Positions 1 through 64,000 of a stretch of DNA of 64,000 nucleotides are shown one piece after another. Within the stretch, counting starts at the first letter, position 1, and the number at the start of each line of letters is the position of its first letter. A program made the position numbers and the translations under genes. The notes beneath the pieces were generated by a model. It worked only from the letters and a program-made list of their open reading frames with translations. It was not told the DNA's origin and searched no databases. The stretch is from Rhodocollybia butyracea (lineage: Eukaryota > Basidiomycota > Agaricomycetes > Agaricales > Omphalotaceae): contig JADNRY010000287.1 in assembly GCA_015501585.1 (NCBI GenBank), positions 1-64,000 of the forward strand, in the 5' to 3' direction.

Positions 1-339
1 CATTGCCAGCTCATCTTCTTTGTCCTGACCAAAGTACTGGTTGAAAAATATGACCAATGTTCCCTGGAATGACTGTAGTCGAGTTGAAGCTTCTGTTCCA
101 ACTTGTGGGTCGTACAAATTCTGTCCAAAGTACATGTCTTACTACCAAGGCAGCTGTAAATGAATTGTCTACAATGTTCAAGGAGCTATTTGTTGAAGAT
201 ACTTTGTTACTGCTCCTTCATCTATTCCCTGATTTATTCTGATATGCTAGCTTAGACATTACCTTACATGTTTCCACTCACTTAGTTTACCACCACTTCT
301 TAGTTTACCATTTGCTTACATACACCCTTATAAGGGCCA
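1..339. other. no gene recognised
   Basis: Short open frames only, none with a recognisable motif or convincing splice context. The end of this stretch (about 325-340) contains a CACCCTTATAAG word that recurs at about 2707. It may mark the edge of the repeat-rich block between them, but I could not define terminal repeats. Confidence 0.4.
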
Positions 340-1260
340 TTAGCATTTAGCGTCACCCTAGCGTGGGGGTGACGCTGGGTTACGCCTGTTAGATTTATGG
401 TCAGGCTATCTTTATGTTGATTACCCCTCATTTGACAAGTTCTTTTGGCCTCCATACAGCTCTATTATATATCTACTTAGCTTTGAATACACACTATCTC
501 TTTATTAGTTATTTTACATGAGACAGTGCTAACGATGGGGTCCATTAGCTCCAATGACAGGGTTGTGCTAACTACAACCTCCAAGTTTGTGCTAAGTCCT
601 TGAAAGGTCACACCAACTATGTTATAAGGTTACGCTAAATGTAGCAAAGGTCACGCACAATATAGCAATGGTCACGCTAAATCTACCAAAGGACACTTCA
701 AGGTTACGCTATACATAAGGTTACGCCAGGGTGATGCTAAATGTACATAAGGTTACGCCAGGGTGACGCTAAATGTACATAAGGTTACGCCAGGGTGACG
801 CTAAATGTACATAAGGTTATGCCAGGGTGACGCTAAATGTACATAAGGCTACGCTGGGGTGACGCTAAATGTAGTACAAGGTTATGCTAAATAGCACAAG
901 GGTTACGCCAAATATAATAAAGGTCACGCTAAATAGCACAAAGGTTACGCCAGATATAAGATGTGGGCGATAGGTCCAGAAGCGATAATAAGCAAAAGCT
1001 TATCAGACAGAATTTAGGGGGGCGCGGAAACGGGGGGGCGCAAACGATCCCTTTATTGGAAGTAATATAAATAGTAAAGTAATAACAAATACAGTAAGAC
1101 ACGGGGTGGCGGGTATCATGCCGGTGGTGCTACTTGAGCCCGAAATAACCGTCGTCGGACCGGCGGTCCGTTCTCAACATAAGAAAGGTCACGCTAATTG
1201 TAGTAAAAAGTTACGCTACATATTTCAGAGGTCACGCCAGGGGTTATGCTAAGTATTGCA
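340..1260. repeat. degenerate GTNACGC minisatellite region
   Basis: The heptamers GTTACGC and GTCACGC (and their complements GCGTAAC, GCGTGAC) recur many times, mostly on one strand, between 340 and 400 and between 600 and 960, with a last cluster at 1185-1255. The most regular part is a 32-bp tandem repeat at 713-872: five units starting at 713, 745, 777, 809 and 841, each beginning ACATAAGG and containing GGGTGACGCTAAATGT with few substitutions. The same heptamers reappear at 2565-2705. No coding function is implied. Confidence 0.8.
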
Positions 1261-1539
1261 CTCCTGTATTTTGGTAGACAGCTTGCTCATTATTTGAGAC
1301 TGGTGTTAGATATTGTACATACGGGACACTACAGACTAATACATTATTGTTATATAGTACTTTTATCTTAGTGATACTTCCCCCTTGCTCTATGTGCTGT
1401 TGAACGGTAAAGACGTCATAGTGCCGCTGATTAATTGTTTCCATCGATTTTTGATGCGTATGTATGTACGTGCGGTCGTACTTCAATGCTACTATATAAG
1501 GTAATCAAGTACTGATAGTAAAAACCAACTGTAAATCCA

Positions 1540-1856
1540 TAGCCAACCAAACGGCAGCATGGGACCGCTTTTTCTTCAGTGCTACCTGCAGGCAAACTCA
1601 CTGATGAAGCTTTTGTGGAAATTCCCTTGGACAGCTGTATCTGGTTTTCCAAGGGCACAATTGAACGGTTCCGAAATCAAGTTACAGCCCCTATAGAGTA
1701 TGAACACTTAACAGAAAAACCTGAAATCAGTGTTAGCATTAACCCAGAACTGATAAACAATGCATTGATGACTTGGATTCTGACTCGGGAAGTTATTGAA
1801 ACTATTGAAATAAAAGAGAGTTCTAGGTACATAGTCAGTAATAAGTACAAGAAATA
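1540..1856 (+). pseudogene. exon-like open frame, unrecognised
   Basis: An open frame of about 92 codons from 1579 has ordinary amino-acid composition with few low-complexity stretches, and it stays open into upstream sequence. I do not recognise a family. The downstream sequence contains a plausible donor-like site and a further exon-like block at about 2055-2330, so this may be a piece of a multi-exon gene. It lies between two copies of the GTNACGC repeat field, so it could equally be cargo or a fragment of a mobile element. Confidence 0.25.
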
Positions 1857-1872
1857 AAGAATGTGAGTACTA

Positions 1873-1905
1873 ACCTCAGCGACAGTGGTAGAACGACGCT
1901 GAGGT
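1873..1905. repeat. copia-LTR-like hairpin
   Basis: A 9-bp perfect inverted repeat, ACCTCAGCG and CGCTGAGGT, encloses a 15-nt loop containing GTGGTA. The 11-bp hairpin in each LTR of the copia element at 55473-58870 (for example 55618-55650) has the same layout and similar sequence. The simplest reading is a remnant of a related copia LTR. The flanks are too diverged to set its ends. Confidence 0.4.
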
Positions 1906-2054
1906 GTCAATATATGTAAAATACAATTAAAAGAATGTGTCACATGGGACATATGTAAGTAACGCAATGAAAGCAGAAAATATTCTGGTTTCGTTACGGC
2001 ATGAATCCACGAATGTATAGATGACATAACAAGATAAGATCATCGACTTTTAAC

Positions 2055-2320
2055 AGAAGTGATGATTTTCCTCAAGTAGGAGATATATTAGGTGACCTTG
2101 GCCCTACCAAACCCCTTGTAAGTCCACTCATTCTATGTTTACTATCATCAGTCACTAATATTTCTCTATATAGCATGGAACTAATGACCAAAGTGCCACT
2201 CAAATGGATGTTGACTCTGATATTGATCCTTCTATAACAAAGACCAGCATGCCCTCACAGCACGTAGCCAATACTCACCCTGAACAAGGACTCAGAAGGT
2301 CTAACAGAGACCAAAAAGTA
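2055..2320 (+). pseudogene. possible two-exon gene fragment, unrecognised
   Basis: Two short open blocks are joined by a typical basidiomycete intron: donor GTAAGTCC at about 2117 and acceptor CTCTATATAG at about 2174. The second block reads through an acidic, Gln/Pro-containing stretch and ends in an Arg/Lys-rich segment before a GTAAGA donor at about 2318. There is no recognisable domain. Its closeness to the open frame at 1540-1856 suggests one decayed gene. Confidence 0.25.
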
Positions 2321-2564
2321 AGAATCAGAACAGAGTAGTACTCAAGGAGGCAGAAAGAGATACTAGATACAGATACAGAGCTACTGAACATCTGTAGGTA
2401 GATGATCGGTTTCTATATATACCTATGGACTCACTTACCATGCTTTCAAAAATTACAATTGCCCTGTGTATAGTACTTTTAAACTTGTATATAAATGGAA
2501 ATAATTGCATTTATATGCATTCCATGGCACTCATGAGCTAAATACTTCGATGAATAATAGTCAT

Positions 2565-2705
2565 CCAAAGGTCACACAAACTTGGGGTCACGCCAGGGTT
2601 ACGCCAGCTTAGAGTGACTTCAGTGTGATGCGGGGGTGACGCCTGGGTTACGCCTCTGGGTTACGCCAGGTCACGCCTGAGGGGTCACGCTAAATGTTCT
2701 ACGCC
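2565..2705. repeat. second GTNACGC repeat cluster
   Basis: Another dense cluster of GTCACGC and GTTACGC heptamers, with the same sequence style as 340-1260, followed by the CACCCTTATAAG word. The two clusters bracket the exon-like fragments at 1540-2320 and could be subterminal repeats of one decayed mobile element. Confidence 0.6.
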
Positions 2706-2848
2706 CACCCTTATAAGTGGGCTAGAGTCATAGTATAGCCTCAATTGTTCCTTTCACAATTGAGGTACGCTATCTTTGTTTTGCTCACTTATCCTTGTAC
2801 TCACTTGTAGTAGATTAACTTCCTCTGACAGGTACCTTATATAGATTG

Positions 2849-3878
2849 TGTTATGACCCATACCCAAACTATAAGCATATACACATCTTTTTCTATTATT
2901 ATTAACCAACTACTACTACTATCATTAAGATTTCTACTTATCATATACATTTTACGTTCATTACTCATTTTCTCTACATTAGTTGGCATAATGTTGCACA
3001 CATGAACATACTGTTAATCAACTTCGGTTCCACTAGAATGATTGAACACCAGTCACTGCATGTTACACCATGACATCATTCTACTACTCCGCAGTTCTGA
3101 TGCTCCACAGTTATGATGTCATCTTACTGCTCCGCAGTTATGACATCATTCCAGCTCCACAGTTATGATATCATTCCAGTGCTCCGCAGTTATGACATCA
3201 TTCCAGTGCTCCACAGTTATGATGTCATTCCGCAGCATTTCCTAAATAATACATACTCAACAGTATATAAGGAGGCTAGATTTACCAATGTATAGTAGAC
3301 GTATTATTTTTCTTAAATCCAAACCCCCACTTGTTTGCTGTTATCACTTGTGTGAATCACCAGACCAACTCATTGTATCTTGTTGAGCTATCTCCAAGCT
3401 ACAATACACATTTATACATCTTGTTGAGCTAACTCCAAGTTGTATCCACTAACATTCACCTGTTGAGCTATCTCCTAGTGAATACTTCTTTAATTGCCAC
3501 TTGTTGAGCTATCTCTGAGTTGCAACTTCCTATTACTTGTTGAGCTATCTCCAAGTATTAGACACCACACTCACTACTACTTATTGAGCCATCTCCGAGT
3601 ATTAGTTCTGATTCATATTACTGCTTGTCGAGCCATCTCTGAGGGTAATCTTATTATTATTTGTCGAGCTATCTCCAAATAATAACTTCTGTGAGTTTCG
3701 TATTACAAACTAGTTACTAACTTTACTTGAGCCTAGTTGTTTGAGTATATATTTTTTGCCTAGCGGTTTCAACAAACAGAAAGGCTTGCTCTATAATCTC
3801 ATTAATTTCTCTTATCATTTTTACTGCTGAGTTACGTACTGTGAAGGTTTGGACGAGACTATTGATCGAGTCATAACA
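2849..3878 (+). mobile_element. solo LTR of the gypsy chromovirus family
   Basis: It starts TGTTATGACCC and ends GAGTCATAACA, the same termini as the LTRs of the full element at 31609-43173. It is flanked on both sides by the 5-bp direct repeat GATTG (2844-2848 and 3879-3883), the expected Ty3/gypsy target duplication, so it is a clean solo LTR left by LTR-LTR recombination. It keeps the TATA box (TATATAA, 3264-3270), the predicted RNA start word AGACGTATTATT (3297-3308) and eight leader hairpins. Its U3 differs from the full element: repeated TGACATCA/TGATGTCA words at 3065-3230 stand where the full element has TGACTCA words. Confidence 0.93.
3372..3685 (+). repeat. array of eight stem-loops in solo LTR leader
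   Basis: Eight units at 3372-3405, 3414-3445, 3454-3483, 3494-3525, 3530-3561, 3574-3605, 3617-3649 and 3654-3685 share a core close to TTGAGCTATCTC between complementary arms that differ from unit to unit. See the full element's array at 32127-32484 for the pairing description. Confidence 0.85.
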
Positions 3879-3883
3879 GATTG

Positions 3884-4686
3884 TTCCTTTCACAATTGAG
3901 ATTAACTTCCTCTGACACTATCAATGGTGTAACTGTCCACAGGGAAAAGCACAAGAAAAATACACCTAGATCTCACTGGCTCCACAATAGCAGAGTGTAA
4001 GCAGGTCAAAGTGGCCAACTATAACTGTTACACCAAAAGGAACATAACTATTAATCAAGCTATTTGAATAGTCACTGGCCACTATATATGCACATTAGGT
4101 AAGCCCAGGCTTACACAGAGTCCACACTGGGTATAACACCAAATCTAGGGACCAAAGCCAACTTTGATGTATCTGCCTTCTTTGAAGAGCTAGCAATGGC
4201 CATTGCCTTGTTTCCAATCTCAAGTGCTGCCGTCTTCACTTCTCCTTCCACACTATTCCTCCACTTCCTCCTGTCAACAATCATAGCCAAGCTGTTTAAT
4301 GCATTCAGCCTCTTCGTGAGCTTTTCACAGATTTTGAAGTTATCATGATAGACCCTCATATGTATGGCACAGCACCCTCTCACATGTACCACATATTTCT
4401 TATTTAGTTCTTACAAGTTTTACTCAAGTTCTTACGTGTTTACTTGTACTCACATAGCTTTTCATTACATGTTTCAGCTGCGGTTTTATGAGTATTTCAT
4501 ATCAACTTACAATATTCAAGTGCTTGTGGATAGCTCGTCTAGTACCTTTCACTAATCCTGTACTAATACAAGCAGTTTGTCAGCCACAGGTCACACCCAT
4601 CTTTGGACTTCCAAAACCCTGCCATTATTTTTTGTTTGAATTTATTACACTTACGTCAATGATCACAGACTGATGAGTTGCTGGTA
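3884..4686. other. no gene recognised; remnant of a repeat flank
   Basis: The word TTGTTCCTTTCACAATTGAG at 3881-3900 repeats sequence at about 2746-2765, and ATTAACTTCCTCTGACA follows in both places. Sequence on the two sides of the solo LTR is therefore internally repetitive. The open frame at 4111-4392 on the minus strand has no recognisable motif. Nothing else is supported before the NACHT-ankyrin stop codon at 4687. Confidence 0.35.
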
Positions 4687-7600
4687 TTAATACAGTAGCT
4701 GCCTAGATTGAATTTCCAGACTGGCCCCTTGGGCATTGACTCTGGCGTTGTGCTTCAGAAGACGCTCGACAATATCCTCGTTTCCTTTACTGATAGCTGC
4801 CTGGACTGCATTCCGATACCGGCCACCCTGCGCATTTACATCAGCTTTGTGCTCCAGAAGAAGCTCAACAATATCCTTGTTTCCAGTAGCAATAGCTGCC
4901 AGGAGCGCACTACCATACTGTCCCCCTTGAGCATTTACATCTGCCTTGTGCTCCAGAAGAAGCTGGACAATATGCTTCTTTCCCTGCCAGGAAGCTGCCT
5001 GGAGTGCACTTCCATACTGTCCCCCTTGGGCATTGACATCTGCTTTGTACTCTAGGAGAAGCTGGACAATATGCTTCTTTCCCCTCCAGGAAGCTGCCTG
5101 GAGTGCATTCCCATACTTCCCCCTTGGACATTTACATCTGCTTTGTGTTCCAGAAGAAGTTGCACAATATCTTTGTTGTCCCTTCTGGAAGCTGCCTGGA
5201 GTGCATTGCTATACTCACCTTCCCATTTTGCATTTACATCTACATTGTGCTCCAGAAGAAGGTGGACAATATCCTTGTTTTTCTCAATGATAGCTGCGTG
5301 GAGTGCATTCCAATAATGCCCCCCTTGGGCATTCACATCTGCTTTATGCTCTAGAAGGAGCTGCACAATACTGATGCTTCCCCTACTTGCAGCTGCTTGG
5401 AGTGCATTACCATACAATCCCCCTTGGGCATTGACATCTGCTTTGTGTTCCAGAAGAAGCTGAATAATATCCTTGCTTCCCTCACTGGCAGCTGCCTTGA
5501 GTACACTCCCATAGTACCCTCCTCCTAGGCCATTCACATCTGCCTTGTGCTCTAGAAGAAGCTGGACAACCACCTTGTTTTCTCCTCTGATAGCTGCCCA
5601 GAGTGCATGTTGATGCTTGCCCCCTTGGGCATTTACATCTGCCTTGTGCATCAGAAGAAGCTGGACAATATCCTTCTCCCCCTCCAGGAAGCTGCCTCAA
5701 GTGCATTCCCATAGATTCCTCCTTGGGCATTTACATCTGCTTTGTGCTCCAGCAGAAGTTGGACAACATCCCTGTTTCTGCTCCAGCAAGCTGCCTGGAG
5801 TGCATTCCCATACTCTCCCCCCTGGGCATTTACAGCCGCTTTGTGCTCCAGGAGAAGTTGGACAACATCCCTGTTTCCGCTCCAGCAAGCTGCCTGGAGT
5901 GCATTCCCATACTTTCCCCCCTGGGCATTTACATCTGCTTTGTGCTCCAGAAGAAGCTGGACAGTCTCCTTGTCTCCATGCGCAGAAGCACCCTGTAGTG
6001 CACTCCCATACAGCCCCCCTTGGGCACTTACATCTGCCTTGTGTTCAAGAAGAAGCTGGACAATATCCCTGTGTTCTTTCCAGCAGGCTACCTGCAGTGC
6101 ATTCCCATACACTCCCCCTTGGCAATTTACATCAGCCATATTTTCCACCAGTAAATGCTCAGCAATGCTTTGCATATTCAAACTAGCCATGTAATATAGT
6201 TGGCCTTGTATTTTACTTGAGTCTAAAGTTGGCTGATATGTGTCATGCCAACTTCTTTCTTCTAGAACATGAATTCTAATCCAATTCATGTAAATGAGTT
6301 GACTGTTGTCTTTCAACAGTGATATGGCAAGGTCCTTGGCAGGTTTGCATTCAAGGGCTTCATCATCTAGTGCTTTCATATGTGATGGCCAATGCTGTGC
6401 AGCATATAGTCCTAAGGAAAATAATTCCTTAAAGATATTTTCGTTCTCAGGCAACATCCCTTCTTTGTTAAACTGCAGAAGATAGATAAGGCATGTTTGA
6501 CATATTGTGGAATGTGCTATATGTGCATTGATTTCAAACACTTTCCTTATATGCACCTCAGCATGGGTTTGGGTGAGAAACTCTTTTACAGAGTTGTGTG
6601 CAAGCTTTACAACTTTCTTTACATCCACAGTTATCAAGGTGGAGTCCAAGATCTCATAAGTTCCATTCTCAAGCTCCAATGATCGCATGTCTGGATCAAA
6701 TGTTTGAGCTTCTAGGTCTACTGCAAGAATATCTGTGACCTGTGCAATTGAGAGTGGTTCAAAGGCATAGGCCAACCACATAAGAAGTTGACCTGCATCA
6801 TGCACATGTTCACCTTCTCTCATTCTTTTAATGGCCAGGGTGTATGTTTCTGCCAGGGTCCTGGGTAGCTTTTTCAGTGCCTCATGCATGGCTTTGGGTG
6901 TCTTGCACTGTTCAAGTACAGTTACCTGGCAATCGACCCAACGGAACCTTTGACACATTAATTAGTTACAAGGCAGTTCAATATTTTAGAGTACTTACTG
7001 TCCCTGGGCACCTTGACTTAAACCATTGACTATTTCAGTAAACAGTTCTGGCTTCAGTTTTCGATGGCTTAGTTTGTCCTGCAGATATTTGGCAATATCC
7101 TGATGAAATGATTCTGTATCATCAAGGTGGATATACCAGGAAACATCATAACCTGTCTCGGCTAAATATCGACTGGTTACAGCTATGCAGAGGTTCTTCT
7201 TAAGATGGGCAAGATGTTTGAAAACATCAATTGCCTCACTGCATTCATCCATGGCATCCAGCACCAGGAATACTGGGCTCAAGTCTTTAGAAACAACTTC
7301 TAAAGTGGCACTTAATCCTGCTATGGTAGGCTCCATAAGGCCCTGGTTGGAGATTCTATATAGCTCATGCAAGGCAGGATGAACTTTTTCTTGCCTTGTA
7401 GCCATTTGGAGCAAAAGAGACTGAAGGAGACCACGTGCATTGGTCTTAGTCTGTGAGTTATCACGGTTGTCAAAATAGTAGTAGCAGCACAGGGATGCTG
7501 GATTAGCTTGCAGGTTTTGAATGATAGCTGCCCTAAAAAATCACATGAGAAATATGGAAAATGAGATCATGACAATGGTTGTATGCATACGAAAGGAATG

Positions 7601-7823
7601 TTTTGCCTGAGCCCACTGATGTATGATTAGATTTGAATTCACTCTACAAAAGAGCCTTGCCTTTGCCCTGAATCCATAAGACTCCAGATGTAGCCTCCCT
7701 CCATTCAATAAATTGGGAATCAGATAATATCCACTCTCCAGTTCCAGGTGTTCTCTTATCACATGCTGCTACAAAATTTGTAGATGGATCAGGTGCTTTT
7801 AACCATTTCCGAATATCCAACAT
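4687..7823 (-). pseudogene. NACHT-ankyrin repeat protein (frameshifted)
   Basis: NLR-like signalling ATPase of the fungal NACHT type. The minus-strand gene model has exons 7823-7661, 7615-7591, 7532-6999 and 6947-4687. The introns are 7616-7660 (GC-AG, donor GCAAGG), 7533-7590 and 6948-6998 (both GT-AG), and phases agree at every joint. The protein opens with a GTGEW segment, then Walker A (GSGKT) encoded by the 25-bp second exon, a Walker B-like FLVLDAMDEC, and an SRYLAE-type sensor motif. A helical NACHT tail reaches about 6170, followed by about 15 ankyrin repeats of 33 residues. Single-base deletions near 5678-5690 and 5119-5123 break the ankyrin frame; each shifted frame resumes the repeat pattern. 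The start at 7823 is the first ATG in frame; an upstream N-terminal effector exon is not visible and may be lost. Ankyrin NLRs of this kind are thought to take part in non-self recognition in fungi; that role is inferred from the family. Confidence 0.85.
4716..6165 (-). repeat. 99-bp tandem repeat coding for ankyrin repeats
   Basis: A 99-bp period is clear on DNA level for about 15 units, each coding one 33-residue ankyrin repeat with the consensus pieces HKADVNAQGG, YGNALQAA and DIVQLLLEH. Several units are nearly identical, so the array is still being homogenised by unequal exchange or gene conversion. The plus-strand open frames across this stretch are antisense shadows of the repeat. Confidence 0.92.
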
Positions 7824-9115
7824 GTCGTTGGTATCTTCAATACAAGTATTACTCAGAGAAATCGATAAGAGCAGTCAAGGAGCACCCACTCCAGGTATGA
7901 TAGTTATTATTGATGATGAATTGCGAGTTTGGCAAAGTGAAGTGGGAAGCACCAGCAAACATGCTATCGAAAATTGCAAGCGAGATCTATGGAATGCGAC
8001 AAGTCTTACCTGCCCGACCTATCTTGCTGCGCTCTGATCATGACGATTAGCACTGGACTGATGACTGTGAGGTGATCTTCAAATCTTACCTGGAGTCTCT
8101 ACCGAAAGATGGTTCATTCATGGTGGTACAAAGTCAAAGGGGAACAGATAGCAGTTTCGAGGCTCGTGTAAGTCGTGTGGTAAGTCCTCGTGTACCGGCA
8201 CCAAATTACGGAAGCTTAAACGCCGATCACTCTGACCTCCGACGAAATTATTCGGCTGCTACATACTTCACGCCCATTACCAGTACCGATTCGAAGACCT
8301 GAAGGAATGTTTGAAACTTGGGTATTAGTTCTCATACTTTCCAGTAATAACTCTACACGAAGCATTGCCACCAGACGTTGCACAATACCGGTGACGGTTC
8401 ATAGCAAAAATTGGGCGGGCTTGTCGTTCCTTTTTCCTTCATCCAGCTAGTAGTTTCTACACTTGTCCTCACTGTACACAATGCACATAACACAAAACTC
8501 ACTACTACTGGCTATTCCTGCCCTGGTTGGGCGCGACAGTGCAATCCTGGACTCCCAAACTCTCAAACAACCCCAATCCAATCGCTTCCTCCGCATTCCA
8601 ACTCGATGCCCGACTACTTCTGCTCTTCTACATCATCGCTCGTATGCGCCTCTGAATCTGTCCAGAACATGCCACTCAATCTCTGCTCGGGTTGCTTGTT
8701 GCTCTCACTCGATGACAGTGGTGTCGTAGTAATCGCTTCGCCATCCTACCATCTCTCCCGCCGACAAGTCCTCCGGGACCAAGTATGCTTATGTGCTAGC
8801 ACTAGAAGATCCAATATTGTTTTGGTCTGCATGTGTTGTATAGCTGGGTAGGTGTATTAGCTGGATCTGGCACTGCAATGCTGTGAGCGCTGAAGCGCTG
8901 ACGTCCAGTTTGCGTGTCTCCTTTGCAGTATCAGACCCCTGGAAGCTCCCCCAGAACCCTGTCCAAAGTAGCGTATTTTAGAGCCCAAAATGGGCCATTT
9001 CCTTGTCCGGATATAGCATATTTCAGGGTCTCAGGGTGAGTTCCTTGTCCAGGTATAGCATAATTTAGAGGGCGCAGCGCCAAACCAAAAATTTAGGCAT
9101 CTCCAGTACTGGTTT
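7824..9115. other. no intact gene; diverged duplicated segment
   Basis: Only short open frames. The piece at about 8690-8790 (a GATGACAGTGGTGTCG core) recurs in direct orientation at about 11560-11650, and the piece at about 8434-8480 (AGTAGTTTCTACACTTGTCC) recurs inverted at about 12035-12070. This stretch therefore belongs to a dispersed, decayed repeat. No splice-consistent gene could be assembled. Confidence 0.4.
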
Positions 9116-12100
9116 ATGGTGTGCCTTATAAGTACCTATGTAATTGGCTTCTATGAGCTGAAGCTGAGTGTCAATAATACATATACTAGTACTAATGAGC
9201 AATATCTTTTATTGCTTTGTCCTTGTTGTCAGTCATCTACAGTTCTTTCAGAGGAGGCCCTGAGAATTTCAACTGTCCTCGAGATCAAAATTCAAGCTTG
9301 GAAATAGTCTACTCTGAGCGCATACAGTTTTTCAAGATTTTTTGGAGATTTTTATCAAATTTTTATCAAATTCACGTTGTCCATTATAGCGTAATCTACA
9401 GCTTCAGCCCAGGGGTCCGGAGGTCCGGGGGCTTGCAGTATCCCAGTGTTGTTAACTATGAACATCTTCCGAAGAGAATATTATTCAAGTTTCTTCGGAG
9501 GTCACGGAGACGGGTTCCAGGATGGTGTTGTGGGCGGGAATGCAGAGGGAGAGTTTGAATTTCAGTGACTGGAGATGGTCTTATGTGGGTAAAGATAGAT
9601 ACCCCACTCCCCAACGACGCGTTTGTACTTTCTGGTTATATTGTTGCTGATATGAGGGGGGAGCAATTAGATACCCAACGCTGCGGCCATAATCACCACT
9701 CTCAAAAGAACTCCCCTCTGCCGCCACACAAAAGCTCATGTTGAGCAACTCTTCTCCACCGCATCCTCGCTCAACTCAAAGTTACCCTACATTGATGGTT
9801 CAATGCCTTCGGATGGATCTATATGCAAAAGCATCAAAATTCAAGTTGAGATCACTGAACTTGCATTCTACATCACTCGTATATATAACTTCCGCAACCG
9901 TGTCGTCTGGCACTGTAGACCCTCTGAGAGCGCAACGACGTGGGGGTAGCACAAGCCAACACCATTTCCACCTAGCCTCCATCTAGTTCCGGTGGAAACC
10001 CGCTATAACTCAAGTAACACAATCGAGGGATTTAGATGGAAGAGACAAAATATCCGGCCAGCGTACTGGTGCAGATCAAAGAAACTGACCGAAAAAGAGC
10101 ATTTCCCCACTGATAAAGACACCCTCGTTCTCTCTAATGCTCGTGACACCAGCCGAAATGGCGCACATTATGATAGCAGTTTATCAAACTATATAGGCAT
10201 AAGGCTTTTGAAAGTGAAAAGGTGTAAACAGGGCCTACTGAGGCAGAACAAGGTCATTACCAATAATACATTTTGGACAAGGCAGATGAAGGACAGCAAA
10301 TGCAACAGCGCCTGGAAAGAGTTCCAACCAAAGAGGTTAGCATAGTAGTTGATTACAGTCGACATTTAGAAACAAGCCTGAGGTGCTGCAGTTATTGTTT
10401 TACGGTGGAAGTAGCTGGACTACAATGGAAGAAGAGGACGAAATATCCGGCCAGTGCGTTGGTGACCTTGGCGAGGGTATATAGGAAATTTTGTGGACAA
10501 TGAGCAAGGACACCTAGAGCGAGCCAATAGGCAATGAAGCAACAAAAACTGTCCCAAGTTGATTCTAGAACTTTTTGATGATGGTCTATGTCACTTGATA
10601 GAGGGAACGAAGGAAAGGGGCACTGATTTTGTCTCCAATACTCACTACTCAAGTTTCAATGTTGCGATGTTTTTTTACTCCTTGCTCTCTGTCTGTCGTT
10701 CCATCCATCGATTCATGCACGTCAGTGTCATTGCACCATCCAGTACATACCCTTCGAATCAGGTGCTGTTCTGTCCCTCCCCAACCTTTCCTATGTCACT
10801 TCCATTCGTCAAGGTCACTGACGCTGGCCAGGAGATCTCGTATTCTTCCAATCTTGCAAATTGACAGCACCTAAATCACCAGTTTGCATTGCTCGGGTTA
10901 CAGTGCGTTTGGCAAGATAAGTAGAGATGATACTGGAACTAAATGGAGGCCAGGCGAAATCGGCGTTCTATTTTGACGTCGTCTCGCTCTTCGGTATTGC
11001 AGTGTGTGCTCGACGGCTTGGAGGAGTAGGCGGAAGAGAGTGTGGCGCGGCTTGCGGATATGGTACAAGAATAGTTGGCGTCCTCCCCTATCAAGTACTT
11101 CAGGTTGTGATTATGAGGCGTGATGATGCACAAATCATCTGGCACACCAATACCACAGCCTATCTAGCTCTGGGATATGATGGTAAGGGATTGGAAAATA
11201 TTGTTTATAAAACACTTTCTTGACTACAGGAGGGTATCTCGCTAGCTGACTCAGAGTCAAAAGGTTCTCTGAGAGCGACGAGGAGCGGTCGGAATAGTTG
11301 GAGTCATCGGCACATGTTATAAACCAGTTATAATCAATTTGTGCACGTACCCTACACCTATTTGTACTCCAGGCACTTATGTGACACCATCCCAGCTAGA
11401 AACAAGGCTTGTAGTATCATGACATGACCCCACTTTCTCCACTCAGAACTCAGATTAGACGATCAACACCTTCTGCTCCTCCACGTCTACATCCATATTG
11501 ACAAACCGCCAACCAGGCTATCCGTGCTAGCGCACATCAACATACTTGTGTTGCTTGTTGCCTTTGGCCGATGACAGTGGTGTCGGAGCAATCGCTTCAC
11601 CCAGGTGTTGTCTTTCACACCAAAGAGCACCCCGAGCTCAAGTATTCCTGTGCACAGACATTAGGAGATCTGATTGTGTTGTCGTCTAGATAGGTTGGAT
11701 AGCAGGTAGGTGTATCTGGCGCTGAGCAATGATGTCCTGTTTTGGGGTGCAGAATTGGGTTGTGGGGGAATACAGGTGGAGAGAATTGAGTTGGTTACAG
11801 GAGACAATGTGATTATATAGTTGTGAGTTCTAGAGGGAGGGAAGGGAAGAGGAAGAGATCAGATATAAACAAACAGTAAGGAAGACTTGACGGGCACTGA
11901 GTCACATTTATCGTGTCTACAGCTGCAACCAGAGATGCCATTTTACCAAGCATCGACGTGTATGATCTGTGGAAAGTGCTTATGTGGGTAGTAGGTCAAT
12001 CGAGCGAGTCTTCGCGTTCTGTGTGAAGGGTGTACAGGAGGACGAGTGTAGAAACTACAACCTTGAAGGAATGACAAGGAAATGTCATTGAAATTATTGA

Positions 12101-12500
12101 CGACGTCTTGTACACCCGTAAAACACAAACAAACTTGAGTATTGAGCTACATCTAGTTAGAAATGCTTCATGTTTGTACAAGTGACGACTCAAGACATAT
12201 TCCGAAGTAATTGCTGAAAACTGAGGAGGAATAGCAATCAGACTCTAATGCAAGAGCGTGCATGCATTACCACGTACCGTTGCATGTGTCCAAGACAAGT
12301 CGGCGAACCCTGTGTCGTCTCAATATTCAATATTCAATCTTTATTGCAGTACAATGATATCCCGGTTCCAAACATTCCTTCAGGTCTTCGAGCCGGTAAG
12401 AGAAAGAATAAAGAAAGAAACCGGTAATAGGTTAGAGTAGCAGTTGAACAACAACGCTCGAAGTCAGACATCGGATTGATAAATAAATAGGGCGCTAACC
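9116..12500. other. no intact gene; low-copy decayed repeats
   Basis: The segment near 10030-10075 (ATATCCGGCCAGCGTACTGG) resembles the segment at 10420-10465, a diverged direct duplication about 390 bp apart. The stretch 11550-12085 repeats pieces of 8434-8800 in mixed orientation. Open frames reach at most 117 codons, with no recognisable motif and no consistent intron context. Confidence 0.4.
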
Positions 12501-12509
12501 TCGGTTGCC

Positions 12510-12690
12510 TTCCTTCCCCGACTCTGACCGAAGGGAAGGGAGGGTCTTGTAGGTGCCAATTGAGTGTTGGATTCTTCAAAAACCGCCAGATCGGGTAGTT
12601 CTTTCCCACCTGAACTTCAGCCGCCGTGCCAGTTGTTTCATGTCGAGCCGCTATGCCGGCTCGTCTGTTTTTCGATGATCTCCATCAACC
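12510..12690. repeat. copy 1 of a dispersed ~170-bp repeat
   Basis: Sequence around GAAGGGAAGGGAGGGTCTTG (about 12530) and the following 150 bp matches 13050-13215 in the same order with many substitutions and small gaps. Both copies end in a CCG-rich segment with GTTTGTTT/TTGTTT. There is no coding signal. It may be a short interspersed or MITE-like repeat. Confidence 0.5.
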
Positions 12691-13049
12691 ATGAACGTTT
12701 CGGATCACTGCCGGGAGGCTCATGCCCAACTAGGCTATACAGGCGCATATGACCTACCGGCATCGCCAAGGCATGGCAATTCTTCTTGTTCCTCGTACTT
12801 CCCCTCTTTTGAGCTGCTTTCACAATATTCATTATGATAAGAGCCTCTAGCATTTATAATACAACATGCTATTGATACTGAATTTAGTACTTACAGCTAT
12901 CCCTTGAGTAGGTGCTAACCTGGAAAAGGTCATGCTAATAATGCTGGTTATTGGGCTAGTCTATTTCTTGATAGCCAATCTTCTGATCTCCAGATCTTTG
13001 TACAAACATCAGCTTGAGTTAATTGTAAAACCAGGGGTGTCTTGAAATT

Positions 13050-13215
13050 TCCCGCTTCCTCAACTCTAATTGAAGGGAAAGGAGGGTCTTGTAGGTGACA
13101 AACAAGTAAAATGTTGGAGTCTTTGAAAGTCACTAGATCAGGCTCAAGATTGGGCTGTTCTTTCTGACCTGATGTTAAGCCGGCATGCCGGTTAGTTTGT
13201 TTCCGCATTGCTAAA
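13050..13215. repeat. copy 2 of the dispersed ~170-bp repeat
   Basis: Diverged direct copy of 12510-12690, anchored on GGAGGGTCTTGTAGGTGACA. It lies directly beside a SINE-like unit (13216-13330), so the two may form one composite repeat. Confidence 0.5.
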
Positions 13216-13330
13216 CTTCCTTCCTGCCCGATCCAATACCTCAGCCTGAAAGGGGTGCCCGGACCGTGAACCCATGATATCGGGTCGGTCGGTCGGTCCC
13301 TTGAGTGAGGTCTTAAAAAATTTTGACATC
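13216..13330 (-). repeat. possible tRNA-derived SINE unit (minus)
   Basis: Read on the minus strand, this has a B-box-like GGGTTCACGGTCC followed by GGGCACCCC. A related unit on the plus strand at 14295-14420 has GGGTTCACATCC followed by GGGCACCCC and a TCAGCCTGAG tail. The two share both halves in the same order, but no cloverleaf can be drawn. I infer a tRNA-derived repeat, not a functional tRNA. Confidence 0.35.
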
Positions 13331-13340
13331 CATATTTATA

Positions 13341-13953
13341 GTGATGTGCGGGCTGGGGCCGGGCTCAGGAGCCCCGGCCAAGGCCCACTTAGCCCCGGCC
13401 AGGGCTGACAAAAATTCTGAGCCCGGCCCTACCACAGGGCCAAGGCCGGCCAGGGCTGGGCTGAGGCTCAAGCCGCGGCTCAGCGCTCTGTGATTTATAT
13501 TAGCATAGAGCGCAAAAAAACCTTCATTATGGGGTATATTAGTCACCCTTTAGTGAGTAATCCTCTCAGTACTAAACAATATAACAGTCAAACACCCCAC
13601 AAACATGCAAATAGAGGTTCATAGGATGGTCACACAGAGTGATATCAGTTCTATTGAAACTCAATATACACTGCTGATTGTCTATATTAAGCCCATGTAT
13701 GACTGGTGCCGTCAAAGTGGCCTAAGACTAGTAAAATTAGAAGAAATATGTCCAATTTGACCTTCAATAATCTCTCAACTAACAAATGATTTGCAGTGCT
13801 GAAGGCCGCGGCTCAAGCCCGGGCTGAAGGCTCAGAAAAATCTCAGCCTGGCCTTGAGCCTTCTTGAGCCCTTACCAAGGTCAGGACGGGCTGGGGCTCA
13901 GTAGGGCCGGGCTCAGAGGGCTCAAAGGCTCCGAGCCCTGGCCCGCACATCAC
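13341..13953. mobile_element. GC-rich MITE with TIRs
   Basis: The ends are inverted repeats: GTGATGTGCGGGC at 13341-13353 and its complement GCCCGCACATCAC at 13941-13953. A few further bases pair inward, and a TA dinucleotide sits outside each end. The subterminal 100 bp on each side is rich in GGGCT/AGCCC words, while the centre is AT-rich with no ORF. TA flanks would fit Tc1/mariner-type mobilisation, which is inference. Confidence 0.7.
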
Positions 13954-14294
13954 TAATATTTCATGCAGATATATGCATTCTGAAACTTATTTTAGGGGCC
14001 TGAAACATGCTAATCACACATAATTAATGCTACAGCGACTATTTAGCCTTTAAAAGGCATGTAAAGGGTGACAGTGGTTTGGGACTTGTCCTAACAGTAC
14101 TGTACTACCACTGTATTTTGAACTCGGCAAACTTCAGGACTGGGGTTCCCACTGAAAGTTGAAGGTAAGTAGCATCTACATGGTAGCCTGTACGGGTATG
14201 TACAATCAATATCTGGTATTTATAAGGTGCTCATGTGGTGTAGGGATTGCTAGCTTTGACCTCCGAGGGGAAAAAAATTCCTAATATGGCAGTT
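13954..14294. other. intergenic, nothing recognised
   Basis: AT-rich sequence between the MITE and the SINE-like unit. No open frame of interest, no clear repeat. Confidence 0.4.
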
Positions 14295-14420
14295 TACATA
14301 AGCTTTTTGGTCGGTTGGTCTCCCTCACTGGGTCCTTGAAAAAAAAAATTGACCTAATGTAACGGGTTCACATCCCGGGCACCCCTTGTCAGCCTGAGCT
14401 CTCCTGAGCTACTCTTGAAT
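14295..14420 (+). repeat. possible tRNA-derived SINE unit (plus)
   Basis: An A-box-like TGGTCGGTTGG at about 14310 and a B-box-like GGTTCACATCC at about 14366 lie roughly 55 bp apart, followed by CGGGCACCCC. The tract of A between the boxes and the lack of pairing acceptor arms argue against a real tRNA. Its partner is 13216-13330 on the other strand. Confidence 0.35.
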
Positions 14421-15320
14421 GTTTTTTTTGGAACGTTGCTTGTCAGTGACTCATGTCATTAACAACCTCAACGTACCTTCGGGCAAATGACAAAATTGTT
14501 TCCTTCTCGTCGTTATCATTTGCAGGCCACTTAAGCCATAGAAATAAGATAAAAGGCATATACCCTCAATTCATACTGCAGCACAATGCACTACTAGAAC
14601 CCTCATTCCCTCCATAACCATGCGGAGGGAATATATATCTCCTGGAGAATGTTCTTCCAGGTGTTTTTGAGTAGACCTTTGGTTATACATCCACTCTGAG
14701 CTTTGTTCAAACTGCAATGATAGAATATGTATATAGGTGGTAGATTTGTTTTGTGGATCATGTATGTGAGGGACTGAGACCTTGTTGAGTCTTATACCCA
14801 ATAGCTTAAATGCTGGCTTGATATTCAGATCAACAAGTTTATATTATGTCCTTTTAACCATTTTAGTGATGCTGTTGCTCTTTGTCCTCGCAGCATTGCA
14901 GGTAGCGCATATTTTCTTCTCCCAATGAGTCCCTGTCGTCCCGTTTTCGAGAGTGTGTTGTCAAACCTTGGATAAATGTTTTTGAGTTGGTGTGTATTTT
15001 TAGGTCAGTAACTGAGTTGAGCCATCCTTGATACCAATAATTTCCCTTGTAAGTTCAGCTCAGGTGGGACTCTGATTGCTCAGATTACTTATACCTTGAA
15101 CCTTCATGGTTGGGCAAGAATACTTGTTCCTGCCCTGCTTCTGGTCCCATTCTGACCATTGAATGTCATCACTGAATTTCCCATCAAATTCTGTGAAGAT
15201 CTGGATATCCGGAACCAATCCAGAACACATCTGTTGTATATATCCGGCGCAGGGACTGAAGGAGCTGTGAGGCTCAAGAGACAGAAGTGATCAGCCTATT
15301 GGTCTAAGGTTCTCTTTGTG
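14421..15320. other. intergenic, no gene recognised
   Basis: Open frames are short and without motif. No repeat with a partner elsewhere in the window was found. Confidence 0.35.
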
Positions 15321-15989
15321 GTAGAGATGTCCACGAGTCCAAGTCTTCACAAGTACTCGCAGGTAAGATCCGTGGGAAAACCCGCAAGTATGTGACTCGC
15401 GGATCCCAGGATCCGTTTCCCACGGGTCAGGCGTGGGTCACAAGTCAGACATTTGCAATTTTCGGTTGACTTGCAAGTACTTGTGTGACTTGTGCAAGCA
15501 ATATGAACTCATATATTTGTTGTTGGTGATCAAAACTTACAGTAATTAATAGTATCATATTTATTATAGTACTTATCAAGTACTGCCACACATGTTTGAG
15601 GTTGTAGACAGCTCACAGCGACTGAGCGCTTATTTTAGCGCCCAATCGCCGTAGGCTGTCTACAATCCAAAGCCTAACTGTCAGTACATTTTTACTTCAT
15701 ACCATAGTATGAAATTAGTGTAACAAGTAAAGTACAGGTTTTTAATAGCATTATACACTGTACAATCACTGTATCCAAGTAAATAATGGTAAAAACTTGT
15801 GAATATAGCTGTAACTACTTGATTAGTGTGCGGATCCACAAGTACTTGTGAGACCCGCAAGTAATACTTGCGAGTCAGTGACCCGTTTCCCACGAGTCAG
15901 CCGCGGGTCACGAGTCAGGCCTTTTAGGCCACAAGTACTTGCGCTCCGGATCCAAGTATACTTGGATCCGGACTCGTGGACATCTCTAC
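15321..15989. mobile_element. MITE with 20-bp TIRs
   Basis: The perfect 20-bp terminal inverted repeat GTAGAGATGTCCACGAGTCC (15321-15340) has its complement at 15970-15989. Subterminal sequence on both sides repeats CAAGTACTTG, GACTCGCGGATCC-like and CCCACGGGTCA-like words in inverted arrangement, typical of hAT-type MITEs. The outside 8-mers TCTTTGTG and AGTTTGTG match at 6 of 8 positions, so a hAT-like 8-bp duplication is possible but imperfect. No ORF. Confidence 0.8.
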
Positions 15990-18000
15990 AAGTTTGTGGT
16001 AAATCCCTAATCAAAAACTGCTATGAGGACATAGTTTTTTCAGTTTTTGTAGTAAGTATGGGGCTTTTCTCACTTTCTTCTCACTATAATAAGCCTCATT
16101 CCATTGGCTGGGCTACTGGAAAGGCAAACTTAACTACAACTACCACACACATATTACACTGCCACCTACTTGTTGAACAGGTTCTTAAACTGAGTCACGG
16201 TGGACCTTGGTGGACCAGTAAACTAAGGAGTCAGGAGAGATGTAATTGTTGTATTTTGCCAATCGGACGTGATACAACTCTGGCAGTACTTACCAATCAT
16301 TACCTATCCAGTTACTGATGCTTTGTATGTACCGGACCACCTTTAATATTTACTATTCAGTGTAAACAGTATATAAGCCTTCTCTGAGGCCAGTACCTAC
16401 CGTCCTCTAATCTAGTCTCTTCTTTCTCTTGAGCTTCACGGCTACTTCAGTCCCTGCGCCGGATATTTACAATGGTAATCAGGCCAGAATCAGGCTCTGG
16501 TTTGGAACTCCTTGTGTCAGTAACAAAAGTCATTTCTTTTCTTAGTTTCTGTTGATCTGTTTAGTACCAGGGAAGCTTTTTGCTGAACAATGAAGTCAAA
16601 ATGAATTTTTATTGTCTTTCCTGTGATTTTTTATTACAGGAAGTGAGCAGCTTAATTACATCTGAGAAATTGGGCAGTCGTTTGAGCTCCATAAATAAAA
16701 CAACTAGACCATGAACTAGACGGATCCCCAACGGATCACTGGATTTCAGCACAGAACTGGTGCAGCACCAGGGCCAGCTTGTGAGTAGCAGCCAGCAAGT
16801 CAAAGGTGTCAGTTAACTGCGGTGCAGCGGGGACTCAGAGCCGTGAGGCTCATACAATAAGGGATAAGTGTATACTGGTTCGACCTTCATATCAGGTCAT
16901 ATACTTATACTACAGTACAGGTACTTACTGTTGAATGAGAATGTATCTGGGCAAACTTGGCCCGTGTAAGATTAGGAGAAGATTTCTATTTTTGTATCCG
17001 TTCTTATCTAACTTACTGTACTTGTAGCTACCTGCGTATGTAAGCTACCTCAGACATTTACTCCGTGAAGTATTTGTGCTGAGGTGAGCTCGTTCTTCTC
17101 TTATTGCTGTATCATATGTTTACTTATCATGTATTAGTTCTACTACTTACTTTACAGGTATATAATAGACGTTTACTCCGTGAAGTATTCGTGCTGAGTC
17201 TACTACTTACTTTACAGTGCACAAATTTATTCCAACACTTACAGACCCGGTAGACATCTCTAGAGTACCTGAGTAAGTAAATGAGTAGGAACAGTATCAG
17301 TGCCGAATTGCAGTGGTGCCAATGTGCCATCATCGACTCAACAGCTACAACGGAAGCACCTCACTTCCTAAAGCAAAGTGAACTAAAAACCCAATAGAGA
17401 AATTAATGTGAGTAACACAGGGAGTGCCTAGACATTGATCTGTCTTGTAGTCGGGGATTGCTGCGCAGCAGCATTAAGGATACGTACACGTGCAATACGC
17501 GTGTCTTTGAAACTGCTGCCTTATCTACCACCAGCTGCTGCTTCATTATGTGTTCTATTGTCTTCAGTGCAGCTAGTGGTTTATGGGCTGCTGTATGCCA
17601 GTGCCAAAGTACACTTGGCTGTCTTCACTAAGGGAATGTGCTGTCAAATGTACGTCTTTTTGCATTATCTTTTTGCATTTTTTTATTGTTCTCTCAAAGA
17701 TACCGATGGAAACAACATGAACTCTCTGATGATCCTCTCACTCTGTTATACAAGCTTCAACACGACCAGTTCTTCACCTCACTCTTTCTCTGGACCAGTC
17801 CATGCCGTCAACGGTGTAACGTGTAAGCTTCAACCCCAGTTTCATGAGCCATCCTCTCACTTCTGGCATTTTGAAGTGTAACAACCGCCCTTCCTGCTGA
17901 CGGAGATATACTCTCTTTGGTTGCGTCTTTTAATGTGATCTACCGTTCTGAACAAATCTTCAACAGACCTGCAGATTCCTCGGTCACTGTTGAGATGGTG
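15990..18000. other. intergenic, no supported gene
   Basis: Open frames at 15848-16318 and 17435-17881 lack recognisable domains. A roughly 30-bp segment containing TTTACTCCGTGAAGTATT occurs at about 17058 and 17171, and TCTACTACTTACTTTACAG occurs at about 17139 and 17199, a local duplication. The stretch 16380-16470, with CT-rich tracts, looks promoter-like, but no coding exon follows that I can defend. Confidence 0.35.
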
Positions 18001-18360
18001 GGTGACAAAGGTACTTGTCGGAGTTTAAATATTCGTACTTGTCCTTACAAAAGGTACTTTAAAGGTACTTAAGGTACTTAAGTTACTTTGTCACGTACAA
18101 GTACGACAAAGTAACTTAGTGTACTTTGATGGTACTTGGCTACTTAGGTACTTATATTGATAATTGCAATGTATTTCCAATAATTTTGCGATTCTTAAGC
18201 TTGAGCAAGCCTGGCCTAATTGTAGTAACCTTCGAGCACCCGGATTGACTATGTAGAGCATCGAGGGTAACAAAATAACATGTCGGCATTTACATGTCAA
18301 GAAGTACCCAAGTAGCGGAGTTTGAATTTATTGATGTGGCCAAGTACCGCCAAGTACTGG
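18000..18360. repeat. palindromic AAGTAC-rich repeat (MITE-like)
   Basis: Many AAGTAC/GTACTT words, with a central perfect 13-bp stem (AAGTTACTTTGTC, 18080-18092, and its complement at 18105-18117) around a 12-nt loop. CGGAGTTTAAATATT near 18012 and CGGAGTTTGAATTTATT near 18316 may be subterminal repeats. Ends and target duplication are not defined. Confidence 0.5.
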
Positions 18361-18856
18361 TCAAGAACGCTTATGGGGGCCGTTGCAAACACGCACAGCC
18401 CAGATAGCAAGGCTACGGACCGCAAAGATGTTTAAAAACAAGTTAGAGATGCTCGCTTCCCAGATCAGGCGTTCGGAACAACCGTGCTCCGGGACGCCCA
18501 ACACACTGCTCCACCCAGTCTCCCGTTCGGTCCTTACCACTATTACATATACTTGTACCCTTGAGTAGTTCATTAGTACTATGTAACGTACTTTCTACAA
18601 GCTTTATGTACATAGTTAGAAGCAAAAATGACGATGTACACAGTACACTCAGAAAGCGACAGAATCAAGTCACATCTTATCATTGATGCAGACATCGTGC
18701 CGATATCCGTGATCTTAGCTCTTGGCATCCGCTTCTGCGCACAATCGACTAGCCAGTTGGGACACAGCCGATTTTGTGATCTTGACTCTTAACATCCACC
18801 TCCGCCGCTACGCAACTAGTATTACCACCGCTCTAGCTGTTTTCGCGACTTCCAAC

Positions 18857-20482
18857 ATGCTCAATTGGCTGAAGAGCCTCTTCTCAAGTAAAAAGGCGCC
18901 CAACGATCGTCAAACAGATATTGGCGCAACTCAACTCAACCCCAACGGTGCCGAATTTCGGGGTGCAGCTGGTACCGCACCGTTTCCACCTCCCGGGCCC
19001 TTGTTTGCACCACAAGCCCTTCCTAACATCCCAAATCAAGGCTTTTATCCCGGCTATGGTGCTTACTTTGGTGCTTCTAACATGGCATACTGGCCATACC
19101 ATTTCGGTGAGGGAATTCATGGTCCTAGATAACAATAATCAAAGTACTGATCCCCAAAAGCTGTTCCTGGTCCATCTGGCTTTCCATCAGCTCCCTACCC
19201 ACCTGTTCAATATCCAGGAAGTGCAAACTCGTTATACATGAACAATCCAGCTTTTTGGCCCCCAGCTAATATGCCCGGTGCTGCAGGCGGTCCAATCCCA
19301 TTGGCCATGGCGCCACCTCCTCCTTTGCAGCCTCTTGTTCAACCTCCAATGACTGGTTCACAAATTAGATCTGAGGCAGGTATGTAATCCAATAAATATA
19401 CTATCTGCGTGTTAGATGACTTATTATATGTTTGTAATGGACCAGACACTATCATGGAAAGTGATGATAATGACTGGCCCAATGGGAGCCAACATCGTGA
19501 GCAGCTGGTTGGAGACATCCAAGCTGAAAAGACATTCAAAGAAAATAACTGGGTTTTTTCCTCACTCGGAGTTTCATCATTCAATGGTCTAGTTGCTGAA
19601 AAGAGAAAGTGTTTAGGTGTTCTTGAGTGTTCACAATGCCAGAGGCTCACAAGACCCCTTGTAAGAGGTCTTAAACACCAGACTGGTGCCAACTGTATTA
19701 TGCCCAGGTGCTCAGGTACTCTGCAGCATCAAAGTTGCACTGCTGTCTCATATCATTCAAAAGTGAGTCGGAGTGATGGGGAATATCTTCTGTGGAATCA
19801 TGTAGGAGATCATGACCACCCTCATCCTCCTGGTGGCCGTCTCTCAGAGAGGCAGAGACTAGAGGTTCAGCAACAGGTATTCCAGAACCAGACTGCCACT
19901 GCACATCAGTTGCGAGCTGGAAATACAAGTTTAGGTTCAGTTCCACTTCATGAAATTGCTCCAAAACTTGCCGGAGCTCGAACAGCCAGATATCATGTCA
20001 ATCAAGCAAAATCTACCCTTGGAATCACTCCCGCATCTCCTTCCAAAGGCTCATCAGCTGTGCTTCATGGATGGAGAGAGCTGCAGGAAAAGTTGGATGA
20101 GCCATTTATCATTGACTCCCAGTTGCATGGCCCTGTGTTCTTAGTATTTCAAACAGATTTCATGCGAAAAATGCTCAATGCATCTGTTGACTCGTGGCTA
20201 GATGGCTCTCAAGTTGGAGATCCTGAATTTTCAAGGCACGGATGTATCACAGATGGAGATCACAGTTTTTTTCTTTCTGCCAATCTTCTTGCCACCTGTG
20301 TTTTCAATATCGGACTATTGGCATGGGTCCCAGTGCTATATACATATATGGATGGGCTGGATACAAGCCATCACAAGCCCCATTTCAAACATTTATTCTC
20401 CCAAATCAGAGACTATGCTGGGAATAATTTTGAGCCATCTATGCTTACACATGTGGGTGATCTTTTTCTTGTTGTTACATAG
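18857..20482 (+). pseudogene. truncated MULE transposase with WRKY-GCM1-like finger
   Basis: Exon 1 starts at ATG 18857 and runs to 19379; a 66-bp GT-AG intron (19380-19445) leads into exon 2. The first exon codes a Pro/Gly-rich tail-like region and is broken by in-frame stops at 19130, 19136 and 19148; the frame on both sides is the same, so these are point nonsense changes. Exon 2 has a Cys/His cluster (CLGVLECSQC, then CIMPRC, then DHDHPHP) that fits the WRKY-GCM1 class of DNA-binding fingers known from MULE transposons. Next come a long linker and the start of a transposase core with CITDGDHSFF (first catalytic Asp) and WVPVLYTYMDG. The sequence stops near 20482, before the remaining catalytic residues, and the next recognisable sequence belongs to another gene. 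Dead DNA transposon remnant; family assignment is from motif shape. Confidence 0.65.
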
Positions 20483-20781
20483 TGTACTTAGGTTGTTTTC
20501 AGGTAATGGATATTGATAAAAGTACGATAAAAGTACGAAACCCAGTACCTTTGCTAACACTCGTTGAGATTGCTGCCAACCAGGGCTACACTTCCCATTT
20601 TCCTTCGGCGGCCAATACACATCTCACTGGCCAGATAGCCAGACCAATCCCAATGTATGATTAAAAGCATATGCTTTCTCCATCCCTATGCTTACTCGGC
20701 GTTTTTTTACCCCCTCTTCAGAACTATGTCTGTATCAATAACGTCCTCTTCCTTCGATTCACTTAATTTTCTTCATTTCAG

Positions 20782-22270
20782 AACGTTCCGACATGTATTA
20801 CCACACCTAACAGCGAGTAACAATTCCGTTGGATCATTCTTGGGATGCTTATCAACCACCGCCCATAGTGCACACTCAGAATCAGTCGATGGCGGGTGAG
20901 TGCATGCTCGTGTATACATCTGAAACCGCTTTACATGTCTAATGGCTCCACCCCTTCTCTTAGCTGGAACTGCACTTGCGATCGCTGATGTTGTAGGTTG
21001 GCATTTAGACTTTTCCTCTGCTTTCTGCTCACAATTATGCTTTGGTACATTGGCATTTTAGACTTACCATTCTTTCCACTGATGATCATGCCCCCTCTAG
21101 TCTGACATCGCTGACATCACTGCTAAAAACTTTCTCAGTAGCTTACAAGTATGTTACCTTGTCCTTGCATCTCTTCGAGTAGATTGCATACATACTCACG
21201 CTCGCAATTCACAGCACTCCATGGAAACAAATGACGGCCTACAATATGCCTGCGTGCCCCGAAGGGGGGTATGCAGGTGGATGTATTTGTGATGTAAGTG
21301 TCAGATTCTCTTGCGTTCATCTATCCCGATCACTGATTGCTTGGTATTTATCTAGTGGGGCTGAAATTCATGAAAAATCAGTTGATATTCTAATATTTTG
21401 TTCATTGGCACTCCTCAGCCCCCGGTATGGTGCGAGGACGATCTCAGCGCATGCGTCATTGGTCCCAAGCAGATGCTTTACTGGCACCAGGCTAGCGGCA
21501 ACAACATCGGAGTGACTGGAACCGACTTGGCTGGAAAATTGAAAAAACCCAGCGTACAAGTAAGTTTTTATCTCTTCATACACCATCTGCACTGCATACT
21601 AATTAAACTTGGATCTAGTGCCAAATGTGGCTTTGCGGATGGTATGTTGCAATAGACGGCCCACAGATGTTCTATTTGCAGCTAATACTGATATTGCATT
21701 TTAGGAGCGCAGAACAATATTTTCACTGGGTCCGGAACGGTTTCGCCGCCACCTTCCTCTTCTGCGGTGTCTCAATTGTCTTCGTTGGCCATGACTTCAT
21801 TGACTGTGGATTCGAGCGAATCTCCCTCCTCTGATAGCTCCAGCTCCAGCGCAGCTTCCGCTGCAAGCTCCGACTCCAGCGCCACTTCCGCTGCAAGCTC
21901 TGACTCATCCTCTGATGGCTCCAGCCCCACCTCCGACGCCGCTCCTACCCCAACCCCCAACCCCAATTCCGACCTCTCCAATTCCGACTCCTCCTACTCG
22001 GGCTCCAAGTCTGATGTGCCCGACTCTTTCCCCAGCTCCATTCCCAGCTCTCTGACCTCCTCATCAACCATCTCTGCTGAATCTCTAGTAACTGTTACGG
22101 CTGCCGCGTCTACTTCCACAACAACTGATACAGCTGCCTTGTCCTCCTCGCCCACTTGTAACTGCAAACCAAGGAAACAGAGTGAGCCAGTCGCAGCCCG
22201 CAGAGCTGTAGACCATAGAGCTATTTCAGCTCATCGCAGGAAGGCTCATCAACGTCTTGGGGTTGATTAG
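20782..22270 (+). pseudogene. secreted LPMO-like protein, AA14 type, decayed
   Basis: Multi-exon relic. Visible exon pieces: 20782-20895, 20964-20992, 21101-about 21148, about 21212-21293, 21419-21555, about 21615-21641 and about 21704-22270, joined by short GT-AG introns. Family-like landmarks in order are NVPTC, a GTALAIA segment, TPWKQM, MPACPEGG followed by CICD, PPVWCEDD, GPKQMLYWHQ, and CGFADGAQNNIF. A long Ser/Thr/Pro-rich tail and a basic Arg/His-rich C-terminus follow. This order and the cysteine pattern recall agaricomycete secreted copper enzymes of the AA14-like group, but I cannot run a comparison. Stops in the first exon, a 1-nt shift near 21131, a frame mismatch at the 21556 intron and a stop right after the 21294 intron indicate a pseudogene. 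The N-terminal signal peptide and histidine are not visible. Confidence 0.45.
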
Positions 22271-23058
22271 AAATGCGGGAGGGTAGACGGGTTCCCCAGG
22301 CTCCTAAGGTCTGAACCGCACTTGTCTCGCATCTGAGGCGCAGGAAGCGACAAGTCAAAATACAAAACTCTCGAAAATTCTGTTCATTTACAATGATATC
22401 CCTCGTTTATCATCTTCCTCGTCTGTCATTCATTTGTACATTCCCTCCTTGCTTGGTCTGCTTGTCCTGCCGATGCTCATATTTCAATGTTTTTTTTACC
22501 ATTCATTTCTGATGTACGTAGATTCGTACATCTATCTGTCCCTCCATTCACACATGTTGGTGTGATATACATCCATGTCCCTGTCCCTGTCCCTATACCT
22601 CCATTGCTCCTTGACTCTTTGCTTTCTTCCTTTCTTTTTCTCTGATGCAAAGATTGATATTGTCACTACATGTAGGGTTTTGTTGGATCGATAGTCAAGG
22701 CTGGCGTTTTTCTTTCACTCCATGACCGTTTCTTCTTTTGCATGCTTGCGTGCATTCGTAATGGCTTGGTTTTGATAACCTAGGCTTATATTGATGCTCC
22801 TCTCTTCCACGTTTCTCTGTTTCTGTTTACTCTCTGCTGTTCCATGGGAACCGCCCTGGATATGTCTCGATATGTCTTGCAGGATTTCTCGCTGCAATGC
22901 TTGTGCCCTGGATGGCTCCTTGCTAAGCTAGTGAGACTGGTAAGGTCGGTGTTTTGATGTTTTTAGATGTTTAGATGTAACATATATATATGGTCCCCTT
23001 CATCCTCTTTCCTTCCTGCAAATACTCGTATTAAGCTCTTTGCATTATTATGTAATAC
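22271..23058. other. pyrimidine-rich intergenic stretch
   Basis: T/C-rich sequence, likely the 3' region of the LPMO-like relic and general intergenic DNA. No ORF with a recognisable motif. It ends at the 5-bp AATAC target duplication of the gag-only retrotransposon. Confidence 0.4.
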
Positions 23059-23311
23059 TGTAACGCCTCCGCCTCTCCATAATCACCACTGACCGTATCC
23101 GGCGATACGGTCATCCTAGACACCGCCGATAGACCAAACGGTCTATCTTATCTTTCTATTTATTATTAATTATATAATAAATCCGTTACTATAAGTATCG
23201 TACGATTACTTAAGAGTCTAGTTAGTCTTTTACACCGTCGTACACACAATAGTATCCTATTTGTCGTGTTCACCGGTGTTCTTAAGGACTTTGCCCATAG
23301 GGCGCGTTATA
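23059..23311 (+). repeat. 5' LTR of gag-only element
   Basis: It contains two consecutive perfect hairpins: a 10-bp stem at 23090-23113 (TGACCGTATC with GATACGGTCA) and an 8-bp stem at 23128-23147 (GATAGACC with GGTCTATC). ATCGTACGAT and CACCGGTG palindromes lie downstream. An AT-rich TATTTATTATTAATTATATAA tract at about 23158-23180 could hold the TATA box. The terminal dinucleotides are TG...TA rather than TG...CA. Confidence 0.9.
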
Positions 23312-23461
23312 CTTTTTTGAACATCAAAAAATTACTATTGTGTGAATAACACAAAGCTATCAGTTTAAAAAGCTAAAAACAGTTATACTACCAAGTATAA
23401 CAACCATTATTCCAACTCGCTACACAATCTATACAAACCCGCTATATCATTCACTGTCCCT
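23312..23461 (+). promoter_or_regulatory. leader of gag-only element, PBS not identified
   Basis: The sequence right after the LTR is an 8-bp perfect hairpin (TTTTTTGA, ACA, TCAAAAAA; 23313-23331) rather than a TGG-type tRNA primer site. Further hairpins are at 23338-23354 (6 bp) and 23382-23401 (8 bp, GTTATACT with AGTATAAC). I could not match the position following the LTR to a tRNA 3' end from memory. Confidence 0.5.
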
Positions 23462-25804
23462 ATGACCTCTCAAAATCAATCAGAGAAGTCATATCAGAGT
23501 GTGCGCGATCGCGCACCTTCCATTCGTGGTGACGTGTCACCACACTCAATCTATTCAGTCGCATCAGCGACTCATTCCGTACGTGCGTCTGAAAGACGGC
23601 ACTACAGGCAGGACAAGAGTCCACCTAATGAACAGTCTATGACTATTCGTAAGAAACGGCCAACCCGAGAGTGTTTAAGTGAGATTTCTTCTGCGCTACG
23701 AGACGTAGCGGCATCACTCGACAAGAGTACGCAAGTACTCAATCGTATTCTCAACATAACTGAGAAATGGGATGCATCTAGCATCCGATCTAATGAAGAA
23801 AGATCTTCTTCATCGAGAAACAGCAATAGAATCACTATTGCTGCACCCACACCGAGACGGCCTGCCGTCACACCGCCGGTATTGCACAATGCAGCACCAT
23901 CTGTTCCTACCGAGGCAAACAACTCGGTACGCCAATGGCGTGAGACTGTGCCCAAGGCACCGTCAGTCCAACAATCACTGTTGGACAAACAGTATTCACA
24001 AGGGATGACCAAGTCACCCCGTCATGTTCCTGTATTCCGACAGGAATACGCACCAGTGTCAGTAACTATACCGACACCCATCTACACATCCCGCATGAGA
24101 CAGAGTCCCAATGCGGAGGTAGCGTCTCTGACACTGCGAGGTCCCAGGCCATTACCGGTGACCAAATCTTGCTCACCACAAAGCGCGGTGAACATTAAAA
24201 GTGAACCGAAGTTACCTCGTAACTTCAATCAGGTAGTAGTGATACCACCACAGGAAAGTACAATGTACTTCCCTACTGCAAGGGCGCCAATGATACCCAA
24301 TATTATTACACCTCCAGTAGTTGTACCAAACACTACTGGAAATCATTCCAGTATGGGACCGCAACATGGTATCCTTCCGATAGTTCCTACTACCATATCC
24401 ATCACCCCGGCGACACAAAGTGTTGCCCCTCCGGTAGTACACACTACCGTAAGACTGCCCAAATTGCCGCCCAGCAATGCGCCAGAGCCAAGTTCAATGC
24501 CAGTACCAACAGTATTGGCTGAGTTGCAACCACAGCCGCTTCCATTGGGAGTAGCTAAAGATTGGATGAGTCGCATAGCGATTCAACGCCAACATAACAC
24601 CAGTCTCCGAGATTTTGGATTTGCGCCATCTGGGCTTCCCGACCAAATGGTGGGATATAATGTCGACGGAATACCCGTTGATAAATTGACTACTCCCAGA
24701 GAAATCTGGGATCGATTTTACATTCCACCCGCTGAGTCCTTTCCAGGACCAAGCAATAATGCCGGAGCGAAAGCGCCTAGCAAAAAATCCCGTGAAGGGG
24801 GGAGGAAGCACAAGAGTGCTAAATCCAAAGGCCGCAAACGCAGGCCATGGTCGGATGCATCATCTGACTCTAGTGATACCGAGTCAAATACTGACTCTTC
24901 GTCTGATGCCTCTTGGCTAGACAAATTTGCTACCCGTAAGGGTAAAATTACTCCTAATGAGCGCCGTAAAATACTGCGTTCACTTGCATCTAAGATGCGA
25001 GAAACAACAGGTGACGACGAACGTCGTTCCCGATGGAAACACAAGGTACACAAAGTGTACCGTAAACAAATTCGAGATAAGGTAGGGAATCCTATCCCTC
25101 CCATTGAGAGCCGTAAAGCTCTTAAAGTTCCATCTCCGGAGGTCTATGACGGATCTCCGGATGTCGATGTCTTCGAGCGGTGGCTAATGTCACTTCTCCA
25201 ATGGATGGTAGTCAACCGCATGTGCGGTGACGATTACGATGCTACACGGACTGCCGTGCTTGGCATGTTTCTAAAGGGCAAAGCCCTTGACTGGTATAAC
25301 GACGAAGTCGCTGGTATACACCGCACTGTCCTTAAGTGGACATTTGAAGGCGCCATCATTGGTGTCTTTGATCGTTGCATCCAAGCAACGACCATTCATC
25401 AAGCTGCACGGCAGTTTGACCTTATTGAGTATTCACCCGATACGGGTGTGAGGGATTATTATTCCTCACTTACACGATGGGCATCACGGATGCTCCAAAC
25501 ACCGGATGATGCAACAATGCGGAAACGGTTCATTGAGGGATTACCCTTCAATATTATCAGGCAACTCACGAACGAGGGGATCGTTCCGGAGTATGCCAAA
25601 TTAGAAGTGATGGTCAGAGCCGTCACACGCATTGAGGACCACACGGCCCTCACTAAATATTATGTCTCTTCTAGGAATAGAGACGATGAACTTGAATCAT
25701 CAGAACACCCCGATGAGTCGTACACCGAGAACATTAAAAATGTTCTTGAGCCAATCGAGGAGGACACCTCCTTAAGTATCGGAAAGGATAAACCTTCCGA
25801 ATGA
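23462..25804 (+). CDS. Gag protein of TR-GAG-type element
   Basis: An intact 780-codon ORF, the only one in the element. Residues 1 to about 430 are Ser/Pro/Thr-rich and probably disordered. A Lys/Arg-rich patch (RKHKSAKSKGRKRRP) is near residues 445-460, followed by an acidic Ser-rich segment. From about 555 to 730 comes a retrotransposon Gag core: PEVYDGSPDVDVFERWL, then GMFLKGKALDWYND, and a helical stretch with RKRFIEGLPFNIIRQL. There is no CCHC zinc knuckle and no protease motif. In the family this protein forms the particle and packages RNA; here it would supply particles or RNA-binding function while enzymes come from a partner element. The start ATG at 23462 follows 150 nt of leader. 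Codon choice repeatedly makes perfect inverted repeats, which is unusual. Confidence 0.85.
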   Translation: MTSQNQSEKSYQSVRDRAPSIRGDVSPHSIYSVASATHSVRASERRHYRQDKSPPNEQSMTIRKKRPTRECLSEISSALRDVAASLDKSTQVLNRILNITEKWDASSIRSNEERSSSSRNSNRITIAAPTPRRPAVTPPVLHNAAPSVPTEANNSVRQWRETVPKAPSVQQSLLDKQYSQGMTKSPRHVPVFRQEYAPVSVTIPTPIYTSRMRQSPNAEVASLTLRGPRPLPVTKSCSPQSAVNIKSEPKLPRNFNQVVVIPPQESTMYFPTARAPMIPNIITPPVVVPNTTGNHSSMGPQHGILPIVPTTISITPATQSVAPPVVHTTVRLPKLPPSNAPEPSSMPVPTVLAELQPQPLPLGVAKDWMSRIAIQRQHNTSLRDFGFAPSGLPDQMVGYNVDGIPVDKLTTPREIWDRFYIPPAESFPGPSNNAGAKAPSKKSREGGRKHKSAKSKGRKRRPWSDASSDSSDTESNTDSSSDASWLDKFATRKGKITPNERRKILRSLASKMRETTGDDERRSRWKHKVHKVYRKQIRDKVGNPIPPIESRKALKVPSPEVYDGSPDVDVFERWLMSLLQWMVVNRMCGDDYDATRTAVLGMFLKGKALDWYNDEVAGIHRTVLKWTFEGAIIGVFDRCIQATTIHQAARQFDLIEYSPDTGVRDYYSSLTRWASRMLQTPDDATMRKRFIEGLPFNIIRQLTNEGIVPEYAKLEVMVRAVTRIEDHTALTKYYVSSRNRDDELESSEHPDESYTENIKNVLEPIEEDTSLSIGKDKPSE

Positions 25805-26145
25805 TTTATTGGGTTATTCCGACGCCCAGGTAATATGCCTTACCTGGGCATCACTACTTATCCTCAGCCCGGATTCTCACTGAGAATCCTCATTAAGCAA
25901 TACTCGGAAACTTCCGAGTCTGCGCGTTGAACATTCGGACATTTCTGAATCAAATCATACTCTAGTGGTACGCCCTACTACCGTTTGATTCGGACAAGTC
26001 CGAAAATCTGATGCGCCGCATCAATTAAATCCCGTACTTGATGCGGGAGCATTCTATGTTAAACCAAATTAGAAATGGTTTGGATGGTGATGATGTCATT
26101 ACCATTTTCGATTCACATCCCTGATGTTAATCTGGTGGGGGAGGG
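25805..26145 (+). other. 3' untranslated region with dense hairpins and PPT
   Basis: It holds perfect stems of 10 bp (25824-25849), 8-9 bp (25871-25889), 8 bp (25912-25929), 7 bp (25989-26004) and 6 bp (26009-26023). A 10-bp stem with one G-T pair lies at 26084-26105. The polypurine tract GTGGGGGAGGG at about 26135-26145 directly adjoins the 3' LTR. Confidence 0.8.
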
Positions 26146-26398
26146 TGTAACGCCTCCGCCTCTCCATAATCACCACTGACCATATCCGGCGATACGGTCA
26201 TCCTAGACACCGCCGATAGACCAAACGGTCTATCTTATCTTTCTATTTATTATTAATTATATAATAAATCCGTTACTATAAGTATCGTACGATTACTTAA
26301 GAGTCTAGTTAGTCTTTTACACCGTCGTACACACAATAGTATCCTATTTGTCGTGTTCACCGGTGTTCTTAAGGACTTTGCCCATAGGGCGCGTTATA
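26146..26398 (+). repeat. 3' LTR of gag-only element
   Basis: 252 of 253 positions match the 5' LTR. The one change (A at 26182) breaks a base pair of the first LTR hairpin, leaving the second intact. Confidence 0.92.
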
Positions 26399-26694
26399 AA
26401 TACCCTTTGCATGCTGTTGGAAATATATGGACTCCTAGTTGTGTATACCAGATGGTGTGTCTGTGTCTATGTCTAAAAATGCTAGTGTAAGACTATGGTC
26501 AAGAGAAGGCAATATGCAGAGTATTAAGGTAAGATGGATTTGAGAGTGCAATCCAAAGTCAGGAACTAATTTACACAAGCTTATGACTGACTACATCATG
26601 GGGAGAAAGGAAGGAGGTGATGGTGGTACCAGGTAAGCATTGAACCTGGAACACACATTGCTGCACCTGTGTGCCATAAATATACATAGCCCAC

Positions 26695-26870
26695 TCTGCT
26701 TAGGGATCCGCACCGTACCGTATATGGTTACGGCCGTACCACTTACGGTTTCATACGGTACTTGGTGGTATCGTACCCGTACTGTAATTTTTCTTTAGAA
26801 ATAGCTTACAGTACGGTACAGGTAGAAATACAGGTTACGGCTGTATTGTACAGCCATAAAAATCACATGA
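26695..26870. repeat. CCGTA/TACGG-rich palindromic relic
   Basis: A short AT/GC mosaic with repeated ACCGTA, TACGGT and GTACCG words in both orientations, beginning near GGGATCCGCACCGTACCG at 26702. It resembles a subterminal MITE piece of the same style as 15321-15989. No clean terminal repeat pair was found. Confidence 0.4.
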
Positions 26871-27293
26871 ACTTAAAAATATATATGTCTACACATCTGG
26901 GTAAGCCTTTAAAGCATCCTCAAGTGCTTTCCTCTTAAGCCTTCGGAGTTGATGTTTGTACAGCATGAGTACGCAAATGGTCTCCGGCTTCAAGCGAGCA
27001 CGACGGAGAGATACGGTATCAGTGTTGTACCTAAGCCTTAAGACTTAAATAAGGTTAAGACCTTAATTACATTCTTAATTAAGACCTAACTTCATTTAGA
27101 TTTGATTCTAAGGGTTAACTATTCCTTAATTATACATGTGACTGTGTACTCCAAATATCTAGGAACCAAATAAAATAGATGGAACTTACCGTTTGAACAA
27201 TGAATCGTGCGCGCAATAAGAACAAGCTTTACCAAATGTAAGCAGAGAGAACAGGCTGGTGGGGGTTTAGTAAGACCCATGGCATCCAACATA
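26871..27293. other. intergenic, nothing recognised
   Basis: Contains CTTAA-rich sequence at 27025-27130 (repeated TTAAGRC words). No gene supported. Confidence 0.35.
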
Positions 27294-27451
27294 GCACTGC
27301 CTCGTCATCACACCAATCAATGGGTGTAAGCCTGGTAAGATGGGCCCCACATGCCAGGCCCCCTCCCCTGGATTTGGGACTTTCCCTACATTGTGATTCA
27401 CAAATAATTCCGCGAATAATTCCAGATATTTTTAATAAGGCAAGAGTCCAG
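27294..27451. repeat. left arm of ~150-bp inverted repeat
   Basis: Inverted match to 29029-29175. Shared blocks include ATCACACCAATCAATGGGTG, CCTGGTAAGATGGGCCCCAC and AGGCAAGAGTCCAG, with small gaps. The arms enclose about 1.58 kb with no recognisable transposase, so this may be a long-TIR non-autonomous element or two inverted copies of a shorter repeat. Confidence 0.75.
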
Positions 27452-29028
27452 ATGGCCAATAGGGTATGAGTATAAGTACTATAGACTGATGTAGCGAGCA
27501 AAAAACCCTGCCTGGTCCTGCCTGGTTCCGGCAAGTTCCAGTGCCAAGTCCGGGCAATCGGAACCTATTGGAACTGACTGACTTGAGCACTTGGCACGGA
27601 CGCTATCAATCACTACCCGCCCATTGTCCCGGCTTTGTCCAAATTTATGCTCGATACTGCAATAAAGAGGATTTAAGCTGAAGCTGTAGGTGGTTTCCTA
27701 TTATTTTGCCCAGCATTCATTGGAGGCCCTTCTACTTCACGCTCTCACGACTTTTTGAGTACTTGTGCACCGGGAAGTCATCAGGAAACAGTAAAATGAT
27801 GCGTATCCCTCAGTGTCTGTACACTCCTGTACACCTCATATCATATGTAGGGTCAACTACTCTATTTGTACAGATCTGTACTTGTATGTATTGATTTGTA
27901 TCAGTGGCATGAGACTACACAGGGTTCTTTCCAATTGGTATTCCTCAGGGTGGCGATTTGTACAATCTGTACAACACTTACATTGGGCAGGAGAACAATG
28001 GATTTTCTAGTATTGTGGATTATTGGATTCCATACTAAATTTCTCCTTATCATCAAGTCAGTCCTTGTTGATGAGCGATGTTCTTTCCCTCAAATTCATG
28101 GCCGCCACAAACCTAGGGTTAATGTAACATCAAATGGCCGTACATAACAGAGTAAATTAGATGTATAAGATACTATTAGAGCCAATGCACCTGTAATATC
28201 TGGCTCCAAAAATCCAAGAGCTTCAAAGGCGAGGATCCTGACAAAGACGGGCGGGCAGTCTTTATAAGCGCTCAGTGATTCCCACCGTTAGTGGGGTAGC
28301 CGCACATTTATTGATCTACGCTTGGATCTGCATTAAATACTAGTTGAAGACATAAGATATGTGTAAAGAAACAGTGCGTAATTGCACAGGACTCAAAACC
28401 AGGATTTATTTGAGAGTAAGGGAAGGATGTACTACTTGTCTACAAGTTCGTTAACAGCTGAAGCTCATGCATCAAGTGCATTACTTCCGTACCGTTGTAT
28501 TTACAATGGACTGGCAAGTGCTGAACCTGCCTGCCTTGCCCTTGAGCCAACTTGGATATGTTGAGTTGGACTCAGTGGAAATTGTACATGACATGTTGAA
28601 AAGCGCCAGATAATGGTGGGGGCTGCTGAGGAGCGACCGAGGCTCACGCAATGCAGAGTATAAGCTCGGGATAGCAATAGGTGGGCAGCAATTGCAGGAT
28701 CTTATCATTGGTTTTTATAGCTTACATATAGTCCATCTGGACATGCTGGCCAGCAACAACGCTGCTTAGTACTTAATTTTTGGCATAGCTTGCACAAATA
28801 TAATTTTTTGTTGCTCAAAAATACACTAAGATGATGAAAGCTGGTAAGAAACATTGGGATAGCATTTATTGATGAAATCGTAAAGGGCGGGCTGTGATCT
28901 TCCAATGCGACAACTTCGAAGATCTAAGTCTTGGAAGCTGATGGGATTATTTACCGAAAGATTGTTGCAATGTTATTGTGCCCTTATCGCACCGGTTTTA
29001 TATGGCTTACAAAGGTTCTATAGACCTT
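27452..29028. other. spacer between inverted arms, no gene recognised
   Basis: Short open frames only (93 codons at most). TGTACA-type words repeat at 27830-27970. No transposase motif. Confidence 0.35.
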
Positions 29029-29175
29029 CTGGACTCTTGCCTTATTAAAGATATCTGGAATTATTCACAAAATTATTTGCAATGTAGGGAAAGTCCCAAA
29101 TCCAGGGGCGGGGCCTGGCATGTGGGGCCCATCTTACCAGGCTTACACCCATTGATTGGTGTGATGACGAAGTGC
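29029..29175. repeat. right arm of ~150-bp inverted repeat
   Basis: Complement of 27294-27451; see that entry. The small open frame at 28978-29340 that overlaps it reads through the repeat and is probably not a gene. Confidence 0.75.
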
Positions 29176-29446
29176 AACATAACCGCCAGTGAGGATGGGG
29201 AAATCAGGATTAGCAGTGACATCAATAACCTGACAAATATCATCCACAGCATGGTAACTGGCTGTGAGAATGGCGCTCACGAACCCAGCCTGAATGGAGC
29301 TCAGGACACAGATATAATAATTATCTACTTGTTATTATAAGTAACTACATTGTATGAATATTTATTGTTATAACAAGACGGCATAATAATAATTCTATTG
29401 TAATCCCGCAGGCACGCTAAAGCCTCGTTTACGCTAGCAGAATATA

Positions 29447-29510
29447 CCTAACCCCTAACCGCTAAATTTCGTGCTTTGCGCGAGCCTAACCCTAAACCCT
29501 AACCGCTAAC
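29447..29510. repeat. interstitial telomere-like repeats
   Basis: CCTAACCCCTAACC at 29447-29460 and CCTAACCCTAAACCCTAACC at 29485-29504, separated by a non-telomeric 24 bp, with flanking CCGCTAAA and CCGCTAAC variants. Most fungi use TTAGGG telomere repeats, so this is a short degenerate (CCCTAA)n island, consistent with a healed break or an old chromosome end. Confidence 0.7.
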
Positions 29511-30590
29511 TTTGGAATACTGATACACCCTATTGATATGCTAACTCGGGGCTGCACACGAAAGTGAATGAAAGACTAAGTCCAACACACACCAACACAC
29601 ACACACTATGAATCAAGCACAAGTTCGGAGGGGTACACAAAAAGATATATAATTCAAAGTACAATCAACTTTAATAGATTTTCTTCACAAGTTCTATTGA
29701 ACTTGGGCGTGATTTCTGTTCTTTGGACCTAATAACTTTACTTTGAGAGACACCTAATAGCTTTACTTATATTACTTCTTCTTGAATACAAGTCTAATTG
29801 CTTAATACTGTCTGTCTTTCTGTTACTAAGTCTAGTCTTTCAGAACTAATCACTAGAAGCACCTGAACACTACTAGCTGAGACTGTGAGCCAAAGCCAGA
29901 AGTGGGGGGTAAGAATGCTTGCTCCATTTCGTCAGGCATCCTTCCTTATATTCTAAATTTGATCAATTGCAATTATAAAGCATAAATGCTACACACGAGC
30001 ACAGCGGGAATACATGTGCTCTTGTTATTCAATAGAAGCTCATGAAATTGTTATTTCACGCGCTGTCTTATATCTGCGGGACGCCGCGGCATGATCTTGG
30101 AATGATCCCGGAACCTCGGCATATCAATCTCCTCACATCAATCTCCTCGGGGTCGGGGATACATTAATCTCCTCACATCAATTTCTGATGGGAAGTCCCC
30201 CTTGGGCCGTTTAACTTTGATACTTGTTCTGTCTATCTAGTAGTCTTCTAGTTTGCAATAAGATATCTTAGGATCGCTTCAACAGTCTGAATATTAGTCC
30301 TAATTGTAGTGGGTTTTAGTATTCATTGTATCATTATTAATTACAACCGTGTTCTGTTACCGAGACTTTTGATGTCATCAGTAATTAACATCTGTGTGTT
30401 TAATGTGACCACGCGGCACTGCCGCACTTATCAGAATACTTCGTACAGTGTATATGTCTTATACAATGTGACTTGGTGCCCAAAACGCGCATATATCGCA
30501 TGTTTACGCCCAAATAATTGTGGGCCGTATCACTATTTACACCTGTACAAACATTTTCCTGCTGACAAACCAGTGAAAAGTATCACAGAT
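29511..30590. other. intergenic, short local repeats
   Basis: The word CACATCAATCTCCTC and close variants occur about three times at 30120-30190. The open frame at 30309-30686 has no recognisable motif. Nothing else supported. Confidence 0.35.
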
Positions 30591-30599
30591 CAACTCTGG

Positions 30600-31510
30600 T
30601 CAACGTTACAAGTGGTGAGCTCGAGTTTGGAGATCACGGGCCGGAACCTCCTAATGAACTTGAAAGTTCAAGCACAAAAATTATAGAATTTCATTGGAAG
30701 GCAGAGTATTTAGCTATGTATGTAGTCCAAGGTCATCAAGAGTACAAAGTACTGTACAATTATGACCGTAAGTTCAGCCCTCTGGAGCATTACGGGCTAA
30801 ATTTGGGTCACACCCAGTTCAACACCCAAATTTTTGCATTACACATTAGTTCAGGCGCTGTAGGCGCCGCTAAAATTGCATATTGAAGCACAAAAATGCA
30901 GTTTAATGCGTTATGACCAGATTTTTTGCAGTTCATGCCGCTGCATTATGTGTTACAGATCTGGAGCCTTACGAGTTCAGAGTGGTTGCGTTATGTGTTA
31001 CTGAACTTCCAGTCGTAATTGTACAGTAAGTTCATACCCATCTCCCAGCGGCCAAGTTTGCAAACTTCCAGACGTCATAACATTGCACTGGGTACCTTCC
31101 ACAACATGCGCTCGATGTTCAACAAATGTTCGACAATGTAACACAGGAGGTAAGTGCCTTTTTATTAAAAAACTAGGTAAGCTGCAACTAATGGCAGACA
31201 CGCTGAGCCTGTTGACCATGTGTGCAGGTGATGAGGGCTTCTGGGTCATAGGCTGGTACGCTCGGATACTACGCACTTTAACGAGCCCCTTGTTTCCCAA
31301 ATTAGTAAGGATGATTTCTCGAGTCCGGGGTTGAAGGTTTCCGCTGAAAATTTTGCAAAGAGGCTGGAGGGATATACAATATCAGGAGTACAAGGTGAGT
31401 CGGAGTGAGCACAAGTAGCGGGTGAGCTTACCGCTTGGCAATAGGTGTGCATGCACAACAACTTCTAGCACAGAAAAAGAAACTGGCTGCTTTCATCAAG
31501 TCCAAGCCGA
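30600..31510 (+). pseudogene. multi-exon gene relic interrupted by a MITE, unrecognised
   Basis: The exon-like frame at about 30617-30770 (with EFHWKAEYLAMYVVQGHQEY) runs into the MITE at 30754. Further right, an exon at about 31265-31392 contains HFNEPLVSQISKDDF and KVSAENFAKRLEGYTISG. A short GT-AG intron joins it to an exon at 31444-31511 (AQQLLAQKKKLAAFIKSKPS). The right side is cut by the gypsy element at 31609. I do not recognise the family. The splice-consistent frames and non-repetitive composition suggest a real, now broken gene. Confidence 0.35.
30754..31024. mobile_element. 271-bp MITE
   Basis: Terminal inverted repeats of 24 bp with 20 matches (GTACAATTATGACCGTAAG... at 30754 and its complement ending at 31024). 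The ends themselves are GTAC palindromes with flanking ACT/AGT. It contains inverted CAGTTC/GAACTG words and no ORF. Confidence 0.6.
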
Positions 31511-31793
31511 GTGAGTCCAAAAGTGAAACATCTTTGAGTTTGCTTAACCACTCACAGACAAATGTGTAGGAAGACAAAAAGTTCTTTGTATGTTTTCTTG
31601 GAGCATATTGTTATGACCCGATTCTACACTATAGGCATATACACACTCTTTTTTCATTTATTAACAACCACTACTATCATTAATATTTTACCACTTAACA
31701 CTATCACATACATTCATTACTTATCTTCTCAACACAACTTCGGATAATGCTGCACATTACCATGGAAGCTGCAAAGACCCTTCCACACAGTAT

Positions 31794-31972
31794 TGACTCA
31801 TTATTAGTCAACTCCGGTTCCACTAAATGACTCAATATCAGTCATCCATGACTCTACTGAATGACTCAACATCAGTCATCCGCAGTTCCGCTTAAATGAC
31901 TCAGTAACAGTCATTGCACACCATTCCACAGTCATGCTGACTGATCCGCAGCATTTCCGCAGTTATGACTCA
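31794..31972 (+). promoter_or_regulatory. five TGACTCA (bZIP/Gcn4-type) sites in U3
   Basis: Sites start at 31794, 31828, 31862, 31897 and 31966, a near-34-bp period with one missing unit. TGACTCA is the classical AP-1/Gcn4 (Cpc1) motif, so transcription may respond to amino-acid starvation or stress. The motif is seen; the response is inference. The 3' LTR has the same set. Confidence 0.6.
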
Positions 31973-32018
31973 AATCTAGTCATTCTGCAGCATTTCCTAA
32001 CTAGTACATATTAAACAG

Positions 32019-32063
32019 TATATAAGGAAGCCAGATTTACCAATGTACAGTAGACGTATTATT
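32019..32063 (+). promoter_or_regulatory. TATA box and predicted transcription start / self-primer
   Basis: TATATAA at 32019-32025, then AGACGTATTATT at 32052-32063, 33 bp downstream, where a TATA-driven transcript should begin. This 12-mer is the exact complement of 32679-32690, immediately behind the LTR. The same spacing and word occur in the solo LTR (3264, 3297) and the 3' LTR (42594, 42627). Confidence 0.75.
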
Positions 32064-32126
32064 TTTCTTAAATCCAAACCCCCACTTGTTTGCTGTTATC
32101 ACTTGTGTGAATCACCAGACCAACTC

Positions 32127-32484
32127 ATTGTATCTTGTTGAGCTATCTCCAAGCTACAATACACATTTATACATCTTGTTGAGCTAACTCCAAGTTGTAT
32201 CCACTAATATTCACCTGTTGAGCTATCTCCTAGTGAATACTTCTTTAATTGCCACTTGTTGAGCTATCTCCGAGTTGCAACTTCCTATTACTTGTTGAGC
32301 TATCTCCGAGTATCAGACATCACACTCACTATTACTTGTTGAGCTATCTCCGAGTATTAGACACCATACTCACTACTACTTGTCGAGCCATCTCCGAGTA
32401 TTAGTTCTGATTCATATTACTGCTTGTCGAGCCATCTCCGAGGGTAATCTTATTATTATTTGTCGAGCTATCTCCAAATAATAA
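32127..32484 (+). repeat. array of nine covarying stem-loops in R/U5
   Basis: Units at 32127-32160, 32169-32200, 32209-32238, 32249-32280, 32285-32316, 32329-32360, 32373-32404, 32416-32448 and 32453-32484. Each has an apical 12-nt core near TTGAGCTATCTC in which GAG and CTC can pair, closed by CTTG with CAAG or CGAG, then by outer arms that differ between units yet pair. Examples: ATTGTA with TACAAT (unit 1), ATACA with TGTAT (2), ATTCAC with GTGAAT (3), TTATTATTTG with CAAATAATAA (9). All lie downstream of the inferred RNA start, so the array is in the 5' leader of the genomic RNA. Confidence 0.85.
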
Positions 32485-32677
32485 GTTCTGTGAGTTTCGT
32501 ATTACAAACTAGTTACTAACTTTACTTGAGCCTAGTTGTTTGAGTATATATTTTTTGCCTAGCGGTTTCAACGAACGGAAAGGCTTGCTCTATAATCTCA
32601 TTAATTTCTCTTATCATTTTTACTGCCGAGTTACGTACTGTGAAGGTTTGGACGAGACTATTGATCGAGTCATAACA

Positions 32678-32690
32678 TAATAATACGTCT
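32678..32690 (+). promoter_or_regulatory. primer-binding site complementary to RNA 5' end
   Basis: AATAATACGTCT (32679-32690) starts 2 nt after the LTR and is the exact reverse complement of 32052-32063. No TGG-type tRNA complement is present here. This matches the self-priming design known from Tf1 and predicted for sushi-type elements, where the RNA 5' end folds back and primes minus-strand synthesis. Confidence 0.75.
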
Positions 32691-32707
32691 CTACCCGCCC
32701 CCATTAA

Positions 32708-34546
32708 ATGTCTACACAAACAACTCAAACGCGCACCCAAACTGGGTCTCATCACCATCCTGAAACATTTGTTCAAGGATCTAGTAATCAAACTATTCCA
32801 ACCAGTTTTAATGCTCCAGGATATACACTGGGACAAGACATTTCCAATGTTGGAAATACCAGCAATTGGACACCCACTGATATTTCAGAAGGTGAAGTTG
32901 TAGTAATGCGGAGAGTTCATATTGGATCAAATGGATCAAATTTCAGTGAAACTGTGGTTCAGGAAGTTAGAGTGACCTACTACTGCAGAAATTGCCAGAT
33001 CTTTGCTCGTCATGATGACCATTCCACCAGTCATTCAGTTGAACGTGGTTCGCGAGGACAACAGCAGCAAATTCCTGATTTTGCAACAATTATACCTCTA
33101 CCTTCTTCATATCATAGTCATTCTGCACAATCTGATGCACACAGATCTCAAAGCGGACAACCTCCAAGGCAAAAGCAGGGATATAATTCAGCTCTCAGAA
33201 CCAGAACAAAATCCTTCACCTAGCCACCATTCATCACCTGTACCATCAATTAACAGGAATGTATCTCCTCAAGCAATTGCTCACAGATCAGATACACCAA
33301 TAATTGAATTCTTTGACTCTTTACATGCACAATATAGAGCTCAACAGTCAACTGCAAGACCAGGTACAATCACCTGTCAGAGGATCACCAAAGTTGTCTG
33401 TAGTTCCTGAGGAAAGCCAAGAGCATTTTATTGCTCCTAGTAACCCACCTCATGGGTCTACACCTTGGCAATCTCACAATTCTCAGTCAGACCATAATGC
33501 TTTAAGTGCCATTAGGAGTTCAAACCAGTCACAAGGACATGAACAATTGCCTGTTCAACCACAAGTTTTGCAACCAGTTTTAACTGTCAGGAACATCCCA
33601 TCACCAGGTGGATCTTCCAAAAGCTCAGTAAAAAGCTCAGCAAAACAAGGTTCCCATAAGTCAAGCAATAGTGTACCAATTTTGAACCAGCTTCAAAATG
33701 AACAAACACAGTTTGACAGACTTAGTCAACAATGCCAAAAATTCTTAGAGTCACTAGGCTATAGAAGCAGTAGTGCTCAGCCTTGGCAATGGGTTCAGCA
33801 GTTGGAAAGACTAGGTCAGAGAGAGCTTGCATTACTAAGTCCAAGTCTGTATCAGCGGATATCAGATGAAAGGAATAGTCAAATGTTAACATACCTATAT
33901 GATGAGACACAAAGGAATGAAGTTCAAGTTCTACTGAGGGCAAGAAGTAGCACTAGCATGGAATTAGCACCTTCTGTTCATATGAGCCAGACAGCCAAAG
34001 TACAGGAAAATCCACCAAGTGTTCACACACCAGTGCAAACTCCACCAAAAGCAGAAGTTCTGCCAAGTGCACATGCCCCCATCAGAGAAATCAATTAATT
34101 GAGAACACAAGAAATGTGGAGGAAACTCATGTTCCACTTACAGAAAGGAACTCTAGACAAAATGAAAGCTCTAACAAGACTGACAGAATTCTTGCCTGGA
34201 CAAGAAGGGTTCAACCACCAAGTCCTCAAAATGTTGATATACCAATTATTCAACCCACAACACATATGCCATTAGTGACTAATCCTGTTGAAAAAATTGA
34301 GCAAGTAGTGAGAAATGAAAATCAACATGATCACTCTAGGACTCAACTTCCAACGAGATGAACCACCTCATGCAAGTGGTAGTCACATACTATTTGATCA
34401 AGGGAAAAGAAATACAAGACTTAGAAGCAGAAAGGAAAATTTTGCAATACCTACAAAATATGAACCTGCTCAAGCCTCAACAAGTCAGCAGGTATTTCCT
34501 GAGACACAAGTCATAAAAAACTACATTTGACTCTCCTCACATTCCA
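32708..34546 (+). pseudogene. N-terminal gag region, frameshifted
   Basis: Coding-like, Gln/Ser/Pro-rich sequence continues across at least four frame changes: frame of 32708 to about 33195, the next frame to about 33365, another (33304-34098) with a stop at 34096, then 34116-34361 and 34315-34530. Amino-acid style stays constant across the shifts, so this was one long ORF broken by single-base indels. One piece has a CysxxCys motif (YYCRNCQIF) near 32983. There is no sign of introns with correct borders at the breaks. Such a long pre-gag region is unusual for chromoviruses and partly explains the 11.6-kb size. Confidence 0.6.
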
Positions 34547-36161
34547 ATGCCTATCCAATCTCCTGTGCACCTGGTAGAACCAACACCATTGCTTGCAGAA
34601 CATCATAGCCAGGTTCCACAGACTCATAAGACTGTTGTACCTAGGCCTTTGAGTCTGAATTGGGGTGATGAAGCAAATGAATTTTTGCCAATCAATGGTT
34701 ATCCATTCATCCCAAATAAAGGCAAGACACCTGTCGAGCATCAGGAGGAGCGCCACCATCACCCCCACCACCAGATGATCCTGGAAATCATAGTGAAGGG
34801 GATGACCCAAAGATGGAATGAAAACAATAGAAACAATTCCCACAGGAATGGCGGACCCAATGGATCTCCTCCACCACCAAATGATGGCGGACCTCCAAAA
34901 ATGCCTTGTGGAAAATCTAATTGTTGCTGTTGCAAAGATGGAAGAGATGGAAGGGACGGCAGGGATGGACGTGATGGCAGAGATACCAATGAGCGTGATC
35001 CAGAAAGAGAGGAGCAGAAAAGAAGGAATGAAGAAACCACTAGAGCTCTGGCAAGAGAGTCAAAGCTTGACATCAACAAACCAACTCCATTTGATGGATC
35101 TAACAGAGCTGCTTGGAGAGCATTTTTAAATTCAGTACTGATAATGTTCAATGCAAAGCCAATGACTTACTCTACAGATAATTCTAAAATTACATTTGCT
35201 GCATCATACCTTACAGGAGCTGCAGCAAAGTACTACAATAATCTAGTAGAACAAACAGGCCAATGGAGAGAATGAATCCTTCATTCCAGCATTGAATATC
35301 TGGTCTGAGTTTGTTAAGTTGTTTGGACGCATGTTTGGTCTCCATGATGAGAAAATGCATGCTCAGTCACAACTAGACAAATGTCTACAAGTCCCCAGGG
35401 AGTCATTTGCAGACTTTTTAGTCAAGTTTGAAGATATTGCTAACCGCACTACTTACAATGACCCTGCTAAGAGATGGAGACTTCTGAATCAGATCCGACC
35501 AGATCTGCGCAACCGCCTAACAATGGTTGGCAATTTACCAGAAACATATCAGGATGTTGTCAATAGACTACTAGATATTGATGGCGCACGAGAAGCATTC
35601 AATGACTCTGGACTTGGAAACAATTTCAGTAGTGGAAACAATCGAAATGCAACCATCAATAACCAACCTATTGACCGCAACCAGACTGGAAATGGTTACC
35701 GCACATCTGCAAATGCAATTTTCAACCAGAATAATCCACCAAATAATCGCCCAATACAAGCGCAACCACAGGGAGCCACCACATTTACTAACACACAGAC
35801 TCAAAGACTACCTACTAGAATGAATCCAAATAATTCTAGAAATAATAATGTCAATGAGGCACCAGCTGTAGTAAGAATGGCATGGGTCACTCAAGAAGAA
35901 TATGACCAAAGACGCGCAAAAGGGGCTTGCACTTACTGTGGTGAAATGGGTCATTTTGCGAGAGACTGCCCACAACGGCGCAATAATGCATCAGGTCGAG
36001 CCACATTTATGGACACTTCCAGTGACATACCCAGCAATATTACACTTGAAGTTGAAGATGAAATCTTGGATATTGACAGCACACTCTTGGAAGGAGGCAT
36101 TGAAGGGGAGGAATATGAAGATCTCAACCAGGGAAACGTCCTGATGACTCAGGAAGAATAG
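34547..36161 (+). pseudogene. Gag core and zinc knuckle (one frameshift)
   Basis: The first segment (34547-35275) has a Cys cluster (CCCCK), a GRD tripeptide repeat (five times, about 34945-34985), and the start of the capsid-like Gag domain (KPTPFDGSNRAAWRAFL). A 1-nt deletion near 35268 gives a TGA; the sequence continues in the next frame from about 35271 with ALNIWSEFVKLFGRMFG, a helical Gag body, an Asn-rich linker, and a CCHC knuckle (CTYCGEMGHFARDCP, about 35926-35970). The TAG stop at 36159 ends this frame. Gag forms the particle and binds RNA. Confidence 0.8.
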
Positions 36162-36181
36162 GGGAAACCTGGAGTCAAAAT

Positions 36182-36399
36182 GATCATACCCCAATAAATC
36201 TGCTTGCAGTACAAGTAGACACACCACCAGCAATTATTTCTTCAATTTCTCTTCATTCATTTGTTATTAACACTAAATTATTCTCGGAAGACTCACAGAT
36301 GTACCATGCACTTGTTGATTCTGGTGCTTCAAGGTCATTTATTGATGAATCTTTAGCAAAGAAATTTCCTCACCATATTCACAAACTTCCATTTTCAAT
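36182..36399 (+). pseudogene. aspartic protease segment, frameshifted at both ends
   Basis: An open stretch in a third frame carries ALVDSGASRSFIDESLAKKF, the retropepsin active-site motif (DSGA). It lacks an in-frame link to Gag upstream, and a 1-nt deletion near 36400 separates it from pol; the sense resumes in the pol frame with LKLFDGEYSSAG. The protease would mature Gag-Pol. Confidence 0.75.
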
Positions 36400-36501
36400 C
36401 CCTTAAAGTTATTTGATGGAGAATATTCATCAGCAGGAAACATCACTTCAGAATTCACTGTAAAATTATTATATGAGGATGGATCCAAACATGATCTCAC
36501 C

Positions 36502-39500
36502 TTGCTTGTTACTCACCTACATCCAGATGCACCATTAGTTCTAGGATTCCCATGGCTACAGAAGTATAATCCACAAATTGACTGGGCAAACTTAATGTTC
36601 TCATTCAATGGAGGAGTTAAACTTGCAGCAGCAAAAGTCACTGACATTGAAATTCCAAGGCTATCATACAGGACACACCTTAAACCAACAATTGAGGAAG
36701 TTACTGAGCCAGTAGAGAATGTTCAACCAGGACTGGGCCTAGATGACCCACTATTGCTTCATGTGGATGAACTAGAAGATTACTTTGTACAAAAGACATT
36801 TGGACATATTCAAACAGAACACATTAGAACCAGTTCTCAAAAATCAACTGAAACTCACCTCAAAAATCAAAAACACAAACAACAAGAGAAACCTATAATA
36901 CCAGAACCAAACCCAGATTCACCATCAAAACATCCATTTACCGACAAGAAACCACCGTTGGTTAGTCTTATAGGGGCACCAGCCTTTGCAAGATTAATAA
37001 AAGATGGATGTCCAACATTTACTCTCAACATCTCACCCACACATGAGATAGTTGACATCCGAGGAGCAGCTATGCCAAGCAAACCTGTGGCTAAAGAGCA
37101 AGGTCAAACAGAAGTACAACCTAACTCAAAAATTTTATCAGAACAGGAAATGTTGGACAAAGTTGTTCCAAAAGAATACCATCAATGGGCTAAAGTTTTC
37201 TCAGCTGGAGAAGCAAAAGCCTTACCACCCCACCGCCCTTATGACCTCAAAATTGAGACTGAAGAGGGTAAACCTTTGCCACCAGCATCAAAAATTTATA
37301 ATCTGTCTGAGACAGAATTAAAGGCCTTGAAGGACTACATTGATGATATGTTAAGCAAAGGCTTTATTAGAGCATCAAGCTCACCAGTGGGAGCAGCAGT
37401 ACTATTTGCAAAAAAGAAAGATGGATCACTCAGAATGTGTATTGACTACCGGGCACTGAACCGCATTACACTAAAAAACAAGTATCCACTACCCTTGATT
37501 GGAAATTTGATTGATAGATTAAGAAAGGCCAAGAAATTCACAAAACTGGACTTACGCGCTGGATACAATAATGTCCGGATTGCAGAAGGACATGAGTGGA
37601 AAACTGCTTTCAGAAGCAGATATGGGTCTTTTGAGATGTTAGTCATGCCTTTTGGTCTAACCAATTCACCATCAACATTTCAACACTTCATGAATGACAT
37701 CTTCCACGACATGGTTGATATTTTTGTAGTGATTTACTTGGATGACATCTTGATCTTCTCAGAAAATGATGAAGACCACGAGAGACATGTGAAGATGGTC
37801 TTACAGAGACTTGAGGACAACCACCTATTTGCTAAGCCTGAGAAGTGTGATTTTCATACTACATCAGTGGAGTACTTAGGACTAATAGTCTCACCTGAGG
37901 GCATCTCCATGGATCCAAAGAAAGTTGAAGTGATTAACAATTGGCCACCCCCAACTACTGTAAAGGAACTCCAATCATTTCTGGGATTTGCAAATTTTTA
38001 CAGACGGTTCATTGACAACTATTCTGGTATAGTGAAGTCATTGACAAAACTCTTGGGTAAAAATGTACCGTGGAACTGGTCAGAAGATTGCACTGCTTCC
38101 TTTGAACTATTAAAGCAAGCATTCCAAGAAGCTCCAGTCTTACAACACTTTGACCCTGAATATTTGAGTATTGTTGAGTCAGATGCATCAGACTATGCCA
38201 TTGCATCAATAATCTCACAGTATAACCCATTCAGTAGTGAGCTCCACCCAATAGCATTCTTTGCAAGAACTATGACAAAGGCAGAGCTTAACTATGATAT
38301 ATATGACAAGGAGCTCTTGGCCATAGTTGAATCATTCAAACAATGGAGAGCATACCTTGAAGGTTCACGGTACCAGATTCAGGTCTACACAGATCACAAC
38401 AACCTACAATGGTTCACTACCACAAAGGTGTTGAGCCGAAGACAAGCCAGATGGGCTGAATTCTTATCTGGATTTGATTTTGTCATTAACTATCGGCCAG
38501 GACGGCTGGGAGCTAAGCCAGATGCACTCACCAGACGGGCAGATGTATATCCTAAGAAAGCGGCACAAGCGCTTATCAATGAGGGAAATACAAAGATACT
38601 GATCCGGCCTGAACAATTGATGGCTTCTGTAATAATGCAAGATGAAATTCATTTGAATAGGATCCGGAAAACCAAGAAGGATACATACTGGCTTGAACAT
38701 GAAAAAATAGCCAAGTCCAAGGAGCCAGGACTCTTCAAAGTTGAAAGTCAGCTCTTACTCCGTGATGGTCTAATATATGTTCCCAATGATGGAGACTTAC
38801 ATCTTGAGATCTTGAGAATGTATCATGATCACAAACTCAGAGGTCACCCCGGAATTCAAAAAACAATGAAGCTAATCAGAGAGATGTATTACTGGCCTGG
38901 TATGAAGAAAACAGTGAGAAACTATATACGGACCTGCCATGACTGCCTGCGTGCAAAAGGGAGCAGAAGAAAACCATTTGGGGGACTAAAACCCTTACCT
39001 ATAGGTAATAGACCATGGTCATCAATTTCAGTTGATCATATAGTTGAACTACCAGAGTCAAATGGATTCAATGCTATCATGGTAGTAGTATGCAGACTCA
39101 CCAAACAAGCTGTTTTTGTACCATGTCACACTACAGACACAGCAATTGAGTTAGCAAAGTTGTTTATCAAGAATGTATTTTCAAAACATGGCTTACCTAC
39201 AGACATAATCTCAGATAGAGGAACCACATTTGTATCCACTTTCTGGAGAACTATATGTCAAGCCTTAGATGTGAAGTTGAACTTTTCAACAGCCTACCAT
39301 CCCCAAACTGATGGACAGACTGAGAGAGTCAACCAAACACTAGAACAATATTTAAGATTGTTTGTCAACTATGAACAAAACGACTGGGAAGAATGGTTAC
39401 CTATTGCAGAATTTGCCTACAACAACACACCTTCAGAAGCAACAGGAGTATCACCCTTCTTTGCAAATAAGGGATTTCATCCAAAACTCACTGTTTCACT

Positions 39501-40137
39501 GAAATCACTCCCAAATCACCATGCCCAACTAGTTGCAAAAGATCTTCATGAACTTCACCAATTTCTAAGACATGAATTAATGACCACCAATGAGATATCA
39601 ACAAAATATGCAAACCGAAAAAGAGAAGACACACCTGATTGGAAAGAAGGAATGATGGTTTGGTTAAACATGAAAAATATAAAAACCAAGAGACCTATGA
39701 AGAAGCTGGACCATAAGAGAATGGGACCATTTGAAATTCTGAAGAAAGTCTCAACCCATGCATACAAACTAAAGCTGCCTGTAAACTTTGGTAACATTCA
39801 CAATGTGTTCCATGTAGACTTACTAACCCTACATGAATCTGAGTCTGATCAATTCCCAAACCGCAAACCACCTCCACCTCCACCTATTGAGATTGAGGGT
39901 GAAAAAGAGTATGAAGTAGAACAAGTACTTAACTCACGGAGAAACAGACAAAGGTTTGAGTACTACATCAGATGGGAAGGACACCCGCCTGAGGAAGACA
40001 CCTGGGAACCATTAGTCAATGTGCTAAATGCCAAGGAAGCACTAAACACATATCACACACTTTACCCAACAAAGCCCAAACCAACAGACAGGGAGCTTGA
40101 ACGTGCTGAAGAGCTCAGAGAGAGGGACAATGGGTGA
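36502..40137 (+). CDS. Pol: RT, RNase H, integrase, chromodomain
   Basis: A 1211-codon ORF counted from ATG 36502; the same frame is open back to about 36400, so the true polypeptide start lies upstream in the gag-pro region. Order: end of protease domain (VLGFPWLQKYNP, residues 13-24), linker, reverse transcriptase with VIYLDDILIF (YLDD at 412-415), RNase H (VESDASDYA, then VYTDHNNLQWF), integrase zinc site with His/His/Cys/Cys (HDHKLRGH from residue 775, then CHDCLRAK), and a DDE core (SVDHIVELP, DIISDRGTTF, TERVNQ). Next come a GPY/F-like segment (KRMGPFEILKK) and a chromodomain at about 1137-1190 (YEVEQVLNSRR, YYIRWEGHPPEEDTWEP). All catalytic residues I can check are present. It is probably translated only as a fusion with Gag, so this copy may not express it. 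Confidence 0.93.
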   Translation: MLVTHLHPDAPLVLGFPWLQKYNPQIDWANLMFSFNGGVKLAAAKVTDIEIPRLSYRTHLKPTIEEVTEPVENVQPGLGLDDPLLLHVDELEDYFVQKTFGHIQTEHIRTSSQKSTETHLKNQKHKQQEKPIIPEPNPDSPSKHPFTDKKPPLVSLIGAPAFARLIKDGCPTFTLNISPTHEIVDIRGAAMPSKPVAKEQGQTEVQPNSKILSEQEMLDKVVPKEYHQWAKVFSAGEAKALPPHRPYDLKIETEEGKPLPPASKIYNLSETELKALKDYIDDMLSKGFIRASSSPVGAAVLFAKKKDGSLRMCIDYRALNRITLKNKYPLPLIGNLIDRLRKAKKFTKLDLRAGYNNVRIAEGHEWKTAFRSRYGSFEMLVMPFGLTNSPSTFQHFMNDIFHDMVDIFVVIYLDDILIFSENDEDHERHVKMVLQRLEDNHLFAKPEKCDFHTTSVEYLGLIVSPEGISMDPKKVEVINNWPPPTTVKELQSFLGFANFYRRFIDNYSGIVKSLTKLLGKNVPWNWSEDCTASFELLKQAFQEAPVLQHFDPEYLSIVESDASDYAIASIISQYNPFSSELHPIAFFARTMTKAELNYDIYDKELLAIVESFKQWRAYLEGSRYQIQVYTDHNNLQWFTTTKVLSRRQARWAEFLSGFDFVINYRPGRLGAKPDALTRRADVYPKKAAQALINEGNTKILIRPEQLMASVIMQDEIHLNRIRKTKKDTYWLEHEKIAKSKEPGLFKVESQLLLRDGLIYVPNDGDLHLEILRMYHDHKLRGHPGIQKTMKLIREMYYWPGMKKTVRNYIRTCHDCLRAKGSRRKPFGGLKPLPIGNRPWSSISVDHIVELPESNGFNAIMVVVCRLTKQAVFVPCHTTDTAIELAKLFIKNVFSKHGLPTDIISDRGTTFVSTFWRTICQALDVKLNFSTAYHPQTDGQTERVNQTLEQYLRLFVNYEQNDWEEWLPIAEFAYNNTPSEATGVSPFFANKGFHPKLTVSLKSLPNHHAQLVAKDLHELHQFLRHELMTTNEISTKYANRKREDTPDWKEGMMVWLNMKNIKTKRPMKKLDHKRMGPFEILKKVSTHAYKLKLPVNFGNIHNVFHVDLLTLHESESDQFPNRKPPPPPPIEIEGEKEYEVEQVLNSRRNRQRFEYYIRWEGHPPEEDTWEPLVNVLNAKEALNTYHTLYPTKPKPTDRELERAEELRERDNG

Positions 40138-40343
40138 TCAAAATCAATACATTCAAAGAAAAAATAAATAAATCCTACAGTGGCAACCCCTAAGAAAAGA
40201 AAATAAATTAAAAACAAGGAACAAGAGCTACTTGAGCAAGAGGAAAGAACAGAAAATAATATACAAACAATAACTTAAAGAGGACAATAAAGGGGGGGAT
40301 AAGCCATAGAAAATCTTACAAAAAAGTGCAATAAAATACAATA
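40138..40343. other. pol 3' spacer with a G7 tract
   Basis: A/T-rich spacer after the pol stop. It includes an internal purine run, AAAGGGGGGGATAAG (about 40288-40302), that resembles a polypurine tract. It may be a relic of an earlier 3' end before the antisense gene segment was acquired, or a central tract. No evidence for either beyond the sequence. Confidence 0.35.
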
Positions 40344-41282
40344 TCAGTCCAGGTCTGCTAGGCAGATCATTGTAGGGGAATGAACAGACGCCACCAATGA
40401 ATCAGAAGAAGATAGTGGAGAAGGGAGATCATGAATGCGTGGAAAGTCGGGAGAGATTTCCCAGCTGTTTGAGAAAGTGACAGCAGAGAACTGTGTAGCA
40501 AAGCCTACTGGATCGGACACTTCTTCTTTAAACTGCTGCAGGGCACCATAAATCTCATCTGAGGTGTATGATAATTGATCCTGGATGGTGCTAATCATAG
40601 CAAGAACCGCAGAAATCCTCCTAGACCAGGTGTTATCCCTTTCAGAATTAGCTTTATCATGTAGCTCTTCAATCAGAAGAAAGAGAGAGTATATATCGTC
40701 GATGATAGCTTCAAGAAAGGGCTGAACATCAGCCTGTGCATAGCAGGCCAAACCGTTTGCAAGACGCTGGAATCAAACAACATTCATGACATATCAAATA
40801 ACATTATTGGCAGGAAATACTTACTTGACGATCACGAATTAATTTAGCCTGGGTATCAAGAAAATCGGGATATCCGCTTAATCTGCGGTCATTCTGAAGA
40901 TCAGAAACCTCGGTAACCAGCTTCTTGTTGTTCTGTTCAAGACTTTGAGAGTACAGTTGCCAAGCTCTGGCGCTGTCATGATGTTCACGGCCATTCTGCA
41001 TCAACTCAGTGATAGTTCTACCAATAAACCAAGTCAGAAAGATTATTTAACAGGAAGCAATACAACATACCGGTCTCGCTTCATTAATTCATCCCTGATC
41101 CACCCCAGGAGACCATTGAGGTCAGTTGCAGCTTCAGGTGTTGAAAATTGGGCAAAGAGACGAGAAGCGGCAGGATGCAGATACAATTGTGTAAACATTA
41201 CCAGCGAGTTTGCGGTGTCATCAATAGGAGAAGGAAATCCAGTAGTAGACAGACTGGAAGGGTTGTTATGTGTGGAAGACAT
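40344..41282 (-). CDS. spliced antisense gene inside the gypsy element
   Basis: Three exons on the minus strand: 41282-41071, 41017-40825 and 40766-40344. The introns are 53 bp (donor GTATGT, acceptor TTGGTAG) and 58 bp (donor GTAAGT, acceptor ATTCCAG). Exon lengths 212, 193 and 423 add up to 828 nt, an intact 275-residue frame. The predicted protein is mostly helical, acidic to neutral, with a heptad-like middle (NNKKLVTEVSDLQNDRR) and a Ser/Pro-rich tail; no membrane segment, zinc finger or enzyme motif. I do not recognise it. Because genomic RNA is made from the other strand, its introns cannot be removed during retrotransposition, so it can persist as a normal spliced gene. Both reading frame and splice sites are intact in an element whose gag is broken. 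Confidence 0.7.
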
Positions 41283-41312
41283 GTTGTTTGAGTTGGAGAA
41301 AGAAAGAAAAAT

Positions 41313-41332
41313 TGATACAGCTTAAATAGCAG
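41313..41332 (-). promoter_or_regulatory. core promoter of the antisense gene
   Basis: On the minus strand TATTTAAG (41328-41321) lies about 40 bp upstream of the ATG at 41282, followed by a TTTTTCTTTCTTTCTCC pyrimidine run just before the start codon. This is the usual arrangement of a compact basidiomycete promoter. Confidence 0.5.
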
Positions 41333-41378
41333 GGAGTTTTCACACAAACCCAGGACAAGACACAACTTCAATCGATGG

Positions 41379-42067
41379 GTTTCGAGCCAACATGGGTTGA
41401 AACGGCGAGTCATTGACTCATGCTCACTGATTTTTCCGAAAATACAAACCCAAAGTCCCGGAAACCGGAATAAACATGAGATTTAACTGCCCATTTAAGT
41501 TAGAATGCTCACTAATACACTCGGAAATAGACCCGAAACTCCACAGAGATGATTAGTTTCGAGTCTGCATGAGATTCAACTTCCATTTTAATATTTATTG
41601 CTCAGTAATCAGCTCGGAAATGAACCCGAAACACCAGATGTGGAAATCTCAAAGACACTCCAAACTCGAAACCAATTAATGACGCCACAAAATGAAATCT
41701 GTGATTAGCTGTGATGCACTCGAAACCTTACTCGACCAATAGCATCAAACACTCCCATGTATCCCACCAATCAGCCGCTACTCATAATGACCATCATATC
41801 ATTGATACACGAACATTTCCATACAATCAAACAATCATGATGGCTAAAGTAAATCTGATCCATGGACATAAGGATACCGGCGGAAACGCCAACACATCAC
41901 AATCATGATGCCAATGCAACATGTGATTTGCCAAAGTTGGCTTTTACAGTACTCGAGCGGGACAAGCGCAAAATCACACAAACCCGGCAATGCCGCCGCT
42001 AGCACTGAAATGATGGGCCGCCACACCTGTTTCCAATTGACGTGAAATATTCATGTAAACTCGAAAC
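41379..42067. repeat. CTCGAAAC/CCCGAAAC motif cluster upstream of antisense gene
   Basis: Octamers of the form CYCGAAAC, on both strands, at 41379, 41532, 41556, 41625, 41665, 41719 and 42060. They stand in the presumed upstream region of the antisense gene (41283-42183), which has no other ORF of note. They could be regulator binding sites or vestiges of a degenerate tandem repeat. Confidence 0.45.
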
Positions 42068-42170
42068 ATGAATAACAAGCTCAAAACTCAACCAATTACA
42101 TCCAAATAAAATGCCGCAGTGACAGAATATTTGCCCAAATCCATAAATGGCCTCAGAGGGTTTCGGCCTT

Positions 42171-42183
42171 AAGCGGGGGGTAC
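42171..42183 (+). promoter_or_regulatory. polypurine tract
   Basis: AAGCGGGGGG followed by TAC directly before the 3' LTR start. This is the expected plus-strand primer. Confidence 0.75.
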
Positions 42184-43173
42184 TGTTATGACCCGATTCT
42201 ACACTATAGGCATATACACACTCTTTTTTCATTTATTAACAACCACTACTATCATTAATATTTTACCACTTAACACTATCACATACATTCATTACTTATC
42301 TTCTCAACACAACTTGGGATAATGCTGCACATTACCATGGAAGCTGCAAAGACCCTTCCACACAGCATTGACTCATTATTAGTCAACTCCGGTTCCACTA
42401 AATGACTCAATATCAGTCATCCATGACTCTACTGAATGACTCAACATCAGTCATCCGTAGTTCCGCTTAAATGACTCAGTAACAGTCATTGCACACCATT
42501 CCACAGTCATGCTGACTGATCCGCAGCATTTTTGCAGTTATGACTCAAATCTAGTCATTCCGCAGCATTTCCTAACTAGTACATATTAAACAGTATATAA
42601 GGAAGCCAGATTTACCAATGTACAGTAGACGTATTATTTTTCTTAAATCCAAACCCCCACTTGTTTGCTGTTATCACTTGTGTGAATCACCAGACCAACT
42701 CATTGTATCTTGTTGAGCTATCTCCAAGCTACAATACACATTTATACATCTTGTTGAGCTAACTCCAAGTTGTATCCACTAACATTCACCTGTTGAGCTA
42801 TCTCCTAGTGAATACTTCTTCAATTGCCACTTGTTGAGCTATCTCCGAGTATTAGACACCACACTCACTACTGCTTGTTGAGCCATCTCCGAGTATTAGT
42901 TCTGATTCATATTACTGCTTGTCGAGCCATCTCCGAGGGTAATCTTATTATTATTTGTCGAGCTATCTCCAAATAATAACTTCTGTGAGTTTCGTATTAC
43001 AAACTAGTTACTAACTTTACTTGAGCCTAGTTGTTTGAGTATATATTTTTTGCTTAGCGGTTTCATCAAACGGAAAGGCTTGCTCTATAATCTCCATTAA
43101 TTTCTCTTATCATTGTTACCACCAAGTTACGTACTGTGAAGGTTTGGACGGGACTATTGATCGAGTCATAACA
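42184..43173 (+). repeat. 3' LTR of gypsy element
   Basis: 990 bp. Same ends as the 5' LTR. It carries seven leader hairpins (42702-42979): units 4 to 6 of the 5' LTR are merged into one whose outer arms come from two different units and no longer match, so the deletion arose by exchange within the conserved core. About 20 substitutions separate the two LTRs. Confidence 0.93.
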
Positions 43174-45560
43174 CTTGTCGGCTCCAAGTGCCAGGCGTGG
43201 GTATCATGCCAGGGCGCAAGGGTGCACGGCGTTCTCTAGTGGGGTTCACACGTTTCCATGCTTCAACGTCTTCGGGACGGTAGCTGAATGGATTAGGATC
43301 GGGAGCAGGTGGTGAAGGGTCTCTTGCTTGAGGTGGAGGGGTGGGTGATCGAGATGGTACCGGAGGATTGGGATTTGGAGCATCATCATCACCAGGCAGA
43401 TCTGGATCTGGGCCAGCTGGTGGACTGTGCGGTCCATTATCCGGTTCAGTAAACGGTTGTGGTTGATCTTCCGGGAATTCCGGATCAAATGGAATGTCTG
43501 CACCATTACCATTTGGAGGTTGCGAAGGTTTCACAGGCGTGGGGGCAACAGGTATAGCGGGTTTTACTCCAGAATCAGATTCGGATTTGCACCGTGGAAA
43601 CCATTTCTCATAGAAAGTTGCTTGTGCAGCATGCACTACGGAATTATTGCTACGCATGAATAGATATCCTTTGCTTCCTTGGTCATATCCAATGAAAGTC
43701 ATCGCTTCAGAGTGTGGGGATTGTTTATTTTTTCGCTTGTCAATAGGAATAAAGACATAAGCGCCACAGCCAAAGGTTCTGAAGTATGAGACATCAGGTT
43801 TCTTTTTGAGAAAACCTTCAATTGGTGTCTTCCAGTTCAATCGACGGATCGGTGTGCGGTTATACACATGTACTCCTGTGGAATATGAGAATTGCCACCA
43901 GGACTCCGGGCAGCATGCATGGTGTCGCATGGCTTCGGATTTTTCCATGAGTGTACGGTTGATACGTTCCGCTCTACCATTCTGTTGATGAACATAAGGT
44001 TCGGACATTTGAATATCAATACCCTCAGACTTGAGGAAGGAAGTAAATTCCTTTGAGATAAGTTCTCCCCCTTGATCAATGCGGAAACGCACAAGTTTGC
44101 GTCCAGTTTGTTTTTCAGCCCAAGATTTGAAATCCTTGAAGGCTTGAAACGCTTCTGATTTTTGTCGCAGCATGATCAAAGTAGCATGAGAAGAGCAGTC
44201 ATCCAGCAGAGTGATCACAAAATTAAATTTATGATAAGAGACGGTTGGAATTTCAACCAAATCTGCGTGAATTAAATCCATAGGGTTGGATGCTCGTTTC
44301 TCGGACTTAGGATATGCTTTGGAGGCAGCCTTTCCAAGCGCGCAACCTTTGCATGGAGATTCTTTATCTGGTATTGACAACTTAGGTAGTCCATTGACAT
44401 TTCCAGGAGCATTGCGTAATACGACATCACCGGGATGTGCGAAACGGTTATGCCAGGTGTTAAAATCATTAGGAGATGATATCATGCCTATCTCAGATTT
44501 CACTACATCGGCCTTTAGCCAGTGAATATTATCCCTATCGTTATTGGGATATAAGGTCATGATTGTTGAGTCATCATCCGTCTTACGAATAACTGATTTT
44601 TCAACGTTAATAGTTGTGTAACAACCCTGTCGATTTAATAAACCAACAGATAGAAGTCGGTGTGTGCAATGCGGTTGGTAAAACACTGGGTGTAACTTAG
44701 TCGTGAGGATTTTTCCTTCGCCGTTGTCATGCCTTATGTAGACTGTTCCGGCACCTTCAATAAAGGTTGACGTACGTTCGTCAGCAGTCTGGACAGGTAT
44801 CGGATGTCTGAATTTTTTATAAGACACAAAGTCTTGCCGATAAGGGGTAAAATATCCAGATGCACCGGAATCAAGCAGCCATGTGTTAAATATCTGACTA
44901 AGGTTCTTATTCGCACCATGCACATCATTAGAAACCATTTTATTTAATTTACCCTCGCTAGGAGGTACAGAGTTCAAGAAGCGTGGAGAATGTGATACAT
45001 AAGGTCCATTTGGACCGTTCAATATTCCAGCCATATTATTGAACATCTGTTGTAATGAGTGCAATTGGTCAGTGAATTTTTCCTTAAGACTATTAAGGGA
45101 AGCTTGCCAGAAAATAAGGCGCTCGTCTCCAGAGCCATACATTTCCTCGTCAATGTCCATTTCGAGTTTAGTCTGAAGCCAAAGGTGATCAGAGAGATCG
45201 ACCTCTACTTCCTCGATCTTCATCCTGTCAAGGACGGAGTCGTGGGAGGCTTCACGGAGGAAGCTGTCGTTAATGCGCGAGGCAAGGCAGGTGGCGAAAT
45301 TAGAGACATTGGAAGTCTCCACTTCAGCCGATTCATGAGCCTTTTCTTTGCCTTTTCCTCCTTTCTTTCCGCGGTGTGTCTTTTTGTCTTTGTCGGAAGA
45401 AGAGGACGAGTCGTTGGAAGGTTTGCTTGCCGGGTAAGGCGCTCCCTTCTTAGTGTCCTTCTTCTTCTTTTTGATCATTCCAAGAAGACTTGGAATCAGA
45501 TTGACGTTTGACGCCGGAGATGCGGGCCGCGAGAGAGGTAGCGTTGGATTGGCGGCGGCG
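43174..45560 (-). pseudogene. copia polyprotein: protease and integrase, no RT
   Basis: Open from 45613 down to the gypsy LTR border, where the frame runs 8 nt into the LTR and stops. Lys/Ser-rich linker, protease (WLLDSGASGYFTPYRQDF), GAG-pre-integrase zinc site (TWHNRFAHPG, then CKGCALGKA), and a DDE integrase core with HADLVEIP, RFRIDQGGEL and NGRAERINRTL. A Pro/Asp-rich region follows, the usual spacer before reverse transcriptase in copia elements. Reverse transcriptase, RNase H and 3' LTR should follow but are replaced by the gypsy 3' LTR at 43173, and they are not found left of the gypsy element either. Expressed alone it would lack replication ability. Confidence 0.9.
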
Positions 45561-46196
45561 GTATTCGTCCTGAATGATCGGCATGATGTTGGACGGAGTA
45601 AGAAGAGTAGCATCTCGAGAAAGGATTGTCATTGCAAGACTATCCCATTGAGTAGGTAAGGCGGCCAAGAGAATCATAGCTTTTACCGGTTCGGGAAGAA
45701 TGAGACCAGAGCCATCAAGGCGGGAGAAGGTGGAGTTTAAAGATGCTAGGGCAAGAGTAGGGTCGTTTCTTCCGTCGATTTGGAAGTTAATGGCCTCTTT
45801 GAAGATGCCAAAAGTGCCGGCAGAGCCGGGTTTGCCATAGATCTTTTTGATTTCGCCCCAAGTTTCACCAGAGTCAGACTTTAGGACAGTAGCCCTGATG
45901 TCATCAGGAAGTCGGAGGGCAATTAAGCCCATGGCTTGGTCGTCAATGCTGTCCCAGTCATCAATCTCTTTCTGCCGTTCGGCAGTGGTGGTCTCAATAT
46001 CTTCATTGGCCTTGTAAGTGCCAGCAGCGACTTCAGAGGCGCTTGCTTTGCGGAATGTTGGTTTGGGGCGAAGGATCCGTCCACATACAACAGACCAACA
46101 ACGAGAAGCTCTAAGAAGCGCTGTCATTGAACTGGACCAGGAGGGGTAGTTAGCCCCATTGAGGAGAGGAACACTAGAGAGGTTTGAGAGAGACAT
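45450..46196 (-). CDS. copia Gag
   Basis: 248 codons from ATG 46196. It has the N-terminal pattern typical of copia Gag (LNGANYPSWSSSMTALLRA, then WDSIDDQAMGLIALRL and ETWGEIKKIYG), and a helical body. Its end overlaps the protease-integrase frame by 164 nt in a different frame. The overlap contains an A/G-rich run (minus strand, about 45455-45475) where a single-base change or ribosomal slippage could join the two frames. No CCHC knuckle is seen. Confidence 0.85.
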   Translation of the reverse strand: MSLSNLSSVPLLNGANYPSWSSSMTALLRASRCWSVVCGRILRPKPTFRKASASEVAAGTYKANEDIETTTAERQKEIDDWDSIDDQAMGLIALRLPDDIRATVLKSDSGETWGEIKKIYGKPGSAGTFGIFKEAINFQIDGRNDPTLALASLNSTFSRLDGSGLILPEPVKAMILLAALPTQWDSLAMTILSRDATLLTPSNIMPIIQDEYRRRQSNATSLAARISGVKRQSDSKSSWNDQKEEEGH

Positions 46197-46927
46197 GTTT
46201 TGATAAGGTTCTAGAAAAAGTAGAGCAACAGTCAGTGACGTGCTTCCACAAGTTATGAACTCAGATCACAACAACAGAGTCAGAAACCCGTGACAAGTGT
46301 TTTCAGTGTTGATCGCATATAATTATCCATCCATTTTCCATCCACTGATCCGATCATTCCAATTCGGACTCAGTCACTTAAGTTGATCGGAACACAAATA
46401 GGGTAACTGAATGCCAAGAATATGCGTTCAGTCAACGTTCAGATGTGCTTTGCAGCACAATCGAACAGTATCCCTTCAGCATGTGAAGAACTTAAGGCAA
46501 GCAGCAGGTAGGTAATGTGTATGTACAATTATTCTACGAAGGCCAAGAACCCAATGATCGTTCGCAGTTTGCCAGCGGATGCACATGAACGCTTTTATGG
46601 CTATTATAGCGGTGACCCCAAGTCTACCTGGCAGGGAATAAAACCCTAAAGGGAATGCCATCACAGCAAAGCCCTTAAACAGTTCGTTCGATCATCGGGT
46701 GCCTATGTAAATACATGTGTGTGTCAGTGTGCAAAGTCATGTATATTTTTGAACAATGCAGGAATGGAGAGAAATGCGATCCATGAATGTTACCATGTAC
46801 CATGACCAGCTATGCACAACACGCGAACTTTGTACACTCCAGGAATGAGCGTTGGACGTTCATTGAACACTGTCTAACCAAGTGCAGTAAGCACAATGGA
46901 GGGCACAACATGTGTTGAAGCGATCCG
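46197..46927 (-). other. copia leader between LTR and gag
   Basis: About 730 nt of untranslated leader on the minus strand. No ORF of note (62 codons at most) and no recognised motif. Confidence 0.5.
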
Positions 46928-46939
46928 GGGCCCATAACC
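46928..46939 (-). promoter_or_regulatory. copia primer-binding site
   Basis: On the minus strand GGTTATGGGCCC follows the LTR end CTACA. This is the copia-type site, known to pair with an internal (half) fragment of initiator methionine tRNA. The second copia element has GGTTATGGGCC at the same place. Confidence 0.75.
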
Positions 46940-47454
46940 TGTAGAAACAGCGGTCAGTCAACACAAGGTCGACAGCCTACTCACCTGAGAGTGTTAGGGA
47001 TGTTATAGGAGTTGTAAGGATGCTGTGAGAGCAGAACAAGTGTCCAGACAAATAGTAGGATTCTTGGTTATTGTTACAGGAAAATATCTACAGTATTTAT
47101 ACTACAGAATATAATAAACCCTATAACAATGTATGAGTCTACTTGAGTCGTACTGCTAAACATAGTGCATATACATGTGCATAATGTACCCTAGAAGATG
47201 GAGTCCGTATGGTAATTCTATAGGTAATGTTCATAGGTACTGCAAGGCAGCGTACAAGCTATGTATCATAAGACTAATAGCGAATGGCATAATTGACTAC
47301 ATCTATACGAACCTGCGTAGAGGCTGCGTCTAGTGTTTGAGGGTGAGTTTCAACATAGCATATATCGACAGTTCATCGATCGTATAGCAAGTGTGTCTAG
47401 TCGACTCACATTACTGATTAGATACGACTCATAAGCGGTAATCTAGTTTCAACA
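46940..47454 (-). repeat. 5' LTR of first copia element
   Basis: 515 bp in minus orientation, TGTTGAAAC at the outer end (47454) and GTTTCTACA at the inner end (46940), an 8-of-9 inverted match. The inner edge is fixed by the adjacent primer site. The outer edge directly abuts the NACHT coding frame. The matching 3' LTR is missing, so no target duplication can be tested. Its sequence is unrelated to the LTR of the second copia element. Confidence 0.75.
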
Positions 47455-47455
47455 C

Positions 47456-49731
47456 TTCTTTTTCAAACGAGACCATCCTACGCGTGGAAACGCAAAGGTC
47501 TTATTTGTTACAATCGCATATCAGCTCATCCTTAATGTTCCCTGGCTGAGAGGTCCTATTTCTCAGGTAGTGGAACACAATCCATCTGTGGTCGCAAGGT
47601 CCATCGAAACTCAGCTGCGAGTGCTGATTTCTGAGCCTTGTTGTATGCACCTCAATGAAAACCCTCTAATGATACTCATCGATGGTCTTGATGAGTGCGA
47701 GGGTCAAGATGTTCATTTAGAAATATTGCGTGCGATCAGAAACTCCTTCACACCACATCCCCTTCCTCTTCGATTCATCATTGCCAGCAGACCGGAAGCC
47801 CATATTCATGAGATGTTTGAGTCACCACTCTATGACGGTGTCTACCGGCCATTCAATTTAGAGCAGTCGTTTAACGATGTCCAAACATATTTTCAAGATG
47901 AATTTGCTCGAATTCATCGGGAGCACCATCAGACCATGGCCATGGTCCCCTTCCCATGGCCTTTGCCCGAAGTCCTGCATAAACTTGTGTGGAAGTCATC
48001 TGGGTACTTTATCTACGCATCCACCATCATAAAGTTTGTCGATGACAAAAACCGCCCTACAGAGCGTCTAGCAATTGTGACGCAGGACCAAATTGAATCG
48101 GAATCACCATTTGATATGCTTGACCAGCTGTACATCAACATCCTTTCCACTGTTCCCATTTCCAAGCGCCCGAAACTAATCCGAATCCTATGTGCTCTTG
48201 CAAACTTTGAACTCTCTGCTGATGACCTTGATAAGCTGCTTGGACTGGAAAGTGGAGATACATGTTTAATTCTGCGCAGCCTTCATTCAATATTTGATGA
48301 TGAATTTGATGAGATTACCACTCACCATGCATCTTTTTATGATTTCCTACGTGACCCAAAGCGTTCCCATGATTTCTACGTCGGTGGTGTCCATCGCATG
48401 GGTCTGGCTCCTTCTATGCTGAGATTTCTTCCTCATTTGTATGATCAAAAAGAATGGGGTAGTCGTGGGTATGTCATTTCATTGAAGAGTTGAACTTTTC
48501 ATGCTTTATCTACTATCCATCAGGTACCAACTAAACAAGCTTCTACACTTCATTGCTTCACTGCCTCCTTCAGTGGACCTGTTGCCTTTGATTGAAAGTG
48601 CCATTATTCCAGAATACATTCTCCACTTTGATGAAGAGTCATCAGTGGAGATAATCTTAGCTTGGATAAAAGCTAGTTTTTAAATTCTTTCCACAGCAAT
48701 CCTGACATCCACAAAGAAGATTCATCCAGCATCTGAATATCATATACAACTTTGGGAAGACTATGGATATATGGAATTCTTGCAATACAATCTGTTCAAT
48801 TGGGACCTGTACCCTTGGAGAAACCTCACCAACTCCGAGGTGCCTTCATCATCTACTGATGCTATTTTAACACAGTCCCCTGGACTTCTTCATTTTCTTT
48901 GTTTAGTAGTACTGCTGCAAGCAGGAAATGCATACTATGATATAGACATCATCTTCATCCGATTACTATTAGGTGTTTCCTGGAGCGACCTTCGATCAAA
49001 TTTTTCTTGCCTTCGCTCAATTATTGGCGAAGATGAAGAACTGTGGGATTGTCTATGCATATACATCCTTGGTCTATCGTTTAATGGGGAGAGTTTCCCC
49101 TGGCCATCATTATCCCGGGATTTGGCACGCCAGTGTATCCAGATAGGAAAGGATATCCATGCTGGTAAGCGAGAGGACTCAATCCGGTTGGTGAAATCAT
49201 TACAGATAATACACTGCATTCCTCACAACCTTATAATTAGCTGGGGAGAAATCCAGAGTCATTGCAACTGGGCTTTCCATGTCAGATCATCTCCACCTTG
49301 CAAGGAACTCCTTCATGATATTCAGAACCTTCACCCATACCAACTCCCAAAATGTAATGCAGAGGAAATATATCATGTTTCACAGTGGCTGAAGGTAAGA
49401 GTCCAAATATAAGTACATTAAGTCAAGGATTATTCAAATCCATTTTTTTTAATCACAGTCATTTCCTGATCCTCCTTTAGAAGTAATAGGACATTGGACA
49501 CAATATCTGGCTAATATCCAGGTGACAGAGTGTTATTTTGATGCAGATAAAGCAGAACAGCGTTGGAACGATCGTCTTTTGTATCTCGCCGAGGTAAAAA
49601 AGCGCTGGAGATTGCGAGGCAGAACTCCGAGATACAACGGTGACATCCGTTATAGGCTGAATGTAGCCAACGCCCTGGGACCTATTCATGTGCTCATCCT
49701 CACCCAAACCTCTTCCCTACACTCCCCATAA
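47456..49731 (+). pseudogene. NACHT domain protein, copy A (5'-truncated)
   Basis: The frame begins exactly at the copia LTR edge with FFFKRDHPTRGNAK, the strand that follows the P-loop region in agaricomycete NACHT proteins; the Walker A exon is missing, cut off by the copia element. Next come Walker B-like MILIDGLDECEG (about 47672), FIIASRPEAH, and the HHASFYDFLRDPKRS motif. GT-AG introns are at 48469-48523 and 49395-49458. A TAA at 48681-48683 breaks the frame where copy B has TAC. Sequence continues through a helical C-terminal region to the stop at 49731. Full-length relatives act as STAND-type signalling ATPases; this copy cannot bind nucleotide normally. The N-terminal part is not present left of the copia LTR in this window. 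Confidence 0.88.
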
Positions 49732-50004
49732 CCAACCAGCCTTTGTTCTCCCCCTTTCCCTCTTTCACAAAGCAGTCATCTTGTCCAACTTTGCAGATAT
49801 CCACTTCAATTCTGGTCACGAGGGACTCATTCGATTATACGCCCTCTTTGTGCATGTGTAATTGTAGTTTTACTCATACATTGATAGTTTGTATGATTTT
49901 GAGTATAAACCAAGAAGACATAAAAGACCAGCTATCTCATAGTACAAGGAGCAACCAAAATCTTTTGGGTTCATCTTGTCTCGAAGTACGCACATGTTCA
50001 GCCC
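49732..50004 (+). other. 3' flank of NACHT copy A, duplicated at 61105-61380
   Basis: Non-coding sequence after the stop codon matches, in inverse orientation, the left flank of NACHT copy B (for example ATTGATAGTTTGTATGATTT at about 49880 and its complement near 61210). The match ends at CATGTTCAGCC, where the TIR element begins. Confidence 0.7.
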
Positions 50005-51596
50005 GACAACCACTGGTTTACGGTAGGTGGGAAGCCCACGGTTGATTTTTTTTGTTTTTGTGCTCTATTGTTCTATAATTCGATGATATCATCTATTGTG
50101 CTGTACCGACTTTGAGCCTTTGTCGCTACTGTTCTGTACATTCTGGCTGCCGTATGTTATTGCCCGTCACCTATTCCGCTCCCCGCCCACTGTCCAACAC
50201 ACCAATACATTCAATGGCCTATAATTTTGCGATATCATTTACTATTGTACGGTATGTTACCTATATTGAATTGCCCGCCACCTTGCCACCACCCTGCCCC
50301 GTGCCCACTGTCCGACAAACCTTGGACAAACCACATGCAGTACAAACGCCTTGATGAGTTAAAGGACATGTTCAATAGCAATGTGACTCGGTTTCAGCAC
50401 GAGAAGAAGCTCCCATCGGGGGTTTCTGTCGAGGGGGGGCTTCATGCCAAGGAGTTCTGCCCCCCGCCTTTTGCTTCCGAAGAACATGAGATGTGTTGAG
50501 ATGTGTTTTGTAGGGCTGGGTTTGATATATCCTCTAATATCCTCTGAAGAAGGTGGTTTTTTTTCTTTTATGTATCATTTATTCCTACCGTTTCTTTTCT
50601 CCGAGTCCCTAGTCCTCACCTGATCAACCACCTATAAACAGCATGTACGGTCCTTTGGGCCTCGGTTGTTTATACAAAGTACACTACTGAGGGTAAGTTC
50701 CTTTACTTACACCTACTCATGTAGCTTGTACTGGCTGGTCTCATAGATAAATACTTATGAGTCGAACTCAAGATCACAAGCTAGAGGTATAGAAAAGGTA
50801 TGCTGTATGACCTCGATCCAGAGTCAGCACTTACTGTTACTACATGACCTTTCATGTATGTGTTGGTTACATCATTAGTTATAAGGGAGGTAGGGAAATA
50901 GACAGTCTTGCTCAAGTATCTATGGTGTCAAGCGCATTGACTGTACGGCATACTCATCAGGAAAAGCCATTTTTGCCTAGGTGACCCCAGAGTGGCCTAA
51001 AGCAAACTAGGTGACCTATGAATCCTATGGCATCCTAGGAATTTGGGCTCGTCCCTTGCCAGTCAAGGCTCTTGAGGATTCCCTAGGGTATCCTAGGCAA
51101 ACCCAGGGCAAGCCTAGGTTTGCCCAGGTTTGCCCAGGTGTTCCCCAGGTGTTCCCCAGGAGCACCTGGGCAAACCTGGGCAAACCTAGGCTTGCCTAGG
51201 GAATCCTCAAGAGCCTTGACTGGCAAGGGACGAGCCCAAATTCCTAGGATGCCATAGGATTCATAGGTCACCTAGTTTGCTTTAGGCCACTCTGGGGTCA
51301 CCTAGGCAAAAACGGCTTTTCCTGATGCTAATTGAGAGGCTGTGCACATTATCTTGTTTTTCGCAGTGGTATAAGCAAACATAAGCGAATACCGTTCAAT
51401 CCCGATAATGCGGTGTCGGGCAGTGGGCGGGGAGCGGGATAGGTGGCGGGCAATGGCGGATAGGGCCGGAATGTCCAGTGGCAACAAAGGCCCGAAGTCA
51501 GTACAGGACAATAGATGATATCATAAAACAAAGGAACAATGGAGCATAAAAATGAAAAAATCAACCGTGGGCTTCCCGCCTACCGTACTGGTTGTC
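50005..51596. mobile_element. TIR element with ~200-bp inverted repeats
   Basis: The left arm 50005-50215 and right arm 51380-51596 are inverted copies with moderate divergence: GACAACCA at the ends, then ACGGTAGG, GGGAAGCCCACGGTTGATTT, GATATCATCTATTGT and CGCTCCCCGCCCACTG. There is no transposase ORF. It nests the 373-bp foldback at 50955-51327. It sits at the end of the NACHT A flank homology, so it is an insertion into the duplicated block. No target duplication was found. Confidence 0.7.
50955..51327. mobile_element. 373-bp foldback palindrome
   Basis: Near-perfect inverted arms of about 135 bp (50955-51090 and 51192-51327) beginning CATCAGGAAAAGCC and rich in CCTAGG words. The central spacer holds direct and inverted GGTTTGCCCAGG/GGTGTTCCCC repeats. 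A second, half copy is at 58871-59015. Open frames in both directions read the palindrome itself and are not genes. Confidence 0.9.
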
Positions 51597-52000
51597 AGTG
51601 AAGCGAGTTTGAAGACTGACATACTGTTACCTACAGTGCACACATGATTATCTCCCAAGTCTTTTGGTCCCAGGGGCCAGTGTTCACCTCGAACACTTTA
51701 CTTACACCTATTGAAACAAAGACCTTAGCACTCTAATCCTCACTGGGAATCTCCTCCTGACTCTACTATGTCTTCAATCAGTAATCCAAAGAAGATAAAG
51801 CGATCGTGAAGCTTGGGGGCGTATATACATCGGCTTCATCCCATCATGCAACCAAGGAATTGAAAACAAGTTCGTGAAGGTGGTGACAGGGAAGATGTTC
51901 TTGATAACATCGTTCTTGCTAATGAAATTGACATAACTGGTCCTAGTGTTTTGGTGTCCAGTTTTGAGGCACCAGTTCTTGAGGACCAAGCAGAAGAGCG
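51597..52000. repeat. duplicated non-coding block (partner 60480-60700)
   Basis: Sequence at about 51811-51960 (GCTTGGGGGCGTATATACAT, GGAATTGAAAACAAGTTC, ATGAAATTGACATAACT) matches 60510-60670 in inverse orientation, outside the two NACHT copies. It extends the inverted segmental duplication. Confidence 0.65.
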
Positions 52001-54880
52001 AGCATTTTCTCTAACCAGAACGAGGTAACCCTACCCCCTGAGGCTGGCTAGCACTGTTATTGCATCAGAGTCATTACACAGGACAGACAGCTATGAAGCT
52101 GAAAGGGATGAGGCAGGAGCGGATGAAAGAGATTAAATATTGAAACAAGAGAGGTAAGAGCCAGCGAGGGCTAGAGCAATGATAAGAGGATTGGGAATCT
52201 GCGGGATGCCGCTCAGAACGAAGAACAATGACGACCGGAGGCAGCGTTTGGAAAGGTACACCCGAAAAAATGCTCCAGCATTGTTTGCTCGTGTTTAAAC
52301 ATAGTGGTTTACATTAGTCTAATAGTCAAGTGAGTAACACACCTTTCTATTCTCTTCTGAATACTTACGTGTTTCTTCACCCCTCGGGTCGCAAGAAGAA
52401 ACACAGACTCCTCTCGTTGCAAACAAGAGATGTCTTAGAATCGAACTCCCTCTATCAGAGGATGTTCTTCTGGTAAGTTCTTTCCCCAATTCGTCTCAAC
52501 AATTGGGTTGACACGAACTCTTGTTCTCTCCAGGTCTTTGTCCGGGACAATTAGGCAAGCTTAGACCTGTCCTTTGGACCTCTCGCTTGGACCCTCGGAT
52601 CGTATTTATATGCTGGCGGAGCGACGAAATAACTCTATCAGTTTCTCTATCGTCGCTCTGCCAGGTATACTCTCAGTTTATTCACTAGACTCTCTTACTT
52701 ACAGTTTCTCTATCGTCGCTCTGCCAGTACTTAACATTGCTCCTCATTTGTGTCTCCCTCCCATAGTTCTCGAACTACTTCCCACTTCCTATTCTTTTTC
52801 TTTACTCGTGTACTCTCGTAGTTAGCGGTCTCTTCGCGCCTCGCTCAATCAATCTCAGGGCCGCCTCCTCGAGGCGGCTGCTTTTCTCGCTAAATCACGC
52901 AGTGATTCACAACGAACACAGACAATTAGACGGCTCCCATCGTTGAAAATCCCTTGGCTGTTCAAACGTTCAAGTCCAAAATGATGATGCAATGATGCAT
53001 ACGGAAACATCAGACGCCAACTTAGGCGCTCACAGTTCCTTTTTCCGTTCACCCATCCAACCTCCCCAATCCCCTCTGACGCAATCATTCTCGACGTGAC
53101 ATCTCTGCATCTCCTTTGGCAGCAAAACATCGTAACCACATTGTTTCTTTACCCGATTCTCTAGTAAATTGTCTTCTACTCGACCGAGAGTGTTTTTGAC
53201 TGATACGCTGCTGAGACCAAGATTACCCTGTCCATCCGCGTCAACGCTGATCAAGACAAGTCAGACTGACTCTGGTCTCGCACAAAAAATCTCCAGGAAC
53301 CGCAACAACGCCAACGATTCCATAAAACTTGGTTTTGAGGCTTCTAGTGCAAGTGCCTTGCTACCCTGAAGTCCTACAAGTACCAACCCTATCACCGCCT
53401 CTACCTCGAAGAGTACAGGCTTATTTACCCATCTGCTCTGCAACCAGCACCTCAAAAATTCTCCAAACGCGATCCGGTACGTTGAATGATCTTCAAACTC
53501 TGAAAGAAGTTTCTGAACATGATCTAGCTCGAATGTATCTCCTACTGGATGTGATAATGACGATATACGAAGAATCTATGGAAGGTAGCTGAGGGCCAAG
53601 TCTATCAACGGGTATTCAGATCCAGATGGGATAACCGGAAATGACGCGTATTGGTGTGTAGATAATCTTTTTTCTGTCAACGCAATCACTGACGATGGCT
53701 CTACATAGGTTTATTTGAACTTCCTCTTCCACAGATTGCTCTTCAAAGCTCTGAGCTTTACGCCTCCGAAGTTATAATTTCAGGTGTTTGATCAACCAAG
53801 GTTCTAGGAATATCCCCGCCCTCAACGTTCAACCTGCACTTTTCCGGACAAATCCACTCAGTCATTGCCTCTAGACAGAACGACCACCGCAGCCCTCCTT
53901 GCCATTTTCGATTCTCCCTCCCTTCAACACAAATTTAGCGTCATAAAGATGATGCGTCCACAACCTCAAGGCCTCAAGCTCAAGACTCAGGACTCCCTAC
54001 CCGTATCAAGTTCCGATGGAGGTTTGACTCGTGGTCGGAAGCCTCAGCGAACGTTCTGAAATTCAACACACACCATCATTTCGCCGTCGTCAGTCCGGTG
54101 CACAAAATCATGAAGCTTGAAGCTTGAAGTTTGAAGGTCTCGTCAAAAGCTTCATATGAGAGACAAGGTGACCGGGATGAGCTACTACCGGCGGTAAGCA
54201 GTGTCTTTTTCGAATCTTGACTAGCTTGACTAACGTTGACCAGCTTGATTGTAGTGACTTTTGGCCTCAGATCCTGATTATGCGTCCTGCTAGTATCCCG
54301 CTTCCAGCCTCAGTACTCAGTGCCTGCCTCGTACTTCATAAACACAACGCTACGCGTCGAATGATCTCTATACCTGTATACCCTCATATCTTTGTATGTC
54401 ATATCTCTGTTATCTTTGCAAACTGTATCTATCTTAGCTCGTTAGATACAATATCTGTGTGCACCTCGTTCTCGTGAGTCCTAAAATCATAATTCACATA
54501 GTCCTGTACCGTGTTATGGTGTGCCGTGCTATAATCGGAATGTCGGGATGGCCTGAAACTGAATAAAAGACCAAAAGCACGGAGGCTTTCCGTGCTTTCT
54601 CTCTCAATCCTTCTTTGAATAGTCGTGATTTCCAGGTTAACACAGTAAAAATCTTTTATTGCTATTTGGAATGCTGTGTACTAGCCATTTTAATCAAAAA
54701 AAGGTGACAAAGAGGAACGAGAGGGGAGAAAGTGGAAAGGCGAGCGATTTGGATGCAAATTTGAGACAGAGCGACTAATGTTATCAATTCTGGTTGTTGC
54801 GTTTCGGGCCCTTTACCTGTCTCGAAAGTATCTGTTTCCTGTTTTTAACCGCAGGCCCTAACTATGGAGCCGTAGTTAGT
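52001..54880. other. gene-poor stretch; possible exon relics
   Basis: CT-rich promoter-like sequence at 52570-52820 contains a 26-bp direct repeat (CAGTTTCTCTATCGTCGCTC at about 52638 and 52702). An open frame at about 53490-53592 (LQTLKEVSEHDLARMYLLLD) looks like coding sequence but has no convincing exon partners. Nothing identifiable otherwise. Confidence 0.35.
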
Positions 54881-55472
54881 AGTTAGTAATTATAAAAGGC
54901 CAAGCTCGAAAACGAAGGAACCACCCACCCTCGTAGTCGTCTTCTTCGGCTTTTCTCAATGTGCAAACTCTTCTACAGGGATTCCTTGTGGGAGCTTGGC
55001 CATGCACCCGAGTGTGTACCTACAAGGGCTCTCGAATCAGACCACTATACCCGCAAAACACGAAACAACACAAATATGCAGGAAAAAAAACTCAGAAGAC
55101 TAAACAAAAAGAAAGCCGCCCACCCAAAGCCAAGATCTTCCAAAACCTACAGGCAATGATATCAGCTTCGTATCCAGAGACCATCTGATTGATTTTAGGA
55201 ATTTGTTGGTGCCTCTGGGGGGTTTTAGGGTGCGGTTCAGAGCGGTGAGTGTAGGACGAGTCCAAGAGTTTGGTGGACGAGGGAGTGGGCAAGAGCAAAA
55301 GGGACAGTGAAAGTAAGCGCAAGGATAAGCGAAAAGGCACACCAAAACTGACCTCTTGGCGGCAAAACAGACTTCGTCAGTGTGTGTTTAGAGTAGCTGG
55401 TGTGGGCGGGGCGAATGCAGAACAGACGGCGTATTTGAGTGCAAGTGTATGTGCGCTCGAATTGCATCCCAC
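54881..55472. other. left flank of second copia element
   Basis: ATTATAAAAGG at about 54888 and a following CT-rich run look like a core promoter, but the downstream open frames (66-83 codons) carry no recognised motif. The stretch ends CCCAC at the LTR border. Confidence 0.35.
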
Positions 55473-55741
55473 TGTAGAAAAACTGAACCTAAATAGAGTA
55501 CCGTAAGTTACTCAGTCGATGTGGTATTCCGACTATATTAGATACCTAAATAGAGTACCGTAAGTTACTGTAAGGTATCATTAGTTATATGTCTAGAAAA
55601 GGTTAAAAAGAGATGCTCACCTCAGTCGATGTGGTATTCCGACTGAGGTGTGCTAACGGCGCCTAAGTAATATATATAGTAAGTGAAAAGGGTAACGTGA
55701 TCGTACGGATGTGTGTACGAGGTGTTCTGTATATACTAACA
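55473..55741 (-). repeat. 3' LTR of second copia element
   Basis: Ends TGTTAGTATATAC and TTTTTCTACA on the minus strand. It contains an 11-bp perfect stem with an 11-nt loop at 55618-55650 (CACCTCAGTCG with CGACTGAGGTG), a degenerate copy of the same hairpin near 55514, and an internal direct repeat of CCTAAATAGAGTACCGTAAG. Confidence 0.92.
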
Positions 55742-55752
55742 CTCCTCCTCAC
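55742..55752 (-). promoter_or_regulatory. copia polypurine tract
   Basis: GGTGAGGAGGAG on the minus strand immediately precedes the 3' LTR. Confidence 0.65.
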
Positions 55753-56273
55753 CGAGAACTCACGTCTCCTCCTCGCATGGAATCGTCGGGTCGAAGTCCC
55801 ATCATTCCTCGTAGATATTGGAATGTTTTTGTTGGTAGTGCCTTTGTAAAGGCATCTGCGACGTTCTGTGATGTATGCACATATGACATGTTAAGTTCCT
55901 TGGATTGCACGCGCTCGCGGAGAAAGTGATACTTGATGTCCACATGTTTCACTTGGTAGTGTAGTGCGGGATCTTCCGATAGGACGATGGTGGCGTTATT
56001 GTCACATAAGAGTGGAGTTGGCTCCTCCTGTTGTATGCCAATCCCAAGGAGTAGTGATCGAAGCCATATGGCCTCTTTTGCTGACTCGTATCCTGCCATA
56101 TACTCTGCTTCACACGAGGAAGCTGCTACTGTCTTCTGGTTACGCGCTGACCATGAAATAAGACCTGATCCTAAGGTAAAACAGTAACCACCAATGCTGC
56201 GTCGGGTGTCAAGACACTTGGCCCAATCAGAGTCGGTATAGCCAAGTAATATTTCAGCATTATTCCGACTCAC
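55749..56273 (-). pseudogene. copia RNase H segment
   Basis: 174 codons with the copia RNase H landmarks GYTDSDWAKCLDTRRSIGGY, SSCEAEYMA, LLCDNNATIVLS and HVDIKYHFLRERV, and the C-terminal ADAFTKALP. Its upstream reverse transcriptase is deleted; it starts right at the integrase break in a different frame. Confidence 0.92.
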
Positions 56274-57673
56274 ATTGTTCGTGCCTTGTTCATGAGAGTG
56301 CGATGCATTCGTTCTACTTTCCCTATGTGCGCAGATGTGTAGGGAGCGGTAAACTGTTGTTGTGTACCTCTGGTTTTTAGCCAGTCTCGCATTTCGTCGG
56401 ATTTTAGTTCTCCGTTATCGGTTCGATAAATCCCAACCTTGAGACTGGTTTCTAGTTCGCGGGCTCGTTCCCATGCTTGGAGTTCGCCAAATGCATCATC
56501 TTTATTTACAAGGGGAATTGTCCAAGGATAACTAGTGTAGTCATCAACAATGTTCATGATGTAGTTATTTCCCGTGCGCGAACGAACAGCTTCTGGTCCC
56601 GATAGGTCCACCCATACTTTTTCTAGACGTCTCGTAGCTCTATGCCCCTCCTCCCGCTTCGTAGGTACCGGAGTTTTTGTCTGTTTACCGAGAATGCATG
56701 ATTGGCATTTGGAAGGGGCAGAGGAGAGGTCAATGGGCATACCTTTGACTGTGTCCTTCTGGGACATATCATATACAGTCTGGTAATTGGCGTGGCCAAG
56801 ACGTCGATGCCATGTCTCTAGACTTGGAATTTGTTTGGCGACAAATGCATGTTTGAACTCGGTGGAGGTCAGGTTGAGAGTATACAGATGGCGAGTGGAT
56901 GAGAGTGTACCACGGGCAATTATGGCGCGAGTATTATTCCTCGAAATCCAGCATGACTCTTTGTCAAAGTGGGCTGTGACATTGGAGTGTTGAGCTAGTG
57001 TGCTAATTGAGATGAGTCGTACAGTTGACTCGGGGATATATAGACAATCATGAAGGATAAGATAGGTTCCATGGCCTGTTCGGAGTTTAATGTCTCCGAT
57101 TCCATGAGCTGCGATAGATCTCCCGCCTATGCCTTTGACAAATCTGGGGGGAATAGGATGTAGAGTGAGGAAGTCATTCCATTCTGGTGTGATGTGTACA
57201 GTTGCACCGGTGTCACATAGGAATGGTGATTCAGTAGTTGAGAGTCTGGTGCGAGTTGATTGATCTGGTGGGGCTACCACAACTGCGGCAATGTCTATAT
57301 CTCTCCTCCTCTCGCTCCAGTCTACAGTAGCCTTGAGGTCCTCAAATGCCAGCCATCCCTCATATTCAACCCTACCAGGGTCAGTTGTATCGAATATGTT
57401 GTTGAGACAGTCAGAGGCTAGGCCGGCAAACTCTGGGCGGCTTGGAGGGACAGGGGTGGATTGACTACCCTGTGGTACGTTCCCGAGAATGGTGTTTGTA
57501 CTGAGATCAACAATGTATGCATGTCCAGATGATTTGTCTGTCACAATTGAAAAGTTTGATTTAGAGTCTGGTGGCTTTGGGAAGGTATTGCTTGAGCTTT
57601 TTCCATTACGGTCACGAGCACGGGCAGCTTTGGATTCGTCAATTGACTTTCCTGCCATTCCGCCTCCTGGCAA
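56270..57673 (-). pseudogene. copia protease and truncated integrase
   Basis: Protease (FLCDTGATVHIT), GAG-pre-integrase zinc site (TWHRRLGHANYQ, then CQSCILGKQ), and a DDE core with VWVDLSGPE, IYRTDNGELK and KVERMHRTLMNK, so all three catalytic residues remain. The integrase C-terminus and everything up to RNase H are deleted. The frame is shared with the gag fragment 57704-58108 and is separated from it by one TGA inside the zinc knuckle. Confidence 0.9.
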
Positions 57674-57703
57674 GACACAGTATTCGACCTGATGACATTC
57701 GGG

Positions 57704-58467
57704 TCATGAACAGTGAGGATTGGTACAACGTACCACCCGTGGTTTCGACGTTTTGGGGTCTGTTGATCTCGATCCGTGTACCACAAGAGCAATGTCATTC
57801 ACTTTCCCATCAGCATCAGCCAGAGATTGGGCAGTGTCAAGAGCAACATTTATGTCGGATGAGGTATATGTGGGTTTTCCCGTTGAATCGGGTTTGGATT
57901 TAGCAAGATCCTGCGCAACTAGTCCACGTGTGGTTTCGAGCCCTGAAACTCCAGTCATTGCATTGATCATGAGGATACATAAGAAGAGCTGTTCTGAGGG
58001 AGTTCCCATGGCCCATATACGGGTATTGAGATCGGAGATAGTGGAACTTGTGGTAGAGAACTTTTCAGTGTGTGAATAGCGTAGGGCTAGAGCTTCCTGT
58101 ATAAGCAAAACTTGCTTAACAGGGCCAGCTTTCTCATGGCGGGTTTTAAGAGCATTCCAAGTGGCCTCGGCGGTGGAGGTCGCGTCAATGAAGGAACGTT
58201 CTTCAGGGACATGAATGAGCGGACGGCCTTGTCATTTACAAGCCAGTTACGGTATGCACAGGGTTCAACATCTTTGTCGGGTTGAATGATAGTTCCGTTG
58301 AGGTAGCCGTCGGCACCTTGAGAAAGGCTAAGAATTGTCTCAACGTGGGATGACCATTCCTGCCAGTTGTCAGTGTTCTTATCAAGTGATTTTTCGTCAA
58401 AAAGAGATGTATTGATGGAGATAGGACTGATGGAAGGTTTGCTTGCATCGGTTGCTAAAACAGTCAT
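57704..58467 (-). pseudogene. copia Gag (frameshift plus in-frame stop)
   Basis: ATG at 58467. The first part has the copia Gag pattern (WQEWSSHVETILSLSQG); a 1-nt shift near 58190-58200 moves the sense to the frame of 57704-58108 (RIWAMGTPSEQLFLCILMIN). It ends in the first half of a CCHC knuckle (CTNPHCS) followed by TGA, then the knuckle's second half (HQVEYC) in the same frame. The TGA may be a CGA-to-TGA change or a readthrough stop; a mutation is more likely given the other damage. Confidence 0.85.
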
Positions 58468-58590
58468 GGTGACATGTTGGGTATAGAGAGTTAATAGGTG
58501 GGAGAAGATGTATGATTGGTGTTTCTGATAGAGTCCAAGGTTGACAGATAGGTGCAGAGATCCACGTTGCTTCTTAGAGCATAGAGAATT

Positions 58591-58601
58591 GGCCCATAAC
58601 C
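58591..58601 (-). promoter_or_regulatory. copia primer-binding site
   Basis: GGTTATGGGCC on the minus strand after LTR end CTACA, as in the first copia element, although the two LTR sequences are unrelated. It fits priming by an internal fragment of initiator tRNA-Met. Confidence 0.75.
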
Positions 58602-58870
58602 TGTAGAAAAACTGAACCTAAATAGAGTACCATAAGTTACTCAGTCGATGTGGTATTCCGACTGTATTAGATACCTAAATAGAGTACCGTAAGTTACTGT
58701 AAGGTATCGTTAGTTATATGTCTAGAAAAGGTTAAAAAGAGATGCTCACCTCAGTCGATGTGGTATTCCGACTGAGGTGTGCTAACGGCGCCTAAGTAAT
58801 ATATATAGTAAGTGAAAAGGGTAACGTGATCGTACGGATGTGTGTACGAGGTGTTCTGTATATACTAACA
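58602..58870 (-). repeat. 5' LTR of second copia element
   Basis: 269 bp. It differs from the 3' LTR at about three positions. It carries the same 11-bp hairpin. Confidence 0.92.
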
Positions 58871-59015
58871 AACCTAGGCTTGCCTAGGGAATCCTCAAGA
58901 GCCTTGACTGGCAAGGGACGAGCCCAAATTCCTAGGATGCCATAGGATTCATAGGTCACCTAGTTTGCTTTAGGCCACTCTGGGGTCACCTAGGCAAAAA
59001 CGGCTTTTCCTGATG
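58871..59015. repeat. half copy of the foldback element
   Basis: Almost identical to the right arm of the palindrome at 50955-51327, from its inner AACCTAGGCTTGCC to its outer GGCTTTTCCTGATG. The left arm is replaced by the copia LTR. Confidence 0.9.
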
Positions 59016-60479
59016 TATTCATTGATAAGGCTTGGCCTTAAAGGCAAATCTTACAGTAATGAGCCCCAACACTGAGTAATATGATTGGGAAAGGGTATTT
59101 CAGACTGTTGACAGCGACTAGGCCGCACTACCACTTCCACATCGTTGCCGTCTTTGAGTATCATGATTCCTGGTAGGTTACAGGTGTTACCATCATGTAG
59201 GAAGGATTGTGCATATGCATAAGAGAAAAGCAGGCTACCATACAATGGTGCATGATTGAAAAAGGGGTAATTCATCCATCGATGGTCACTACAACTTCCA
59301 CATCATCACTGTCTTTGGGTATCATGATTCCTGGTATGGCCACAGGTGTTATCATCATGTAGGGGGTGCATACACATAGAGATATGAGAAACCACTGTAC
59401 AGTGGTGCATGATTGGAAAGGGGTATTTCAGTCGTACTCTGGAAAGAGTATTGGTGTTATACATACCTCTATACTTTTGTGAATTTCCTGGCAGGCTATC
59501 GTGAAACCCCAGGAATACCTTCAGGACTGGGGTGTTAGTTTGTAATGCCTGTAAACAAACCTGGAAAATATTTCCAAGCTGAGAATGGTATAGGGTCATA
59601 TGATTCAATACCAGGCCGACAATGCCTTTCTTCCTACCAAGCTTTTAACCCACTTGGATATATATACTGACAACCACTAGCACCGGTTCTTTAGACCTCC
59701 TTGCCGTTTCCTCTCAACAATTCTTCCCCACGTCATAATAACATAGTCCAAGGGGAACAAACCCCCTTACACGAGCTTGCACAGGTCTGCTCTCCTCGTT
59801 AACTCAGTAAAAACTTGGGTGGCGTACCAACCGTTGTGGCAAGTACAGAGATGTGATTTCGATGGAGGAGGAGGAGGAGAATTTTATTACACAGCATGGT
59901 CCATTGGAAAGGTCCATTCAAGGGTCCATTGAGGGGTCCATTGAGGTGTGTCCATCAATCAGGTATCTATTGTATCACTGTGAATGTAAACGTTAAAACG
60001 TTAACAAAGCACAACTGGCCCATGCTCTCGGACAGAGTTTGGTCCATGATGCATTGATGATCCGTGGACAATTGCCAGGTCTGAGGAAGAGAGTTGCACT
60101 GCTGGAGCAACTTTCAGGTGTACCTTCCAAACGCTGCTTCCGGTCATCATTGATCTTCGTGTGTCTCTGAGTGGCAAGTGGCATCCACCATACATATCCT
60201 GAGCCTCTTTCGCCCAGGCCACCATCACTTGCAGTCTCCTAGATCCTCAGCTTGCTTGTGATCTTGTTTATTCTCAGCTTCATAGTTGCCTGTGTAACAA
60301 CTCTGATGTAATAATGCCAGCCTGCCTCAGCTAGGGCTACCTTGTTCTGGGTAGCGAAGTGGTAAGAACAAAAACAAGCAGAAACAAGCAGAAACACTTG
60401 CTCTTCTGCTTGGTCCTGGCCATGAATAACTTAGCTTTTGAAATGACATGTCGGAACCTTGGCTTCAAACTTCAATTCT
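59016..60479. repeat. local duplication, otherwise no gene
   Basis: About 59090-59260 and 59275-59420 are diverged direct copies (GTATCATGATTCCTGGTA, then ACAGGTGTTA, then TGGTGCATGATTG). A GGTCCATT word occurs four times at 59898-59945 next to a GGAGGAGGAGGAGGA run. No gene is supported. Confidence 0.5.
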
Positions 60480-61379
60480 TCTAGAACAGGTGCCTCGAAA
60501 CTGTAGGTCTAGACACTAGGGACAAGTTATGTCAATTTCATAGGCAGGATATTGTCGAGGACATCTTGCAGAATCCTACCAGTTACTACTTTATGAACTT
60601 GTTTTCAATTCCTTGGATGCACGATTGATACAATAAAAGCAAAGTCAATGTATACACCCCCAAGCTTCACTGTCACTTTATCTTCTTTACATCACCGACT
60701 GAGGACCCAGTAAAGTTAGAAGGAGATTTCTGTGGAATTTCTGTTAGGGAATTCGATGAGTGTCCAATCAGGCAGTCAGTCCGACATGGGTTCTATGGTC
60801 CAACAGTTAACAGTTACAAGGTGGGACCTGCGGGAGGTCAGTGAATATTGAATTGTAGGAGTCGAGCTGACTTGACCTTGCTTAATATTTGTCCGCCTTT
60901 GGAAGTAAACTTTTGTTTTTGGACTGGTCAGCATTAATTACTCTCACAAGGGCCAAAGGTACTTACTCATTGAACTCAGGACCCCATTGGCCCCATTAGG
61001 TTTGTACAAGCAGTCAATGAAATTTTGAGTATTTTGGGCAGCTAGTACTAGTAGTGAGTAGATAGAGGAGTATGAGGCGGCTTGCTACTACCTGAGTGGC
61101 TGAACATGTGTATACTTTGAGACAAGATGAGCACAAAAAAATTTGGTTGCTCCTTCCATGTACTTACTATGAGATAGCAATTTTTTCCTGTCTTCACAGT
61201 TTATACTTAAAATCATACAAACTATCAATGTACAAGTAAAGTACAATCACACATGTACAAAGAGGGGGTATACTTGAAGGAGTCCCTTGTGACCAGGAAG
61301 TGGATATCTGCAAAGTTGGGACAGACGACTGCAAAGAGGGAGAACAAGGCTGGTTAGTTATGAGGAATGATGGGACCTA
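60480..61379. repeat. inverted duplicate of the NACHT A flanks
   Basis: 60510-60670 matches 51811-51960 inverted, and 61105-61340 matches 49740-49998 inverted. The middle part (60700-61100) has no partner. Confidence 0.6.
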
Positions 61380-63285
61380 GTGTAATTTATTATTCCTCAC
61401 TGGGAGTATAGGGAAGAGGTGTGGGTGAGGATGAGCCCAAGTATGTTCCATGTTGGCTAGATGATCTGACCTGTAACAGATGACACCCTTGTATCTCGGA
61501 GTCCTGCCTCGCAATCTCTTGCTTTTCCTTTATCCTGGTGAGATGCAAAAGATGACTGTTCCAATGCTGTTCAAAATCATTGGCACTAACATAACAATCC
61601 TTGGCCCAGATATCATCTAGATATTGTGTCCAGCATGTGATTACTTCTAATGGAGGATCAGGAAATGACTGTCATAAAAAATGGGTTTCAATAATCCTTG
61701 ACTTTGGAACCTATATTCTGTACTCTTACCTTGAGCCACTTCAAAATATGATATATTTCCTCTGCATCACACCTTGGGAGTTGGGATGGGTGAAGGTTCT
61801 GAATATCATGAAGGAGTTCATTGCAAGATGGAGATGATCTGACATGGATAGCCCAGTTGCATTGATACTGGATGCTTCTCCAACTATATTATAGGGTTGT
61901 GAGGAATGCAGTGTATTATCTGTAATGATTTCACCAACCTCACATGCTTTAGCTTACCAGCATGAATATCCTTTCCTATCTGGATAAATTGACGTGCCAA
62001 ATCCCTGGAATATGACGGCCAAAGGAAACTCTCCCTATTAAAGGATAGACCAGTGGTGTAACCCAAGAGACTATACCACAGGTTTTTATCTTTGCCAATA
62101 ATTGAGCGAAGGCAAGAAATATTTGATCAAATGTTGCTCCAGGAAACACTTAACAGTAATAGGATGCTACCATATTTGTTTATTTTTTCCAGTAGCACCA
62201 TTAAGCGAAGAAAATGAAGAAGTCTGGGAGACTGTGATAAAATAGCATGATCAAATGTTGAAGACATATTGATGAAGTCAATGAGCTCTAGCTGAGGGCT
62301 ACTAGAATAGCTGTCGGACAGTTCATATTGCATGAAAATGAGATATCCATAGTCTTCCCAAAGTTGTATATGATATTCAGGTGTTGGATGAATCTTCTTG
62401 ATGGATGTCAGGATCACTGTGGAAAGAATGTAAAAACTAACTTTTATCCAAGCTAAGATTATCTCCACTGACGACAGGCCTTCATTAAAGACGAGGATGT
62501 ATTCTGGAATAATGGCACTTTCAATCAGAGGCAACAGGTCCACCGAAGGAGGCAATGAGGCAATGAAGTGTAGAAATTTGTTTAGAATGTACCTGATGGA
62601 TAGTAGATAAAGCATGAAGTTTGACTCTTCAATGAAACGACATACTGAAAAGTACACCAGTTATCTTGATCATACACATGAGCAAGGGATCTCAGCATTG
62701 AATGAGCCAGATCCATGTGATGGATACCACCAACATAGAAATCTTGGGAACGCTTTGGGTCACGTAGGAAATCATAAAAAGATGCATGGTGGGTGGAAAT
62801 CTCATCAAATTCATCTTCTGGCACATGAAATATCCAATGAAGGCTGCGCAGAAACAAATGTGTATCCCCAGTTTCCAGTCCAAGCAGTTGATCAAGGTCA
62901 TCAGGAGTGAAATAATCGAAGTGGACAAGAACACATAGGATTTGTATTAGTTTGGGGCGCTTGGCAAAGGGAACAGTGGAAAGGATGTTGATGTAAAGCT
63001 AGTCAAGCATATCAAATGGTGATTCAGATTCAATTTGGCCCTGCATCACAATTGCCAGACGCTCTGCTGGGCGGTAATTTCTGTCATCGACAAATTTTAT
63101 GATGGTTGATGCATAGATAAAGTATCCAGATGACTTCCACACAAGTTTATGCAGGACTTTGGGGACAGGCCATGGGAGGGAGATGGTGGACATGGTCTGA
63201 TGGTGCTCCCGATGAATTTGAGCAAATTCATCACGAAAATATGCACGGACATTGTCAAATGACTGCTCTACATCAGGAAAATACC
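61380..63285 (-). pseudogene. NACHT domain protein, copy B (truncated)
   Basis: Inverted paralogue of copy A at 47456-49731. On the minus strand it begins at about 63285 with a segment matching copy A from DVEQSFDNV onward, and includes VLHKLVWKSSGYFIYASTII, HHASFYDFLRDPKRS and LPPSVDLLPLIESAIIPEYI. It lacks both Walker motifs. A TAG at about 63000 breaks it where copy A has CAG, and several further frame breaks lie at 61900-62150. Copy B keeps TAC where copy A has the TAA stop, so the two copies decayed independently after duplication. Confidence 0.85.
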
Positions 63286-63349
63286 CCCCCTACTCCAGCA
63301 AGCTTAGAGAGGCCAGGGCTCCTCCAGCGACTTGAAACCCTCTAAGTTG

Positions 63350-63780
63350 GACAGGACACTTGAGCTGCCAGAGACTGAGTTCACAAGGTTACTTTCACTT
63401 AGGGTGGCCTCAAGCTCACTCAAGTCACTCAGGTCATGGTCAAGTCCATCAAGTTCACTTGAGTGGCCTTCTAAAGCTGCTTAAGTAGACCTCAAACCCA
63501 CTTCAGTAAGTCAAAAGCTTTGTCAAGTTCACTTCAAGTCTGCATAACTCTATCTTAAGTCAGCCAAAGTAGACTTAAAGCATGCCCACACTCTATCTTA
63601 AGTCAACCAAAGTAGACTTCAGGTATCTTTAAGTCTGCCCACAGTCTATCTCAAGTCAAGACAAGTTGGCTTAAGCATGATTGAAGTACACCTAAAGTGT
63701 ATTACAAGTGCACTGAAGTCTACTATAAGTAAACTCCACAGGACCCTTGGAGTTCACCTAACACCACTTAAGTCACTTAT
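63350..63780. repeat. degenerate CAAGT/ACTTRAGT-rich repeat
   Basis: Irregular tandem copies of a roughly 43-53-bp unit containing CTATCTTAAGTCARCCAAAG and AGTAGACTT (starts near 63548 and 63591, a third partial near 63643). They are surrounded by many CACTYAAGTC words. No coding signal. Confidence 0.65.
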
Positions 63781-64000
63781 TGTGATTTTGAATAATCAAT
63801 CCAATTATAAAATCAAATCATTGTATTGCTAATCAAAACTATTTAATTACTCTAACTACATACAGAAATTAAACTGTGAAACAGTGATTAAAGCCACCAG
63901 CTGAGACTACAGTACCCCCAATAAATACAGACTTAGTAAATAAGAGAATAAACAAGTGAGAACTGTTAGGGAAAAATGAATGTAAAATGCATATTAAAAG
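63781..64000. other. AT-rich end of window, nothing recognised
   Basis: No ORF or repeat partner found. Confidence 0.4.

What the first reader, a model, noticed from the sequence alone, without database searches (positions are those of the whole stretch)
23059..26398. A retroelement made of back-to-back perfect hairpins, including its coding region
Reading the gag-only element base by base, I find perfect inverted repeats almost everywhere, in LTR, leader, ORF and 3' region. Stems of 8-10 bp with loops of 0-10 nt: 23090-23113 (10 bp), 23128-23147, 23313-23331, 23382-23401, 23501-23516, 23526-23543, 23793-23813, 23821-23843 (9), 23966-23986, 24208-24226, 24313-24340 (9), 24334-24353, 25728-25746, 25824-25849 (10), 25871-25889, 25912-25929; also 26084-26105 (10 with one G-T pair). 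Stems of 7 bp: 23694-23710, 23908-23929, 24027-24046, 24432-24449, 24694-24711, 25045-25061, 25372-25391, 25989-26004. Many 5-6 bp stems fill the gaps. With equal base frequencies I estimate about 0.6 stems of 8 bp or more by chance in 3.3 kb, against at least 16 perfect ones seen. The ORF stays open through all of it, so codons seem chosen to keep the palindromes. Possible causes: selection for a structured RNA that hijacks another element's particles, or a mutational process that perfects inverted repeats (template switching during reverse transcription). Neither is shown.
Basis: partly seen in the sequence, partly recalled or inferred. Interest (0 to 1): 0.92.

Follow-up and report, generated by a model that had tools for sequence, protein, structure and literature searches.

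The report
Fungal retrotransposon packed with hairpins
A mushroom-type fungus carries a family of virus-like jumping genes whose sequence, including the protein-coding parts, is crowded with small perfect hairpins that the replicating copies appear to preserve, a pattern that shuffled sequences and the tested control elements do not show and whose purpose is still unknown.

Summary
The one-LTR element (23059-26146) has 27 perfect stems of 7 bp or more against 1.7 in dinucleotide shuffles, and 17 of 8 bp or more against 0.43 (0/300). The ORF has 17 against 1.65 in shuffles keeping protein and codon usage (0/1000). The window's own Ty3 element shows no excess.

It is a clade trait, not a quirk of a gag-only parasite. 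Pol-bearing Ty3-type relatives in the same genome (L069, L071, L072) and a second gag-only element (L070) are equally dense. One element of the next RT clade (42% identity) has at most a slight excess.

Stems covary between lineages at 76% DNA identity. Among 48 family copies, singletons break stems at about the random rate, variants shared by 4 or more copies rarely do (4/107 vs 63/433 for rarer ones, p=0.0016). That points to selection during replication. Template-switch footprints were nearly absent (1 of 41 clusters).

G-U pairs are no better tolerated than A-C, so whether RNA, cDNA or both is selected stays open. Seven searches of the paper library listed no earlier description.

The parts
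23054..23058 (.). target-site duplication AATAC, 5' copy
23059..23311 (+). 5' LTR (253 bp, starts TGTAACGCC)
   Evidence: one difference from the 3' LTR
23090..23113 (+). hairpin, 10 bp, LTR
23128..23147 (+). hairpin, 8 bp, LTR
23158..23182 (+). hairpin, 9 bp, A+T only, LTR
23243..23254 (+). LTR stretch complementary to 23333-23344 (possible self-primer)
23313..23331 (+). hairpin, 8 bp, directly after the LTR; CTTTTTTGA(A/G)CATCAA also follows the LTR in L069 and L070
23333..23344 (+). 12-nt stretch complementary to the LTR (possible self-priming PBS)
23382..23401 (+). hairpin, 8 bp, leader
23462..25804 (+). gag-only ORF, 780 aa; weak Retrotrans_gag match at residues 602-694 (E 0.13, below the cut-off); no zinc knuckle, protease or pol match
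23501..23516 (+). palindrome, 8 bp, ORF
23526..23543 (+). hairpin, 8 bp, ORF
23694..23710 (+). hairpin, 7 bp, ORF
23793..23813 (+). hairpin, 8 bp, ORF; 7 of 8 pairs also in L070
23821..23843 (+). hairpin, 9 bp, ORF
23908..23929 (+). hairpin, 7 bp, ORF
23966..23986 (+). hairpin, 8 bp, ORF
24032..24049 (+). hairpin, 7 bp, ORF (alternative register 24027-24046)
24208..24226 (+). hairpin, 8 bp, ORF
24256..24270 (+). palindrome, 7 bp, ORF
24313..24340 (+). hairpin, 9 bp, loop 10, ORF
24334..24353 (+). hairpin, 8 bp, ORF, overlaps the previous (alternative fold)
24432..24449 (+). hairpin, 7 bp, ORF
24694..24711 (+). hairpin, 7 bp, ORF
25045..25061 (+). hairpin, 7 bp, ORF, kept in L070 (7/7) and L069 (6/7)
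25372..25391 (+). hairpin, 7 bp, in the capsid part; kept with different paired bases in L069 (7/7) and L070 (6/7)
25728..25746 (+). hairpin, 8 bp, end of ORF
25824..25849 (+). hairpin, 10 bp, 3' region
25871..25889 (+). hairpin, 9 bp, 3' region
25989..26004 (+). hairpin, 7 bp, 3' region
26009..26023 (+). palindrome, 7 bp, 3' region
26134..26145 (+). likely polypurine tract GGTGGGGGAGGG before the 3' LTR (GTGGGGGAGGG also before the L070 3' LTR)
   Evidence: read
26146..26398 (+). 3' LTR, with hairpins 26215-26234 and 26245-26269
26399..26403 (.). target-site duplication AATAC, 3' copy

Best explanation
The element is a young, multi-copy, non-autonomous (gag-only) member of a Ty3-type LTR retrotransposon clade whose whole sequence is kept dense in short local hairpins by selection acting during the replication cycle. 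New pairs arise and broken pairs are replaced by ordinary point substitutions; copies that sit in the chromosome are not protected and decay at about the neutral rate. Shown here: the density, its presence in the clade and not in the two control elements, covariation, and the scarcity of stem-breaking variants among shared alleles. Inferred: that the hairpins form in a single-stranded intermediate (genomic RNA and/or minus-strand cDNA) and that their use is compaction/packaging of the genome into Gag particles or protection from antisense and small RNAs. Between these two uses I lean to compaction/packaging (about 0.3 against 0.2 of the total), without direct evidence. The gag-only element has the trait because it descends from the pol-bearing lineage or shares its history, not because it is a parasite.
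For: Excess of 6 to 40 fold over shuffles for stems of 6, 7 and 8 bp or more, depending on stem length and shuffle. Same density in L069, L070, L071, L072: 62, 30, 53, 53 stems of >=7 bp against 4.1, 2.6, 2.9, 4.1 (0 of 100 each). Local folding z in 120-nt windows -2.8 to -3.9 against -0.3 and -1.0 in two controls. Pol stems, L069 to L071 at 76% identity: 160 of 204 pairs still Watson-Crick against 122 expected; 12 pairs changed on both sides and still pair, against 2.6 (re-partnered null, largest of 500 is 9) or 4.2 (site-shuffled null, 0 of 500); L071 to L069: 10 against 3.5 (largest 10) or 4.9 (8 of 500). Capsid hairpin 25372-25391 is kept with other paired bases in two lineages about 50% different. 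Two to three LTR hairpins at similar places with unrelated sequences in three lineages. Among 48 other copies the stem-breaking share is 39/278 for singletons, 24/155 for alleles in 2-3 copies, 4/107 for alleles in 4 or more (p=0.0016); synonymous and non-coding only: 38/197 rare vs 3/59 shared (p=0.008); all possible mutations would give 13.9%.
Against: G-U pairs are not preferred: stems with one mismatch show G-U 21, A-C 33 (null 1.4, 1.95), and one-sided changes in pol stems give G-U 10 vs A-C 10 and 10 vs 20; selection on sense RNA alone predicts G-U well above A-C. In gag, both-side changes do not clearly exceed the null for window to L069 (21 vs 17.0, 50 of 300), window to L070 (15 vs 15.6), L070 to window (14 vs 12.6) or L069 to window (16 vs 12.2, 49 of 300), only for L069 and L070 (23 vs 13.7, 5 of 300; 23 vs 12.1, 0 of 300). 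Stem centres (>=6 bp) coincide in gag in 4 (null 0.97, largest 6), 4 (0.69, largest 5) and 1 (0.90) cases. No codon-register preference and no consistent regular spacing. The site-shuffled null does not keep local clustering of conserved sites. The frequency test has only 4 shared stem-breaking variants, and variants are linked by descent. No expression or probing data.
Confidence: 0.6

Rival explanations
1. Mutational origin: template switching (fold-back copying) during reverse transcription or replication makes and repairs perfect inverted repeats, and this clade's reverse transcriptase does so unusually often. Hairpins have no function.
For: Strictly Watson-Crick, strand-symmetric stems with no G-U preference; excess confined to loops of about 0-10; trait goes with one RT clade, including gag-only members; occurs in LTR, coding and non-coding parts alike; no codon-register preference. 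The process is proposed to make and mend hairpins in RNA genes (PMC8794818, abstract and first part of Results read).
Against: Of 41 clusters of rare substitutions in the family, 1 (two substitutions) fits a reverse-complement copy better, 0 of 8 clusters of 3 or more. Of 30 stems complete in some copy but not in the commonest alleles, the first copy listed needs one change in 26, two in 3 and three in 1. In stems lost between L069 and L071 the two arms diverge evenly (sum of arm differences 18 vs 16.3 expected, and 8 vs 16.2); none of six gag comparisons shows a significant one-arm excess either. Scarcity of stem-breaking shared variants is not expected without selection, unless repair removes them.
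Confidence: 0.22
2. Selection acts on DNA: hairpins or cruciforms are needed in minus-strand cDNA or double-stranded DNA (for example for strand transfer, compaction with Gag, or integration), not in RNA.
For: Strand symmetry: A-C mismatches (G-T on the minus strand) at least as frequent as G-U (57 vs 40, 33 vs 21, 15 vs 7 in three overlapping stem-length classes).
Against: Singletons in chromosomal copies are not depleted in stems, so integrated DNA is not the selected form; the mismatch ratio is close to the shuffled expectation (4.1 to 5.3 in the largest class), so no minus-strand preference is shown either.
Confidence: 0.12
3. Base composition, protein sequence or local repeats produce the stems by chance or as a by-product.
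For: One stem is A+T only (23158-23182).
Against: For the ORF and the one-LTR element, dinucleotide shuffles, synonymous-codon shuffles and codon-order permutations do not reach the counts of stems of 6-8 bp; the window's Ty3 element does not show the excess.
Confidence: 0.01

Closest known systems
Ty3-type LTR retrotransposons of the Tf1/sushi kind (fungi; the group label and self-priming are recalled)
   Same: The relative L069 has RT-RNaseH-integrase order above Pfam cut-offs, and protease and CCHC matches below the cut-offs; 5-bp target duplication and short LTRs in the window; a 12-nt LTR complement after the LTR suggests self-priming.
   Different: Crowding with local perfect hairpins along the sequence; a hairpin lies between LTR end and the possible priming site; gag-protease and pol are in one frame divided by UGA-CUAG.
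Yeast Ty3 and Ty1 genomic RNAs (SHAPE maps; PMC11381356, abstract and one Results section read)
   Same: LTR retroelement RNAs with structured regions spread over coding sequence, and palindromes proposed for dimerisation.
   Different: Described there as mosaics, up to 30% highly structured; no saturation with perfect hairpins is described in the parts read.
Genome-scale ordered RNA structure (GORS) of some RNA viruses (recalled; one listing search)
   Same: Folding energy excess along the sequence, coding parts included.
   Different: Here stems are local (loops up to about 10), strictly Watson-Crick, without G-U preference, in a reverse-transcribing element.
Hairpins made or maintained by template switching (PMC8794818, abstract and first part of Results read)
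   Same: Perfect stems, short loops, paired changes.
   Different: Almost no multi-base footprints and even arms here; no saturation along a mobile element in what was read.

Membership tests
Ty3-type LTR retrotransposon, non-autonomous member | paired LTRs and target-site duplication | tested here: met
   LTRs 23059-23311 and 26146-26398, one difference; AATAC on both sides
Ty3-type LTR retrotransposon, non-autonomous member | gag relationship to pol-bearing elements of the clade | tested here: met
   capsid part 63-66% identical at 18 further places of 150 scored, some in frames of up to 1349 aa; L069 carries gag-protease and pol frames
Ty3-type LTR retrotransposon, non-autonomous member | RT-RNaseH-integrase order in the relative | tested here: met
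   L069 pol: RVT_1 226-386, RNaseH 478-580, H2C2 777-831, rve 847-945
Ty3-type LTR retrotransposon, non-autonomous member | same LTR ends and purine tract as the autonomous relative | tested here: inconclusive
   LTR start TGTAACGCCTCC shared by window, L069, L070; purine run shared by window and L070; the 3' end of L069 was not fetched
Tf1/sushi group (self-priming) | 5' end of the transcript complementary to the priming site | tested here: inconclusive
   12-nt complement in the window element, not directly next to the LTR; none of >=8 nt in L070; transcript start unknown
Genome-scale ordered RNA structure | folding energy below order-shuffled sequence along the genome | tested here: met
   mean z -2.8 to -3.9 in four elements or parts of them, controls -0.3 and -1.0
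Genome-scale ordered RNA structure | pairing at RNA level (G-U tolerated on the sense strand) | tested here: not met
   G-U not above A-C
Template-switch hairpins | one arm replaced by the reverse complement of the other in one multi-base event | tested here: not met
   1 of 41 rare clusters, 0 of 8 with 3 or more changes; even arm divergence
Particle hijacker (packaged by another element's Gag) | mobilised in trans by the autonomous relatives | not testable with these tools
   no pol in the element; 47 of 48 sampled copies are 96.4-98.8% identical to it, which implies help in trans

The most novel reading that the evidence does not exclude
A whole clade of LTR retrotransposons is under genome-wide selection for short, strictly Watson-Crick hairpins that work in both the RNA genome and its cDNA, written through its coding sequence; this would be a structural layer of a retroelement genome not described before.
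Probability: 0.25. Interest if true: 0.9.

Novelty: new variant of a known kind. Interest (0 to 1): 0.76.

Why it matters
Whether RNA genomes carry structure for its own sake, spread over coding sequence, is an old question studied in RNA viruses (recalled). Here is a retroelement in which the structure is extreme, perfect, easily counted and present in many copies, with hairpin-poor relatives in the same genome as natural controls. The lack of G-U tolerance asks which nucleic acid is really selected. It also gives a clean system to separate selection from template switching as the source of perfect hairpins.

Tried and rejected
Chance, composition and protein by-product: rejected by three kinds of shuffle. 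Template switching: searched for in rare-variant clusters and in arm asymmetry, almost no sign; kept as a rival. Sense-RNA selection with wobble: not supported. Lower divergence of arms (0.17-0.18) than loops (0.25-0.27) between L069 and L071 was not used as evidence, because stems were chosen as perfect in one of the two. Folding z of sense against antisense strand was not used, because base composition shifts it. Regular spacing: significant in 2 of 8 tests (L071 at >=6 bp, L069 at >=7 bp). Codon register: no preference. The host control 7-14 kb has a mild, non-local excess of 6-bp repeats (loops 0-10: 24 against about 16; loops 40-60: 48 against 30). Relatives in other species: a scan of viral contigs gave 129 pattern matches and no relative; the gag search gave none among 7989 candidates scored; the pol search gave 810 proteins among 7996 candidates, of the 120 listed one at 97% and the others at 52-60%, with names from Mycena, Phanerochaete, Trametes and Phlebia, but no DNA. 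L074 and L075 (about 92% to L071) mostly show single broken stem positions and were not counted further. One search dropped minus-strand matches and was replaced. One search failed on a file name and was repeated. Searches failed on a wrong frame and were repeated in frame.
Full report
1. The observation. Perfect inverted repeats with loops of 0-10 nt were listed over 23059-26398. In the one-LTR element (23059-26146) there are 48, 27 and 17 stems of at least 6, 7 and 8 bp, against 6.5, 1.7 and 0.43 in 300 dinucleotide-preserving shuffles, none of which reached the count. In the ORF, 1000 shuffles that keep the protein and the codon usage give 5.8, 1.65 and 0.45 against 35, 17 and 9 observed (0 of 1000). 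The capsid half of the ORF has the excess at 6 and 7 bp but not at 8 bp. In the window only this element stands out: 10 stems of 8 bp or more in 23001-24000, then 3 and 4, against 0-2 in the other kilobases.

2. Anatomy. LTRs of 253 bp at 23059-23311 and 26146-26398 differ at one site and are flanked by AATAC. A purine run precedes the 3' LTR. The long ORF (23462-25804, 780 aa) has a weak Retrotrans_gag match (E 0.13, below the cut-off) and no match among solved structures at E 1. No protease or pol frame follows before the 3' LTR. The host is a mushroom-forming fungus: for a NACHT-type protein of the window the best named matches are from Rhodocollybia butyracea (76%) and Gymnopus androsaceus (65%), both Omphalotaceae, followed by Mycena. 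The genome held has 95.6 Mb in 1381 contigs.

3. Copies and relatives. The capsid part found 150 scored places of 391 candidates: 132 at 84-100% identity and 18 at 63-66%. 48 other places of the family were laid on the window element, 14 of them over its full 3088 bases, the rest in part; 46 of 48 are 96.7-98.8% identical to the window, the other two 94.7% and 96.4%. L069 (of the 63-66% group) looks autonomous: gag with weak CCHC and protease matches, one UGA followed by CUAG, then an open frame with RT, RNaseH and integrase; its 3' end was not fetched. L071 and L072 bear the same junction and pol; L072 has a further stop shortly after it, and no single gag frame was found in either by the motif used. 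L070 is another element of 4.6 kb with its own LTRs and a gag frame only.

4. The hairpins belong to the clade. L069 (7651 bases), L070 (4619), L071 (5902) and L072 (7502) have 62, 30, 53 and 53 stems of 7 bp or more where shuffles give 4.1, 2.6, 2.9 and 4.1 (0 of 100 each); in L069 they run through LTR, gag and pol. One element of the nearest other RT clade found in the genome (L073, 42% RT identity; 43% in its own row) has 8 against 4.2 (largest of 40 shuffles 8), and the Ty3 element of the window has 5 against 6.7. In 120-nt windows the mean folding z is -3.9, -3.6, -2.8 and -3.2 for window, L069, L070 and L071, and -0.3 and -1.0 for window Ty3 and L073. The excess lies at loops of 0 to about 10, highest at 3-5, and ends beyond. 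A host stretch (7-14 kb) shows a mild excess of 6-bp repeats that is not confined to short loops.

5. Covariation. In the pol of L069 and L071 (76% identical) 160 of 204 stem pairs of L069 are still Watson-Crick in L071 against 122 when changes are dealt among sites of the same base and codon position (0 of 500). 12 pairs changed on both sides and still pair, against 4.2 (largest of 500 is 10) or 2.6 when partners are exchanged among stems (largest 9). In the other direction 10 against 4.9 (8 of 500 reach it) or 3.5 (largest 10). Whole stems stay perfect in 7 of 26 and 8 of 33 cases against 0.4 and 0.5; this null does not keep clustering of conserved sites. In gag, where lineages are only about 50% identical, more pairs are kept than expected in six of six comparisons (most weakly L069 to window, 62 vs 54, 31 of 300), but both-side changes clearly exceed the null only between L069 and L070 (23 vs 13.7 and 12.1). 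A clear case is the capsid hairpin 25372-25391, whose stem is rebuilt with other pairs in L069 and, with one G-U, in L070. In the LTR, hairpins sit at positions 32-55 and 70-89 (window), 44-66 and 85-106 (L070), 38-59 and 69-81 (L069, the second only 5 bp) with unrelated sequences.

6. Selection among copies. Each variant in 48 copies was classed by whether it breaks a stem of 7 bp or more in the window copy, makes one, or neither; sites seen in fewer than 15 copies and 40 sites where the window has the rarer allele were left out. Stem-breaking: 39 of 278 singletons, 24 of 155 variants in 2-3 copies, 4 of 107 variants in 4 or more copies (p=0.0016 for shared against the rest). Synonymous and non-coding only: 38 of 197 rare and 3 of 59 shared (p=0.008). 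Making to breaking is 6:4 among shared and 21:63 among rare variants (p=0.03). All possible single changes would break stems in 13.9%, so singletons look neutral. The simplest reading is that inserted copies decay freely, while copies with broken stems leave fewer descendants. The counts are small and variants are linked by descent.

7. Template switching. If fold-back copying made the stems, young copies should show clusters of changes that turn one arm into the complement of the other. Of 41 clusters of rare changes one two-base cluster fits better as a reverse complement and none of the 8 larger ones. Of 30 stems that are complete in some copy but not in the commonest alleles, the first copy listed needs one change in 26, two in 3 and three in 1. 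Where stems were lost between L069 and L071 both arms differ about equally (18 against 16.3 expected; 8 against 16.2), whereas copying would leave one arm intact. A rarer or older contribution is not excluded. PMC8794818 (abstract and first part of Results read) argues that the process can make and mend hairpins.

8. RNA or DNA. Selection on sense RNA should spare G-U pairs. Stems with exactly one mismatch, pooled over window, L069, L070 and L071, have G-U 40, A-C 57 (at least 7 pairs), 21 and 33 (8), 7 and 15 (9), with shuffled expectations of 4.1 and 5.3, 1.4 and 1.95, 0.2 and 0.4. One-sided changes in pol stems give G-U 10, A-C 10 in one direction and 10, 20 in the other. Stem variants among copies: G-U 18, A-C 31. 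So pairing is strand-symmetric as far as these data tell. Either both RNA and cDNA matter, or stems must be very stable, or a mutational process is at work.

9. Known or new. Seven searches of the open paper library, with words for retrotransposon, hairpin, palindrome, inverted repeat, ordered RNA structure, packaging signals and fungi, listed no title or abstract start that describes such an element; of the papers listed only the two named here were opened, in part, the lists were capped, and subscription journals are mostly missing from the library. Ty3 of yeast has a mosaic RNA structure with up to 30% highly structured regions (PMC11381356, abstract and one section read). I file the element as a new variant of a known kind: a Ty3-type clade with a genome-wide hairpin layer.

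Noticed in passing
L069 5723-5744 of the reverse complement; L071 and L072 at the homologous place: Protease and reverse transcriptase lie in one frame divided by a single UGA followed by CUAG, in L069 inside an inverted repeat (AGCTAGTAAAGAGTGACTAGCT); UGA-CUAG is recalled as a strong readthrough context, so pol may be made by stop-codon readthrough.
   Followed up: partly
window 23243-23254 and 23333-23344: A 12-nt stretch after the LTR is complementary to a stretch inside the LTR, as recalled for self-priming Tf1-like elements, with a hairpin between LTR end and this site; no such match of 8 nt or more in L070.
   Followed up: partly
window copies of the family: 438 of 661 occurrences of rare alleles (in at most 3 copies) are C>T or G>A, as expected for deamination of methylated repeats; methylation was not tested.
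   Followed up: no
window 32708-40137: A second Ty3-type element (gag pieces and a 1211-aa pol frame) without hairpin excess; its RT part has 108 matches in the genome, down to 40% identity.
   Followed up: partly
window 43166-46196 and 55749-57673, minus strand: Copia-like gag, integrase and RNase H open frames, judged by eye from the translations.
   Followed up: no
window 5052-6958, minus strand: Ankyrin-repeat-like array frames, judged by eye; opposite-strand open frames there mirror the repeats.
   Followed up: no
L070 reverse complement 6106-6542: The longest stems seen (13, 11 and 11 bp) lie between gag and the 3' LTR of L070; part of that stretch matches the protease region of L069 at DNA level.
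   Followed up: no
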